DNA from: Frigoribacterium sp. Leaf8
GTDB lineage: Bacteria > Actinomycetota > Actinomycetes > Actinomycetales > Microbacteriaceae
Assembly (NCBI RefSeq): GCF_001421165.1
Contig: NZ_LMKB01000001.1
Location: forward strand, 450-49,129
Direction of reading: 5' to 3'
Length of the DNA: 48,680 nt
Below, one piece after another: positions 1 through 48,680 of the stretch. The notes under the pieces were generated by a model, which ran no database searches, was not told the origin of the DNA, and saw only the letters and a program-made list of their open reading frames with translations. How positions within the stretch are numbered: the stretch's first letter is position 1; each line of letters starts with the position of its first letter. A program made the position numbers and the translations under genes.

Positions 1-24
1 TCCGGCCCGAGGTCTGGCGGCCGT

Positions 25-84
25 GAACCCGGTTTCGAACGACGCACCCAGAAGAATCGGGGTGCATCGTTCGGAACCGGGTTC
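25..84. repeat. Long near-perfect inverted repeat in the left intergenic region
   Basis: Arms of about 25 bp at 25-49 and 60-84 pair with two mismatches around a 10-nt loop. The element could be a bidirectional terminator for a gene ending left of the window. The rest of 1-305 holds no convincing gene: a 73-codon reading frame at 23-244 has no recognisable features or ribosome binding site. Confidence 0.6.
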
Positions 85-305
85 TTCGCGCACTGACGGC
101 CGGGGGTCAGGAGACGCGGCGGGGGTGACGAGCGCCGTGCTCACCGCGCCCGTCACCTCCGCGTCTGCCCGGCAGCTGACGACCACCGCAGACACGACTC
201 GTGACCCTCGGTCTGGGGTCACCGCTTTCAATTCAAGCGCATAGAGTTCGAGGGGTGCCGTCGGTGGCACGAAACCTCGATCCCGAGCCCCCCGGACTGG
301 ACGCC

Positions 306-890
306 ATGTCTCTTGCACCTGCGCCACCCGTGGGGACCGAGCGCTCCGACGACGACCTCCTCGTCCTCGTCGCCGAAGGCAACCAGCAAGCCTTCGCGGT
401 CTTCTACGACCGGACGGCTGCCCGTGTCCTCGGACTGGTCCGTCGCATCCTGGTCGATCCGGCGCAGTCCGAGGAGGTCACGCAGGAGATCTTCCTGGAG
501 GCCTGGCAGACCGCCGGGCGCTTCGATCCCGCGCGTGGCAAGGCATCGTCGTGGCTGCTCACGATGGCGCACCGCCGCGCCGTCGACCGGGTGCGCGCCT
601 CCCAGTCCTCACGCGACCGCGACCTCGCGGTCGGTGCCAAGGAATTCGTCGACGCACGGGACGACGTGGCGGAGACGGCCGAGACCCGGGTCGAGCACGA
701 GCGAGTGACGAAGGCCATGCGCACCTTGACCGACCTGCAGCAGCAAGCCCTCGAGCTGGTGTACTTCGGCGGGCTGAGCCACAGCGAAGCTGCCCGGGAG
801 GCCGGGGTCGCCATCGGGACGATGAAGACCCGCATCCGCGATTCCCTGATCACCCTCCGTCGACTGATCGCAGAAACGGAAGCGGCCTGA
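306..890 (+). CDS. sigK: ECF RNA polymerase sigma factor, SigK-like
   Basis: An extracytoplasmic-function sigma factor of 194 residues that would direct RNA polymerase to a stress regulon. Region 2 contains the FYDRTAARVLGLVRRIL stretch, followed by a DPAQSEEVTQEIFLEAW helix and the WLLTMAHRRAVDRVR helix. Region 4 (LQQQALELVYFGGLSHSEAA, then GTMKTRIRDSL) is the helix-turn-helix that reads the -35 element. The wording of region 2 is close to actinobacterial SigK. The ATG at 306 was preferred over an in-frame GTG at 201, because the extra 35 residues resemble no sigma N-terminus. SigK normally has a partner RskA anti-sigma gene; here the next gene, 58 bp downstream, is a DUF4396 membrane protein, so the cognate anti-sigma factor is not evident. 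Confidence 0.9.
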   Translation: MSLAPAPPVGTERSDDDLLVLVAEGNQQAFAVFYDRTAARVLGLVRRILVDPAQSEEVTQEIFLEAWQTAGRFDPARGKASSWLLTMAHRRAVDRVRASQSSRDRDLAVGAKEFVDARDDVAETAETRVEHERVTKAMRTLTDLQQQALELVYFGGLSHSEAAREAGVAIGTMKTRIRDSLITLRRLIAETEAA

Positions 891-948
891 CCGACTCATC
901 CCCCGGGATCGGGCCGGAGGCACGTGCCGAGCAGATCGGCGACGAGCA

Positions 949-1749
949 GTGGGCCTCACGACGTTCTCGTCGACGTCGACGCTCGGCATCGTCAGGGTGT
1001 TGGGTCGATGGATGGTCGCCGCCTCACCTGTCCTGACCGTCGGCGCGTTCCCCGTCGGGTTCACGTTCCTCTCGTGGACCTTCATCGCCATCGGTGTCGT
1101 CTGCGCGGTCGGCGTCGCGGTAGACGTGGCCCGTCGCCCACAGCCGATGGCCGTGATGAACGTGGTGTGGCCCATGACGATGCTGTTCGGCGGGCTCGCG
1201 TGGCTGCTGTTCTACCGTCGGACCGCGCGCGCCGCCCTGCGAGGACTGAGCCAGGACGAGCGCGGGAGTTCGATGGCGGTCTCCGTCGCCACGGGTACCA
1301 GCCATTGCGGCGCGGGTTGCGCGATCGGCGACCTCGTCGCAGAGTTCGCCCTCGTCGCCTTCCCCGTCATCGGCGTCGTCGTCGGCCGGGGCACCCTGTA
1401 CGACGACGAGATCTTCGCCGGCTGGATCATCGACTTCGTCCTCGCTTTCGCTCTCGGGATCGTGTTCCAGTACTTCTCGATCGCCCCGATGCGCGGCCTC
1501 GGCCTCCGAGCCGGCATCGTGGCCGCCCTCAAGGCCGACGCCCTGTCGATCTCGGCGTGGCAGGTCGGAATGTACGGGGTCATGGCGCTGGCCCAGTTCC
1601 TCGTCCTGCCCTCACTCTTCGGCGGGCGCGCGGACGTCGTCAGCCCGGAATTCTGGTTCGTCATGCAGATCGCCATGCTCGCCGGGTTCGCGACCTCCTA
1701 TCCCGTCAACTGGTTCCTCATCAGGTCGGGCGTGAAAGAAGCGATGTGA
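949..1749 (+). CDS. DUF4396-type integral membrane protein
   Basis: 266 residues with about six hydrophobic segments. The SHCGAGCAIGD motif near residue 120 (His, Cys, Cys, Asp) is the hallmark I associate with the DUF4396 family, whose function is not established; metal or thiol chemistry in the membrane is only a guess. It follows the SigK-like gene by 58 bp on the same strand and may be its target or co-transcribed partner. The GTG at 949 gives the longest protein. An in-frame ATG at 1012 would remove 21 residues and still leave the membrane core intact, so the exact start is uncertain. Confidence 0.75.
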   Translation: MGLTTFSSTSTLGIVRVLGRWMVAASPVLTVGAFPVGFTFLSWTFIAIGVVCAVGVAVDVARRPQPMAVMNVVWPMTMLFGGLAWLLFYRRTARAALRGLSQDERGSSMAVSVATGTSHCGAGCAIGDLVAEFALVAFPVIGVVVGRGTLYDDEIFAGWIIDFVLAFALGIVFQYFSIAPMRGLGLRAGIVAALKADALSISAWQVGMYGVMALAQFLVLPSLFGGRADVVSPEFWFVMQIAMLAGFATSYPVNWFLIRSGVKEAM

Positions 1750-1851
1750 TCCGATGCAGACCTCGACGCCGCACACGAACGCTCGGCCCGGGGGCTGGCG
1801 CCCGCGCTCGTTCCGTCGCACACTGGTGCCCAGCGAACGAGAGGACTCGTC

Positions 1852-2238
1852 ATGAGCGACACCGTGGTCGATCAGTACATCGCGGGGTTCCCGCCCGAGA
1901 GACGCGAAGCGCTCGAACGGGTGAGGCGGGCCATCCACGCCGGGTGCACCGGCGGCGTCGAGAGCCTGCGGTACGGCATGCCGGCCATCCGCTTCGAGGA
2001 CGGGCAGACGCTCTACTTCGCAGCCTGGACGCGCCACCTCGGCATCTACCCCGTGCCCCGGTTCGACGAAGCCCTCGAAGGCGACGTCTCCCCTCACCGA
2101 CGCGCCAAGGACACCGTCGCCTTCGGCTGGGGCCGCCCCGTCCCCGACCAACTGGTCGAGCGGATCAGCCGCGCGATCGCGTGCGGCGCGGCGACGATCG
2201 TGGACGCGCCTCCCCCGGCGTTCGCCGTCACCCGCTGA
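1852..2238 (+). CDS. DUF1801 (YdhG/IDI-like) domain protein
   Basis: 128-residue soluble protein. The pattern DQYIAGFPPERREALERVR, then LRYGMPAIRF, a central HLGIYPVP strand and a final FGWGRPVP segment is typical of the DUF1801 fold. Members of this family are small cytoplasmic proteins; some are annotated as iron chaperone-like, but the role is not proven. A GAGAGGA ribosome binding site about 10 nt upstream supports the ATG at 1852. The flanking genes give no functional hint. Confidence 0.8.
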   Translation: MSDTVVDQYIAGFPPERREALERVRRAIHAGCTGGVESLRYGMPAIRFEDGQTLYFAAWTRHLGIYPVPRFDEALEGDVSPHRRAKDTVAFGWGRPVPDQLVERISRAIACGAATIVDAPPPAFAVTR

Positions 2239-2310
2239 CGGATCCACGCACCCCACTGACGCCCCCTCCGCACTCCTCCGAGCCGCGGCGCCCGCCACCG
2301 CTCGTCGCGA

Positions 2311-2355
2311 CGCGTCGCGTCGCGTCGGGTCGGGTCGGGTCGGGTCGGGTCGGGT
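2311..2355. repeat. 5-bp tandem repeat CGSGT, nine units
   Basis: Three CGCGT units are followed by six CGGGT units without interruption, in the intergenic region between the DUF1801 and DUF4190 genes. It is noncoding and about 85 bp upstream of the next start codon. Slippage could change its copy number. Confidence 0.85.
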
Positions 2356-2441
2356 CCCGCCAGCCGATCACCCGGCCTTCACGGTCCGAAAGTCGCTAGC
2401 TTCGACGAGAAATGCTCACCCCGATTCTGAGGAGACCCGAC

Positions 2442-2741
2442 ATGACCGACGCCACCCCCTACCCCGGCCCTGGCACCACCGGCCCCGCCACGACGACCAA
2501 GAAGACGATGGGCGTCCTGTCGCTCGTCTTCGGCATCGTCAGCATCGTCTTCTGCCTCTTCCTGCCGGTGCTGTGGATCCTCCTCGCCATCGCCGCCGTG
2601 GTGCTCGGCTTCCTGTCGCGCAAGCGCGAGCCCGCCGCCCGCACCATGGCGACGGTCGGCATCGTGCTCGGCTTCATCGGCATCGTGGCCAACATCGGCT
2701 CGATGGTCGCTGGCGCGCTGATCATGACCCAGGGCCTCTAG
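2442..2741 (+). CDS. DUF4190-type small membrane protein
   Basis: 99 residues: a Pro/Thr-rich N-terminus of about 25 residues, then two hydrophobic hairpins (GVLSLVFGIVSIVFCLFLPV and a following TM, then GIVLGFIGIVANIGSMVAGA). This is the DUF4190 layout, in which a TTKKTMGVLSL-like lead-in precedes the membrane core. The function of the family is unknown. The ATG at 2442 was chosen because a GAGGAGA Shine-Dalgarno sequence lies 7 nt upstream; the in-frame ATG at 2412 lacks one. Confidence 0.8.
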   Translation: MTDATPYPGPGTTGPATTTKKTMGVLSLVFGIVSIVFCLFLPVLWILLAIAAVVLGFLSRKREPAARTMATVGIVLGFIGIVANIGSMVAGALIMTQGL

Positions 2742-2910
2742 CCCGCACGACGACCCGGACGAGTGGTCGCCGATCGTCCTCCGCCACGATGGCGGGCACG
2801 ATCCGCGGCCACTCGTCCGCTGCGTCCGGGCCCGTACCCCGAACGCGCCGCGTCGGCGGAGGCGGTCCGGCGTAGCGTCCAGGGCACCCCAGAACCAGAG
2901 AGGACCCCGC

Positions 2911-3810
2911 ATGACCCGCGACCAGTACACCTTCTCCGACCCGCGCACGCTCTACCCCACGATCAGCCCCGAGGTGCAGCACCAGGACGAGCCCGGCCTG
3001 CAGTCGCAGATGACGCCCGTCCCCGACCTCGGCGAGGAGACCTACCGCGGCACGGGACGCCTGCAGGGGCGCAAGGCCCTCATCACGGGTGCCGACTCGG
3101 GCATCGGCGCCGCCGTCGCGATCGCCTACGCCCGCGAGGGTGCCGACGTCGCCCTGAACTACCTGCCGAGCGAACAGTCCGACGCCGACCACGTCATCGC
3201 GCTCGTCGAGGCCGCGGGGCAGAAGGCCGTGGCCCTCCCCGGGGACCTGACCAGCGCCTCCTTCTGTCGCGAACTGGTGCAGAAGGCGGTCGACGGACTC
3301 GGCGGCCTCGACGCCGTCGTCAACGTCGCCGGCAAGCAGGTCTGGCACGAGGACATCGCCGACATCACCGACGAGCAGTTCGACCTGACCTTCCGCACCA
3401 ACGTCTACGCCCCGTTCTGGATCGTCAAGGCCGCCGTGCCGCACCTCGCCCCCGGCTCGACGATCATCAACACCGCCTCGGCCGAGGCCCACACGCCCGC
3501 GCCCGACCGCCTCGACTACGCCGCCACCAAGGGTGCGGTCAACAACCTGTCGAAGGGCATGGCGCAGCAGCTCATCACGAAGGGCATCCGCGTCAACGTC
3601 GTCGCGCCCGGCCCGACCTGGACCGTGCTGCAGGTGACCGACGGCGTCGACCCCGAGTCGCTGCCCGAGTTCGGCTCGAGCGAGGCCCCGCTCGGTCGCG
3701 CCGGCCAGCCCGCCGAGCAGGCCCCGGCCTACGTGTTCCTCGCCTCGGCCGAGTCGAGCTTCGTCTCGGGCGAGACGCTCAACGTCAACGGCGGCATGGT
3801 CTCGCCGTAG
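2911..3810 (+). CDS. SDR family oxidoreductase (YghA-like)
   Basis: NAD(P)-dependent short-chain dehydrogenase of 299 residues with the long N-terminal extension (about 50 residues, ending PDLGEETYRGTGRL) typical of the YghA/general-stress SDR group. The cofactor motif TGADSGIG is at 59-66, the structural NVAG at 138-141, catalytic Ser190, and the YAATK pair Tyr203/Lys207. The C-terminus ends in the usual NVNGGM. The physiological substrate is unknown; related proteins are annotated as aldehyde reductases or glucose dehydrogenase-like. An AGAGAGGA ribosome binding site precedes the ATG. It is followed by a strong terminator and converges on the UvrA-like gene. Confidence 0.9.
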   Translation: MTRDQYTFSDPRTLYPTISPEVQHQDEPGLQSQMTPVPDLGEETYRGTGRLQGRKALITGADSGIGAAVAIAYAREGADVALNYLPSEQSDADHVIALVEAAGQKAVALPGDLTSASFCRELVQKAVDGLGGLDAVVNVAGKQVWHEDIADITDEQFDLTFRTNVYAPFWIVKAAVPHLAPGSTIINTASAEAHTPAPDRLDYAATKGAVNNLSKGMAQQLITKGIRVNVVAPGPTWTVLQVTDGVDPESLPEFGSSEAPLGRAGQPAEQAPAYVFLASAESSFVSGETLNVNGGMVSP

Positions 3811-3827
3811 CCCGACCGACGACGGAA

Positions 3828-3865
3828 CCGAGGAGGCGCGGGTCGGCTGGACCGCGCCTCCTCGG
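3828..3865. terminator. Bidirectional terminator-like hairpin between convergent genes
   Basis: A perfect 14-bp stem (3828-3841 with 3852-3865) and a 10-nt loop lie between the SDR and UvrA-like stop codons. Each arm carries one copy of GGAGGCGCG, in opposite orientation. There is no long T-tract, so this is terminator-like by position and stem rather than a classic Rho-independent site. Confidence 0.7.
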
Positions 3866-3884
3866 GTCAGCGGCCCCCGGCGGC

Positions 3885-6353
3885 TCAGGCGGGCAGCGCC
3901 GCCGCGAGGTACGGCGCGGTGCGACTACCGGTGGCTCCGGCCACCTGTTCGGGAGTCCCGACGGCGAGCACGCGCCCGCCCGCGTCCCCTCCGCCGGGGC
4001 CCAGGTCGATGACGTGGTCGGACGCCGCCACGACGCCCATGTGGTGCTCCACCACGACGACCGTGTTGCCCGCGTCGACGAGCAGCTGCAACTGGGTGAC
4101 GAGCAGCTCGACGTCGGCGGGGTGCAGGCCCGTCGTGGGCTCGTCGAGCAGGTAGAGCGTGTGGCCCGAGCGTGCCCGCTGCAGTTCGGTCGCGAGCTTG
4201 ATGCGCTGCGCCTCGCCGCCCGAGAGTTCGGTGGCCGGCTGACCGAGTCGCAGGTAGCCGAGCCCGACCTGCCGCAACGTCTCGAGGGCCCGGGAGGCGC
4301 TGGTCACCTCGGCGAGGAACGTCGCCGCCTCGTCGACCGTCATCGCGAGCACGTCCGCCACGGTCGCGCCGTGCCAGGTGACCTCGAGCGTCTCGGCGTT
4401 GTAGCGGGCTCCGTGGCACTCGGGGCACGGCGAGTAGCTGCCGGGCAGGAAGAGCAGTTCGACCGAGACGAACCCCTCGCCCTGGCAGACCTCGCAGCGG
4501 CCCCCGGCGACGTTGAACGAGAAGCGTCCGGCGCCGTAGCCCCGGGCCCGTGCCTCGTCGGTCGCGGCGAAGGCCTGGCGCACCGCGTCGAACAGGCCCG
4601 TGTACGTCGCGAGGTTCGACCGCGGAGTCCGGCCGATCGGCTTCTGGTCGACCTGCACGACGCGGTCGACCCGCTCGTGGCTCGTCGCCGTCTCGGCGAG
4701 CACGCCGCCGACCAGCGTCGACTTGCCCGAGCCCGACACCCCCGTGACCGCGGTCAGCACGCCCAGCGGCAGGTCGACGTCGACGCCGTCGAGGTTGTGC
4801 CGGGTGACGCCACGCAGTTCGAGGGTGGCGGTCGGTTCGCGGCGGACGGGCGACCCGCCCTGGGCGCGACCGGCGGCGGAGGGGTCGAGGAACCGCCTCG
4901 TGACGGAGTCGGCGACCCCGGCGAGCCCGGCGACGGGCCCGCTGTAGAGCACCGCGCCTCCTTGGCTGCCGGCCCCCGGGCCGACGTCGACGACCCAGTC
5001 GGCGCGACGCACGATGCTCATGTCGTGCTCGACGACGAACACCGAGTTGCCGCTCGCCCGCAGCCGCTCGAGCACCTCGACGAGGGACTCGGCGTCGGCG
5101 GGGTGCAGGCCGGCGCTCGGCTCGTCGAGCACGTAGACGACGCCGAACAGGCCCGAGCGCAGCTGGGTCGCGATGCGGAGACGCTGCATCTCGCCCGGCG
5201 ACAGGGTCGGCGTCGCGCGGCCGAGGCTGAGGTACCCGAGCCCGAGGTCGGCGAGCACGGTCGTCCGGGCCAGCAGGTCGGAGGCGATGCGGACGGCGAC
5301 CTCGGTGACCTCGCCCGACGACGCGTTCGACACCGCCGCCGACGCACTCGTCAGGGTCACCGTCGGCCGCAGGACGTCGCCCAGCTCGGCGATCGGCAGG
5401 GCGTTGAGCTCGGCGATCGTCCGGCCGGCGAAGGTCACGGCGAGCGCCGCCCGGGTCAGGCCGCTGCCGCCGCAGAGCGAGCAGGGACCGCTCTCGACGT
5501 ACTGCAGCACCTTCGTCCGCTGGGTCTCGCTCTGCGAGTCGGCGAGGGTGTGCAGGACGAAGGCGCGGGCGCTCCAGAAGCGGCCCTTGTACGGCTTGGC
5601 GACGCGGTCGCGCTGGGGGGTCACCTCGACGACGGGCTGCTCCTCGGTGTAGAGCAGCCAGTCGCGATCGGCCTGCGGCAGGTCACGCCAGGGGCGGTCG
5701 ATGTCGTAGCCGAGCACGCTCGTGACGTCGCGGAGGTTCTTGCCCTGCCAGGCTCCCGGCCAGGCGGTGATCGCGCCGTCGCGGATGCTCAGGTCGGGGT
5801 CGAGGACGGCGGACGCCTCGGTCACCTCGTGCGCGATGCCGAGCCCGTGGCAGCGCGGGCAGGCCCCCGCGACCGTGTTCGGCGAGAACGAGTCGGACTC
5901 GAGCCGGTCGGCCCCCGCGGGGTAGCTGCCGGCCCGCGAGTAGAGCATCCGCATCGAGTTCGACAGGGTGGTCAGGGTGCCGACGGTCGACCGCGAGCTC
6001 GGCGCGCCGCGGCGCTGCTGCAGGGCGACCGCCGGGGGCAGGCCGGTGATCTCGTCGACGTGAGGGGCGCCGCCCTGGGCGATCAGCCGCCGCGCGTAGG
6101 GGGCGACGGACTCGAAGAAGCGGCGCTGCGCCTCGGCGAAGATCGTGCCGAAGGCCAGCGACGACTTACCCGAGCCCGAGACTCCCGTGAACGCGACGAT
6201 GCTGTCTCGCGGGACGTCGACGTCGACCGCGCGCAGGTTGTTCTCGCGAGCGCCGCGGACGCGGACGAAACCGCGGGCGTGGACGTCCGCGGGTGTGTCG
6301 GTGGGGGCGTCGGCGGGGGCGTCGGGCACGTCGGGAGGGGCGTTGTCGGGCAT
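3885..6353 (-). CDS. UvrA-like ABC ATPase (short, UvrB-domain-lacking type)
   Basis: 822 residues with two UvrA-type ABC ATPase halves. Walker A motifs GVSGSGKSS (57-65) and GVSGSGKST (about 537), signatures LSPGEMQRLRIA and LSGGEAQRIKLA, and Walker B motifs VYVLDEPSAGLHP and LYLLDEPTTGLHP are all present. Zinc-finger cysteines appear as CPRCHG, CSLCGG, CEVCQG and CPECHG. Canonical UvrA is about 950-1000 residues, so this is the shorter class found as an extra copy in many actinobacteria. Relatives include DrrC-like self-resistance proteins thought to remove intercalators from DNA. A role in repair or drug tolerance is inferred. The N-terminus has an acidic/proline-rich tail of about 25 residues. 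It is divergent from a nuclease-like gene. Confidence 0.88.
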   Translation of the reverse strand: MPDNAPPDVPDAPADAPTDTPADVHARGFVRVRGARENNLRAVDVDVPRDSIVAFTGVSGSGKSSLAFGTIFAEAQRRFFESVAPYARRLIAQGGAPHVDEITGLPPAVALQQRRGAPSSRSTVGTLTTLSNSMRMLYSRAGSYPAGADRLESDSFSPNTVAGACPRCHGLGIAHEVTEASAVLDPDLSIRDGAITAWPGAWQGKNLRDVTSVLGYDIDRPWRDLPQADRDWLLYTEEQPVVEVTPQRDRVAKPYKGRFWSARAFVLHTLADSQSETQRTKVLQYVESGPCSLCGGSGLTRAALAVTFAGRTIAELNALPIAELGDVLRPTVTLTSASAAVSNASSGEVTEVAVRIASDLLARTTVLADLGLGYLSLGRATPTLSPGEMQRLRIATQLRSGLFGVVYVLDEPSAGLHPADAESLVEVLERLRASGNSVFVVEHDMSIVRRADWVVDVGPGAGSQGGAVLYSGPVAGLAGVADSVTRRFLDPSAAGRAQGGSPVRREPTATLELRGVTRHNLDGVDVDLPLGVLTAVTGVSGSGKSTLVGGVLAETATSHERVDRVVQVDQKPIGRTPRSNLATYTGLFDAVRQAFAATDEARARGYGAGRFSFNVAGGRCEVCQGEGFVSVELLFLPGSYSPCPECHGARYNAETLEVTWHGATVADVLAMTVDEAATFLAEVTSASRALETLRQVGLGYLRLGQPATELSGGEAQRIKLATELQRARSGHTLYLLDEPTTGLHPADVELLVTQLQLLVDAGNTVVVVEHHMGVVAASDHVIDLGPGGGDAGGRVLAVGTPEQVAGATGSRTAPYLAAALPA

Positions 6354-6442
6354 CCGGTCGATGCTACGGGTGTCCGACGGAGTCGGCCCGGGTGCCGGTG
6401 GCCCGGCGGGGTGCCGGTGCGGTGTCGGCGGGGTGTCGGCGG

Positions 6443-6538
6443 GCTGCGGGGCTGCGGAGCTGCGGGGCTGCGGAGCTGCGGGGCTGCGGAGCTGCGGGGC
6501 TGCGGGGCTGCGGGGCTGCGGGGCTGCGGGGCTGCGGG
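6443..6538. repeat. 12-copy tandem repeat of GCTGCGGR
   Basis: Twelve uninterrupted 8-bp units (GCTGCGGG or GCTGCGGA, alternating in the first part) fill the divergent region between the UvrA-like gene start (6353) and the nuclease-like gene start (6566). The bases upstream, about 6410-6440, contain further degenerate GGTGTCGGC units. The period of 8 is not a multiple of 3, which fits a noncoding repeat. Its position could affect promoter spacing. Confidence 0.92.
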
Positions 6539-6565
6539 CCGAGTGTCGGTGGCCCGTCGTAGCGT

Positions 6566-7819
6566 GTGCGCGTGCCCGAGCCGATCGCCGCCTGGTGGGC
6601 GCGACGCCGGTCGTCGCGCGGCCTCGCCGTGCCCTACCCCGTGGGCAGCTACCGCGAGGCGTGGGCGTCGTACCCGGTGCTCGTGCGGCAGTACCGGCCC
6701 GAACACAACGGCGGCATCGTGCTCAGCCAGATCCCGCCCGCGGCCGACGTGTGGCTGTGCTGGCTCTGCGACGCGGGCCACGTCTTCGTCGCCACCCCCG
6801 ACGAACAGCGGCACCGGCCCGGGCGCGAGCGCCGGCGGTCGTCGTGGTGCCCCGAGTGCAGCGAGCTCGCCGCTCCGCGCGCCCTGCCGATGAGACCGCC
6901 GATGGCACCCGCGGCGGCGGTCCGCGCACAGGCCGAGGGCATGCCGGCGCAGGGCGCGAGCGCACCGGGCCAGGCCCGGCCGGCACCGGGCGATGCCGGG
7001 ACGGCGTCCGGCCAGGCCTGGGCGGCCCAGACCGCAGGAGGCGCGGTGCCGGCGGCCACGTCACCCCCGCCCCGGCGTCGCCGCGGCTCGAGCACGGGTC
7101 TGCCGTCGACGACGCCGCGCGCGGAGGCGAGCCGCAGTCCCGAGCCCTCCCGCGCCTCCCCCACCTCGCCGCTAGTCAGCCACATCCCCACCGAGCGTGC
7201 CTCCCCGTCCACCGGCGCCTCCCGCACCGAGCATGCCTCCCCGCCCACCGGCGCCTCCCGCACCGAGCTCGCCTCCCCGGCCATCAGTGGCTCCCGCACC
7301 GAGCGCTCCTCCCCGCCGGCCCGCGCCCCTCGGCCGACCCGCGCCTCCCGGCCGGTGTGCGACAAGACGCCGGCCCTGCCGACCGGTACGCCTTTCGTCA
7401 GCGCGTGTGCCCCGAAGCCGGCGTCGGCGGTCGAGGCCGAGCTGCGAGCCGGACTGACGGCCCGGCTCGAGTTCGAGCCCGGTCTGAACGCGGTGCGGGT
7501 CGGGCGTCCGTTCTTCGACCACGTCGAGGTGTGGCCCGACATCGTGCTGAGCGAGCTGCGGGTCGCGATCGAGTACGACTCGACCGGCCGGCACGGGCTC
7601 GAGCACGTCGGGCACCGCGAGACCGCCGACCGCCGCAAGGACGCCGCCCTGCGGGCCGCCGGCTGGGAGGTCGTGCGGCTCCGGACCGGAAAGTTGCCCC
7701 CGCTCGGCCCCCACGACCTGCAACTCTCGGGGCTGACGCGGCAGACGGTGCCCCTGCTGCTCGACGAGCTGCGTGCCATCCGCGGCCCGCTGCTCGTCGA
7801 CGCCTACCTGCGCCGCTGA
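6566..7819 (+). CDS. Zinc-ribbon plus PD-(D/E)XK/Vsr-like endonuclease-fold protein
   Basis: 417 residues. The N-terminal part (about 45-100) has NGGIVLSQIP, Cys65 and Cys68, Gly-His at 71-72, and CPEC at 95-98, the layout of the probable zinc-ribbon domain PF14311/DUF4379. The C-terminal 100 residues read EVWPDIV (Asp325), VAIEYDSTGRH (Glu336, Asp338), then DRRKD and a GWEVVRLR strand. That pattern matches the Vsr/DUF559 class of restriction-endonuclease fold. Between them is a Pro/Ser/Ala-rich linker with four 36-bp repeats. DNA cleavage or mismatch processing is inferred from fold only. The start is GTG 6566 or GTG 6572. It is divergent from the UvrA-like gene and convergent with a GIY-YIG-like gene. 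Confidence 0.78.
   Translation: MRVPEPIAAWWARRRSSRGLAVPYPVGSYREAWASYPVLVRQYRPEHNGGIVLSQIPPAADVWLCWLCDAGHVFVATPDEQRHRPGRERRRSSWCPECSELAAPRALPMRPPMAPAAAVRAQAEGMPAQGASAPGQARPAPGDAGTASGQAWAAQTAGGAVPAATSPPPRRRRGSSTGLPSTTPRAEASRSPEPSRASPTSPLVSHIPTERASPSTGASRTEHASPPTGASRTELASPAISGSRTERSSPPARAPRPTRASRPVCDKTPALPTGTPFVSACAPKPASAVEAELRAGLTARLEFEPGLNAVRVGRPFFDHVEVWPDIVLSELRVAIEYDSTGRHGLEHVGHRETADRRKDAALRAAGWEVVRLRTGKLPPLGPHDLQLSGLTRQTVPLLLDELRAIRGPLLVDAYLRR
7190..7333 (+). repeat. Four in-frame 36-bp repeats in the nuclease-gene linker
   Basis: Units start at 7190, 7226, 7262 and 7298. The first two are nearly identical and the last two are diverged. Each encodes a 12-residue unit of the type TERASPSTGASR. 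The length is a multiple of three, so copy-number change would keep the frame. Confidence 0.85.
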
Positions 7820-7873
7820 GTACGGCGCGCCCCCGGGCGGCAGGGCCGGGCGGGCGGGCGGGACCACGACACG

Positions 7874-7933
7874 GCACCGCGTTTCGTGCACGGCACTCGA
7901 TCTCGTCGCGGTGCGCTGCACGAAACACGGTGC
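7874..7933. terminator. Inverted repeat between convergent nuclease-like genes
   Basis: Arms 7874-7890 and 7917-7933 pair at 16 of 17 positions around a 26-nt loop. A second small perfect palindrome (ACGTTC-A-GAACGT, 7935-7947) follows directly. Position between two convergent stops suggests a bidirectional terminator. A protein-binding site is also possible. Confidence 0.55.
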
Positions 7934-7965
7934 GACGTTCAGAACGTGGTGTCACGCGACCCCCG

Positions 7966-8029
7966 GGCCAGCCAGGCTAGCCAGGCCAGGCGGGCCGGCC
8001 AGGCCAGGTGGGCCAGCCAGGCCAGTCGG
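7966..8029. repeat. GCCAG-rich imperfect repeat tract
   Basis: Imperfect GCCAGGC and GCCAGCC units fill the space up to the stop codon of the GIY-YIG-like gene. Nothing else is visible in the tract. Confidence 0.6.
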
Positions 8030-8031
8030 GC

Positions 8032-8634
8032 TCAGCCGCGCAGGGCCAGCGCCTCGCTGCGCCAGCGGGCGTAGCGCTGCCACGGATCGTCGATGCCCTC
8101 GGCGAGCGCCGCCACGTGGGCGTCGAGCTCGGCACTCCGGGCGAACCATTCGGTGCGACCGAACCGGGACGCCGCGAACTGGCCGTGCCGTCGCCGTTCG
8201 ACCAGGCGGTCGCCGCGCTCGAAGGCCAGGAGTTCGTCGTGCCAGAGCGTCCTCAGCCGCTGTCGGGGATTCGACGAGGTGCCGATCTTGATGCGGTCCT
8301 CGAAGCGGATGTAGTAGACGACGTCGACCCGCACGACCCCTAGCTCGCCGTCGGGCACGTCGCCCTGACGCCACTCGCAGACGGCGCAGAGCCACCCCGA
8401 CGGCCAGTGCACGCCGAGCCGCGACCCGCACGCGAGGCACGGCGACGGCAGCAGGTCGGTCACTCCCTCGCCCGACCCCTCGAGCGAGGCGGCCCAGTCG
8501 GCGACGAGCGCGAGGTGCCGATCGCAGAGCGGCACGGGGGACGACGGATCGACCGGACGACCGCAGGAGTCGTCGCCGAGCCGCCCCGTGCCTCCTCGGC
8601 AGGTGTCGTCGGGTCGGGGCGTCGGGCTGGTCAC
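8032..8634 (-). CDS. GIY-YIG/T5orf172-like nuclease-family protein
   Basis: 200 residues. The N-terminal half has cysteine pairs (Cys66/Cys69 and Cys83/Cys86) that could form a zinc knuckle. The C-terminal half starts VVYYIRFEDRIKIGTSSNP: YYI at 107-109 and KIG at 116-118 take the place of GIY and YIG. It continues with Arg-rich RQRLRTL, a Glu/His segment near 146-150 and EWF at 162-164, the arrangement seen in T5orf172-type GIY-YIG proteins. Such domains nick DNA, but activity here is inferred. The start is a GTG (8634). It faces the zinc-ribbon nuclease gene, so two nuclease-like proteins share one convergent intergenic region. Confidence 0.75.
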   Translation of the reverse strand: MTSPTPRPDDTCRGGTGRLGDDSCGRPVDPSSPVPLCDRHLALVADWAASLEGSGEGVTDLLPSPCLACGSRLGVHWPSGWLCAVCEWRQGDVPDGELGVVRVDVVYYIRFEDRIKIGTSSNPRQRLRTLWHDELLAFERGDRLVERRRHGQFAASRFGRTEWFARSAELDAHVAALAEGIDDPWQRYARWRSEALALRG

Positions 8635-8678
8635 CCCCGCAGGCTAGGTGCGGCCACCGACACCCGGCCGGGCCCGGC

Positions 8679-8912
8679 TCAGTCGTGCTCGTGGTCGATG
8701 CGCAGCCCGAGCGGGTGCGGCCCGAGCAGCAGCCAGACCGCACCGGCACCGAGCGGGAAGAGGACGGCGGCGACCGTCCAGACCGTGCGCTCGAGCTGCG
8801 TCGTGTCGGCACGCCGTCGGACGGCACGCACGATGCTGACGACGATCACGAGGTACACGACCGCCACGACGATCGCCACCACCGCCGGACCCCAGTCATC
8901 CCATGTGCTCAT
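8679..8912 (-). CDS. Small PLDc_N-like membrane protein
   Basis: 77 residues with two transmembrane helices (AVVAIVVAVVYLVIVVSIV and TVWTVAAVLFPLGAGAVWLL) separated by a basic loop. The LERTVWTVAAVLFPLGAG signature matches the PLDc_N (phospholipase D-nuclease N-terminal) domain, which also occurs alone in small actinobacterial proteins of unknown function. The ATG is at 8912. It is not clearly linked to either neighbour. Confidence 0.72.
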   Translation of the reverse strand: MSTWDDWGPAVVAIVVAVVYLVIVVSIVRAVRRRADTTQLERTVWTVAAVLFPLGAGAVWLLLGPHPLGLRIDHEHD

Positions 8913-8945
8913 CCACCCAGCCTAGGGTGCGGCCCCCAGCCCGCC

Positions 8946-9689
8946 TCAGTGACCGCTGAGCCGCGCCAGCACCTCGTCGTAGCGCCCCTCGGCCTCGGCG
9001 TTGCGCAGGAACTTGACCCGCTCGACCAGGATCTCGTGGGCGTCGGGCTGGGCCTCGAGCAGCGCCATGGTCTCGTCGAGGTACTCGTCGAGCGGCATGG
9101 CCGACGGGTCGTCCTGCTGGCCGAGCAGGGTGGTCTGCACGGCCGGCGGCACGAGTTCGACGACCTGGACGCTCGTGCCGGCGAGCTGCACGCGGATGCC
9201 CTCGCTGAACGAGTGGATCGCCGCCTTGGTCGCGTTGTAGGTCGGCGTGATCGGCAGCGGCACGCTCGCGAGCCCGGACGACACGGTCACGATCGATGCC
9301 GCCGGCCGTGACTGCAGGAACGACGTCCACGCGGCGATCAGGCGGATCGGCCCGAGCAGGTTCGTCGTGACGATCGCCTCGGCGGTCGGGAGGAACTCAC
9401 CTGTCGTGACGTCCTCGGTCTGCATGATGCCGGCCATCGCGACCACGACGTTGGTCTCGGGCCAGCGGCGTTGCACCTCGGCCGAGACGTCGACGACGGC
9501 CTGCGGGTCGGTGGTGTCCAGCTCGACGGCCTCGAGGCCCGGGTGGTCGCGGACGATCTGGTCGAGCAGGGCCCGGCGTCGGCCCGCCACGACGACGGTG
9601 TTGCCGGCGGCCTGCAGGCGCAGGGCGAGGCCCAGGCCGATGCCGGACGTGGCTCCGGGGATGAACACGGTGTTGCCGCTGATCTTCAC
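8946..9689 (-). CDS. SDR family oxidoreductase (DltE-like)
   Basis: 247-residue short-chain dehydrogenase. The cofactor motif is GATSGIG (12-18), with MAG in place of NAG (85-87), SS at 137-138, and catalytic Tyr151 with Lys155 in YNATK. The spacing and the AGIMQTEDVTTGEFL region resemble DltE-type SDRs, whose substrate is unknown. The GTG at 9689 was chosen over a much longer upstream frame because an AAGGAG Shine-Dalgarno sequence sits 6 nt upstream and the Rossmann strand starts directly after it. It is divergent from an MmyB-type regulator that probably controls it. Confidence 0.85.
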   Translation of the reverse strand: MKISGNTVFIPGATSGIGLGLALRLQAAGNTVVVAGRRRALLDQIVRDHPGLEAVELDTTDPQAVVDVSAEVQRRWPETNVVVAMAGIMQTEDVTTGEFLPTAEAIVTTNLLGPIRLIAAWTSFLQSRPAASIVTVSSGLASVPLPITPTYNATKAAIHSFSEGIRVQLAGTSVQVVELVPPAVQTTLLGQQDDPSAMPLDEYLDETMALLEAQPDAHEILVERVKFLRNAEAEGRYDEVLARLSGH

Positions 9690-9808
9690 GGTTGCTCCTT
9701 CGGGTGTGCCGCGCTCGGCGCGGCCGGTGGTCGTCGCCGCGCCGAGGGTGGTCGGGGCGACGACCCCACTCTGACCCGGGGAGGCGCGAGGCGGCAGAGA
9801 GCGCTCGT

Positions 9809-9829
9809 CCAGGGATCGCCACTCCCTGG
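9809..9829. promoter_or_regulatory. Candidate operator between SDR and MmyB-type regulator
   Basis: A perfect inverted repeat CCAGGGA-N7-TCCCTGG lies 32 bp upstream of the regulator start, in the 172-bp divergent region. Control of both promoters by the adjacent regulator is inferred. Confidence 0.5.
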
Positions 9830-9861
9830 TCGGCGAGCGACGGGGCTGACAGCATGGGGCG

Positions 9862-10707
9862 ATGGACCGCGCCGAACTCGCCGACTTCCTCCGCCACCGC
9901 CGCGAGGCGCTGCGGCCGTCCGACGTCGGGCTGCCCGAGGGCGTGCGTCGGCGAACCGCGGGACTGCGTCGTGAAGAGGTGGCGGGGCTCGTCGGCATGT
10001 CGACCGACTACTACGCGCGGCTCGAGCAGCAGCGCGGCCCCCAACCGTCCGAGCAGATGCTGGTCGCGCTCACCCGGGCGCTGCGGCTGAGCCTCGACGA
10101 GCGCGACCATCTCTACCGCCTGACCGGTCACCACCCGCCGCGCCGCACACGCGGCGGCGACCACGTCAGTCCCGCCCTGCTGCGGGTGCTCGACCGTCTG
10201 GACGACACCCCCGCGCTCGTCCTCAGCGACCTGGCCGAGACGCTCGCGCAGAACCGGCTCGCGGTCGCCCTGCTCGGCGACCAGATGAGGCACGAGGGTC
10301 TCGACCGCAGCGCGTTCCACCGGTGGTTCACCGACCCGGCCGAGCGCGCCTCCTACCCGGTCGAGGACCACGCGCACCAGCTCGAGCTGCAGGCGTCCGG
10401 GCTGCGGGCGGCGCTCAGCCTGGCGGGCGGCCGCGGGCGACCGCGCGAACTGGTGGAGGCGCTGCTCGCCTCGAGCGACGAGTTCGCGACGATCTGGAGC
10501 CGTCACGCGGTCCACCAACGTTTCGACGACCGCAAGACGCTGTTGCATCCCGAGCTCGGCCGCATCGAGGTGGACTGCCAGGCCCTCTTCACCGAGGACC
10601 AGTCGCAGACGCTCCTCGTGCTGACGGCGACGCCCGGGTCTGACGACGACGCCAAGCTGCGCTTGCTCGACGTGATCGGCATCGGGCGGTTCGCCGAACA
10701 CGAGTGA
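9862..10707 (+). CDS. MmyB-like helix-turn-helix transcriptional regulator
   Basis: 281 residues. An XRE-type helix-turn-helix (LRREEVAGLVGMSTDYYARL, then EQQRGPQPSEQML) fills the first 75 residues. The remainder carries the MmyB-like ligand-binding domain, with RLTGHHPP, a central ALVLSDLAETLAQN segment and a C-terminal HPELGRIEVDCQAL stretch. Regulators of this family usually sit divergent from a short-chain dehydrogenase, as here, and are thought to sense fatty acid-like or other small ligands. The ATG at 9862 fits the start of the family. Confidence 0.88.
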   Translation: MDRAELADFLRHRREALRPSDVGLPEGVRRRTAGLRREEVAGLVGMSTDYYARLEQQRGPQPSEQMLVALTRALRLSLDERDHLYRLTGHHPPRRTRGGDHVSPALLRVLDRLDDTPALVLSDLAETLAQNRLAVALLGDQMRHEGLDRSAFHRWFTDPAERASYPVEDHAHQLELQASGLRAALSLAGGRGRPRELVEALLASSDEFATIWSRHAVHQRFDDRKTLLHPELGRIEVDCQALFTEDQSQTLLVLTATPGSDDDAKLRLLDVIGIGRFAEHE

Positions 10708-10826
10708 GGGCGAGGGGCGACCGTCAGACACCCGCAGCCGCACACGCACACTGGCAGCCGCCCGCACCCGCGCCCGCACCCGCGAAGATGGATGCACCCA
10801 CGACGACGTGACCCCGAGGAGAACGC

Positions 10827-11873
10827 ATGTCCCCGCAGACCCCGAGCACCCCGAGCACCCCGAGCTTCCCCGCTTCGACGGCCGTCCCGTTGCGGGGCGG
10901 GCCGGTCCTCCGCTGGGGCGTGATCGGCCCGGGCGAGATCGCCGGCGACTTCACCGACGCCCTGCACGCGCACACCGACCAGCGCGTGGTCGCCGTGGCC
11001 TCGCGCAGCCTCGACCGGGCCGAGGCGTTCGCCCGCGCCCACGGCGTCGACACCGCCCACGGGGACGCGGAGGCGCTGGTCGCATCCCCCGACGTCGACG
11101 TCGTCTACGTGGCCACGCCTCACACCCGGCACCTGCCGGACGCCCTGACCGCGATCCGTGCCGGGAAGCACGTCCTGATCGAGAAGCCGATGGCGACCAG
11201 CACGGCCGAAGCCGACGAGATCGTGGCCGCGGCGAGCGCCGCGGGGGTCCTCGCGATGGAAGCGCTGTGGACGCGCTACCTGCCGCACACCACCGTCATC
11301 GCCGAACTGCTCGCCGAGGGGGCGATCGGAGACGTGCGACTGGCGACCGCCGACGTCGCCTGGGCGAACGACCTCTCGGCCGGCGGACGCATGACGGACC
11401 CGGCCCTCGGCGGCGGCGCCCTGCTCGACATCGGCGTCTACGCCTTCTGGTTCACCCAGTTCGCCACCGGTCACCCCGTCGAGTGGCACGCCACCGGCTC
11501 GACCCGGGCCGACGGCGTCGACCTCGACGCGGCCGTCGTCACCCGCACGGCCGACGGGGTGCTGGCCACCGCGGCGACCAGCCTGCTCACGACCTCGCCC
11601 GGACTCGGCACGATCTCGGGCACGACCGGCTCGATCCGCACCCTGCAGAACCTGGTCTTCCCCGCGACGTTCGAGCTGACCACGGGCCGCGGTTCGGCCG
11701 TCTGGAACGACCCGACCGTCCCGACCGGCCGCCAGGGCCTGGCCTACCAGGCGACGGCCCTGGCGTCCTACGTCGATGCCGGGCTGCGCGACTCGCCTCT
11801 GCACTCGCTGGCCGACTCGAGGTCGCTGCTCGCGACGATCGAGGCGACCCGCGCCTCCTTGACCGTCGTCTGA
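10827..11873 (+). CDS. Gfo/Idh/MocA family oxidoreductase
   Basis: 348 residues. The Rossmann motif GVIGPGEIAG (31-40), ATPHTRH and the EKP motif (119-121, the active-site lysine) define the family. The C-terminal part is the usual alpha/beta dehydrogenase domain. Enzymes of this type oxidise or reduce sugars, inositols or dihydrodiols with NAD(P); the sequence does not show which. The N-terminus starts with a short TPSTPSTPS run. A GAGGAGA site precedes the ATG. No sugar transporter is adjacent, so a general role is likely. Confidence 0.88.
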   Translation: MSPQTPSTPSTPSFPASTAVPLRGGPVLRWGVIGPGEIAGDFTDALHAHTDQRVVAVASRSLDRAEAFARAHGVDTAHGDAEALVASPDVDVVYVATPHTRHLPDALTAIRAGKHVLIEKPMATSTAEADEIVAAASAAGVLAMEALWTRYLPHTTVIAELLAEGAIGDVRLATADVAWANDLSAGGRMTDPALGGGALLDIGVYAFWFTQFATGHPVEWHATGSTRADGVDLDAAVVTRTADGVLATAATSLLTTSPGLGTISGTTGSIRTLQNLVFPATFELTTGRGSAVWNDPTVPTGRQGLAYQATALASYVDAGLRDSPLHSLADSRSLLATIEATRASLTVV

Positions 11874-11880
11874 CCCTGCC

Positions 11881-11937
11881 GAGACGTCACGACTCGCGCC
11901 TCACGTCCCGAGGTGAGCGGCACGTCGTGACATCTCG
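11881..11937. repeat. Palindromic copy of a dispersed intergenic repeat
   Basis: An imperfect hairpin with arms of about 24 bp lies between convergent stops (11873 and 11985). Its right arm (11912-11931) is the reverse complement of GTCACGACGTGCCGCTCACC, which recurs exactly at 33894-33913 and partly at 15102-15118. It may act as a terminator here. Confidence 0.7.
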
Positions 11938-11984
11938 ACGGACGAGAGCAGGAGGCGCGGGTCGGCACGGCCGGGAGGCACAGC

Positions 11985-12914
11985 TCAACTGGCGACCGAG
12001 GGCACCGACGCGACGGCGATGTCGTGGCCGTCCGCTGCACGGATCTCGACGGACGCCACGTCGGGCCGCAGCACGGCCGCGTTCAACCGACAGTCGACGC
12101 GCACGTCCGACCCGAGGAACGCACCGGACTCGTACTCGCGCCCGTCGCCCCCGACCACCACGACCGTGAACGCCGAGCCCGTCGGCAGGCCGTCGATGCT
12201 GAGGACGGTCTCGGTGCCCCAGGTGTGGGCGACGAGGTCTCCGTCGAGGTCGACCCCGGCCGGCTGACCGACGAAGTCCACGTGCTCGACGGCGCCGAGG
12301 GTGCCGGCCGGGCCGGCCACCACCGTGTCGCGAGGCATCGCGAGCAGGACTCCGCCCCCGGCCCCGATCGCCAGGCACGCGGCGGCGGCGACGGCGATCA
12401 GCAGCGGGCGACGGCCCCGGCCCGAGCGGGCGGTGGCGACGTGCGGACCGATGCGCGGGAGCGTCGGGTCGTCCCCCGTCGTGCCGGCGCCGGACAGGGC
12501 GCCGGCATCGGAGACGGTGCCGACGTCGGAAGCGGTGCCGGCGCCTGAGGCGGTGCCGACGTCCGAGGCGATGCCGTCATCGGTCGCCCGCCCGGCGGCC
12601 GGGTCGTCTCCGGCCCGGGCGACGGCGTGGACGCGCTCGCGGAGTCCGTCGCTCGGGGCGACCTCGTCCCAGCGACCCAAGTCCGAGAGCCCTCCGACGA
12701 CGACGCCCAGCGACGCCAACTCGGCGTCGATCGACGGGTCGGCGGCCCGCAACGCGTCGAACTCGACGCGTTCGCTCGGCGAGAGGTCGTCCGCGAGCGC
12801 CGCGGCCGTCAACTCGTCGCGGCGGGCGTCGGAGCCCCCGACACCGTCGGCGCCCCCGCCGTCCCCGGCACCGGTACCGTCATCGGCCCCCACCCCTGGC
12901 GTGCGGTCAGTCAT
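11985..12914 (-). CDS. RskA-like anti-sigma factor
   Basis: 309 residues. The cytoplasmic N-terminal part (about 30-100, RRDELTAAALADDLSPSERVEF) is the anti-sigma domain, lacking the zinc-binding His-x3-Cys-x2-Cys signature. One transmembrane helix is at about 169-193. The extracytoplasmic domain (from about residue 200, with SIDGLPTGSAFTVVVV and a final VASVEIRAADG) matches the RskA C-terminal domain. It would hold the upstream sigma factor at the membrane until proteolysis. Its ATG overlaps the sigma gene by 8 nt, which indicates translational coupling. Residues 112-147 are an unusual repetitive Gly/Ala/Ser/Thr/Asp linker. Confidence 0.85.
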   Translation of the reverse strand: MTDRTPGVGADDGTGAGDGGGADGVGGSDARRDELTAAALADDLSPSERVEFDALRAADPSIDAELASLGVVVGGLSDLGRWDEVAPSDGLRERVHAVARAGDDPAAGRATDDGIASDVGTASGAGTASDVGTVSDAGALSGAGTTGDDPTLPRIGPHVATARSGRGRRPLLIAVAAAACLAIGAGGGVLLAMPRDTVVAGPAGTLGAVEHVDFVGQPAGVDLDGDLVAHTWGTETVLSIDGLPTGSAFTVVVVGGDGREYESGAFLGSDVRVDCRLNAAVLRPDVASVEIRAADGHDIAVASVPSVAS

Positions 12915-13416
12915 CGGTCGTCTCCTGGTCGTCGAGGTGGGTGCGGAGGGCACGCAGCGCGTGGAACACGCGGGTGCGGAGGGTCGCGACGGGCACGCCC
13001 GTGCGCTCGGAGACCTCGCGGTAGCTCAGGCCCTCGAGGTGGACGGCCACCACGGCCGCCCGGTGGTCGTCGCTCAGGCGGGCGAGCCCCTCGGCCATGC
13101 CCAGGCGCTCGAGCGGGTCGGCGACGGTCGCCACGGGGTCGGGGGCGTGCTCGAGCGGCACGACCGACGGCGTGCGCGTGCGTGCCCGGTACACGTCGAG
13201 CACGACGCGGCGTTCGATCGCGAACAGCCAGGTGCGGACGCTGCCGCGGTCGGCGTCGAACGAGTCGCGGGCGCGCCAGGCACGCACGAAGGTCTCTTGC
13301 ACGCAGTCCTCGGCGAGCGCCCGGTCGCGGAGGGCGTTGACGGCGAAACCGAGCAGCGACGAGCCGTGTTCGACGAACGCGGCCCGGACGTCGAGACCGG
13401 ACGACCCCTCGCTCAT
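12907..13416 (-). CDS. ECF sigma factor partnered with RskA-like anti-sigma
   Basis: 169 residues. Region 2 contains LAEDCVQETFVRAWRARDSF and the WLFAIERRVVLDVYRAR helix. Region 4 is RLSDDHRAAVVAVHLEGLSY, followed by the recognition helix VATLRTRVFHAL. The ATG at 13416 was preferred over longer upstream starts because the residues before MSEGSS resemble nothing in the family. It overlaps the anti-sigma gene and is divergent from a CHRD surface protein and sortase, its most likely targets. Confidence 0.9.
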   Translation of the reverse strand: MSEGSSGLDVRAAFVEHGSSLLGFAVNALRDRALAEDCVQETFVRAWRARDSFDADRGSVRTWLFAIERRVVLDVYRARTRTPSVVPLEHAPDPVATVADPLERLGMAEGLARLSDDHRAAVVAVHLEGLSYREVSERTGVPVATLRTRVFHALRALRTHLDDQETTDD

Positions 13417-13560
13417 CGGGCTCCGATCTGCGACGCGGCCCGGGACGGGCCCCGCGCGACCCATGACGGCGATCATCCGTCTGCCCTCCAGCCTATCCAC
13501 GCCGTTCGCGGATGCCGACGGGGTCTACGTCCGCTGCGCCTCCGGCGTTCACCGCACCGT

Positions 13561-13606
13561 CGAGAAAACTTTCTCGGCACCTGGTGAACGCATCGAGGCC
13601 CGACGA
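13561..13606 (+). promoter_or_regulatory. Palindrome and possible ECF-type promoter upstream of the CHRD gene
   Basis: CGAGAAA-AC-TTTCTCG at 13561-13576 is a perfect 7-bp inverted repeat. Just downstream, TGAAC (from 13584) and CGTA about 16 nt later could be a -35/-10 pair for an ECF sigma factor. The promoter assignment is speculative; the palindrome is plain. Confidence 0.35.
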
Positions 13607-13664
13607 CGTAGGCCCTGTCGAGCGGCACCCGCCCGGGCGCCGCCCCGTCGAGAGGACCCGGAGC

Positions 13665-14408
13665 ATGCCGAAGATGACGCGCACGACCAAGAAGACCGCC
13701 ATCCGCACCCTGACGATCGGTGGCGCCGCCGCCACCGCCGTCACCCTGTTCGGCGTGACGCCCGCGTTCGCCGAGACCGAGGTGCCCGAGCCCGCGACCT
13801 TCACCAGCGCCTACACGGTCATGGCGACGCCCGACCAGGTGATCAACAACGACGGGGTCGCCACACCGGGCGAGGCCGGTGCCACGGGCACGTTCGACTT
13901 CCGCGTCAACAGCGACACCGAGGTGATCTGCTACGACATCACCCTGCGCGGCGTCACGGGCGAGTACCAGAGCCCGGCGAAGACCGCGACGCACATCCAC
14001 GAGGCCGCGAAGGGCCAGGCCGGCCCGCCGCGCATCTCGTTCCCGAACCCGGTCGACCGCGGTGACGGCACGCGCACGAGCAGCGGCTGCCTGCAGGGGC
14101 CCTTCACGACCGGCGTCATGAGCGCCGCCGGGGCCGACACGGGCACCGGCTTCAGCCTGAAGCAGCTCGAGGCGAACCCGGCCGGCTTCACGGGCGACTC
14201 GCACACGGCCACGTTCGCGGCCGGCGTCGTCCGCGGCCAGCTGACGCAGGTGCCCGTCGGTGGCGTCGACACGGGACTCGGAGGCGCGGCCGCCGAGAGC
14301 GCGTCGGCCGGCGGTCTCGGCCTCGCGGCCGGTGGCGCCGGGGCCCTCGCCCTGCTCGGTGCGGGTGCGTACGTCCTGACCCGTCGTCAGCGCGCGGCCC
14401 GGGCCTGA
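13665..14408 (+). CDS. Secreted CHRD-domain surface protein
   Basis: 247 residues. A signal peptide (basic start, hydrophobic 18-34) ends at AFA36. The central domain (about 40-185) has the CHRD pattern: GEAGATGTFDFRVN, ICYDITLRGV, ATHIHEAAKGQAGPP and a late SHTATFAAGVVRGQL. CHRD domains occur in chordin and in secreted bacterial proteins; their bacterial role is unclear. A C-terminal hydrophobic helix followed by RRQRAARA looks like a wall-sorting tail, but I see no LPXTG-type motif before it. The sortase gene starts 1 nt after the stop. The ATG at 13665 was chosen; ATG 13674 is an alternative. Confidence 0.82.
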   Translation: MPKMTRTTKKTAIRTLTIGGAAATAVTLFGVTPAFAETEVPEPATFTSAYTVMATPDQVINNDGVATPGEAGATGTFDFRVNSDTEVICYDITLRGVTGEYQSPAKTATHIHEAAKGQAGPPRISFPNPVDRGDGTRTSSGCLQGPFTTGVMSAAGADTGTGFSLKQLEANPAGFTGDSHTATFAAGVVRGQLTQVPVGGVDTGLGGAAAESASAGGLGLAAGGAGALALLGAGAYVLTRRQRAARA

Positions 14409-14409
14409 C

Positions 14410-15072
14410 GTGCTCCGCTCCCTCCGCCCGGTGGTCGCCGTCGGCGTCGTGCTGGCCCTCGCCGGGTGCGCGTCACCCGGGGTGGTCGCACCGACGGTGA
14501 CGCCGGCCCCGGGGGCGGGGGCGAGCCCCTCGACGACCGCGGCTCCGTCGGCGACGGGCACCGCACCTCCTGCGGTGGGCGGGGTCGACGGCGGCGGGGT
14601 CGACGGCAGCGGCGAGGTGGTCGGCGAGGGCGTCGCTCCGGCGGCCGTCTCGGTGCCGGCCATCGGGCTGGACGCCCCGCTGATCGATCTCGGCATCGCC
14701 GACGACGGCGCCATGGAGGTACCCGTGGACGCGGACGACGTCGGGTGGTTCACCGGCGGGGGCCGACCCGGCGGGCGCGGGCCGACCGTGATCGCCGCCC
14801 ACGTCGACTCGGCGTCGGGCCCCGCGGTCTTCGCCCGCCTCGACGAACTCGTCGTCGGCGACCGGGTCGACGTGACCACGGTCGACGGGGACGTCGTCGG
14901 CTACGCCGTCACCGAGGTCGTCGACGCGCCGAAGGCGGAGTTCCCGACCGCCCGGGTCTTCGGGGCGCAGCCGACCGACCAGCTGCGGCTGATCACCTGC
15001 GGCGGCGTCTTCGACCGCGGCTCGGGCCACTACGACCAGAACCGGATCGTCTTCGCCGAGCCGGTGGCCTGA
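14410..15072 (+). CDS. Class F-type sortase, lipoprotein form
   Basis: 220 residues. An N-terminal lipobox LALAGC puts the lipidated cysteine at residue 20, followed by a Gly/Pro/Thr-rich linker to about residue 75. The sortase barrel has AAHVDSASG with catalytic His131, LITCGG with catalytic Cys197, and NRIVFA with Arg212 near the end. This is the compact class E/F pattern found in actinobacteria. It lies directly after the CHRD gene (1-nt gap), so the CHRD protein is the likely substrate. Anchoring of a second, unlinked protein cannot be excluded. Confidence 0.85.
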   Translation: MLRSLRPVVAVGVVLALAGCASPGVVAPTVTPAPGAGASPSTTAAPSATGTAPPAVGGVDGGGVDGSGEVVGEGVAPAAVSVPAIGLDAPLIDLGIADDGAMEVPVDADDVGWFTGGGRPGGRGPTVIAAHVDSASGPAVFARLDELVVGDRVDVTTVDGDVVGYAVTEVVDAPKAEFPTARVFGAQPTDQLRLITCGGVFDRGSGHYDQNRIVFAEPVA

Positions 15073-15101
15073 GCCCGGCGCCCGGCACCCGGGCACGCCG
15101 C

Positions 15102-15118
15102 GACGCCACGACGTGCCG
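15102..15118. repeat. Third, partial copy of the dispersed intergenic repeat
   Basis: GACGCCACGACGTGCCG matches 16 of 17 bases of the copy at 33892-33908. It sits between the convergent sortase and M28 stops. A small GC hairpin (15073-15078 with 15089-15094) lies beside it. Confidence 0.55.
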
Positions 15119-15129
15119 TGCCGCCTGGT

Positions 15130-16323
15130 CTACAACACCCCGGGAGGCGCGGCCCGCGTCGGTCGCGCCAGGGTCGCCACGAGGTGCTCGACGAGCGGCA
15201 CGGTCCACGCGACGTTCGCCGCGATGCCGCGGTTCGGTTCGTCGTCGGGCTGGTGCAGGCGGTGCAGGTCGTTGAAGGTCAGGAACGCACTGGGCACGCC
15301 CGCCCGGTAGAACGACGCGTCGTCGGTGCCGGTCGTCGGCGGGAACCGGGTGACCAGCTCGAGGTCGGGTCGGGTGGCCGCGGCGTGCTGCAGCAGCGCC
15401 CCGCGGAACGCCGTCGAGAACGCCTCGGGGGCACCGAAGGCCTCGACGAACGATCCGCGCCCGAGCCCGTCGACGTTGAGCACGTAGTCGATGGCGTCGA
15501 GTTCGTCGGACGAGGCGCTGTCGACGAAGTGCCGGGACCCGCCCAGGTGCCACTCCTCGGCGGTGAAGAAGACGAGGCGGACCGACGAGACCGGCGGGGC
15601 CGCCGCCCACCGCTCGGCCAGCTGCAGCAGGGCGATCGTGCCGCTGCCGTTGTCGTAGGCGCCGACCGTGTTGAAGAACGTGTCGTAGTGCGCGCAGAGC
15701 AGCACCGACCCGTCGCCCGTGCCGGGCACGTCGACGACCAGGTTGTCGCTGGTCGCGGCGTCGACCGGGCCGCCGTCGGCCTCGATCTCGACCTCGACGG
15801 GCTTGCCGTCGGCGATCCACTCGGTCAGCTGCAGACCGTCCACGCGGCCGATCGCGAGGTGGGCCACGTCGTGGTCCGACCCGGAGGGCAGCGGCTGCGG
15901 TGCGGCGGGTCCGTCGTCCCGCGCGTGCAGGTAGGCAACGACGTCGCCGCCGTCCGCCCGCACGACGAACTTCTGCCAGACCATCGAGTCGCCCCAGAGC
16001 CCCTGCGGGCCGACGGCCTCGACCGTGCCCCGGCGCGCACCGCCGGTCGACCCGCTCCAGAGCATCGGCCAGGCGGGCAGCTCACGGACGATCGGCTGCT
16101 GCACCGCGACCCGGTGCACGCTGCCCGGCTGCCAGCCGGGCAGCGTCACGGGCTGCCGGGCGACCGGCCACCCGACCGCGGTCAGTCGCTGCTCGAGCCA
16201 GTCGGCCGCGGCCGCGATCCCGGCGGTGCCGTGGAACCGCGGGCCGTGCTGGACCAGGGCGACGAGGTCGTCGTAGGCGCGTTCCGCGCGCTGCGCCGCG
16301 GCCGGGTCGGTGTCGTGGGTCAT
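15130..16323 (-). CDS. M28 family metallohydrolase
   Basis: 397 residues. The zinc ligands of the M28 aminopeptidase family can be placed: His212 (AHYDT), Asp224 (YDNGSG), Glu256/Glu257 (AEEWHLGG), Asp285 (NVDGLG) and a final His at 354 or 357 (NDLHRLHQPDD). There is no signal peptide, so the enzyme is cytoplasmic. M28 members release amino acids from peptides, but some act on other amide bonds. The gene is last in the minus-strand operon and overlaps the preceding gene by 4 nt (ATGA), so it very likely works on the imported solute of that operon. Confidence 0.85.
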   Translation of the reverse strand: MTHDTDPAAAQRAERAYDDLVALVQHGPRFHGTAGIAAAADWLEQRLTAVGWPVARQPVTLPGWQPGSVHRVAVQQPIVRELPAWPMLWSGSTGGARRGTVEAVGPQGLWGDSMVWQKFVVRADGGDVVAYLHARDDGPAAPQPLPSGSDHDVAHLAIGRVDGLQLTEWIADGKPVEVEIEADGGPVDAATSDNLVVDVPGTGDGSVLLCAHYDTFFNTVGAYDNGSGTIALLQLAERWAAAPPVSSVRLVFFTAEEWHLGGSRHFVDSASSDELDAIDYVLNVDGLGRGSFVEAFGAPEAFSTAFRGALLQHAAATRPDLELVTRFPPTTGTDDASFYRAGVPSAFLTFNDLHRLHQPDDEPNRGIAANVAWTVPLVEHLVATLARPTRAAPPGVL

Positions 16324-17600
16324 GTCGTGCCTCTCGGGGACGGCTCTGGGGTGGGTGACGGGGACGGGGACGGGGACGGGGACGTGGTGGCGGTCGACGA
16401 CGCGGCCGACGGACCGAGGAGGCGCGGCGCGGCCCCCCGGGCGGCCTGCGCCACCGTCGCGGCGGGCACCCCGAGCAGGTGCTGGGCCACGCGGGCGACG
16501 TCGTCCGTCCTCCCCCGGAACCACCAGCTGGCGAACCGGTCGGTGACCGCCTCGGGTCGCGGGCCGAGGACGGGCGTGCCCCGGGCCTCGATCTCGGCGA
16601 ACCCGCCGAGCCCGCCGTCGTCGTCGTACAGGTGCAGCGAGTCTCCCCGGACCCCCGGGGACGGGTCGGGCTCCTCCGAGTACTCGGCCGACGGGTCGCT
16701 GTGGCTGCCGCGCACGAAGAGCACGGCACGGTCGTCGGCCGGGTCGCCGACCGCGCGCACGTACCCGACGCGTCCGGTGACGTGCGGTGCCGCGAAGCCG
16801 ATCTTGAAGCGGTCGGCACCGGTCAGCGACACGGCGACGCCGCCGGGCACCTCGGCGAGCAGGTCGCCGACCGGCTCGTAGTAGTCGGTCACCTGGGTGT
16901 CGGGCACGGCCGCGACGAACGCCGTGCCGCCCGCCCGCACCTGGTCGAGCATCCACGACTCGGCCTCGTGCGCGCCGTCCGAGGTGATGCCGAGCCGCAC
17001 CTCCGTCACGTAGCCGCCGTACTCGACGGCGTCGACGAGCGGTGCGCCGCCGGGGCCCCCGGCCGACGCCCCGCGCAGGTGTCGCAGCGGGTGGGCCGCC
17101 GGCCGCACGACGAGCGTCAGGTCGGCCCGCACGAGCCCGGTCGGCTCCGTGAACGCCTCGAGCTCGGCGACCCGTGACAGCGTCACGCGGTCGCCCGTGC
17201 GGCCGAGGTCGTGGCGGCCGGGGTCGAGCGACGGCGGCATCACGTAGCTGCCCCAGTAGTCGCTGCGGTCGCGGATCATGTAGGCGATCTCGGGCCCGAT
17301 CCAGACCCGGTCGCCGCCGACGTTCCAGTCGCCCGAGTCGACCAACGCGCCGAACGCGTCGTCGTCGGCGAACGCGTCGGGCAGCCAGTTCTCGGCCTCG
17401 CCCTCGGCGAAGAAGGGTCCGTAGACGCGTCCGCCGTAGGACGAGACGACCACGACGGCGTCGGGTCCGACGGCCACCCGTTCGGAGGCGATGCCGGCCG
17501 CGGCGAGGCGGGCCTCGACGGCGCGCAGGTCGACCGCGACCGGGCCGACCGGGCCGACCGGGCCGACCGGGTCGACCGGGCCGACAGTGGGCCCGGTCAC
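16320..17600 (-). CDS. Uncharacterised protein, possibly mutarotase-like
   Basis: 426 residues that I cannot assign firmly. The segment SSYGGRVYGPFFAEGEAENW, then DSGDWNVGGDRVWIGPEIAY, then YVMPPSLDPG resembles the strand pattern and the GG-x-R-x-W-x-(A/G)-PE motif of aldose-epimerase-like proteins such as DUF4380/DUF6786; this is tentative. The N-terminus has GPV repeats (17536-17590) and the C-terminus a Ser/Pro repeat tail. The GTG at 17600 overlaps the TenA-like stop by 4 nt, and the stop overlaps the M28 start by 4 nt. Its place in the operon suggests that it acts on the same substrate. Confidence 0.7.
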   Translation of the reverse strand: MTGPTVGPVDPVGPVGPVGPVAVDLRAVEARLAAAGIASERVAVGPDAVVVVSSYGGRVYGPFFAEGEAENWLPDAFADDDAFGALVDSGDWNVGGDRVWIGPEIAYMIRDRSDYWGSYVMPPSLDPGRHDLGRTGDRVTLSRVAELEAFTEPTGLVRADLTLVVRPAAHPLRHLRGASAGGPGGAPLVDAVEYGGYVTEVRLGITSDGAHEAESWMLDQVRAGGTAFVAAVPDTQVTDYYEPVGDLLAEVPGGVAVSLTGADRFKIGFAAPHVTGRVGYVRAVGDPADDRAVLFVRGSHSDPSAEYSEEPDPSPGVRGDSLHLYDDDGGLGGFAEIEARGTPVLGPRPEAVTDRFASWWFRGRTDDVARVAQHLLGVPAATVAQAARGAAPRLLGPSAASSTATTSPSPSPSPSPTPEPSPRGTT

Positions 17601-18274
17601 GCGGCCACCTCGACGAGGGCGCTCGCGTGGAACGCGTCCTCGGCGCGCAGCATGCCGACGAACCAGGCGTCCAGCCGGGCGTCGGTCACGTCGGCGGGCA
17701 GCTCGTCGACCAGCTGGTGCAAGAAGGCCACCTGGGCGCGGAAGCCGTCGGTGACGTGCAGCTCGATCCACCGTTGCACGTCGTCCGGTCGGGGCACGGC
17801 ACGCTCGGCCGCCCGCATGCACCACCGCAGGTAGAGCGTCTCGGCCGCGGCGAGGCTGGTGACGACCCCGGCGTAGCCGCCCTCGGCGAGTGCCGCCGTC
17901 ACCGCCCCCTCGAGGACGGAGGCGCGGCGCAGCAGGTCGGTCGAGGTCACGTCGTCGACCGGTCGCGTCGAGAGCAACCGCTCGAAGTACCGGCTCTGCG
18001 GACCGACGAGGTCGGCGACGGCCTCGGCGTGACGCTCGGCGCGGGACCACTCCGGCTGCTGCCAGAGGCAGTAGCCCGCGAGGCGGGCCGCCGTCCGGAC
18101 GAACGCCTGCTCGATCGCGAGGTAGCGACCGAAGGCGGGGTCGTCGAGCGTGCCGTCGGCCATCCGGGCCAGCAGCGGCACCGACGCCGAGGCGTCGAGC
18201 TCGGCCGAGCAGCGGGCGACCAGCGCCGCCGCCCGGCCCGTGCCGACGCCCTCGGGCCGGGTCGTGCCCGCCAT
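17597..18274 (-). CDS. TenA/THI-4 family protein, atypical
   Basis: 225 residues, all-helical. The EQAFVRTAARLAGYCLWQQP segment and the late LYLRWCMRAAERAVPRP, RWIELHVTDGFRAQVAFLHQ block fit the TenA/PqqC-like fold. Classical TenA (thiaminase II, aminopyrimidine aminohydrolase) has a catalytic Cys in a PCYW-like motif. The corresponding stretch here reads VVTSLAAAETLYLRW, without that Cys, as in TenA_E-type variants. The operon has no other thiamine gene, so a C-N bond hydrolysis on the imported solute is more likely than thiamine salvage. ATG 18274 follows the preceding stop by 2 nt. Confidence 0.75.
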   Translation of the reverse strand: MAGTTRPEGVGTGRAAALVARCSAELDASASVPLLARMADGTLDDPAFGRYLAIEQAFVRTAARLAGYCLWQQPEWSRAERHAEAVADLVGPQSRYFERLLSTRPVDDVTSTDLLRRASVLEGAVTAALAEGGYAGVVTSLAAAETLYLRWCMRAAERAVPRPDDVQRWIELHVTDGFRAQVAFLHQLVDELPADVTDARLDAWFVGMLRAEDAFHASALVEVAA

Positions 18275-18276
18275 CG

Positions 18277-19026
18277 TCAGCGGCCGGTCAGCCACGACAC
18301 GATGCCGTTGAACACCCGGGCGTAGCCGTCCCACTCCTCGCAGAACGCCGGCGGTGCCCAGTGCGGCGAGCAGTCGCTCGTGAAGACCGCCGTGCGCCCC
18401 GCGCCGGCCTCGCCGACGACGACGAGCGGGTCGCCGTCGAGGCGGGCGAGCTCGACCGCGCCCGGCTTCACGACGGTGCGGTTGTAGCCGAGCAGCAGCG
18501 GCCACTCCGTGCCCGCGCCGCCGAGGGCGGGGTGCTCGGCGTCGAGCACGGTGGCGACGACGCCGGCCGGGCGCTCGACGCGGTCGTCCCCGATCAGCAT
18601 CTCGACCGGCAGCACGTCGGCGATCTCGGTGCGGGCGTAGCCCGCACGACCCTGCCAGCCCGAGAACGACAGGTAGCCGCCGATCATCAGCAGCGCGCCT
18701 CCGGCCTCGACCCAGCGGGCGAGCTCGCGGACGCGGTCCCGACCCGGGATGCTCTTCTCGAAGACGGCGGGCGCGAGCTGCAGCGAGTTGACGCCGATGT
18801 CGGACAGCACCACGACGTCGTAGGCGTCCAGCGCCTCCTGCGTCTCGGGGAAGCCGGTGGCGACGAGGTGGGCGGGCAGGTGGACGACCTCGTGGCCGCC
18901 GGCCTGCAGGGCCGTGCGCAGCTGCGCGACGCCCTCGGTGTACGAGTGGGCGGTGAACTCGTCGACGCCCTTGGTGTGGGTGGTCGCGGTGATCCAGCTC
19001 TCGCCGGCGATGAGGATGCGGGACAT
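18277..19026 (-). CDS. GATase1-like (PF07090/DUF1355-type) protein
   Basis: 249 residues. The start MSRILIAGESWITATTHTKG, the VVLSDIGVNSLQLAP segment, the GGALLMIGGYLSFSGWQG motif and the TSDCSPHWAPP end match the putative glutamine amidotransferase family PF07090. Members have a class I GATase-like flavodoxin fold but no proven reaction. A catalytic Cys cannot be assigned with certainty. It lies between the phosphotriesterase-like gene (75-nt gap) and the TenA-like gene (2-nt gap) in the same operon. Confidence 0.8.
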   Translation of the reverse strand: MSRILIAGESWITATTHTKGVDEFTAHSYTEGVAQLRTALQAGGHEVVHLPAHLVATGFPETQEALDAYDVVVLSDIGVNSLQLAPAVFEKSIPGRDRVRELARWVEAGGALLMIGGYLSFSGWQGRAGYARTEIADVLPVEMLIGDDRVERPAGVVATVLDAEHPALGGAGTEWPLLLGYNRTVVKPGAVELARLDGDPLVVVGEAGAGRTAVFTSDCSPHWAPPAFCEEWDGYARVFNGIVSWLTGR

Positions 19027-19101
19027 GGTGGGGCCTTCCGGTGGTGACGGGACGGTTCGGGACGAGGAGGCGCGAGCGGCTCGGTGCCGCGTCGTCGCCC
19101 C

Positions 19102-20190
19102 TCAGCGGGTCAGGGCGGCGCCCTCGAAGAGGTCGCGGACGTTGCTAGTGCCGACGCCGTGCACGATCTCGGCGTCGACGCCGAGGTCGGTCAGCCGGTC
19201 GAGGAACACGGCGGGGACGTACGAGAGGCCGTTGCCGCCGTGCTTGCGCAACATGCTCTTGAGGAAGAGGTCGTGGCTGAAGAGCAGACGGCGGCCGAAC
19301 CCGGCCGAGGCCAGACGGGCGATGGCCGTGGCCGTCTCGACCGGCGACGGCGACTGCCCTTCGCCGGGCAGGGAGAAGCGGTACGGCATGCCGATCATGT
19401 CGAACTCGAGCCAGACCCCGCGCTCGGCGAGGCTGCGCTGGTAGTCGGGGTCGCTGCCGGACGGGTCCATGTGGCAGAGGACGACCGCCGTGGGGTCGAC
19501 GCCCTCGTCGCGCAGCACGACGTCGAGCACGCGGCCGCCGTGCCGGACGAAGCCGGGCAGGTGCACGAACATCGGCAGGCCGGTCTCGCGTTGCAGGCGG
19601 CAGGCCGCGCGCAGCGAACGCTCCTCCCGCTCGGTGAAGCCGGGCGAGACGCCGATCTCGCCGATCACGCCCGACCGGGGCACCCCGGTCTCGGCCGGGT
19701 CGGCCCGGTACTGCGCGACCAGGCGGGAGGCCAGGTCGTCGACGGTGTCGCGGCCCGTGGCCTCGGGGTGGAACCGCTCGAGGTACCAGCCGCCGCCGGT
19801 GACGACGGTGACCCCGCTGCGGCGCGAGATCTCGGCGAGACGTCGGGGGTCGCGCCCCTGTCCGTCCGAGGTCAGCTCGACGACCGTGCTGCCGCCGAGC
19901 TCGCGGAACGCCACGAGCTCGTCGACCGCGTCGTCGTCGCCGTCGAGCACGCAGTTGTCGCGGCAGGCGAGCGGACGGTCGCGCAGCAACCAGGCGATCT
20001 CGGGAGTGACCGGGGCGTCGAACAGCTCGGGGAAGTCGGGGTCGGGTTCGAGCCCGCCCTCCTCGATGCTGTTGATCAGGTGCTCGTGCGGCAGCGTGTA
20101 GCCGAGTCGGTCGCTCGGCACCGGACCGGTGACCGTCTGCACGTCGACGACGGTGGTCGTCTCGACGCCGAACCCTCCGACGCGGCTCAT
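19102..20190 (-). CDS. Phosphotriesterase-family metallohydrolase
   Basis: 362 residues forming an amidohydrolase-type TIM barrel. Metal ligands are visible: His35 and His37 (LPHEHL), a bridging Glu178 (VIGEIGV) where true phosphotriesterase has a carbamylated Lys, His210, His240 (CHMD) and Asp306 (FSHD). The Glu bridge is also found in E. coli phosphotriesterase homology protein. Enzymes of this group are often lactonases, acting for instance on sugar lactones, rather than phosphotriesterases. Its ATG overlaps the permease stop by 4 nt, which couples it to solute uptake. Confidence 0.88.
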   Translation of the reverse strand: MSRVGGFGVETTTVVDVQTVTGPVPSDRLGYTLPHEHLINSIEEGGLEPDPDFPELFDAPVTPEIAWLLRDRPLACRDNCVLDGDDDAVDELVAFRELGGSTVVELTSDGQGRDPRRLAEISRRSGVTVVTGGGWYLERFHPEATGRDTVDDLASRLVAQYRADPAETGVPRSGVIGEIGVSPGFTEREERSLRAACRLQRETGLPMFVHLPGFVRHGGRVLDVVLRDEGVDPTAVVLCHMDPSGSDPDYQRSLAERGVWLEFDMIGMPYRFSLPGEGQSPSPVETATAIARLASAGFGRRLLFSHDLFLKSMLRKHGGNGLSYVPAVFLDRLTDLGVDAEIVHGVGTSNVRDLFEGAALTR

Positions 20191-21242
20191 CGGGTCACCC
20201 GCTTGCGCACCAGGTCGGTGAACGAGCCGCCCCGCAGGTTGATCCAGATGACGATGATCAGGAGGCTGCCGGTCACGATGGGCACGATGTAGGGGCTCAG
20301 GCCGAGCAGCGTGAGGCCGTTGGTGATGACGCCGGTCAGGATCGCCCCGATCGCCGTGCCGATGACGCTGCCCTTGCCGCCGAGCAGGTTCGTGCCGCCG
20401 ATGACGACGGCGGTGATCACCGTCATGGCGAAGTCGACGCCCGAGTTGGCGTCGCCCGACCCCAGTCGGGCCGCGGTGATGATGCCGGCCGCGCCGGCCG
20501 CCGTGCCGCTGAGCACGAGGGCCATCATCTTGACGAAGCGGGTGTCGACGCCCGCCCGGCGGACCGACTCCTCGTTCGAGCCGATGCCGGTGATGTACTG
20601 GCCGAACCGCATGCGCTGCAGCCCCACGATGCCGACGCCGACGATGATCAGCGCGAGCCAGGCCGGGTACCCGAGCCCGAACAGCCGGCCCTGCCCGACC
20701 TGGGCGAAGATCAGCCCCGAGCCGATGGCGATCGAGTAGCCCTTCGTGATCAGCAGGGCGACGCCCCGCACGATCGACATGGTGGCCAACGTGACGATGA
20801 ACGACGGGATGCCCTGGTAACTCGAGAACCAGCCGTTGACCAACCCGCAGAAGGCTCCGACGGCCAGGCAGATGACGATCACCAGCACCGACTCGAGACC
20901 GGCCCGCAGCAGGACCGCCCCGATCACCGAGACGAGGGCGAGCGTCGACCCGACCGAGAGGTCGATCATGCCCGCCGTGATGACGAAGGTCATCGCGACG
21001 GCCACGATCGCCGCGGGGGCGACCTGCACGGCGACGTTCCGCAGGTTCGTGCCGGTGAGGAAGGTCGGGGTCGCCACCGAGAAGACGACGATGACGACCA
21101 GCGTCACGACGAGCATCAACAGGGTGGACTTGTTGACGCGTTGCAGGGCTTCCCAGCGGCGCTCGCGCACGTCGGTGGAGCCGTGTCCGCGACCCGGCTC
21201 GGGGCCGTCGGTGCGGGTGGGGTCAGAGGTCGTCGCGGTCAT
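20187..21242 (-). CDS. Ribose-type ABC transporter permease
   Basis: 351 residues with 8-10 hydrophobic segments of the RbsC/FrcC type. Family hallmarks include VAMTFVITAGMIDLSVGS, GIPSFIVTLATMSIVRG, the GIGSNEESVRRAG coupling loop and VVIGGTNLLGGKGS. It forms the membrane channel together with the ATPase and lipoprotein encoded upstream. ATG 21242 overlaps the ATPase stop by 4 nt. Solutes of this family are usually pentoses, hexoses or other small polyols; the sequence does not tell which. Confidence 0.92.
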   Translation of the reverse strand: MTATTSDPTRTDGPEPGRGHGSTDVRERRWEALQRVNKSTLLMLVVTLVVIVVFSVATPTFLTGTNLRNVAVQVAPAAIVAVAMTFVITAGMIDLSVGSTLALVSVIGAVLLRAGLESVLVIVICLAVGAFCGLVNGWFSSYQGIPSFIVTLATMSIVRGVALLITKGYSIAIGSGLIFAQVGQGRLFGLGYPAWLALIIVGVGIVGLQRMRFGQYITGIGSNEESVRRAGVDTRFVKMMALVLSGTAAGAAGIITAARLGSGDANSGVDFAMTVITAVVIGGTNLLGGKGSVIGTAIGAILTGVITNGLTLLGLSPYIVPIVTGSLLIIVIWINLRGGSFTDLVRKRVTR

Positions 21243-21994
21243 GCGGCAGCGCTCCCTTCACGGGTGATCATGTCGACGAGCGACTCGATGGTGAGGTCGT
21301 CGATGCGGGCGTCGTCGACGCTGCGCCCCTCGTACATGACGGTGATGCGGTCGCAGACCCGGAAGAGGTCCTGCAGCCGGTGGGTGATCAGGATGACGCC
21401 GACCCCTCGGGCCGCGACCTCCTTGATGAGGCGCAGCACCGACTCGACCTCGGTGACGGCGAGGGCGGCGGTCGGCTCGTCGAGGATCAGCACGTCGGGG
21501 TCGACCGACGCGGCGCGCGCGATGGCGACGGACTGGCGCTGACCACCCGACAGCTGCGAGATCAGCTGGTGCGTGGACGTGACGCGGACGCCGAACTCCT
21601 TGAGCACGGCCGTGGCCTCGGCGTGCATCGCCCCGACCTTGAGGAAGGGCCCGACCCGAGGCTCGCGGCCGAGGAACAGGTTGGCGGCGACGTTGAGGCT
21701 GTCGCAGAGGGCCAGGTCCTGGTAGACGATGCCGATGTCCTCGGCCTGGGCGTCGCTCGGGGACTGGAACCGCACCTCCTTGCCCTTGATGCTGATGCGG
21801 CCGCCGTCGTGCTGGACCGAACCGGCGAGCACCTTCATGAGGGTGGACTTGCCGGCGCCGTTGTCGCCGACCAGGCCGAGCACCTCGCCGCGCGCGAGGC
21901 GCAGGTCGACGCCGCGCAGGACGTCGACGGCGCCGTACGACTTGCGGATGCCCTCGAGTTCGACGAGCAGGTCGCCGGTGGTGACGTCGGTCAT
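21239..21994 (-). CDS. ABC transporter ATP-binding protein (single-domain, FrcA-like)
   Basis: 251 residues with one ABC domain: Walker A GDNGAGKST, signature LSGGQRQSVAIARA, Walker B VLILDEPTAAL and switch His in ITHRLQD. Most ribose-type systems use a fused two-domain ATPase of about 500 residues; this one is the short form seen in FrcA-like transporters, so a homodimer is expected. ATG 21994 shares one base with the TGA of the binding-protein gene. A much longer reading frame upstream is an artefact of the overlap. Confidence 0.92.
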   Translation of the reverse strand: MTDVTTGDLLVELEGIRKSYGAVDVLRGVDLRLARGEVLGLVGDNGAGKSTLMKVLAGSVQHDGGRISIKGKEVRFQSPSDAQAEDIGIVYQDLALCDSLNVAANLFLGREPRVGPFLKVGAMHAEATAVLKEFGVRVTSTHQLISQLSGGQRQSVAIARAASVDPDVLILDEPTAALAVTEVESVLRLIKEVAARGVGVILITHRLQDLFRVCDRITVMYEGRSVDDARIDDLTIESLVDMITREGSAAA

Positions 21995-23025
21995 CAGCCC
22001 TCCAGGTAGTACGAGAAGTCGGCCAGGTTGTCGGGCGTGACGATCGTGATCGGCACGTCGACGGTCGCCGGCACGTCGGCGGTGCCGCAGGCCAGGTTGA
22101 TCGCGGCCTTCGCGGCCTCGTAGCCGAAGCCGAAGGTGTCCTGCTGGATGACGGCCTTCACGTAGCCGTCCTGCAGACCCTCGACGGCCGAGGGCGAGAG
22201 GTCCCAGCCGACGATCGTGACGCGGTCCTGGGCGCCCTGGCTCTTGACCGCGGCGATGGCACCGTTGAGCGCGGGCTCGCCCGTGGCGTAGATGTACTCG
22301 AGGTCGGGGTTGCCGGTCAACAGGTTCTCGGCCGCCGCCTGGGCGTCCTCGTTGACGTTCTGGCCGTCGACGATCGTGCCGATGGTCATGCCGCCGGCCT
22401 CGACCGCGTCGGTGAAGCCGTTCTGGCGCTGGATCTGGATCGCGCTGTTGAGCGCTCCGACGACGCCGACCTCGCCCTCGCCGCCGGTGATGTCGAGGAA
22501 GGCCTTCCCGAGCTGGGCGCCGCCGTCCTCGTTCGCCGTGCCCACGTACGAGTCGATCGCCGAGGCGTCCTCGACCGAACCGTCGGCCGCGACGACCGGG
22601 ATGCCGGCCGCCTTGGCCGCCGTGAGCGCCGGGATCAGCGCGGTCGCGTCGACCGGGTCGACGATGAGCGCGTCGACCCCCGAGGCGACGAGGTTCTCGA
22701 CGCCCGAGACCTGCGTGGCGCTGTCGTTGTCGCCGCTGACGATCTGCAGGTCGGCACCGGCCTCGTCGGCGACGTCCTGGACGCCCTCGTTCATCTGGGT
22801 GAAGAAGGCGGTCTGCTCGTTGATGTCGACCATGCCGAGCTGCAGGGTGCCGCCGCCCTCGGGGGCACAGGCCTGGGGGACGTCGGTGGGGGCCGGGCGG
22901 GTCGAGGTCGAGCCGCCGGACGCGGAGCCGGAGGCGGTGGTCGAGGACGAGTCGCAGCCGGCGAGGGTGCCGATGGCGATGGCGCCCACGGCGAATGCGG
23001 CGAGGACGGTACGGGTCGTGGGCAT
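21994..23025 (-). CDS. Ribose-type ABC transporter substrate-binding lipoprotein
   Basis: 343 residues. The N-terminus has a signal peptide and lipobox TLAGC (Cys at about 24), then a Ser/Thr-rich tether. The mature part is a periplasmic-binding-protein type I fold (LGMVDINEQTAFFTQMNEGV, ALIVDPVDATALIPAL, a late TIVGWDLSPSAVEGL). It is the first gene of the eight-gene operon, directly downstream of an operator and promoter region shared with a LacI-family gene. The ligand is unknown. Confidence 0.92.
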   Translation of the reverse strand: MPTTRTVLAAFAVGAIAIGTLAGCDSSSTTASGSASGGSTSTRPAPTDVPQACAPEGGGTLQLGMVDINEQTAFFTQMNEGVQDVADEAGADLQIVSGDNDSATQVSGVENLVASGVDALIVDPVDATALIPALTAAKAAGIPVVAADGSVEDASAIDSYVGTANEDGGAQLGKAFLDITGGEGEVGVVGALNSAIQIQRQNGFTDAVEAGGMTIGTIVDGQNVNEDAQAAAENLLTGNPDLEYIYATGEPALNGAIAAVKSQGAQDRVTIVGWDLSPSAVEGLQDGYVKAVIQQDTFGFGYEAAKAAINLACGTADVPATVDVPITIVTPDNLADFSYYLEG

Positions 23026-23103
23026 GAGGAGCCTTCCTGGGGAGGACGAGGTGGAGCATGCGGGACTGGCGAGGGGGCGATCTCGGTGGGGTCGAGATCG
23101 ACG

Positions 23104-23117
23104 GGCAATCGATTTCC
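23104..23117. promoter_or_regulatory. LacI-family operator, proximal to the transporter operon
   Basis: GGCAATCGATTTCC is a near-palindrome centred on CG, the form expected for a LacI-family operator. It lies 79 bp upstream of the lipoprotein start and downstream of a candidate -35 element. A sister site is at 23203. Confidence 0.7.
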
Positions 23118-23134
23118 GTCGGGAACTGCGTCAA

Positions 23135-23163
23135 GAGTGACGCCTCCGTGTTTCGAGTGTCAA
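23135..23163 (-). promoter_or_regulatory. Candidate promoter of the transporter operon
   Basis: Reading the minus strand, TTGACA (23163-23158) is a good -35 hexamer in an AT-richer patch. The -10 region 17-18 nt further (TCACTC/CACTCT) is poor. The operator at 23104 would lie just downstream of the start site, suited to repression. Confidence 0.35.
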
Positions 23164-23202
23164 CACCTTTGTGTTTCCGACGTGTAAAAGTGATCTCGAG
23201 CG

Positions 23203-23216
23203 GGCAATCGGTTTCC
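23203..23216. promoter_or_regulatory. LacI-family operator, proximal to the regulator gene
   Basis: GGCAATCGGTTTCC differs by one base from the site at 23104, and the two centres are 99 bp apart. It lies 64 bp upstream of the LacI start, so autoregulation and looping are plausible. Confidence 0.7.
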
Positions 23217-23280
23217 CGCGAGGGGACGATACGATGACGGCATCACCCGTCGTCCCCGGCGGCCACGCCCTGAGGAGCCC

Positions 23281-24306
23281 ATGAACGCCGTCACCATCTC
23301 GGACGTCGCCCGCCGGGCGGGCGTCTCCGCCGCGACGGTCTCGCGCGTCATGTCGGCGTCGCGCCCGGTCGGCCGCGAGGTCGAGGCCCGCGTGCGGCTG
23401 GCGGCCGACGAGCTGGGCTACTCGGGCAACGGCATCGCCCGCGCCCTGCGCACCCGCCGCACCGACACGGTCGGCATGGTCGTCCCGAGCATCCTCAACC
23501 CGTTCTTCACGACCCTGGTCGACAGCCTCGAGAGCGCGCTGCACGGCGAGGGCAAACAGCTGTTCCTCTGCGACTCGCGGCAGGACCCCGCCGTCGAGGC
23601 CGAGCACCTCCGGTCGCTCATCGAGCGGCACGTCGACGGCATCGTGGTCAGCCCCGTGCACGACACCGAGAGCGCGGCGGCCGTCGCCGCGTCCGCCCGG
23701 GCCGTCCCGCTGGTGCAGCTCGACCGCCGGGTCGACGTCGCCGGCACCGACTGGATCGGCCTCGACGACGCCGAGGCGATGAAGCTCGTCCTGACGCACC
23801 TCGCCGGGACCGGTGCCCGCTCGGCCGCGTTCGTGACCTCCGAGCTGACGAACTCGTCGACGACCCTGCGCCTCCGGGGCTTCCGGCACTGGGCGGCCGA
23901 ACTCGGCATCCGCGAGGTGCGCGACGGGGTCGTGCTCGGCGACTACTCGGTCGACAGCGGCGACGCGGCGGCCCGCCGACTGCTGACCTCCGACGACCGC
24001 CCGGACGCCATCGTCTGCGCGGACGACCTGATCGCCATGGGCGTGCTGAGGGCGGCCCGCGAACTCGGGGTGTCGGTGCCCGACGAGCTGCAGGTCACGG
24101 GCTTCGACGACATCGTCTTCGCCTCGTACGTGACCCCGGCCCTGACGACCCTGGCGCAGCCGACCGACCGCATGGCCGCCGAGGCGCTGCGACTGCTCTC
24201 GCTGCGGGGCTCCGACGACGGAGGACTCGGAGGCGCGCGCGTGTCGTTCGCGCCGAGGCTCGTCCGCCGGCAGAGCACGCGGTCGTCGACTCCCGAGCCC
24301 GCCTGA
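23281..24306 (+). CDS. LacI-family transcriptional regulator of the solute-degradation operon
   Basis: 341 residues. An N-terminal helix-turn-helix (TISDVARRAGVSAATVSRVM, 5-24) with a hinge helix ending near residue 57 is followed by the ligand-binding core (GMVVPSILNPFFTTLVDSLE, DGIVVSPVHD, TGFDDIVFASYVTPALTTL). A GAGGAG site precedes the ATG. It is divergent from the operon and separated from it by 255 bp holding two near-identical palindromic sites, which makes it the probable repressor. The inducer is presumably the imported solute or a derivative. Confidence 0.93.
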   Translation: MNAVTISDVARRAGVSAATVSRVMSASRPVGREVEARVRLAADELGYSGNGIARALRTRRTDTVGMVVPSILNPFFTTLVDSLESALHGEGKQLFLCDSRQDPAVEAEHLRSLIERHVDGIVVSPVHDTESAAAVAASARAVPLVQLDRRVDVAGTDWIGLDDAEAMKLVLTHLAGTGARSAAFVTSELTNSSTTLRLRGFRHWAAELGIREVRDGVVLGDYSVDSGDAAARRLLTSDDRPDAIVCADDLIAMGVLRAARELGVSVPDELQVTGFDDIVFASYVTPALTTLAQPTDRMAAEALRLLSLRGSDDGGLGGARVSFAPRLVRRQSTRSSTPEPA

Positions 24307-24330
24307 CCCGTCCGCCCCGTCGGGCGTCGG

Positions 24331-25443
24331 TCAGTGCTCGACGGCCCACCGCCCGCCGACGCGGCCGAACTGCTCGACGGCCCGCAGGACCGCCTCGACC
24401 GACACGGACTCGTCCACCGTGTGGACGACGGTGGGGTCGCCCGGGCCCCAGACCACGACGGGCACCCCGTCCTCGAGCGACCGCACGAGCACCGAGGCGT
24501 CCGTGAAGTACGACGCGGGCGCCTCCGAGACCGGGGCGTCGAGCCCGGCGAGCCAGGGATGGTCGCGCGGGGTCCACACCGCGGCCAGGTCGAGGTCGAC
24601 GCGGACGTCGGTCACCTCGGGCTGGCCACGCCACCAGTCGACGAGTTCGTCGACGTCCTCCCGGACGACGCGCAGGTCGATGCGCGCCTCGCAGACGTCG
24701 GGCACGATGTTCGGCACGCTGCCGCCCGACACGACGCCGACGTTGACCGTCTCGCGCCCGAGGTCGGCATGGGACGAGAGGGGCAGGTCGTCCAGGCGCC
24801 CGAGCACGGCCACGAGGTCGAGGATCGCGTTGTGGCCCCGCTCGGGCGTGCTGCCGTGCGCGGCGACGCCCGAGGTGCGGACGGTCGCCCAGAGCGCGCC
24901 GCGGTGACCGAGCACGACCTGCCCGTCGGTCGACTCGGGGATCACCACGGCCCCCACGCGCAGGCCCGCGAGCAGGTCGACGACGGCAGGAGCCCCGAGG
25001 CAGCCGACCTCCTCACCGGTCGAGACGGCGAGCGCGACGGGTGCACCCTGGCGCAGGAGGTCCCGTACGGCGACGATCGAGGCGGCCAGGCCGGACTTCA
25101 TGTCCGAGGCACCCCGCCCGTACAGGCGGTCGCCGACGGCGGTCGAGGCGAAGGGATCGTGGGTCCAGGCCGAGGCGTCGGTCACCGGGACGACGTCGGC
25201 GTGGGACGCGAAGACGAGCAGCGGCCTGTCGGCGCCGACGGACGTCGGCGAGACCAGGAGGGCCGCGGGCTCGCCGTCGGCCCCGGGGGCGAAGGCGACC
25301 CGCGCCTCCTCGACGCCCTCGAACTCCGCGGCGACGCGGCGCAGGACGGCCGCCTCGCCCGGTGAGCCGCTGGTCGAGTCGATCGCGACGAGGTCGCGGA
25401 GCAGGGCGATCACGGGCGGTGCGGACGGCGTCGGGGCGGTCAT
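24331..25443 (-). CDS. M20 family peptidase/deacylase
   Basis: 370 residues. Di-zinc site residues are visible: His81 and Asp83 (SHADVVP), Asp114 (GRGASDMKSG), catalytic Glu144 with Glu145 (STGEEVGCLG) and a C-terminal His in VVHTVDES. The dimerisation domain has the usual AAHGSTPERGHNA. The family includes ArgE, DapE and carboxypeptidases that split N-acyl amino acids or short peptides. It starts 15 bp after the M1 peptidase stop and is the last gene of the PPTase/NRPS operon, so it may act on oligomers or modified monomers of that product. Confidence 0.88.
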   Translation of the reverse strand: MTAPTPSAPPVIALLRDLVAIDSTSGSPGEAAVLRRVAAEFEGVEEARVAFAPGADGEPAALLVSPTSVGADRPLLVFASHADVVPVTDASAWTHDPFASTAVGDRLYGRGASDMKSGLAASIVAVRDLLRQGAPVALAVSTGEEVGCLGAPAVVDLLAGLRVGAVVIPESTDGQVVLGHRGALWATVRTSGVAAHGSTPERGHNAILDLVAVLGRLDDLPLSSHADLGRETVNVGVVSGGSVPNIVPDVCEARIDLRVVREDVDELVDWWRGQPEVTDVRVDLDLAAVWTPRDHPWLAGLDAPVSEAPASYFTDASVLVRSLEDGVPVVVWGPGDPTVVHTVDESVSVEAVLRAVEQFGRVGGRWAVEH

Positions 25444-25458
25444 GCCGTCACGTTATCG

Positions 25459-26763
25459 TCACGGCGACGGCGGCAGGGCCCGCTCGTCGAGCCAGGGACG
25501 CAGCAGCGGTCCGACGGGGTGGCCGGAGACGCGGGTGGCGAGGGCGACGAAGTCGGCCGTGGTCGCCACGCCGTGTCGGTGCTCGGCGGTCCAGGCGCGC
25601 AGCACGTCGAAGAACGCGACGTCGCCGACCGCCGAGCGCAGCGCGTGCACCGCGAGCGCCCCGCGCTTGTAGACGCGATCGTCGAACATGAGGTCGGGGC
25701 CGGGGTCGCCGACGAGCAGGTCGCGGGGCAGACCGGCCAGCCGCGCGCGGGTCTGGGCGGCGATGCGCGCGGCCGACGGACCGCCCGAGGCCTCGGACCA
25801 GATCCACTCGGCGTAGCAGGCGAAGCCCTCGTTCAGCCAGATGTCGCTCCAGGTCGTCAGGCCCACGCTGTTGCCGAACCACTGGTGCGCCAGTTCGTGC
25901 GCGATCAGCCGACGAGACCCGCCCGCCCCGTCGGCGTGGTTCGCCCCGAAGATCGCGAGGCCCTGGGCCTCGAGCGGGATCTCGAGGTCGTCGTCGGTGA
26001 CGACCACCGAGTACGACGCGAAGGGGTACGGACCGAACCGCTCGACGAAGCAGGCCATCATGTCGGCCACCTCGCCGAAGTCACGACCGATGCGGGACCG
26101 CATCGCGGGCACCCCGGCGAAGACGCCGGGCACCCCCGCGAGCACGACCGGCACCAACTCGTAGCGACCGATCTGCACCGTCGCGAGGTACGTCGCCGTG
26201 GGCTCGGGCTGCTCGTAGACCCAGGTCGTGCGGCCGGACCGCGTGTGCCGGTCGGTCAGCTCACCGTGGGCGACGACGGCGTAGGGCTGCTCGGTCGTGA
26301 CCTGCACCCGGTAGGTCGCCTTGTCCGCCGGTTCGTCGTTGCACGGGAACCAGGTCGCCGCCCCGTTCGGCTGCGAGGCGACGAGTGCACCGTCGGTCAG
26401 CTCCTCCCAGCCGAGGGTGCCCCAGCGGGTGCGGCGAGGTGCGGGCGAGCCCGCGTACTCGACGACCACCTCGACCGGCTCACCCGGCACGGTCTCCTCG
26501 GGCAGCGTCACCGTCAGCTTCGTCGCCGACTGCGCGTGACGCGCCTTGCGCCCGTCCACCCGCACCTTCGCGGCACGGAGGCGGAGCAGGTCGAACACGA
26601 GCGTGCGGAGGGCCTCGGTCGGCACGACCGTCAGCGTCGCCACGCCGTCCAGTCGGTTCGTCGCCACGCGGTACCCGACCACGAGGTCGTACGAGCGCAC
26701 GCCGTACCCGGTGTTTCCGCTCTCGGGCGTGTAGCCGTTCGGGGTCGCCGCCGGACCGGTCAC
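25459..26763 (-). CDS. M1 family zinc metallopeptidase
   Basis: 434 residues. HELAHQW places zinc ligands His289 and His293 with catalytic Glu290, and NEGFACYAE supplies Glu312. The GAMEN-like exopeptidase motif appears modified as EAQGLA (265-270). The protein is short for M1 and lacks the C-terminal helical domain. Epsilon-poly-lysine-degrading enzymes of streptomycetes are M1-family peptidases encoded near the poly-lysine synthetase. The GTG start here overlaps the NRPS stop by 4 nt, so a role in trimming or detoxifying the NRPS product is a reasonable inference. No signal peptide is evident. Confidence 0.87.
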   Translation of the reverse strand: MTGPAATPNGYTPESGNTGYGVRSYDLVVGYRVATNRLDGVATLTVVPTEALRTLVFDLLRLRAAKVRVDGRKARHAQSATKLTVTLPEETVPGEPVEVVVEYAGSPAPRRTRWGTLGWEELTDGALVASQPNGAATWFPCNDEPADKATYRVQVTTEQPYAVVAHGELTDRHTRSGRTTWVYEQPEPTATYLATVQIGRYELVPVVLAGVPGVFAGVPAMRSRIGRDFGEVADMMACFVERFGPYPFASYSVVVTDDDLEIPLEAQGLAIFGANHADGAGGSRRLIAHELAHQWFGNSVGLTTWSDIWLNEGFACYAEWIWSEASGGPSAARIAAQTRARLAGLPRDLLVGDPGPDLMFDDRVYKRGALAVHALRSAVGDVAFFDVLRAWTAEHRHGVATTADFVALATRVSGHPVGPLLRPWLDERALPPSP

Positions 26764-29700
26764 TGCGAGACGGCGTGGTAGTCCGCGAACGTGACGTCCC
26801 GCCACGGGCCGATGGGGTTGCCGCTCCACCGGCTGCCGACGGGGACGACCTCGCCGCGCATGACGAGCGACGCGGGTCCGACCGTGGCGTGTTCGCCCAG
26901 GCGGGCCGCGGGCAGCACGACGCTGTGGGGTCCGAGGGTCGAGCCGGCGGCCAGGGTGACGGTGTCCATGCTCATGATTCGATCATGGAACAGGTGGGTC
27001 TGCACGACGCATCCTCGATTCACCGTCGACGCGTCGTCGAGTCGCACCAGGTCGGCCTCGGGCAACCAGTAGCTGTCGGTCCACACGCCGCGACCGATCG
27101 ACGCCCCGAGCGAGCGCAGCCACCACACGAGGGCCGGGGTGCCGGCCGCCGCGTGGGCGAACCAGGGGGCCGCGCACATCTCGGTGAAGGTGTCGGACAC
27201 CTCGCTGCGCCAGACGAACGACGACCAGAGCGGGTGCTCGCCGGCCCGGATGCGCCCGACGAGCGCCCACTTGGCGAGCGTCGTGACCCCGGCGGCCGCC
27301 GCCCCGACGGCGAGCATCACGACGCCGCCGACCGCGGCCGTCGCGCCGACCCCGATCGCGTCGACCAGCGCCCACAGTCCGACGACCAGGCCGAGGCCAA
27401 TGCCGCAGGTGACGACGACGGGCACGATCCGGCTGAGCTCCCACGCGATGCGGGCCACCCGGAGGTGCGTGGCCGGGCGGAAGGTGCGGGTCTCGTCGGC
27501 GACGGCGACCGTGCGGCGCAGGCGCACCGCGGGTGAACCGAGCCACGACGACCCCGCCTTGGACTTGCGCGGAGCCGACGAGAGCACGGCCACCAGACCG
27601 TCCTTCGGCACCTTGTGGCCCGGGGCGGTCATGCCCGAGTTGCCCAGGAACGCCCGCCGACCGATCTCGGCCCGGGCCACGCGCAGCCAGCCGCCGCCGA
27701 GCTCGTACGACGCCACGAGCGTGTCGTCCGCCAGGAAGGCTCCGTCGCGGACGGTCGTCATCGACGGCAGCAGCAGGACGGTCGACGCCTCGACGTCCCG
27801 CCCGATCTCGGCCCCGAGCAGGCGCAGCCAGACCGGCGTGAACAGGCTCGAGTAGAGCGGGAACAACAGGGTGCGCGACAGGTCGAGCAGGCGTTCGGTG
27901 CTCCAGACCTGCCAACCGACCCTCGACCGCACCGCGAAGGTGCCCTCGGTCACCCCGAGGGCCCACAGCCGGGTGAGCGCGACGACCAGCACGGCGGCCA
28001 CCAGCCCGGCCACGAGCGTGCCCGGCACCAGGAGGGCGAGGGCCCGCCACCACGCGTCCGTCAGCGAACCCGCACCCCGCACGCCGAGCGCGACGACCGC
28101 GCCTCCTGCACTCAGCGACGCCACCGGCAGCAACGCGACGACGACGGCCGACGCCCCGTAGGCGACGAACCACCGGGTGGGTGCCGGGGGTCGGTCCTCC
28201 GGCCACCAGGCGCGGGTGCGGCCGATGCGCTCGGCCGGCGACCCGGCCCAGTGCTGACCCGACGGCACCCGTCCGAAGACCGCGGACCCGGGCGCGATCG
28301 AGGCGTCCTTGCCGATCCGGGTGCCGGGCAGCAGGGTGCTCCGCATGCCGATCGTGCTGCCCGCACCGATGCGGATCGCCCCGATGCGGACGACGTCGCC
28401 GTCGATCCAGTGCCCGGCCAGGTCGACCTCGGGCTCGACCGACGCCCCGCGACCGATGCGCAGCATGCCGGTCACGGGCGGCAGGGCGTGCAGATCGACG
28501 TCGGGTGCGATGCGAGCCCCCAGGGCCCGCGCGTAGTAGCTGATCCACGGGGCGCCGGCGAGCCCGACCGCCCCGATCTGGTGCGCGACCTGCTCGGCCA
28601 GCCAGAGCCTCAGGTGCACGCTGCCGCCGCGCGGATGATCGCCCGCCTCGACCCCCCGGAGGAGGAGGCGCGAGGCCAGCACCGAGATCGCCATGCGTCC
28701 CGGCGGGGTCGCGAACACGAGGATCGCGACGACGAGCAGCCCGCCGTCGACCGCCGGCAGGGCGTCGAACCCGCTCCACCAGCGCAGCACGGTGCTCGCG
28801 GTCAGGGCGTAGGTCAGCCAGCGCGCACCCGACAGCACGAGGAGGGGCACCCCGAGCAGGGTCTGCAGCCATTGGGTGCGGCGCGGGGTCGGCACCGACC
28901 GGTGGAACACGGCCGGCGGGGCCTCGTCGTCGACGTCCGCCACCGTCAGCGCCTCGGCCAGCGCGCCGAGCCGGGGGTGCGAGTAGATCTCGGCGACGGT
29001 GAACTCGGGGTCGAGCTCGCGCAGCCGGGCCACGAGCTGGGCGGCGGCCAGCGATCCCCCGCCGAGGTCGAAGAAGTTCGCGTCGGCGTCCGGGACGGGT
29101 ACGCCGAGGACCTCGCGCCAGCGGTCGGCGACGAGCTGCTCGACCGGGGTCATCGAACCGGCACCGTCGGGCCGGCCACCTCTCCCGTCGCCACCGGTCG
29201 ACGAGTCGACCAACGGCCAGGGCAGCGCGTCGCGGTCGATCTTGCCCGACGTCTTCGTCGGCAGGTCGCCGGTGACCAGCGCCAGCAGCGGCACCAGCGC
29301 GGCCGGCAGTCCGTCCCGGAGGCGGGCGAGGGCGGCGCCTCGGTCGAAGGTCTCGGCGGACGCGACCGCGAGGTAGCCGACGAGCACCTGGTTGCCGGCC
29401 GCCGTCGTCCGCACCGCCGCGGCGGCGCCGCCGACCCCGGGCAGGGCCTGCAGCGCGGTCTCGATCTCCCCGAGCTCGATCCGGCGCCCGCCGACCTTGA
29501 CCTGGTCGTCGGCCCGCCCCTGGAACACGAGTCCGGCCCGGTCGAACCGCACGAGGTCACCGCTGCGATAGGCGCGCTGCCAGCCGAGCTGCGCGTGCGG
29601 GGCGTACTTCTCCGCGTCCTTGGCGGGGTCGAGGTAGCGGGCCAGGCCGACGCCGCCGATGATCAGCTCGCCCACCTCGCCTTCCGCGACCGGGTCGCCC

Positions 29701-30752
29701 TCGGCGTCGACGACGGCCACGTCCCACCCGTCGAGCGGCAGACCGATCCTCACCGTCTCTCCGGCACGCACCAGCGCCCCGGTGGCCACCACGGTCGACT
29801 CGGTCGGCCCGTAGGTGTTCCACACCTCACGGTCGTCGCCGACGACGCGGTCGACGATCTCGGGCGGGAGCGCTTCTCCGCCGAAGATCAGCAACCGGAC
29901 GCTCTCGAGGGCCTCGTCCGGCCAGAGGGCCGCGAGGGTCGGCACGGTCGAGACGACGGTGATGCCGTGGGTGACGAGCCACGGCCCGAGATCGGCACCC
30001 GACCGGACGAGGCTGCGAGGGGCCGGCACCAGGCAGGCGCCACTGCGCCAGGCCAGCCACATCTCCTCGCACGAGGCGTCGAACGCGACCGACAGTCCGG
30101 CCAGCACCCGGTCGCCCGGTCCGAGCGGATCGAGCCCGGGCGACGACAGGAACATCCTCGCCTCGGCGTCGGCCAGGGCGGCCGCCGAGCGATGACTCGC
30201 GGCGACGCCCTTCGGCGTGCCGGTCGAGCCCGAGGTGAAGATCACCCAGGCGTCGTCGTCCGGGGTCGGCGACCGGTCGTCGTCGGCGAGCGCCGTGCCC
30301 CGCCCGCTGACGTGCCCGGCCGGTGCGGCGAGCACGAGGCTGTCGGGTCGGTCGGCGTCACGCGGGGTGAAGCGTCCCCCCGCCGAGACGATGCCCACGA
30401 CGCCGGCCTCGCCGAAGACCAGGGCGGCCCGCTCGTCGGGGTCGTCGGCGTCGACCGGCACGTAGGCGGCCCCGGCGGCCAGGACGGCGAGGATCGTCAG
30501 GTAGAGCGACGAGTCGCCCGAGGGCATGCGCACGCCCACCCGGTCGCCGCGACGCACCCCGGCGTCGGCGAGCGCGCGCGAAGCGGCTCCGACGCGGACG
30601 ACGAGTTCCGCGTAGCTCCACGCACCCCGCTCGTCCTCGAGGGCCGAGGCGTCCGGGTGCTCGAGCGCCGTGGCCCGCAGGACGTCGACGAGCGTCCGGG
30701 GTGCGGGGGCCGCGGGCGAACCGGCGATCACGCCGGGCAGTGTCTGGCTCAC
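26760..30752 (-). CDS. Pls/PosA-family NRPS (poly-amino-acid synthetase-like)
   Basis: 1330 residues. An adenylation domain (about 17-515) has FTSGSTGTPKGV (172-183), NTYGPTE (312-318), YRSGDL (395-400) and catalytic Lys504 in TSGKIDRDAL. A thiolation domain (535-602) carries phosphopantetheine Ser567 in FFDLGGGS. The rest, some 700 residues, has about six membrane helices alternating with hexapeptide-repeat-like soluble parts (for example GRGASVEPEVDLAGHW). This is the architecture of epsilon-poly-lysine synthetase Pls, which lacks condensation and thioesterase domains. By GrsA alignment the pocket reads D-A-E-S-I-G-T-V-V-K, close to lysine codes. GTG 30752 overlaps the PPTase stop by 4 nt. 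Confidence 0.93.
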   Translation of the reverse strand: MSQTLPGVIAGSPAAPAPRTLVDVLRATALEHPDASALEDERGAWSYAELVVRVGAASRALADAGVRRGDRVGVRMPSGDSSLYLTILAVLAAGAAYVPVDADDPDERAALVFGEAGVVGIVSAGGRFTPRDADRPDSLVLAAPAGHVSGRGTALADDDRSPTPDDDAWVIFTSGSTGTPKGVAASHRSAAALADAEARMFLSSPGLDPLGPGDRVLAGLSVAFDASCEEMWLAWRSGACLVPAPRSLVRSGADLGPWLVTHGITVVSTVPTLAALWPDEALESVRLLIFGGEALPPEIVDRVVGDDREVWNTYGPTESTVVATGALVRAGETVRIGLPLDGWDVAVVDAEGDPVAEGEVGELIIGGVGLARYLDPAKDAEKYAPHAQLGWQRAYRSGDLVRFDRAGLVFQGRADDQVKVGGRRIELGEIETALQALPGVGGAAAAVRTTAAGNQVLVGYLAVASAETFDRGAALARLRDGLPAALVPLLALVTGDLPTKTSGKIDRDALPWPLVDSSTGGDGRGGRPDGAGSMTPVEQLVADRWREVLGVPVPDADANFFDLGGGSLAAAQLVARLRELDPEFTVAEIYSHPRLGALAEALTVADVDDEAPPAVFHRSVPTPRRTQWLQTLLGVPLLVLSGARWLTYALTASTVLRWWSGFDALPAVDGGLLVVAILVFATPPGRMAISVLASRLLLRGVEAGDHPRGGSVHLRLWLAEQVAHQIGAVGLAGAPWISYYARALGARIAPDVDLHALPPVTGMLRIGRGASVEPEVDLAGHWIDGDVVRIGAIRIGAGSTIGMRSTLLPGTRIGKDASIAPGSAVFGRVPSGQHWAGSPAERIGRTRAWWPEDRPPAPTRWFVAYGASAVVVALLPVASLSAGGAVVALGVRGAGSLTDAWWRALALLVPGTLVAGLVAAVLVVALTRLWALGVTEGTFAVRSRVGWQVWSTERLLDLSRTLLFPLYSSLFTPVWLRLLGAEIGRDVEASTVLLLPSMTTVRDGAFLADDTLVASYELGGGWLRVARAEIGRRAFLGNSGMTAPGHKVPKDGLVAVLSSAPRKSKAGSSWLGSPAVRLRRTVAVADETRTFRPATHLRVARIAWELSRIVPVVVTCGIGLGLVVGLWALVDAIGVGATAAVGGVVMLAVGAAAAGVTTLAKWALVGRIRAGEHPLWSSFVWRSEVSDTFTEMCAAPWFAHAAAGTPALVWWLRSLGASIGRGVWTDSYWLPEADLVRLDDASTVNRGCVVQTHLFHDRIMSMDTVTLAAGSTLGPHSVVLPAARLGEHATVGPASLVMRGEVVPVGSRWSGNPIGPWRDVTFADYHAVSQ

Positions 30753-31426
30753 GGCCGCACGGTAGGGACCCCAGGTGTCACGTCGGTGAACTCGACCGCG
30801 TCCAGGGCCGGACCGGCGACGGCGAGGAGGACCCCGGTCGCCGAGCGCCGGTCGTGGACCAGTCCGCGTCGACCGTCCGTGGTCGTGCCCCCGGGCCCGG
30901 GCCCCAGACGGAGCGTCGACATCGCGGTGGTCAGCCCCTCCCCCGTCGACTTGAGCAGCGCCTCCTTCCGCACCCAGGCGCGCAGCACGTCCACGTCGAC
31001 GTCCTCGGGGCTCACGTCGGGCCGGAGGTGATCGAGCGCACCGGCCGGACGGGCCCCTTCGACGTCGACGCCGACGGGCGCCCCGGCCCGCACCGCCACG
31101 GCAGCCCAGCGACCGCTCCGGCTGAGGCTCACGTGCAGGTCGTCCGACGGCACCGGCACCGGCCGACCGTGCGGACCACCGCACGAGCGACAGGCCTCGC
31201 GTCCGAACTCGATCGACCCGGCCTCCCGGCCGGTCACGGACGAGAGCAGGAGGCGCAGCGCACGATGCGAGGCCAGGTACCGACGCGCGTCGGTCGCGTC
31301 CACGAAGGCCGCCGCGCGGGCCCGTTCGTGCGCGTCGCAGACCTCGCTCGCCGGAGGCGCGCCGGCGTCGCGTTCTCGGCCGAGGTCGAGGTCGAGGTCG
31401 ACCAGCCACACCCGCGCGCCCGTCAC
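30749..31426 (-). CDS. Sfp-type 4'-phosphopantetheinyl transferase
   Basis: 225 residues. GVDVE (119-123) and WVRKEALLKSTGEG (from 151, with Lys154, Glu155, Lys159) are the magnesium and coenzyme A-binding motifs of Sfp-type enzymes. The LASHRALRLLLSSVTG segment is the usual upstream motif. It transfers phosphopantetheine to Ser of a carrier domain, here most likely Ser567 of the NRPS translated from the overlapping next gene. The GTG at 31426 was chosen because the family N-terminus (VWLVDLDLD) follows directly; a longer frame to 31549 looks noncoding. Confidence 0.9.
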   Translation of the reverse strand: MTGARVWLVDLDLDLGRERDAGAPPASEVCDAHERARAAAFVDATDARRYLASHRALRLLLSSVTGREAGSIEFGREACRSCGGPHGRPVPVPSDDLHVSLSRSGRWAAVAVRAGAPVGVDVEGARPAGALDHLRPDVSPEDVDVDVLRAWVRKEALLKSTGEGLTTAMSTLRLGPGPGGTTTDGRRGLVHDRRSATGVLLAVAGPALDAVEFTDVTPGVPTVRP

Positions 31427-31577
31427 GGCAGGCGAGCCTAGCCGCGTCCGCACCCGCGCCGCGGGTCCGTTCACCTGCCGTTCTCCGGGTGGGGTGATGA
31501 TCCGGTCGGCGTCCGTCACCCTCCCGACCGGTCCGGGACGCCCCTCCACCCGTTTCCCTCACCCGAGAGGCCCCCGC

Positions 31578-31847
31578 ATGGCCAAGAAGATCCCCACCGC
31601 ACTCGCCGAACTCGTCGAGGCCCTCGAGCACCACGCCGAGGTCGTCACGGCGAAGTCGTCGTCGTCCAAAAGGCTCGGTCGCGCCACTGCGAAGGTGCGC
31701 CGCGCCTCGGCCGCCTACACCGAGGTGGTGGCCGCCCGCACGGGGCAGCCGAACCCGTTCGTGGACTTCCTCGATCCCGAGACGATCGAGTCGCTCCGTG
31801 CCGAGCGGGACCGCATCGCGAGCGGCAAGACGACGCCGGTCGACTGA
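31578..31847 (+). CDS. Small basic hypothetical protein
   Basis: 89 residues, mostly helical by composition, with a Lys/Ser/Ala-rich middle (TAKSSSSKRLGRATAKVRRA) and a C-terminal NPFVDFLDPETIESLRAERD stretch. I recognise no family. GAGAGG lies 9 nt before the ATG. The gene precedes another Lys/Ala-rich protein by 70 bp, and the two may be co-expressed. Nucleic acid binding is conceivable from charge only. Confidence 0.7.
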   Translation: MAKKIPTALAELVEALEHHAEVVTAKSSSSKRLGRATAKVRRASAAYTEVVAARTGQPNPFVDFLDPETIESLRAERDRIASGKTTPVD

Positions 31848-31917
31848 CAGCCGTCCCAGGTGGGCGTGCCACGCTCACAGGCACGATTTCCGCACGTTCG
31901 AGAGAGGGGCCGATCCC

Positions 31918-32394
31918 GTGGCCGACCAGAAGAAGCTCAAGAAATCCGCCGCCAAGGCCTACGACAAGGCCGAGGACGCCGTCACCGATGCCCGCGCCGC
32001 GGTCGCCGAGGCCAAGCGTCGCGCCAAGAAGCTCGCCAAGAAGAGCCGCCCGTCGGTGAAGCCGCTCGAGAACGCCCTCGACGACGCCACGTCCGGCTTG
32101 AAGGACGCCAAGAAGACGGCCAAGGGTGCCGTGCAGGGCTCGAAAGGTTCGTCGTCGAGCGGTTCGTCGTCGAGCACGTCGTCCGCCACCCCGGCCGAGC
32201 CGCGCTCCATCTACACGCCGCCCCTGCCCGAGGTCGACGAGACCACCGTCCAGCTGTCCGACGGTCACGACGCCCACGTCGACCTGCACGCGCAGACCCT
32301 CGTCGCGCTGCGCGCCCTCGCCCGAACCAAGGGCATCACGAACGTGTCGCGTCACACCAAGGCGACCCTGATCGAGAAGATCGAGCAGGCCTGA
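31918..32394 (+). CDS. Histone H1-like Lys/Ala-rich protein with Rho_N/SAP-like end
   Basis: 158 residues. The first 75 are an Ala/Lys helix rich in AKK and KAYDK repeats (AVAEAKRRAKKLAKKSRPSV), like eukaryotic H1 tails and bacterial nucleoid proteins. A serine-rich linker follows (about 76-92). The last 35 (DLHAQTLVALRALARTKGIT to ATLIEKIEQA) resemble the small Rho N-terminal/SAP-type helix-extended-loop-helix domain that binds nucleic acids. A chromosome-organising role is inferred. The start is a GTG with GAGAGGGG about 8 nt upstream. Confidence 0.78.
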   Translation: MADQKKLKKSAAKAYDKAEDAVTDARAAVAEAKRRAKKLAKKSRPSVKPLENALDDATSGLKDAKKTAKGAVQGSKGSSSSGSSSSTSSATPAEPRSIYTPPLPEVDETTVQLSDGHDAHVDLHAQTLVALRALARTKGITNVSRHTKATLIEKIEQA

Positions 32395-32468
32395 CCCGGA
32401 CGCCGGCGTCCGGCCCCGAAGACCTCGTGAGCGGCTTCGGGTCGGCTCCGCCTCACTAGGGTGAGCAC

Positions 32469-33101
32469 ATGACGCGCGCTCAGCTCATGGTCCCGTACCG
32501 GTTCGGCTTCGCCGCGCTCGCCCTCGTGGCCGTCTCCGCCCAGTTCGCCGACACCCTCGAGAACGACTACAGCGTCGTCAACTTCTTCTCGTTCTTCACG
32601 AACCTGAGCAACCTGTTCGCGGTCGTGGTCTTCACCGTCGGCGGCGTCCGCACCCTGCGCCGCCGTCCCGGCAGCCGGGCCTGGGACGTCGTCCGGCTGA
32701 TCGCGGTCGTGAACATGGTGTTCGTCGGCCTCGTCTTCAACCTGCTGCTGACCGAGGTGGCCGGCGGCGTGCTGCCCTGGGTCAACGTCGTCGTGCACAT
32801 GGTGATGCCCGTCGCCGTGCTGGTCGACTGGCTCGTGCTGCCCGTGGGCCGTCGCCTGCCCTGGGCCGCTGCGGGCCTCGGCCTCGTCGTGCCCGTCCTC
32901 TACAGCGTGTACTCGCTCGTCCGCGGCGCCGTCACGTCGTTCTACCCCTACCCCTTCTACGACCCGGAGGCGCTGGGCGGCTACGGCCCCGTGGCGCTCT
33001 ACATGGTCGTGCTGCTCGTCGCACTCGCCGTGCTGTCGGTCGCGCTGGTCGGTCTGGCGCGCCTCGCCGGCCGCTTCTGGAAGCAGCGCTCGCGCCGCTG
33101 A
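32469..33101 (+). CDS. Pr6Pr family membrane protein
   Basis: 210 residues with about six transmembrane helices. The pattern NFFSFFTNLSNLF near residue 40, LLLTEVAGG with an adjacent VVHMVMPV, a DW pair at the fourth helix and FYPYPFYDP in the last loop match the Pr6Pr family of integral membrane proteins. No biochemical role is known. An ATG at 32469 lies 74 bp after the histone-like gene. A repeat-rich convergent region follows. Confidence 0.82.
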   Translation: MTRAQLMVPYRFGFAALALVAVSAQFADTLENDYSVVNFFSFFTNLSNLFAVVVFTVGGVRTLRRRPGSRAWDVVRLIAVVNMVFVGLVFNLLLTEVAGGVLPWVNVVVHMVMPVAVLVDWLVLPVGRRLPWAAAGLGLVVPVLYSVYSLVRGAVTSFYPYPFYDPEALGGYGPVALYMVVLLVALAVLSVALVGLARLAGRFWKQRSRR

Positions 33102-33155
33102 GGCGACCCGCGCCTCCTGCGGGCGGCATGTCGCGCCGCCGCCGCACCGTCACGT

Positions 33156-33203
33156 CCCGCCACCCCGCCACCCCGCCACCCCGCCACCCCGCCACCCCGC
33201 CAC
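33156..33203. repeat. Six tandem copies of CCCGCCAC
   Basis: Six perfect 8-bp units. The last overlaps the left arm of the palindrome that follows. Confidence 0.9.
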
Positions 33204-33258
33204 GATGTAAACGAACCGCCATGAGTTTGCGTGGCGGTGTGTTTATATCGTGGCGGGG
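33195..33258. terminator. Long inverted repeat between convergent genes, with an AT-rich patch
   Basis: Arms 33195-33221 and 33232-33258 pair at 24 of 27 positions around a 10-nt loop. The patch TGTAAACG / TGTTTATA is unusually AT-rich for this window. A bidirectional terminator is likely; a remnant small element is an alternative. Confidence 0.6.
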
Positions 33259-33295
33259 TGCGCCCATGACGCGACCCGCGCCTCCTGCGGGCGGC

Positions 33296-33868
33296 TCAGC
33301 GGTAGTGCTGTTCGCCGCGGGCGGCCGCCGCGACCACGTCGCGGATGCGGGCCGCCCGGGTCTCGGGCCGCTTCAGCGCGGCCAGCCGGAAGTACACCCG
33401 GAACCGCTCGGTCTTCGTCATCGTCGCGAAGTGCGCCGCCGCCACCGGGTCGGCGTCGAGGGCTCCCTGCAGGTCGTCAGGAGGCACGGCGTCCTTCTGG
33501 CGGTAGGCGGCGTCCCAGCGGCCGTCGGCCTTCGCCCGGTCGACCTCGGCCTGACCCGCGGGGGTCATCCGACCCTCGGCGGTCAGGCGTGCGACGTGTT
33601 CGCGGTTCACCTGGGACCAGGGGCTGTCCTTGCGCCTCGGTTGGAACGCCGTGAGCGTGAAGTCGTCGTCGAGTCGGCTGGTCTGGCCGTCGATCCAGCC
33701 GTGGCAGAGGGCGACGTCGAGGGCCTCCGACCAGGTCATGCCGGGCTTCGTCGACCGCACCTTGCGGAGCGTCAGTCGCACCCCACCCGCGTCGGGGTCG
33801 CCCTCGAGGTACTCGCGCCACTGCTCGACCGTCACGTCGAGCACGGGCTTGTCGGCGAAGCTGACCAT
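33296..33868 (-). CDS. YdeI/OmdA family protein
   Basis: 190 residues. The order ALCHGWIDGQ, LTAFQPRRKDSPWSQVN, LTAEGRMTPAG, and WDAAY is the signature of the YdeI/OmpD-associated (bacteriocin-protection) family. The C-terminal third has the DALDADP-like and FRVYFRLAALKRPETRAARI helices. The molecular function is unclear; enterobacterial OmdA is linked to polymyxin and bacteriocin tolerance, but that does not transfer safely to an actinobacterium. The ATG at 33868 begins the family N-terminus. Confidence 0.85.
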   Translation of the reverse strand: MVSFADKPVLDVTVEQWREYLEGDPDAGGVRLTLRKVRSTKPGMTWSEALDVALCHGWIDGQTSRLDDDFTLTAFQPRRKDSPWSQVNREHVARLTAEGRMTPAGQAEVDRAKADGRWDAAYRQKDAVPPDDLQGALDADPVAAAHFATMTKTERFRVYFRLAALKRPETRAARIRDVVAAAARGEQHYR

Positions 33869-33888
33869 GCGGCGACCCTACCGGCGGC

Positions 33889-33913
33889 GAGACGTCACGA
33901 CGTGCCGCTCACC
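33889..33913. repeat. Second copy of a dispersed intergenic repeat
   Basis: Contains GTCACGACGTGCCGCTCACC (33894-33913), the exact reverse complement of 11912-11931. The preceding GAGACGTCACGA is identical to 11881-11892. It lies between two same-strand genes (OmdA-like start and LysE stop). Confidence 0.75.
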
Positions 33914-33960
33914 AGCGGAACCGAGCGGCCCGTCCCGACCCCTCGAGGGGCGGCCGGCCG

Positions 33961-34593
33961 TCAGAGCCCGAACAGCAGCCGCAGCCCGAGGGCGACCATC
34001 ACGACGGCGATCACCGCGTCGAGCACCCGCCACGCGACCGGCTTCGCGAACAGGGGACGCAGGAGGCGCGCGCCGAACCCCAGCGCCGAGAACCACACGA
34101 GACTGCCCGTGACGGCCCCGCCCGCGAACCACCACCGCAGCTCGGGCGGCTGGTGGTTCGCCACCGAGCCGAGGAACACGATCGTGTCGAGGTAGGTGTG
34201 CGGGTTCAGCCAGGTGAAGGCGAGGGCGCCCAGGACGGCCGGGACGACCCGGGCGGGCGGCGCTCCGGCCTCGACCGTGAGCGCGCCGACGGGCCGGATC
34301 GCGCGCTTCGCGGCGAAGGCGCCGTAGACCAGCAGGAACCCTGCCCCGACGATCTGCACGACGACGACCGCCTGCGGCGCGGCCTCGACGAGCGCGCCGA
34401 CCCCGGCCACCCCGGCACTGATCAGCACGGCGTCGCTCACCGCGCAGACCACGACGACCGGCACGACGACGCGGGTCACGGCCTGGAGCCCGACGCGCAG
34501 CACGTAGGCGTTCTGGGCACCGATGGCGACGATCAGGGCGAGGCTCGTGCCGAAACCGAAGAGGGCGGCGGGCAGCACGGTCGCGAAGGTCAT
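33961..34593 (-). CDS. lysE: LysE/ArgO-type basic amino acid exporter
   Basis: 210 residues with five to six transmembrane helices. The start GFGTSLALIVAIGAQNAYVLR, the VSDAVLISAGVAGVGAL segment and LGALAFTWLNPHTYLDTIVF are signatures of the LysE/ArgO branch, which exports lysine and arginine using the proton gradient. The adjacent, divergent LysR-type regulator is the typical partner. The cluster lies about 2.5 kb upstream of a lysine-coded NRPS operon, so export could balance lysine pools, but that link is inferred. Confidence 0.9.
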   Translation of the reverse strand: MTFATVLPAALFGFGTSLALIVAIGAQNAYVLRVGLQAVTRVVVPVVVVCAVSDAVLISAGVAGVGALVEAAPQAVVVVQIVGAGFLLVYGAFAAKRAIRPVGALTVEAGAPPARVVPAVLGALAFTWLNPHTYLDTIVFLGSVANHQPPELRWWFAGGAVTGSLVWFSALGFGARLLRPLFAKPVAWRVLDAVIAVVMVALGLRLLFGL

Positions 34594-34619
34594 GGCGACA
34601 CGCTAGGCGCGCACCAGGC

Positions 34620-34645
34620 CATCACGCCAACTCATGTTCGTGATG
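34620..34645. promoter_or_regulatory. Candidate LysG/ArgP binding site in the lysE-lysG divergent region
   Basis: CATCACG-N12-CGTGATG is a perfect 7-bp inverted repeat. It fills the centre of the 69-bp region between the two start codons. LysR-type regulators usually bind such interrupted dyads. Confidence 0.55.
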
Positions 34646-34662
34646 CTGCATAAGCTCGACTC

Positions 34663-35613
34663 ATGGCCCGTTTCGCGCTCGACCAGCTCGACACCCTCCG
34701 CACCGTCGTCGACGAAGGCACGTTCGAGGCGGCGGCGAGACGCCTGCACGTCACGCAGTCCGCGGTGTCGCAGCGCATCAAGCAGCTCGAACGAGCGGCC
34801 GGGCAGGTGCTGCTGCGACGCACGACACCGGTCACCACGACCGAGGCCGGTGACGTGGTGCTGCGTCACGCCCGCCAGGTCGACCTGCTCACGTCGGACG
34901 CGCTGGCCCGGCTCGGCGCCGGCCGACCCGACGGAGGGGACGACGGTGACGACCCCGTCCCCACCACCCTCCCCATCGCCGTCAACGCCGACTCGACGGC
35001 GACCTGGTTCCTCGACGCGCTGGCCGCCGTCCCGCCCACGGTGCCCGTGGTGTTCGACCTGCGCCGGGCCGACCAACAGCACACGGCCGAGCTGTTGCGA
35101 TCGGGGGACGTGCTCGCCGCCGTCACCGCGACCCGGGAGCCCGTGCAGGGCTGCAGCTCGGAGCCGCTCGGCGTCATGCGCTACCGCGCGGTCGCCAGTC
35201 CGGGGTTCGTCGAACGGTGGCTGGGCGCCCGACCGAGCGCAGGGGGAACCGCCGAGCGCAGGGGCCTCCACCACGGACGGCTCGATCGTGCCCCGATGGT
35301 GGTCTTCGACCGCGCCGACGACCTGCAGCACGACTTCGCGCGTCGGCTCACCGGTCACGAGCCGCTCGCGCCCCGGCACCACGTGCCCGCCTCGGCCGAC
35401 TTCGCCCGGGCCGTCGTGCTCGGCCTCGGCTGGGGCATGCTGCCCGAGGCGCAGGCCGGCCCCGAACTCGACGCCGGCCGTCTGGTCGAACTGGCCGCCG
35501 GCGACCCGGTCGACGTGCCGCTCTTCTGGCAGCGCTGGACCCTCGCCTCGCCCCTCCTCGAGGCCGTCACCGACGCCGTCCGCGCCACCGCCCGCCACGC
35601 CCTGCATCCCTGA
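34663..35613 (+). CDS. lysG: LysR-type regulator, LysG/ArgP group
   Basis: 316 residues. The N-terminal winged helix-turn-helix (LDTLRTVVDEGTFEAAARRL, VTQSAVSQRIKQLE) and two-lobed effector domain are of the LysG/ArgP (IciA) type. In that group the regulator senses lysine or arginine and activates the divergent exporter. The ATG 69 bp from the exporter start is well placed. It ends before a strong double hairpin and faces the isocitrate dehydrogenase gene. Confidence 0.9.
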   Translation: MARFALDQLDTLRTVVDEGTFEAAARRLHVTQSAVSQRIKQLERAAGQVLLRRTTPVTTTEAGDVVLRHARQVDLLTSDALARLGAGRPDGGDDGDDPVPTTLPIAVNADSTATWFLDALAAVPPTVPVVFDLRRADQQHTAELLRSGDVLAAVTATREPVQGCSSEPLGVMRYRAVASPGFVERWLGARPSAGGTAERRGLHHGRLDRAPMVVFDRADDLQHDFARRLTGHEPLAPRHHVPASADFARAVVLGLGWGMLPEAQAGPELDAGRLVELAAGDPVDVPLFWQRWTLASPLLEAVTDAVRATARHALHP

Positions 35614-35674
35614 CGCCTGCCCGCCTGACGCCCTGCCCCGCCTGACGCCTTGCCCCGCCGGTCGAGTGGCCGAG

Positions 35675-35722
35675 TGGTCGCGAATCGTCCTTCACGCGCC
35701 CCCGAAGGACGATTCGCGACCA
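35675..35722. terminator. Perfect 19-bp hairpin between convergent genes
   Basis: Arms 35675-35693 and 35704-35722 are perfectly complementary around a 10-nt loop. The sequence is AT-richer than the surroundings (GAATCGTCCTTC). It is the first of two hairpins between lysG and icd. Confidence 0.72.
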
Positions 35723-35764
35723 GTCGACGACCGACCAGACGACGGCCCGACCCGACGGACGACG

Positions 35765-35796
35765 GGAGGCGCGGTGCCGACCGGCACCGCGCCTCC
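35765..35796. terminator. Perfect 15-bp hairpin built from an inverted GGAGGCGCG pair
   Basis: Arms 35765-35779 and 35782-35796 pair perfectly with almost no loop; TGTTCTC follows on the plus strand. Both arms contain the window-wide 9-mer. It lies 36 bp from the icd stop. Confidence 0.75.
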
Positions 35797-35831
35797 TGTT
35801 CTCGAGCGACCTGCGCCCGGCGACCGACGAC

Positions 35832-38042
<2,211 letters not shown>

Positions 38043-38163
38043 GCGGCAGGTGCTCCCTCGTTGTCGGGCATGCGTGTGCTCGGTGGTGCTGCCTCTACGC
38101 TACCGCGCAGAAGTCTCTCGACATGAAGATACATGCCCGGTCTGGACGGCCCGCCCGCGCGGC

Positions 38164-38805
38164 TCAGGTCGTGCGTGTCGCCGGGCGCCACATCGCCGCG
38201 GGCGTCGCGCCCGGGAGCCCGCGGATCGGCCCCAGCTCGACGAAGCCCAGGCGCCGGTAGAGCGCCCGGTTCCGCTCGGTCGACGACTCGAGGTAGGCGG
38301 CGCCGCCCGTCTCGTCGATCGCCGCGAGGCGGTGCTCGATCAACGAGGTGCCCACGCCGAGCCCTCGGGCCGCGTCGCCGACCGCGATCTCGCCGAGGTA
38401 CCAGTGCGGCAGCCGCGGCCGGGGCGCCGCCAGGGTCGCCTGGTGGCGGGCCGCCGGCACGAGCCCGCCGAGTCCGAGCGCCCGCAGGTACCGCGGCAGC
38501 TGCCCGAGCTCCGCGAACGACACCGGCAGGCGCAGCGGCGAGGACGGTCGGGTGCGCGGCGCCTCCCAGACGGCCGCCCCCACGACGTCCCGGCCGGCGT
38601 CCGCCACGGCCACGTCGACCGTGCGACGGCCCGCCGGGATCGACCGCATCATCGCGGAGAAGAGGTCGACCAGACGGGCATGGCGCCGCCGCCCGCGCGG
38701 GACGAACCCGAGCATGACGGGATCGTCGCGGAACCCCTCGGCGAGCACGGCGGCGGCCGCGTCCAGCTGGTCCGGGCGGGCGGCGGTGATGGTCACGTCG
38801 GGCAC
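38164..38805 (-). CDS. GNAT family N-acetyltransferase
   Basis: 213 residues. LPHWYLGEIAVGDAARGLGVG followed by TSLIEHRL is the acetyl-CoA binding segment (motif A), and AYLESSTERNRALYRRLGF the C-terminal motif B. The acceptor is unknown. The GTG at 38805 has a GAGGAGA site 6 nt upstream. It is divergent from a TetR-family gene, with an operator-like palindrome between, so the acetyltransferase is probably induced by a compound that the regulator senses. Confidence 0.85.
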   Translation of the reverse strand: MPDVTITAARPDQLDAAAAVLAEGFRDDPVMLGFVPRGRRRHARLVDLFSAMMRSIPAGRRTVDVAVADAGRDVVGAAVWEAPRTRPSSPLRLPVSFAELGQLPRYLRALGLGGLVPAARHQATLAAPRPRLPHWYLGEIAVGDAARGLGVGTSLIEHRLAAIDETGGAAYLESSTERNRALYRRLGFVELGPIRGLPGATPAAMWRPATRTT

Positions 38806-38832
38806 GGTGTCTCCTCGAATGATTCGTCATGA

Positions 38833-38860
38833 TTGACGGATTCGTCAGTCGTGACAGAAT
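38833..38860 (+). promoter_or_regulatory. Promoter with overlapping TetR-type palindrome
   Basis: TTGACG (38833-38838), a 16-nt spacer and CAGAAT (38855-38860) make a fair promoter for the TetR gene. The palindrome TGACG-GATT-CGTCA (38834-38847) overlaps the -35 box, and ATTCGTCA also occurs at 38822-38829. Confidence 0.5.
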
Positions 38861-38897
38861 GTAGCGAGACATCCCGCCCGACACGTGAGAGGCCGCT

Positions 38898-39560
38898 GTG
38901 AAACCGGACGACGAGGAGGCGCGGGTCGCCCCCTCGAGGACGTCCCGCCGCACGCGCGACACGCGTCGCAAGCTTGTCGAGGCCGGCGTCGTCCTCTTGC
39001 GGCGGGCCGACTACGCCGCCGTCCCCGTCGCCGAGATCACGCAGCTGGCCGATGTCGGCCTCGGCACGTTCTACAACCACTTCGCCGGCAAGGACGCGTT
39101 GTTCGACGAGGCCGTGCAGACCGTGCTCGACGCGCAGACCGAGCGCATGGCGACGCTCGGGCGCGCGGACGACTCCCCCGTGACGACCGCGGCGATCGCG
39201 ATGCACGTGGTCCTCGGGCTGGCCGAGAGCGACCCGGCCGTGGCCGTGGTCGTCGCGCGCAACGGCCTGCGCCTGCTCGACGCCGAGGCCGCGCTGGTGC
39301 CGCAGGCACGGGCTCTCGTGCAGGCCGGGCAGGCGGCGGGCTCCTTCGCCGAGCTGGACGTCGACCTGGCGCTGTCCCTGGTCGGCGGCAGCCTCCTCGG
39401 CGGGCTGCACACCTGGTGGTCGAACCCCGAACTCGTCACCCCCGCGTGGACGGTCGAGCTGGTCGCCCGCGTGCTCGTGGCCCTCGGGTGCGACCTCGGG
39501 GACGCTCGCCGCGCCTCCTCGTCCGGTCTCGACCGGGTGACCGGGCGCGACGCGGGCTGA
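38898..39560 (+). CDS. TetR family transcriptional regulator
   Basis: 220 residues. The helix-turn-helix is VPVAEITQLADVGLGTFYNH followed by FAGKDALFDEAV. The C-terminal domain (about 90-205) is helical and resembles TetR_C proteins of unknown ligand. The GTG at 38898 is preceded by GTGAGAGG. The gene begins inside a GGAGGCGCG copy (38915-38923), one of the few that lie near a start codon. It is divergent from the GNAT gene. Confidence 0.9.
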   Translation: MKPDDEEARVAPSRTSRRTRDTRRKLVEAGVVLLRRADYAAVPVAEITQLADVGLGTFYNHFAGKDALFDEAVQTVLDAQTERMATLGRADDSPVTTAAIAMHVVLGLAESDPAVAVVVARNGLRLLDAEAALVPQARALVQAGQAAGSFAELDVDLALSLVGGSLLGGLHTWWSNPELVTPAWTVELVARVLVALGCDLGDARRASSSGLDRVTGRDAG

Positions 39561-39616
39561 CGCACCGGGCCGCACCGGGCCGAGCCACACCTCGCCTGAT
39601 CGGCGAAGATGGTCCG

Positions 39617-40159
39617 GTAACCACTCCGGCGCCCGCGACGAGCATCGAACCCCGCCCCTACGACCACCCCGACGTGCAGCAGCTCGTCGAGGGACTGCAA
39701 GAGCTGTACGTCGAGATCTACGGCGGGCGCGACGACAGCCCGATCGACCGCTCCGAGTTCGAGCTGCCGAGGGGCACGTTCGCGGTGGCCTACGAGGCCG
39801 GCGAGCCCGTGGCGCTCGGCGCCTGGCGCCTGCTGCCCGACGGACGGGCCGAGCTGAAGCGGATGTACGTGCGGCCCGACCGGCGCGGGCACGGCCTGTC
39901 CCGGCTCGTGCTGCACGGGCTCGAACGGTCGGCCGCACACGCCGGCGTCACCGAGATGGTGATCGAGACCAACGTGGCCCACGACACCGCGATCCGCCTC
40001 TACGAGTCGGCCGGCTACCGGCCGATCGCGGCCTACGGCCACTACGCGGACGACGAGGGCACGGTGTCGCTCGGCCGCACCCTGGACGGCACCCCGACGC
40101 ACGGGGCCGGGCTCGCCGAGGCGGCCGGGCCGTCGGACGCCGCCCGCCCCACCGACTGA
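39617..40159 (+). CDS. GNAT family N-acetyltransferase with no canonical start codon
   Basis: Up to 180 residues. LKRMYVRPDRRGHGLSRLVL is the acetyl-CoA loop and MVIETNVAHDTAIRLYESAGY the C-terminal motif; the protein resembles small actinobacterial acetyltransferases. Similarity appears to begin at TTPAPATSIEPRPYDHPDVQ, but the codon before it is GTA (39617). No in-frame ATG, GTG or TTG lies close upstream, and the first internal GTG (39674) would remove the first strand. A GTG to GTA change, an unusual start, or a sequence error are possible. Confidence in the gene is high, in the start low. Confidence 0.75.
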   Translation, partial: VTTPAPATSIEPRPYDHPDVQQLVEGLQELYVEIYGGRDDSPIDRSEFELPRGTFAVAYEAGEPVALGAWRLLPDGRAELKRMYVRPDRRGHGLSRLVLHGLERSAAHAGVTEMVIETNVAHDTAIRLYESAGYRPIAAYGHYADDEGTVSLGRTLDGTPTHGAGLAEAAGPSDAARPTD

Positions 40160-40202
40160 GCGGGCCGCGACGCCCGACCGGGGCGGCTCAACGCAGCGAT
40201 CC

Positions 40203-40223
40203 GGTCGCCCCGACACGGCGACC
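40203..40223. terminator. Small hairpin downstream of the GNAT gene
   Basis: GGTCGCC-N7-GGCGACC, a perfect 7-bp stem 44 bp after the stop. No T-tract. The rest of 40160-40365 shows nothing else clear. Confidence 0.4.
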
Positions 40224-40365
40224 CGACCGACCCCGTCGGCCAGCTCATGGCCCACGAGGCGACCGTTCGTCAACCCCCGGCCGGCACTCGGCCCCCGACG
40301 GCTCGGTCGTGGTTCGTTCGTCGGCGAGGCCTGCGCACCCCGCCCGGCCCGATCGAGGAGGACCC

Positions 40366-41721
40366 ATGGCCGAGCCGGCGACCCGCGACGTCTCGCAGCC
40401 CCCGACCGGAGACCCGGCCGTCGGGCAGTCCAAGCTCAAGCAGGCGATCACGGGCCCGCTGCTCTACCTCTTCATCCTCGGCGACGTGCTCGGAGCCGGG
40501 ATCTACGCCCTGATGGGAACCCTGTCGGCCGAGGTCGGTGGGGCGCTCTGGGCCCCGCTCGTGCTCGCCCTGCTCCTGGCGCTGCTGACCGCGGCTTCGT
40601 ACGCCGAGCTCGTCACCAAGTACCCCAAGGCAGGAGGGGCGGCGATCTTCGCCGAGAGGGCGTTCCGTCGGCCACTGGTCTCGTTCCTGGTCGGCTTCAG
40701 CATGCTGGCGGCCGGCGTGACGAGTGCGGCGGGCCTCTCGCTGGCCTTCGCCGGCGACTACCTCGGCACCTTCGTCGACCTGCCCCCGGTGCCGACCGCC
40801 ATCGCCTTCCTGGCACTCGTCGCCCTGCTCAACGCCCGGGGCATCAGCGAGTCCTTGCGGGGCAACGTGGTCATGACCGTCGTCGAGGTGAGCGGGCTCG
40901 TCATCGTGATCGTGGTCGTGGCCGTGATGCTCGGCGGCGGGGGCGGAGACGTCTCGCGCGTCGGGGAGTTCCCCGTCGACGCGAACCCCGCCCTGGCCAC
41001 GCTCGGTGCGGCGATCATCGCGTACTACTCGTTCGTCGGCTTCGAGACGAGTGCGAACGTCGCCGAGGAGGTGCGCGAACCGAGCCGGGTCTACCCCCGC
41101 GCCCTGTTCGGCGCGTTGGCGACGGCGGGCGTGGTCTACGTGCTCGTCGGGCTCGCGAGCGCCGTGGCGTTGCCGCCCGCCGAGCTCGCGGACTCGACCG
41201 GTCCCCTGCTGGCGGTCGTCGCCGCGACCGGCGTCGGCGTGCCCACCTGGGTGTTCAGCCTCATCGCCCTCGTGGCCGTCGCCAACGGCGCCCTGCTGAC
41301 GATGATCATGGCGAGCCGCGTGACCTTCGGCATGGCCGAGCAGGGGCTGTTGCCCCGCTCGTTCGGTGCGGTCCTGCCCCGACGGAAGACGCCCTGGGCC
41401 GCGATCGCGGTCACCACGGCCGTCGCCATGGCGTTGACCACCGTCGGCGACATCAGCGCCCTCGCCGAGACGGTCGTCCTGTTGCTGCTGTTCGTGTTCA
41501 TCAGCACGAACGTGGCCGTGCTGGTGCTGCGTCGCGACCGGGTCGACCACGCGCACTTCCGCGTCTGGACGGCCGTGCCGGTGGCCGGCGTCGCGTCCTG
41601 CCTGCTGCTGATGTCGCAGCAGAGCGGGCAGGTCTGGCTGTTCGGGGCGATCCTGCTCGCAGCGGGCACCGTGCTGTACCTCGTCGCGCGGGCGAGGAAC
41701 CGGGCCACCGCGGGGCGCTGA
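40366..41721 (+). CDS. APC family amino acid permease
   Basis: 451 residues with about 12 transmembrane helices. The N-terminal FILGDVLGAGIYALMG (unwound helix 1 with the GxGI motif), AYYSFVGFETSANVAEEVREP in the middle and VTFGMAEQGLLPRSF later are APC superfamily signatures. Transport of an amino acid or polyamine with protons is expected; the substrate is not readable. A GAGGAGG ribosome binding site 5 nt upstream fixes the ATG at 40366. Confidence 0.9.
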   Translation: MAEPATRDVSQPPTGDPAVGQSKLKQAITGPLLYLFILGDVLGAGIYALMGTLSAEVGGALWAPLVLALLLALLTAASYAELVTKYPKAGGAAIFAERAFRRPLVSFLVGFSMLAAGVTSAAGLSLAFAGDYLGTFVDLPPVPTAIAFLALVALLNARGISESLRGNVVMTVVEVSGLVIVIVVVAVMLGGGGGDVSRVGEFPVDANPALATLGAAIIAYYSFVGFETSANVAEEVREPSRVYPRALFGALATAGVVYVLVGLASAVALPPAELADSTGPLLAVVAATGVGVPTWVFSLIALVAVANGALLTMIMASRVTFGMAEQGLLPRSFGAVLPRRKTPWAAIAVTTAVAMALTTVGDISALAETVVLLLLFVFISTNVAVLVLRRDRVDHAHFRVWTAVPVAGVASCLLLMSQQSGQVWLFGAILLAAGTVLYLVARARNRATAGR

Positions 41722-41753
41722 GGCGCCGCGGACGGACACCCGCCGGAGACGCA

Positions 41754-41794
41754 GAAGAGGCGCGGTGCCGGGATCACCGACACCGCGCCTCCTC
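41754..41794. terminator. Bidirectional terminator-like hairpin with GAGGCGCGGTG arms
   Basis: Arms 41754-41767 and 41781-41794 pair at 13 of 14 positions around a 13-nt loop, between the convergent permease and sugar-binding lipoprotein genes. The right arm contains the window-wide 9-mer. Confidence 0.7.
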
Positions 41795-41803
41795 GACTCA
41801 TCG

Positions 41804-43132
41804 CTATTCGACGGTGATCGACTGGGCCTTCATCGCGGCCACCGTCTTCTCCTGGCCCGACTCCAAGGCGTCGAGGAGGGTGCCGTCACCCGAGGCGGCC
41901 GCCCCGAAGCCGTCCGAGATGTCGCTGTAGGTCTGCGTCATCGTCGGGCCCCACGTGAAGGGCTGGATGTTCTCGGCGGCCTTCGCGAAGTCCTCGTAGA
42001 TGGCCTGGTCGCCGTAGAACTCGACGCCCGAGGTCAGGGCCGGCAGGTCGGCACCGGTCGTGGAGGCCGGGTACAGGTTGGCCTCCTTGTTCAGCGCCTC
42101 GAGCGACTCGGTCGAGGTGTTCAGCCACACCAGGAACTTCGACGCCTCGGCGGGGTGCTCGCTGCCCTTGAAGACGACGTTCGACGATCCGCCCCAGGCG
42201 GCCGACGCGGACTCGCCGTCCTTCCACTGCGGCATGGGCGCGACGGCCCACTTGCCCGACGTGTCGGGGGCGCCGCTCGAGATGGTGTTGGCACCCCAGA
42301 CGGCCGAGACCCAGGTCCAGTCCTGGTCGGTGTTGTACGCGTTGTTCCACTCGTCGGTGAAGCTCGGCAGGGTCGTGACGAGGTCCTTCGAGATGAGGTC
42401 CTGCCAGTAGTCGGCGACCTTGGTCGAGGCCTCGTCGCCCATGTCGACCTTCCAGGTGCCGTCCGCGGTGTCGAACCACTGGCCACCGGCCTGCGACACC
42501 AGACCGGCGAACTGGTTCACGTCGCCCTTGGCGAAGTTGGTGATGCTGCCGCCCATCTCCTTGATCGTCACGGCGTCCTCGGCGTACTGCTCCCACGTGG
42601 TGGGGACGTCGAGGCCGGCCTGCTCGAAGAGGTCCTTGCGGTAGTACAGCGCCATGGGACCGGAGTCCTGCGGGATCGCGTAGACGGAGTCGTCCTCGCC
42701 GAAGGTCACCTGGTTCCAGAGGCCGTCGGAGTAGTCGGCCTTCGCGGCGGAGACGCCCTCGCACGAGGCGATGTTCGCCAGTCCGTCCTGCACGCGGAAG
42801 GCGGGCAGGGTGTCGTACTCGACCTGACCGATGTCGGGGGCGTTGCCGGCCTGCAGCTGGTTGAAGAAGTTCTGGTAGGTGCCGCTGTTGCCGTTCGGCA
42901 CGATCGAGACCTTGACCTGGATGTCGGGGTTCTCCTCGTTCCAGAGGGCGACGACCTTGTCCATGTTCGGCACCCAGGTCGTGAAGTTCAGGGTGACCTT
43001 GCCGGAGGACGCCTCGCACGAGGCGGAGTCGCCGGAGGCGCCGTCCGAGCCGCTGCCGGAGCTGCAACCGGCGAGGGCCATGGTCGAGACCACGGCGGCC
43101 GCCGCGATCGTGAGTACTCGGGATGTCTTCAT
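41804..43132 (-). CDS. Carbohydrate ABC transporter substrate-binding lipoprotein
   Basis: 442 residues. A signal peptide ends in the lipobox MALAGC (Cys at about 23). The mature protein is an MalE-type (cluster B) solute-binding protein: VTLNFTTWVPNMDKVVALWN, NAPDIGQVEYDTLPAF, IPQDSGPMALYYRKDLFE, and AAWGGSSNVVFKG. It is last in the operon, 146 bp after the permease gene; the more usual order is binding protein first. The ligand is unknown, probably an oligosaccharide or glycoside. Confidence 0.92.
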   Translation of the reverse strand: MKTSRVLTIAAAAVVSTMALAGCSSGSGSDGASGDSASCEASSGKVTLNFTTWVPNMDKVVALWNEENPDIQVKVSIVPNGNSGTYQNFFNQLQAGNAPDIGQVEYDTLPAFRVQDGLANIASCEGVSAAKADYSDGLWNQVTFGEDDSVYAIPQDSGPMALYYRKDLFEQAGLDVPTTWEQYAEDAVTIKEMGGSITNFAKGDVNQFAGLVSQAGGQWFDTADGTWKVDMGDEASTKVADYWQDLISKDLVTTLPSFTDEWNNAYNTDQDWTWVSAVWGANTISSGAPDTSGKWAVAPMPQWKDGESASAAWGGSSNVVFKGSEHPAEASKFLVWLNTSTESLEALNKEANLYPASTTGADLPALTSGVEFYGDQAIYEDFAKAAENIQPFTWGPTMTQTYSDISDGFGAAASGDGTLLDALESGQEKTVAAMKAQSITVE

Positions 43133-43278
43133 CTGGTGTCCAATCGGGGTGCGGAGCCGGAGGGGCCGGCCACGGGAGGGAACGACGTCGTTGCCTTGCG
43201 GAGAGGAGGTCGAGGAGGTGCGGGTCGGTGGATCAGGACGGGAGCGGCAGATCGGGACGGCCGGGGCCGCGGGATCGG

Positions 43279-44205
43279 CTACTTGAGGCCGCCGGACCCC
43301 AGGCCGCTGCGCCAGAAGCGCTGCAGGCTGAGGAAGGCGACGAGCAGGGGGATGATCGAGACCAGCGCGCCGACGAGCACCAGGGTGCGCAGTTCGGGGT
43401 ACTGGCTCACGTTGGAGTTCCAGGTGTAGAGACCGAGGGTCACCGGGAAGAGCTCCTGGGACCGCAGCATCACCAGCGGCAGGAAGAAGTTGTTCCAGAT
43501 GGCGACGAACTGGAACAGGAACACCGTCACGAGGGCGGGCGACATCAGCCGGATCGCCACGGTGAAGAACGTGCGCAGTTCGCTCGAGCCGTCGATTCGG
43601 GCGGCCTCGACGATCTCGTCGGGGACGCTCGACGCGGCGTAGATGCGGCTGAGGTACACGCCGAACGGGCTCACGATGCTGGGCAGGAAGACCGCCCAGA
43701 AGGTGTCGGTCAGCTCGACCTTGCTGAAGATCAGGAACAGCGGCAGCGCCAGGGCCGTCGCCGGCACGAGCACGCCACCCAGGAAGATGTTGAACAGCGC
43801 CTCCCGACCCCAGAAGCGGTACTTGGCCAGGGCGTAGCCGCACATCGCCGACAGGATCGTGCCGAGCGCGCCGGCGACCGTCGCGTAGACGATGCTGTTG
43901 AGCATCCACCGCGGGAAGATGCCGTCGTTGTACGTGAACAGCCGGCCGACGTTGCCGACGAAGTCCTGCGCCGACGTCGGCGAGAACCACAGGGCGGCGC
44001 TCGAGTTGAAGTTGTCGAGCGTCTTGGTCGACGACACCAGCAGCCAGAAGATCGGCACGAGGAAGTACAGCGTGAAGGCGCCCATGATGACCATGGCGGC
44101 CGTTCGCGACATCACGCTCTCGCGGGGCCCCCCGCCGCGTCGGCGAGCAGGGGTCGTCGCGTCGTCGAACGACTGGGCGGGACGGATGGGGGCGTCGACG
44201 GTCAC
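43279..44205 (-). CDS. Carbohydrate ABC transporter permease, MalG-like
   Basis: 308 residues with six transmembrane helices after a 35-residue basic tail. The EAARIDGSSELRTFFTVAIR coupling loop (EAA motif), NNFFLPLVML and the closing VAFLSLQRFWRSGLGSGGLK are typical MalG signatures. The GTG start overlaps the preceding permease stop by 4 nt. No ATPase gene is nearby; actinobacteria commonly share a single MsiK-type ATPase among such transporters. Confidence 0.92.
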   Translation of the reverse strand: MTVDAPIRPAQSFDDATTPARRRGGGPRESVMSRTAAMVIMGAFTLYFLVPIFWLLVSSTKTLDNFNSSAALWFSPTSAQDFVGNVGRLFTYNDGIFPRWMLNSIVYATVAGALGTILSAMCGYALAKYRFWGREALFNIFLGGVLVPATALALPLFLIFSKVELTDTFWAVFLPSIVSPFGVYLSRIYAASSVPDEIVEAARIDGSSELRTFFTVAIRLMSPALVTVFLFQFVAIWNNFFLPLVMLRSQELFPVTLGLYTWNSNVSQYPELRTLVLVGALVSIIPLLVAFLSLQRFWRSGLGSGGLK

Positions 44206-45134
44206 TGGTCGGCCTTCCGCTGGGTCAACCGGAGGAACCCGATCGAGAGGATGAACGTGGCGACCGCGAGGACGACGCTGAACGCCGCCGCGAGGTTGAA
44301 GTTGGGCACCGAGGACGTCGAGTAGACGAGCATGTTCGGCGTGAAGGTCGACGAGATGGTCGACGTGAACTGGCGGAAGACCAGCGGTTCGGTCAGCAGC
44401 TGCAGGGTGCCGATGACCGAGAAGACGGCGGTCAGCACGATCGCGGGGACGACCAGCGGGATCTTGATCGACACGGCGATGCGCCACTGCGAGGCCCCGT
44501 CGAGGCGGGCCGCCTCGTAGATCTCGGTGGGGATCGCCAAGAGCGACGAGTAGATGATCAGCATGTTGTAGCCGACGAACACCCAGGTGACGACGTTGGC
44601 CACGGCCCAGAGCACCGTGCCGCCGTCGAGGAGGCCGGCCCGCGACGTGACGGCCGAGAACGGCGAGAGGCTCGGCGAGTAGAGGTAGCCCCACATGATC
44701 GCCGCGATGACGCCGGGCACGGCGTAGGGCGCGAAGAACGCGAGGCGGAAGAACCGCTTGCCGCGCAGCAGGGGCGAGTCGAGCAGCAGCGCGAAGAGCA
44801 GGGCGAGCAGCAGCATCACCGGGACCTGAACGACGCCGAAGAGCAGCACCCGGCCGATGGACGACCAGAACTCGGTGTTCTGGAAGACCAACGCGTACTG
44901 CGAGAGGCCGCCGAAGACCTGGGTCGGGGCACCGAACGTGCCCTCGCGTTCGACCTTCTGCAGCGACTGGAAGACGGCGTAGAGGATGGGCGTCAGGTAG
45001 AACGCCGCGAAGAGCGCCGCGAAGGGGACGATGAAGATCGCGATCGCCTTGCGGTACCGGAACGGCTTCCGCGGTCTCGTCGGACGCGGGGACGGCGGGG
45101 CGACGACGGCGGGCTCGGCAGCAGTCTGGGTCAC
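44202..45134 (-). CDS. Carbohydrate ABC transporter permease, MalF-like
   Basis: 310 residues, six transmembrane helices. FFAPYAVPGVIAAIMWGYLY, the EAARLDGASQWRIAVSIKIP coupling loop and FVGYNMLIIYSSLLAIPTEI are MalF/UgpA signatures. It is the first gene of the operon and lies next to the operator region shared with the divergent LacI-family gene. The start is a GTG. Confidence 0.92.
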   Translation of the reverse strand: MTQTAAEPAVVAPPSPRPTRPRKPFRYRKAIAIFIVPFAALFAAFYLTPILYAVFQSLQKVEREGTFGAPTQVFGGLSQYALVFQNTEFWSSIGRVLLFGVVQVPVMLLLALLFALLLDSPLLRGKRFFRLAFFAPYAVPGVIAAIMWGYLYSPSLSPFSAVTSRAGLLDGGTVLWAVANVVTWVFVGYNMLIIYSSLLAIPTEIYEAARLDGASQWRIAVSIKIPLVVPAIVLTAVFSVIGTLQLLTEPLVFRQFTSTISSTFTPNMLVYSTSSVPNFNLAAAFSVVLAVATFILSIGFLRLTQRKADQ

Positions 45135-45211
45135 ACGGGGCCTCGGCTTCTTCGGCGGGTATCCTTCACGAACGGCCGGAGGCCCTTCGACGGCGAAGGT
45201 TCACAGGGTTT

Positions 45212-45228
45212 CTGTGATCGTTCCCAGA
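45212..45228. promoter_or_regulatory. LacI-family operator 1 of the MalFG-type operon
   Basis: CTGTGATCGTTCCCAGA matches the reverse complement of operator 2 at 16 of 17 positions, centred on a CG/AACGTT-like core. It is 78 bp upstream of the MalF-like start. Confidence 0.72.
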
Positions 45229-45256
45229 CGATGATCCGAAGGATCGGGTGGCACTT

Positions 45257-45273
45257 TCTGGGAACGTTCACAG
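45257..45273. promoter_or_regulatory. LacI-family operator 2 of the MalFG-type operon
   Basis: TCTGGGAACGTTCACAG, with a central AACGTT, lies 45 bp (centre to centre) from operator 1 and in opposite orientation. Similar words occur nearby (CACAG-N5-CTGTG around 45202-45216; GGGAACGATCCC near 45375). Confidence 0.72.
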
Positions 45274-45417
45274 AGCTAAGCCCACGGCCGCCGGTTTGTC
45301 AAAGCGGAGGGGCCGACCGTGATCGTACGGTTACCCGACCGGCCGTCCGTCCTTCGCCCTCCCTTCGCCCTCCCGGGAACGATCCCGAGGGTCCCGGGCT
45401 CCGCTAGGGTGACCGAC

Positions 45418-46440
45418 ATGCCCGGTCCGAGATCTCCGCGTCGGCGTGCCACGATCCACGACGTGGCAGCCGAAGCCGGCATCTCCCGGGGCACCGTGTC
45501 GCGCGTGCTGAACAACGAACCGTACGTCTCGCACCAGGCGCGCGAGGCCGTCGAGGCCGCCGTGGCCAAGGTGGGCTACGTCCGCAACGCGGCTGCGCGC
45601 AACCTCGTCACCCAGCGGTCGCGCGCGATCGCGCTGATCGTCCACGAGCCCCATTCGGTCGTGCTCGACGACCCGAACATCGGCAACATCCTGATCGGCA
45701 CCAACGCCGTCCTGTCGCAGGCCGACCACCAACTCGTCACGCTGATGATCGACTCCCAGCGCGACAGCGACCGCGTGGTCGAGTACCTGCGCGGCGGCTT
45801 CGTCGACGGGGCGATCATCCTGTCCGCCCGGACGGGCGACCCCATCTCGCAGGCCGTCGCCGAGCTCGGGCTGGCGGCCTCGTTCGTCGGCCACCCGAGC
45901 GACGCTCCCGACATCCCGTTCATCGGCATCGACAACCAGGCCGCCGCCGAGGCGATCGTGCGCCGTCTCGTGTCGACGGGGCGCACCCGGGTCGGCATGC
46001 TCGCCTCGGGACTCGACCGCGACTCGGGCGAAGACCGCCTCGCCGGCTTCCGCGCCGCGCTCGGCGACCTCTACGACCCGGACCTCGTGGTGCGCAACCC
46101 GTTCTACAGCTACTCGGCCGGCGTCGACGGCATGACCGAGCTGCTCGAGCGGGACCCCCGGGTCGACGGCGTCTTCGCGGCGTCGGACGCCGTCGCCGCC
46201 GGGGCTCTCGACGTCCTCCACCGGCGCGGGATCTCGGTGCCCGGCGACCTCGGCATCGTCGGCTTCGACGACAGCTCGTGGGCGCTGCGCTGCACGCCGC
46301 CCCTCTCGACCGTGCGCCAGCCCGCCGAAGAGCTGGGCCGACGGGCCGCCCGCCAGGTCCTCGACCAGCTCGGCGGCACCGACGAGACGCACACCGCGCT
46401 CCTGCTGCCGACCGAGATCATGTGGCGCGAGAGCGCCTGA
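45418..46440 (+). CDS. LacI-family regulator of the sugar transporter
   Basis: 340 residues. The helix-turn-helix TIHDVAAEAGISRGTVSRVL (12-31) and hinge are followed by the sugar-binding core with SVVLDDPNIGNILIGTNAVL, DGAIILSA and GIVGFDDSSWALRCTPPLST. It is divergent from the MalFG-SBP operon; two matched palindromes lie between, so repression of the transporter relieved by its sugar is expected. The ATG at 45418 gives the usual family start; a longer frame to 45319 is unlikely. Confidence 0.92.
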   Translation: MPGPRSPRRRATIHDVAAEAGISRGTVSRVLNNEPYVSHQAREAVEAAVAKVGYVRNAAARNLVTQRSRAIALIVHEPHSVVLDDPNIGNILIGTNAVLSQADHQLVTLMIDSQRDSDRVVEYLRGGFVDGAIILSARTGDPISQAVAELGLAASFVGHPSDAPDIPFIGIDNQAAAEAIVRRLVSTGRTRVGMLASGLDRDSGEDRLAGFRAALGDLYDPDLVVRNPFYSYSAGVDGMTELLERDPRVDGVFAASDAVAAGALDVLHRRGISVPGDLGIVGFDDSSWALRCTPPLSTVRQPAEELGRRAARQVLDQLGGTDETHTALLLPTEIMWRESA

Positions 46441-46495
46441 CCCGTCCCCGGCACCACACGGGGAGGCGCGACGAGACGAGCCCCGACGACGTCGG

Positions 46496-46936
46496 TCAGC
46501 GCAACGCGGCCGCGAATCCCCGCAGGGCCGTGACCACCTGGCGCCGCGCCTCCTGGTCGAGCCCCCGCGTCATCGCGTCCTCGACGCCCCGCACGGCCGC
46601 ACTCGCCGTCGCCAGTTGGCGGCGGCCCGCCGCCGTCAGCTCGGTCGGCAACGCCCGCCCCGACGGCGCCCGGTCGGCACGCCGCACGAGCCCGTCGCGT
46701 TCGAGCGACTGCAACAGCACGTTCATGGACTGTCGCGTGACGAAGGCGCCGCGGGCGAGCTCGGAGTTCGAGAGCCCGGGGCGCTGGGCCAGGAGCTCGA
46801 GGCACGAGTAGTGCGTGATCGTCATGCCCAACGGGCGCAGCTCGGCCTCCATGGCGGCGCGGAGGGCGCTCGACGCCTCCTTCAGCAGGTAGCCCACGGA
46901 GGTCTCGAGGTCGATGGTCGACGCGGCTTGACTCAT
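46496..46936 (-). CDS. MarR family transcriptional regulator
   Basis: 146 residues. The winged helix-turn-helix is LSNSELARGAFVTRQSMNVLLQSLERDGLV with the wing RADRAPSGRALPTEL; terminal helices form the dimer interface. The ATG at 46936 overlaps one of two operator palindromes in the divergent region, so autoregulation is likely. It faces a VOC-family gene that it probably controls. Confidence 0.9.
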   Translation of the reverse strand: MSQAASTIDLETSVGYLLKEASSALRAAMEAELRPLGMTITHYSCLELLAQRPGLSNSELARGAFVTRQSMNVLLQSLERDGLVRRADRAPSGRALPTELTAAGRRQLATASAAVRGVEDAMTRGLDQEARRQVVTALRGFAAALR

Positions 46937-46952
46937 GTCAGTAGTCTGACAT
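46935..46952. promoter_or_regulatory. MarR-type operator 1, overlapping the marR-like start codon
   Basis: ATGTCAG-TAGT-CTGACAT is a perfect 7-bp dyad. A TTGACT hexamer at 46928-46933 could be the -35 box for the VOC gene. Confidence 0.75.
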
Positions 46953-46963
46953 AGGTTCTGCCG

Positions 46964-46979
46964 TGTCAGTCAACTGACA
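46964..46979. promoter_or_regulatory. MarR-type operator 2, upstream of the VOC gene
   Basis: TGTCAGT-CA-ACTGACA is a perfect 7-bp dyad. It shares the TGTCAG/CTGACA half-sites with operator 1; centres are 28 bp apart, so both would face nearly the same side of the helix. Confidence 0.75.
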
Positions 46980-47008
46980 TCAACCGCCACGACACGAGAG
47001 CAGGCACC

Positions 47009-47371
47009 ATGACCGCCACCGGCCCCGACTTCATCTCCCTCCAGGTCCGCGACGTCGAGCGCTCGGCCGCGTTCTACGAACGGCACCTCGGGCTCACCCG
47101 GCAGGACGGCCCGCCGCACGCCGTCGTCTTCGCCACGACCCCGATCGCGTTCGCCGTGCGGGGCCCGCTGCCCGGCGTCGACCTCGACGCGGCCCCGCTC
47201 GGTCGCGGCGTCGGCCTCTGGCTGCTCGCCCCCGACGCGCAGGCGATCCACGACGCCCTGGTCGCCGCCGACGTCGAGATCGCCACCCCGCCGGTCGACG
47301 GCCCCTTCGGCCGCACCTTCACCTTCGTCGACCCCGACGGCTACCAGGTCACCCTGCACGACCGCGCGTGA
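47009..47371 (+). CDS. VOC (glyoxalase/bleomycin-resistance) family protein
   Basis: 120 residues, one pair of beta-alpha-beta-beta-beta modules. ISLQVRDVERSAAFYERHLGL opens the first module and FTFVDPDGYQVTLHD closes the second, the typical end with a metal-ligand Glu often replaced. Members isomerise or cleave small molecules or bind drugs; the substrate is not readable. Control by the adjacent MarR-type protein suggests response to a xenobiotic or aldehyde. Confidence 0.87.
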   Translation: MTATGPDFISLQVRDVERSAAFYERHLGLTRQDGPPHAVVFATTPIAFAVRGPLPGVDLDAAPLGRGVGLWLLAPDAQAIHDALVAADVEIATPPVDGPFGRTFTFVDPDGYQVTLHDRA

Positions 47372-47459
47372 CGCCCGTCGCCGCCGTCCCAGGACGAGGC
47401 GCCGGACGAGGAGGCGCGGCGCACGCCCGCCGCGGTGGTCCCGTCGGTCGTGCTCCGCG

Positions 47460-48266
47460 TCACTCGTGGACGTCGTCGTCGTCCTGGGTGCTCAGGTAGA
47501 GCCGGTGGCTCGTGACGATCAGCGAGAGCCAGCCGATGCCGCTGACCCAGCCGACGGCGACGTCGGTGAACCAGTGGGCCCCGAGCAGCACGCGGGACAA
47601 CCCCACGACGCCGGCCGTCCCGGCCGCCGCCCCGACGAAAGCGACCTGCGGTGCCTGCTTCTCCTGCCGGAGAGCCAGGAGGTAGGCGAGCACGCCGAGG
47701 ATCGTGGTGGTGTTCAGCGTGTGGCCGGACGGGAACGACGGGGACTTCTCGTACGGTGGGATGGCTTCGTGACGGTCGGGCCGGTTGCGCTTGATGAGCC
47801 TCTTGCCCACGACCGTCATGGCGAGCGATCCCGCACCGGCCGCCACGACGAGGGCGACGGGACTGGGGTGGCGGTCGCGGAAGCCGAAGGCTGCCGCGGC
47901 TCCGACGGTGACGGCGGGCAGGACGACGGGCCCGAAGACGTGGGCGAGGGCGGCGGCCGCGCCGTTCGTCGCCGGACTCCGGAGCTTCTTCGCGCGCTCG
48001 AGCGCCGGCCGGTCGAGGCTCTCGATGCCGTCCCGACCCGTGACACCGTCGTAGATGTAGGCCGCCCCGGCGGTCGCCGCGAGGGCGATGCCTCCGCCGA
48101 CGGCGAGCGTCGCGACCAGGGCGCGACGGGCGCCGACCTTCTGCGCGACGGCCTTGTGCCGCGACGCGAGACGCCGGCCCGGCCTCGAGCGCCACTCGGT
48201 GAGGTCGCGACGGCCGATCTGCCGGTCGTAGCGGGTCGTGCGGGCGGTCTCAGCGGCGGTCGGCAT
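47460..48266 (-). CDS. PAP2 family membrane phosphatase
   Basis: 268 residues with about six membrane helices. The three phosphatase motifs are present: K155-x6-RP (KRLIKRNRP), PSGH (179-182) and SR-x5-H-x3-D (224-235, SRVLLGAHWFTD). Such proteins dephosphorylate isoprenoid or phosphatidyl lipids at the outer membrane face. The ATG at 48266 was preferred over a longer frame to 48407, whose extra part looks noncoding. Confidence 0.9.
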   Translation of the reverse strand: MPTAAETARTTRYDRQIGRRDLTEWRSRPGRRLASRHKAVAQKVGARRALVATLAVGGGIALAATAGAAYIYDGVTGRDGIESLDRPALERAKKLRSPATNGAAAALAHVFGPVVLPAVTVGAAAAFGFRDRHPSPVALVVAAGAGSLAMTVVGKRLIKRNRPDRHEAIPPYEKSPSFPSGHTLNTTTILGVLAYLLALRQEKQAPQVAFVGAAAGTAGVVGLSRVLLGAHWFTDVAVGWVSGIGWLSLIVTSHRLYLSTQDDDDVHE

Positions 48267-48421
48267 GTGCCCACTCTGGCCCCTCGGCGATCGGGGCCTC
48301 CAGGTAGCGTGGTCCCCGGCCGTCTGAGCGCGACGGGCACTCACGGTGGCGTGTGCGCCGGCGACTCCCCCACGCAGGCTCGGCGACGTCAGCACCATTC
48401 CCACCAACCGGAAGGCTCCTC

Positions 48422-48598
48422 ATGGTGTTCTCGACCACCCTCCTCGTCCTCGGGCTCGTCGGCATCGTCGGCGGCGTCCTGATCGTCCGGCAGCGGGACG
48501 GCGGCAGCGCCCTGCCGGGCGTGGCGATCACGGCGTTGGGAGCGGTGGCGGCCGCACTCGGCATCGCGCTCCTGGCCCTGCCCGAGCTGCCCGCGTAG
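48422..48598 (+). CDS. Small two-helix membrane protein
   Basis: 58 residues with two hydrophobic segments (LLVLGLVGIVGGVLIV and VAITALGAVAAALGIALLAL) joined by RQRDGGSALPG. No family is recognised. A GGAAGGCTCCTC stretch about 10 nt upstream could supply a weak ribosome binding site. The ATG at 48422 was chosen because membrane character begins directly after it. Confidence 0.6.
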   Translation: MVFSTTLLVLGLVGIVGGVLIVRQRDGGSALPGVAITALGAVAAALGIALLALPELPA

Positions 48599-48619
48599 CC
48601 GATCGGCGCTTGTGAGAAG

Positions 48620-48679
48620 TGCCCCTGGACGGGCGCGCAGAGCGCGGAGCCGCAGGGGTTCGAGTCCCTCCAGGGGCAT
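48620..48679 (+). pseudogene. tRNA-like relic with intact acceptor and T-arm features
   Basis: GCCCCTG (48621-48627) pairs perfectly with CAGGGGC (48672-48678) as a 7-bp acceptor stem. The T-loop signature GTTCGAGTCC is in the right place before the 3' strand. Only 26 nt remain between positions equivalent to 8 and 48, where a functional tRNA needs about 41, so the D-arm or anticodon arm is lost. AGAGCG and CGGAGC words hint at an Arg-type ancestor. It ends at the window edge and is not called as a working tRNA. Confidence 0.55.
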
Positions 48680-48680
48680 C

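Follow-up and report, generated by a model that had tools for sequence, protein, structure and literature searches.

Which genes in a tightly packed run of Frigoribacterium sp. Leaf8 belong to a poly-amino-acid system, and what polymer would it make? We examined this in a 48,680-nt stretch of DNA (the window). Four intact ORFs lie on the minus strand, with stop codons only at their ends (Table 1). Direct inspection of gene content and coupling showed GTGA overlaps of 4 nt between the PPTase gene and pls and between pls and the M1 gene, and a 15-bp gap from the M1 stop to the M20 start on the same strand, confirming the gene order, overlaps and gap of the preliminary description. Such an arrangement can hardly have arisen by chance, given that pls and M1 are spaced by -4 or -1 nt at 100 of 159 loci. 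We consider the segment from 25459 to about 31900 to be a compact epsilon-poly-L-lysine biosynthesis unit that leaves the M20 gene outside, with a probability of about 0.84.

Table 1. Features of the pls locus in the window and domain limits of the synthetase.
Feature	Position	Strand	Basis or remark
M20 ArgE/DapE-like hydrolase	24331..25443	-	neighbour, judged outside the system
M1 metallopeptidase, probable PldII-type	25459..26763	-	Peptidase_M1 and M1_N (Pfam); zinc motif HELAHQ...NE
pls, epsilon-poly-L-lysine synthetase-type NRPS, 1330 aa	26760..30752	-	TIGR02353, 7WEW, pocket
pls domain limits (residues)	A about 14-515; T about 540-602; terminal domain 629-1314		
Sfp-like 4'-phosphopantetheinyl transferase (PPTase)	30749..31426	-	ACPS below cut-off, and motif
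Basic ORF, 89 aa, divergent from PPTase	31578..31847	+	homologues in pls-bearing loci

The NRPS encoded by pls was analysed by domain search and structure prediction. A Pfam scan found AMP-binding, PP-binding and Hexapep domains, while condensation and thioesterase domains were both absent at E 0.001, in agreement with the A-T-terminal architecture described before. TIGR01733 matched with 337 bits. TIGR02353 (NCBIfam) scored 694 bits over residues 629-1314 (model positions 2-695) against a curated cut-off of 423 bits, which bears out the earlier proposal of a Pls-type C-terminal half. By crude hydropathy the terminal domain contains six hydrophobic segments, of which two pairs overlap in extent, and a further segment lies at 82-102 within the A domain. 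The terminal domain was modelled by AlphaFold2 (pLDDT 90, pTM 0.90) as three repeats of helices and beta-helix. Pls enzymes have six transmembrane helices, arranged as three pairs that separate C1-C3, and hydropathy and AlphaFold2 thus predict this feature here. Foldseek with this model matched mainly hexapeptide acyltransferases at low TM-score, and the domain sequence gave only weak hexapeptide and gamma-carbonic-anhydrase matches among solved structures. Together with the A-domain results below, the TIGR02353 score makes an epsilon-poly-L-lysine synthetase (Pls) the very probable identity of the NRPS.

Alignment of the A domain, with pocket positions set by what we take to be the GrsA numbering, gave the pocket DAESIGTVVK, as the preliminary description had read it. 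All ten residues were identical in 7WEW, a solved Pls A domain, when the two were aligned (65.6% identity over 471 columns). In a quick A-domain tree of 45 rows, rooted on three DFECLSVVTK proteins, 7WEW clustered with the lysine-pocket proteins (SH-aLRT 92) and only L243 branched deeper. The spacing of the pocket positions also fits the residue numbering of PosA given in the available text of PMC10522769. According to that source, related synthetases polymerise ornithine, 2,4-diaminobutyrate or beta-lysine, and the NRPS might do the same. However, the second pocket position is Ala in the lysine type and in the NRPS, but Met in PosA (ornithine) and Phe in Dap/Dab enzymes, and the pocket of a beta-lysine synthetase is DGESISVVNK (PMC10522769). 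By this rule ornithine or Dab/Dap specificity was rejected, and with a pocket the same as that of 7WEW any other diamino acid is very improbable. PosA, the delta-poly-L-ornithine synthetase of Acinetobacter baumannii, shares the A-T-terminal architecture and the predicted terminal fold, but has the pocket DMEHNGTVSK and a single-gene locus (PMC10522769); the NRPS scored only 189 bits to 8G95 compared with 604 bits to 7WEW. Identity of the pocket and placement in the lysine clade support the earlier suggestion that lysine is the likely monomer, and characterised relatives indicate that the product would most likely be polylysine.

We then compared the neighbourhood of pls across loci. Downstream of pls and in the same orientation, an M1 gene was found at 79 of 82 family loci and at 80 of 80 named loci, two overlapping sets. 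Among fetched class loci, M1 was present at 47 of the 49 with the pocket DAESIGTVVK, the exceptions being L230 and L243, which have this pocket yet gave no M1 match. It was found at none of 11 class loci without an A domain and at none of three DFECLSVVTK loci. These results indicate that M1 presence tracks the lysine pocket. As reported in PMC9223678, pldII is translationally coupled to pls, and its repression led to longer polymer and lower tolerance. The M1 protein has the PldII-type features of M1 family with zinc motif and a gene coupled to pls. As a conserved companion of pls, it matches the published pls-pldII pair. It is probably a PldII-type enzyme that degrades or trims polylysine, a likeness drawn from these features. 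That pls and M1 are so tightly paired across actinobacteria favours the idea that production and clipping of the polymer form a single function. The Pls-PldII operon of Streptomyces albulus and Corynebacterium variabile has the same domain order, lysine pocket and pls-coupled peptidase gene (PMC8117764, PMC9223678, as far as their available text goes). In contrast, the operon in the window is headed by the PPTase gene with its 4-nt overlap, and its M1 protein shows no N-terminal hydrophobic export segment in a crude scan, where one internal stretch (202-221) rose above the threshold; PldII, by comparison, is placed outside the membrane in PMC9223678.

The PPTase gave an ACPS match of 22.5 bits, under Pfam's own cut-off of 25 bits, and carries GVDVE...WVRKEALLK, presumably the PPTase motif. 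Its homologues occur at the same kind of locus elsewhere. In a search of its own genome the protein (P0004) had one match, and no other enzyme of this kind was found; the only other PF01648 match lies away from the pls locus and is read as a putative AcpS. In the family, 70 of 79 lysine-type pls loci had a PPTase gene nearby. Since the figures were only 39 of 80 for named and 10 of 60 for class loci, the link between PPTase and pls is not general. Within the genus, pls, M1 and PPTase were observed in the same 8 of 16 genomes, which supports the earlier claim that the locus encodes its own PPTase. A pls-free relative (L264) has the site without these three genes. The 89-aa ORF has homologues at the pls-bearing loci L087, L098, L119, L053 and L063 and no match in L264, where the ORF falls within the missing segment. 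These results show that PPTase, pls and M1 are a unit present or absent together, a modest new point. Eight genus members with the genes, eight without and one empty site offer a natural contrast for asking what use polylysine is to its producer.

The preliminary description had assigned two hydrolases to the system, and of these only M1 stands. The idea that M20 is a second dedicated hydrolase, finishing the breakdown of lysine oligomers released by M1, draws on its close spacing to M1 on the same strand and on linkage in four of the eight pls-bearing genus genomes, the window's own (G000) and three close relatives (G539, G538, G542). However, none of 82 family and none of 80 named loci had a homologue beside pls, one weak match (31%) lying 9.9 kb from pls in L063. 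Within the genus, M20 adjoins pls only in those four genomes; its orthologue occurs without pls in G541 and G537, is unlinked to pls in G536 and is missing from three pls-bearing genomes, and the association was not significant (Fisher p 0.31). M20 is also retained at the empty site L264. At 10 of 60 class loci a different M20 gene, oriented opposite to pls, is located upstream of it, which might seem to favour membership. The one tested, from L200, belongs to another subfamily (PRK07906, 740 bits versus 77.5 bits for P0003, the M20 protein of the window), and this support was set aside. P0003 itself scored 179 bits to TIGR01910, under the cut-off of 218. Independent inheritance, retention at the empty site and the absence of pls as a neighbour elsewhere speak against M20 as a member; it is judged a bystander, and a four-gene system is improbable. 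A more speculative and rather unlikely reading is that PPTase, pls and M1, perhaps with the 89-aa divergent ORF, form a self-sufficient cassette that travels as one piece between loci and species with its own carrier-activating enzyme and gives polylysine production in one step to a genome without another Sfp-type PPTase. On this reading, in the clade of the window it has landed upstream of M20, which is starting to be drawn in as a second hydrolase.

By analogy with characterised relatives, which guide us on lysine use, isopeptide linkage, export, M1 activity and the partner of the PPTase, the three-gene unit would work as follows. The PPTase would attach the phosphopantetheine arm to the synthetase's carrier domain, and the A domain would adenylate L-lysine and load it on this arm. 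The terminal domain, predicted to be membrane-embedded with three hexapeptide-acyltransferase-like lobes and six membrane helices, would repeatedly couple lysines through the carboxyl group of one and the side-chain amine of another; the chain would exit the cell. The co-translated M1 would clip the polymer and in this way protect the producer and determine how long the chains are, a role reported for PldII of Streptomyces albulus. The locus may be silent, with no polymer made in Frigoribacterium sp. Leaf8 under ordinary conditions, because the confirmed gene of C. variabile gave no product in its own host in culture (available text of PMC8117764). However, all frames here are intact, and the synthetase is open and 96-99% identical in three close relatives, which suggests that selection maintains it; silence is unlikely.

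The preliminary description placed this product in a family not noted for it. This fails because TIGR02353 exceeded its cut-off in 80 of 199 sampled Microbacteriaceae genomes and Pls genes have been reported in Microbacterium, Agrococcus and Leifsonia (PMC8117764, PMC12067966, in the parts available). Pls clusters of Agrococcus phoenicis, Microbacterium canaveralium, M. jepli and a Leifsonia share the family, the synthetase and a conserved architecture (PMC12067966, available text), but the PPTase position differs in the lineage of the window; the words peptidase and phosphopantetheinyl are absent from the main text of that paper. Sets of pls, M1 and PPTase of this type are already known in this group of bacteria, and the concept is already published and unchanged. 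No paper on polylysine in Frigoribacterium or Frondihabitans turned up in our literature search, and the terms poly-L-lysine, polylysine and lysine are absent from PMC7438953. With this locus, one more lineage of Microbacteriaceae joins the potential producers of a food preservative in commercial use. The closest named relative was Frondihabitans sp. Leaf304 (77%).

The four genes that the preliminary description had placed in one arrangement are real, intact ORFs on a single strand. In the window sequence, GTGA overlaps join PPTase to NRPS and NRPS to M1, and a 15-bp gap separates M1 from M20.

Features of the window around the pls gene
Feature	Position	Strand	Remark
Phosphotriesterase-family hydrolase, ABC importer genes, LacI regulator	19102-24306
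M20 hydrolase	24331-25443	-	intact ORF
M1 peptidase	25459-26763	-	intact ORF
NRPS (pls)	26760-30752	-	intact ORF
PPTase	30749-31426	-	intact ORF
Basic 89-aa ORF	31578-31847	+	divergent from PPTase
OmdA/YdeI domain protein (Pfam name 'Bacteriocin-protection')	33296-33868	-	near operon
LysE-type translocator	33961-34593	-	about 2.5 kb from operon
LysR regulator	34663-35613	+	divergent from LysE-type gene

A domain scan of the NRPS found AMP-binding, carrier and hexapeptide domains, and neither a condensation nor a thioesterase domain. Residues 629-1314 matched the TIGR02353 'Pls/PosA family' profile with 694 bits, over the cut-off of 423. The solved structure nearest to the A domain was 7WEW, the A domain of epsilon-poly-L-lysine synthase (604 bits; 65.6% identity over 471 columns), whereas the PosA A domain (8G95) scored 189 bits. 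The pocket DAESIGTVVK, read earlier from sequence, was confirmed, and 7WEW has the same ten residues. According to PMC10522769, Ala as second pocket residue denotes lysine, Met ornithine, and Phe Dap/Dab. A quick maximum-likelihood tree of 45 A domains, with its root placed on three DFECLSVVTK proteins, put 7WEW among the proteins with a lysine pocket (SH-aLRT 92); L243, a locus outside the family with the pocket DAESIGTVVK, was the only one to branch deeper.

A crude hydropathy scan found six hydrophobic segments in the terminal domain, their extents overlapping in two of three pairs, and one more within the A domain. An AlphaFold2 model of the terminal domain, built from 54 sequences (the window's and the loci's own), showed three repeats of helices plus a beta-helix (pLDDT 90, pTM 0.90). 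Its top Foldseek matches were mostly hexapeptide acyltransferases, with low TM-score. The predicted fold agrees with the model described in PMC10522769.

TIGR02353 exceeded its cut-off in 80 of 199 genomes from the family and in 87 of the 345 from the class; among 14 control genomes, Corynebacterium glutamicum alone passed. The best 80 named loci listed, some on the same contigs as the family loci, include Frondihabitans (77%), Microbacterium, Leifsonia, Agromyces, Curtobacterium, Arthrobacter and others, as well as Rhodococcus, Nocardia, Mycobacterium and Tsukamurella. All 80 of these proteins carry DAESIGTVVK, as do 78 of the 83 family proteins, counting that of the window; the remainder have DAESVGTVVK (n = 2) or DFECLSVVTK (n = 3). 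The last three (L111, L114, L115) are divergent synthetases of 29-30% identity with Phe second and without an M1 neighbour. Family genomes G134, G071 and G187 hold a synthetase of this type plus a separate lysine-type one elsewhere, and with these two synthetases each may produce two distinct cationic polymers. Another family, f25, whose genomes measure about 6-11 Mb, accounts for all eleven TIGR02353 proteins that have no A domain (L197, L211, L213-L216, L218, L219, L221, L229, L241; about 820-1050 aa, 714-886 bits). Three of them were scanned (L197, L211, L215), and their TIGR02353 domain is preceded by 145-311 residues. These proteins may belong to a two-component synthetase in which the A domain is a protein of its own.

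Previous reports listed Microbacterium Pls homologues among coryneforms (PMC8117764) and Agrococcus, Microbacterium and Leifsonia Pls clusters with conserved architecture (PMC12067966). Genome papers on Herbiconiux and Subtercola mention both NAPAA and Microbacteriaceae. We found no printed description of the PPTase-pls-M1 unit in the open-access literature as far as it could be searched, most subscription journals lying outside this scope. Against the polymer reading, C. variabile itself yielded no polymer, yet its gene works in S. coelicolor (PMC8117764).

We then surveyed the neighbours of pls, for which a conserved PPTase/M1/M20 set had been suggested. The M1 part held. In 79 of 82 family loci, pls is followed on its own strand by an M1 homologue, the exceptions being the three DFECLSVVTK proteins; this is also so in 80/80 of the best named loci listed, where the genes mostly abut and are never more than 2.2 kb apart. 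Among 60 class loci fetched from outside the family (30 further over-cut-off matches were left out), M1 was present in 47 of 49 with a lysine pocket, L230 and L243 giving no match, and in none of the 11 without an A domain. Across 159 family and best named loci listed, pls-M1 spacing was -4 nt in 66, -1 nt in 34 and another overlap in 2; gaps measured 0-30 nt in 35, 31-150 nt in 15 and more in 7. This arrangement is the already known pls-pldII one of S. albulus, in which pldII is translationally coupled to pls and its repression lengthens the polymer and lowers tolerance (PMC9223678). A crude scan found no N-terminal export segment in the window M1 protein, which counts against the Pls-PldII reading.

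The PPTase part stood best within the family. A profile trained on 51 sequences, mostly from the very loci surveyed, found a PPTase close to pls in 70 of the 79 lysine-type cases in the family. In 65 it lies downstream and on the other strand, no more than 2.7 kb away, and in five upstream on the same strand. These five belong to the window's genus and that of Frondihabitans; three overlap pls and two sit 60-140 nt off. In other groups the link fades (39/80 best named loci listed, 10/60 class loci). The window's PPTase (P0004) had a single match within its own genome, and PF01648 had one other match elsewhere in the genome, read as a putative AcpS. A-domain matches at G000:C6:258011-263593 in the same genome suggest a second NRPS region, which might also need the operon's PPTase.

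The M20 gene did not belong to the set. No match to its protein, P0003, occurred beside pls in the 82 family loci or the best 80 named loci listed. Within the genus, pls, M1 and PPTase occupy the identical 8 of 16 genomes; M20 orthologues (at least 73% identity) occur in 7, five of them pls-bearing (Fisher p 0.31), and M20 adjoins the unit in four of those five, the window and its closest relatives. Genome G541 has M20, and matches to pls, M1 and PPTase were not found there; at its empty site (L264) the DNA joins window positions 25458 and 31909 with about 110 bases between. Therefore, genomes either carry or lack segment 25459 to about 31900 as one block, and M20 is part of its flank. These results indicate a bystander position for M20.

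The LacI gene is convergent with M20, and the two occur together in all seven genus loci with an M20 orthologue. Ten f25 loci (L198, L200, L202-L206, L208, L210, L212) carry another M20 peptidase (31-33% to P0003) on the strand opposite to pls and 0.2-4.5 kb upstream of it; that of L200, the one tested, was rejected as a counterpart, being PRK07906, a different subfamily. The 89-aa ORF had no match at the empty site, and its homologues were found at the pls-bearing loci L087, L098, L119, L053 and L063.
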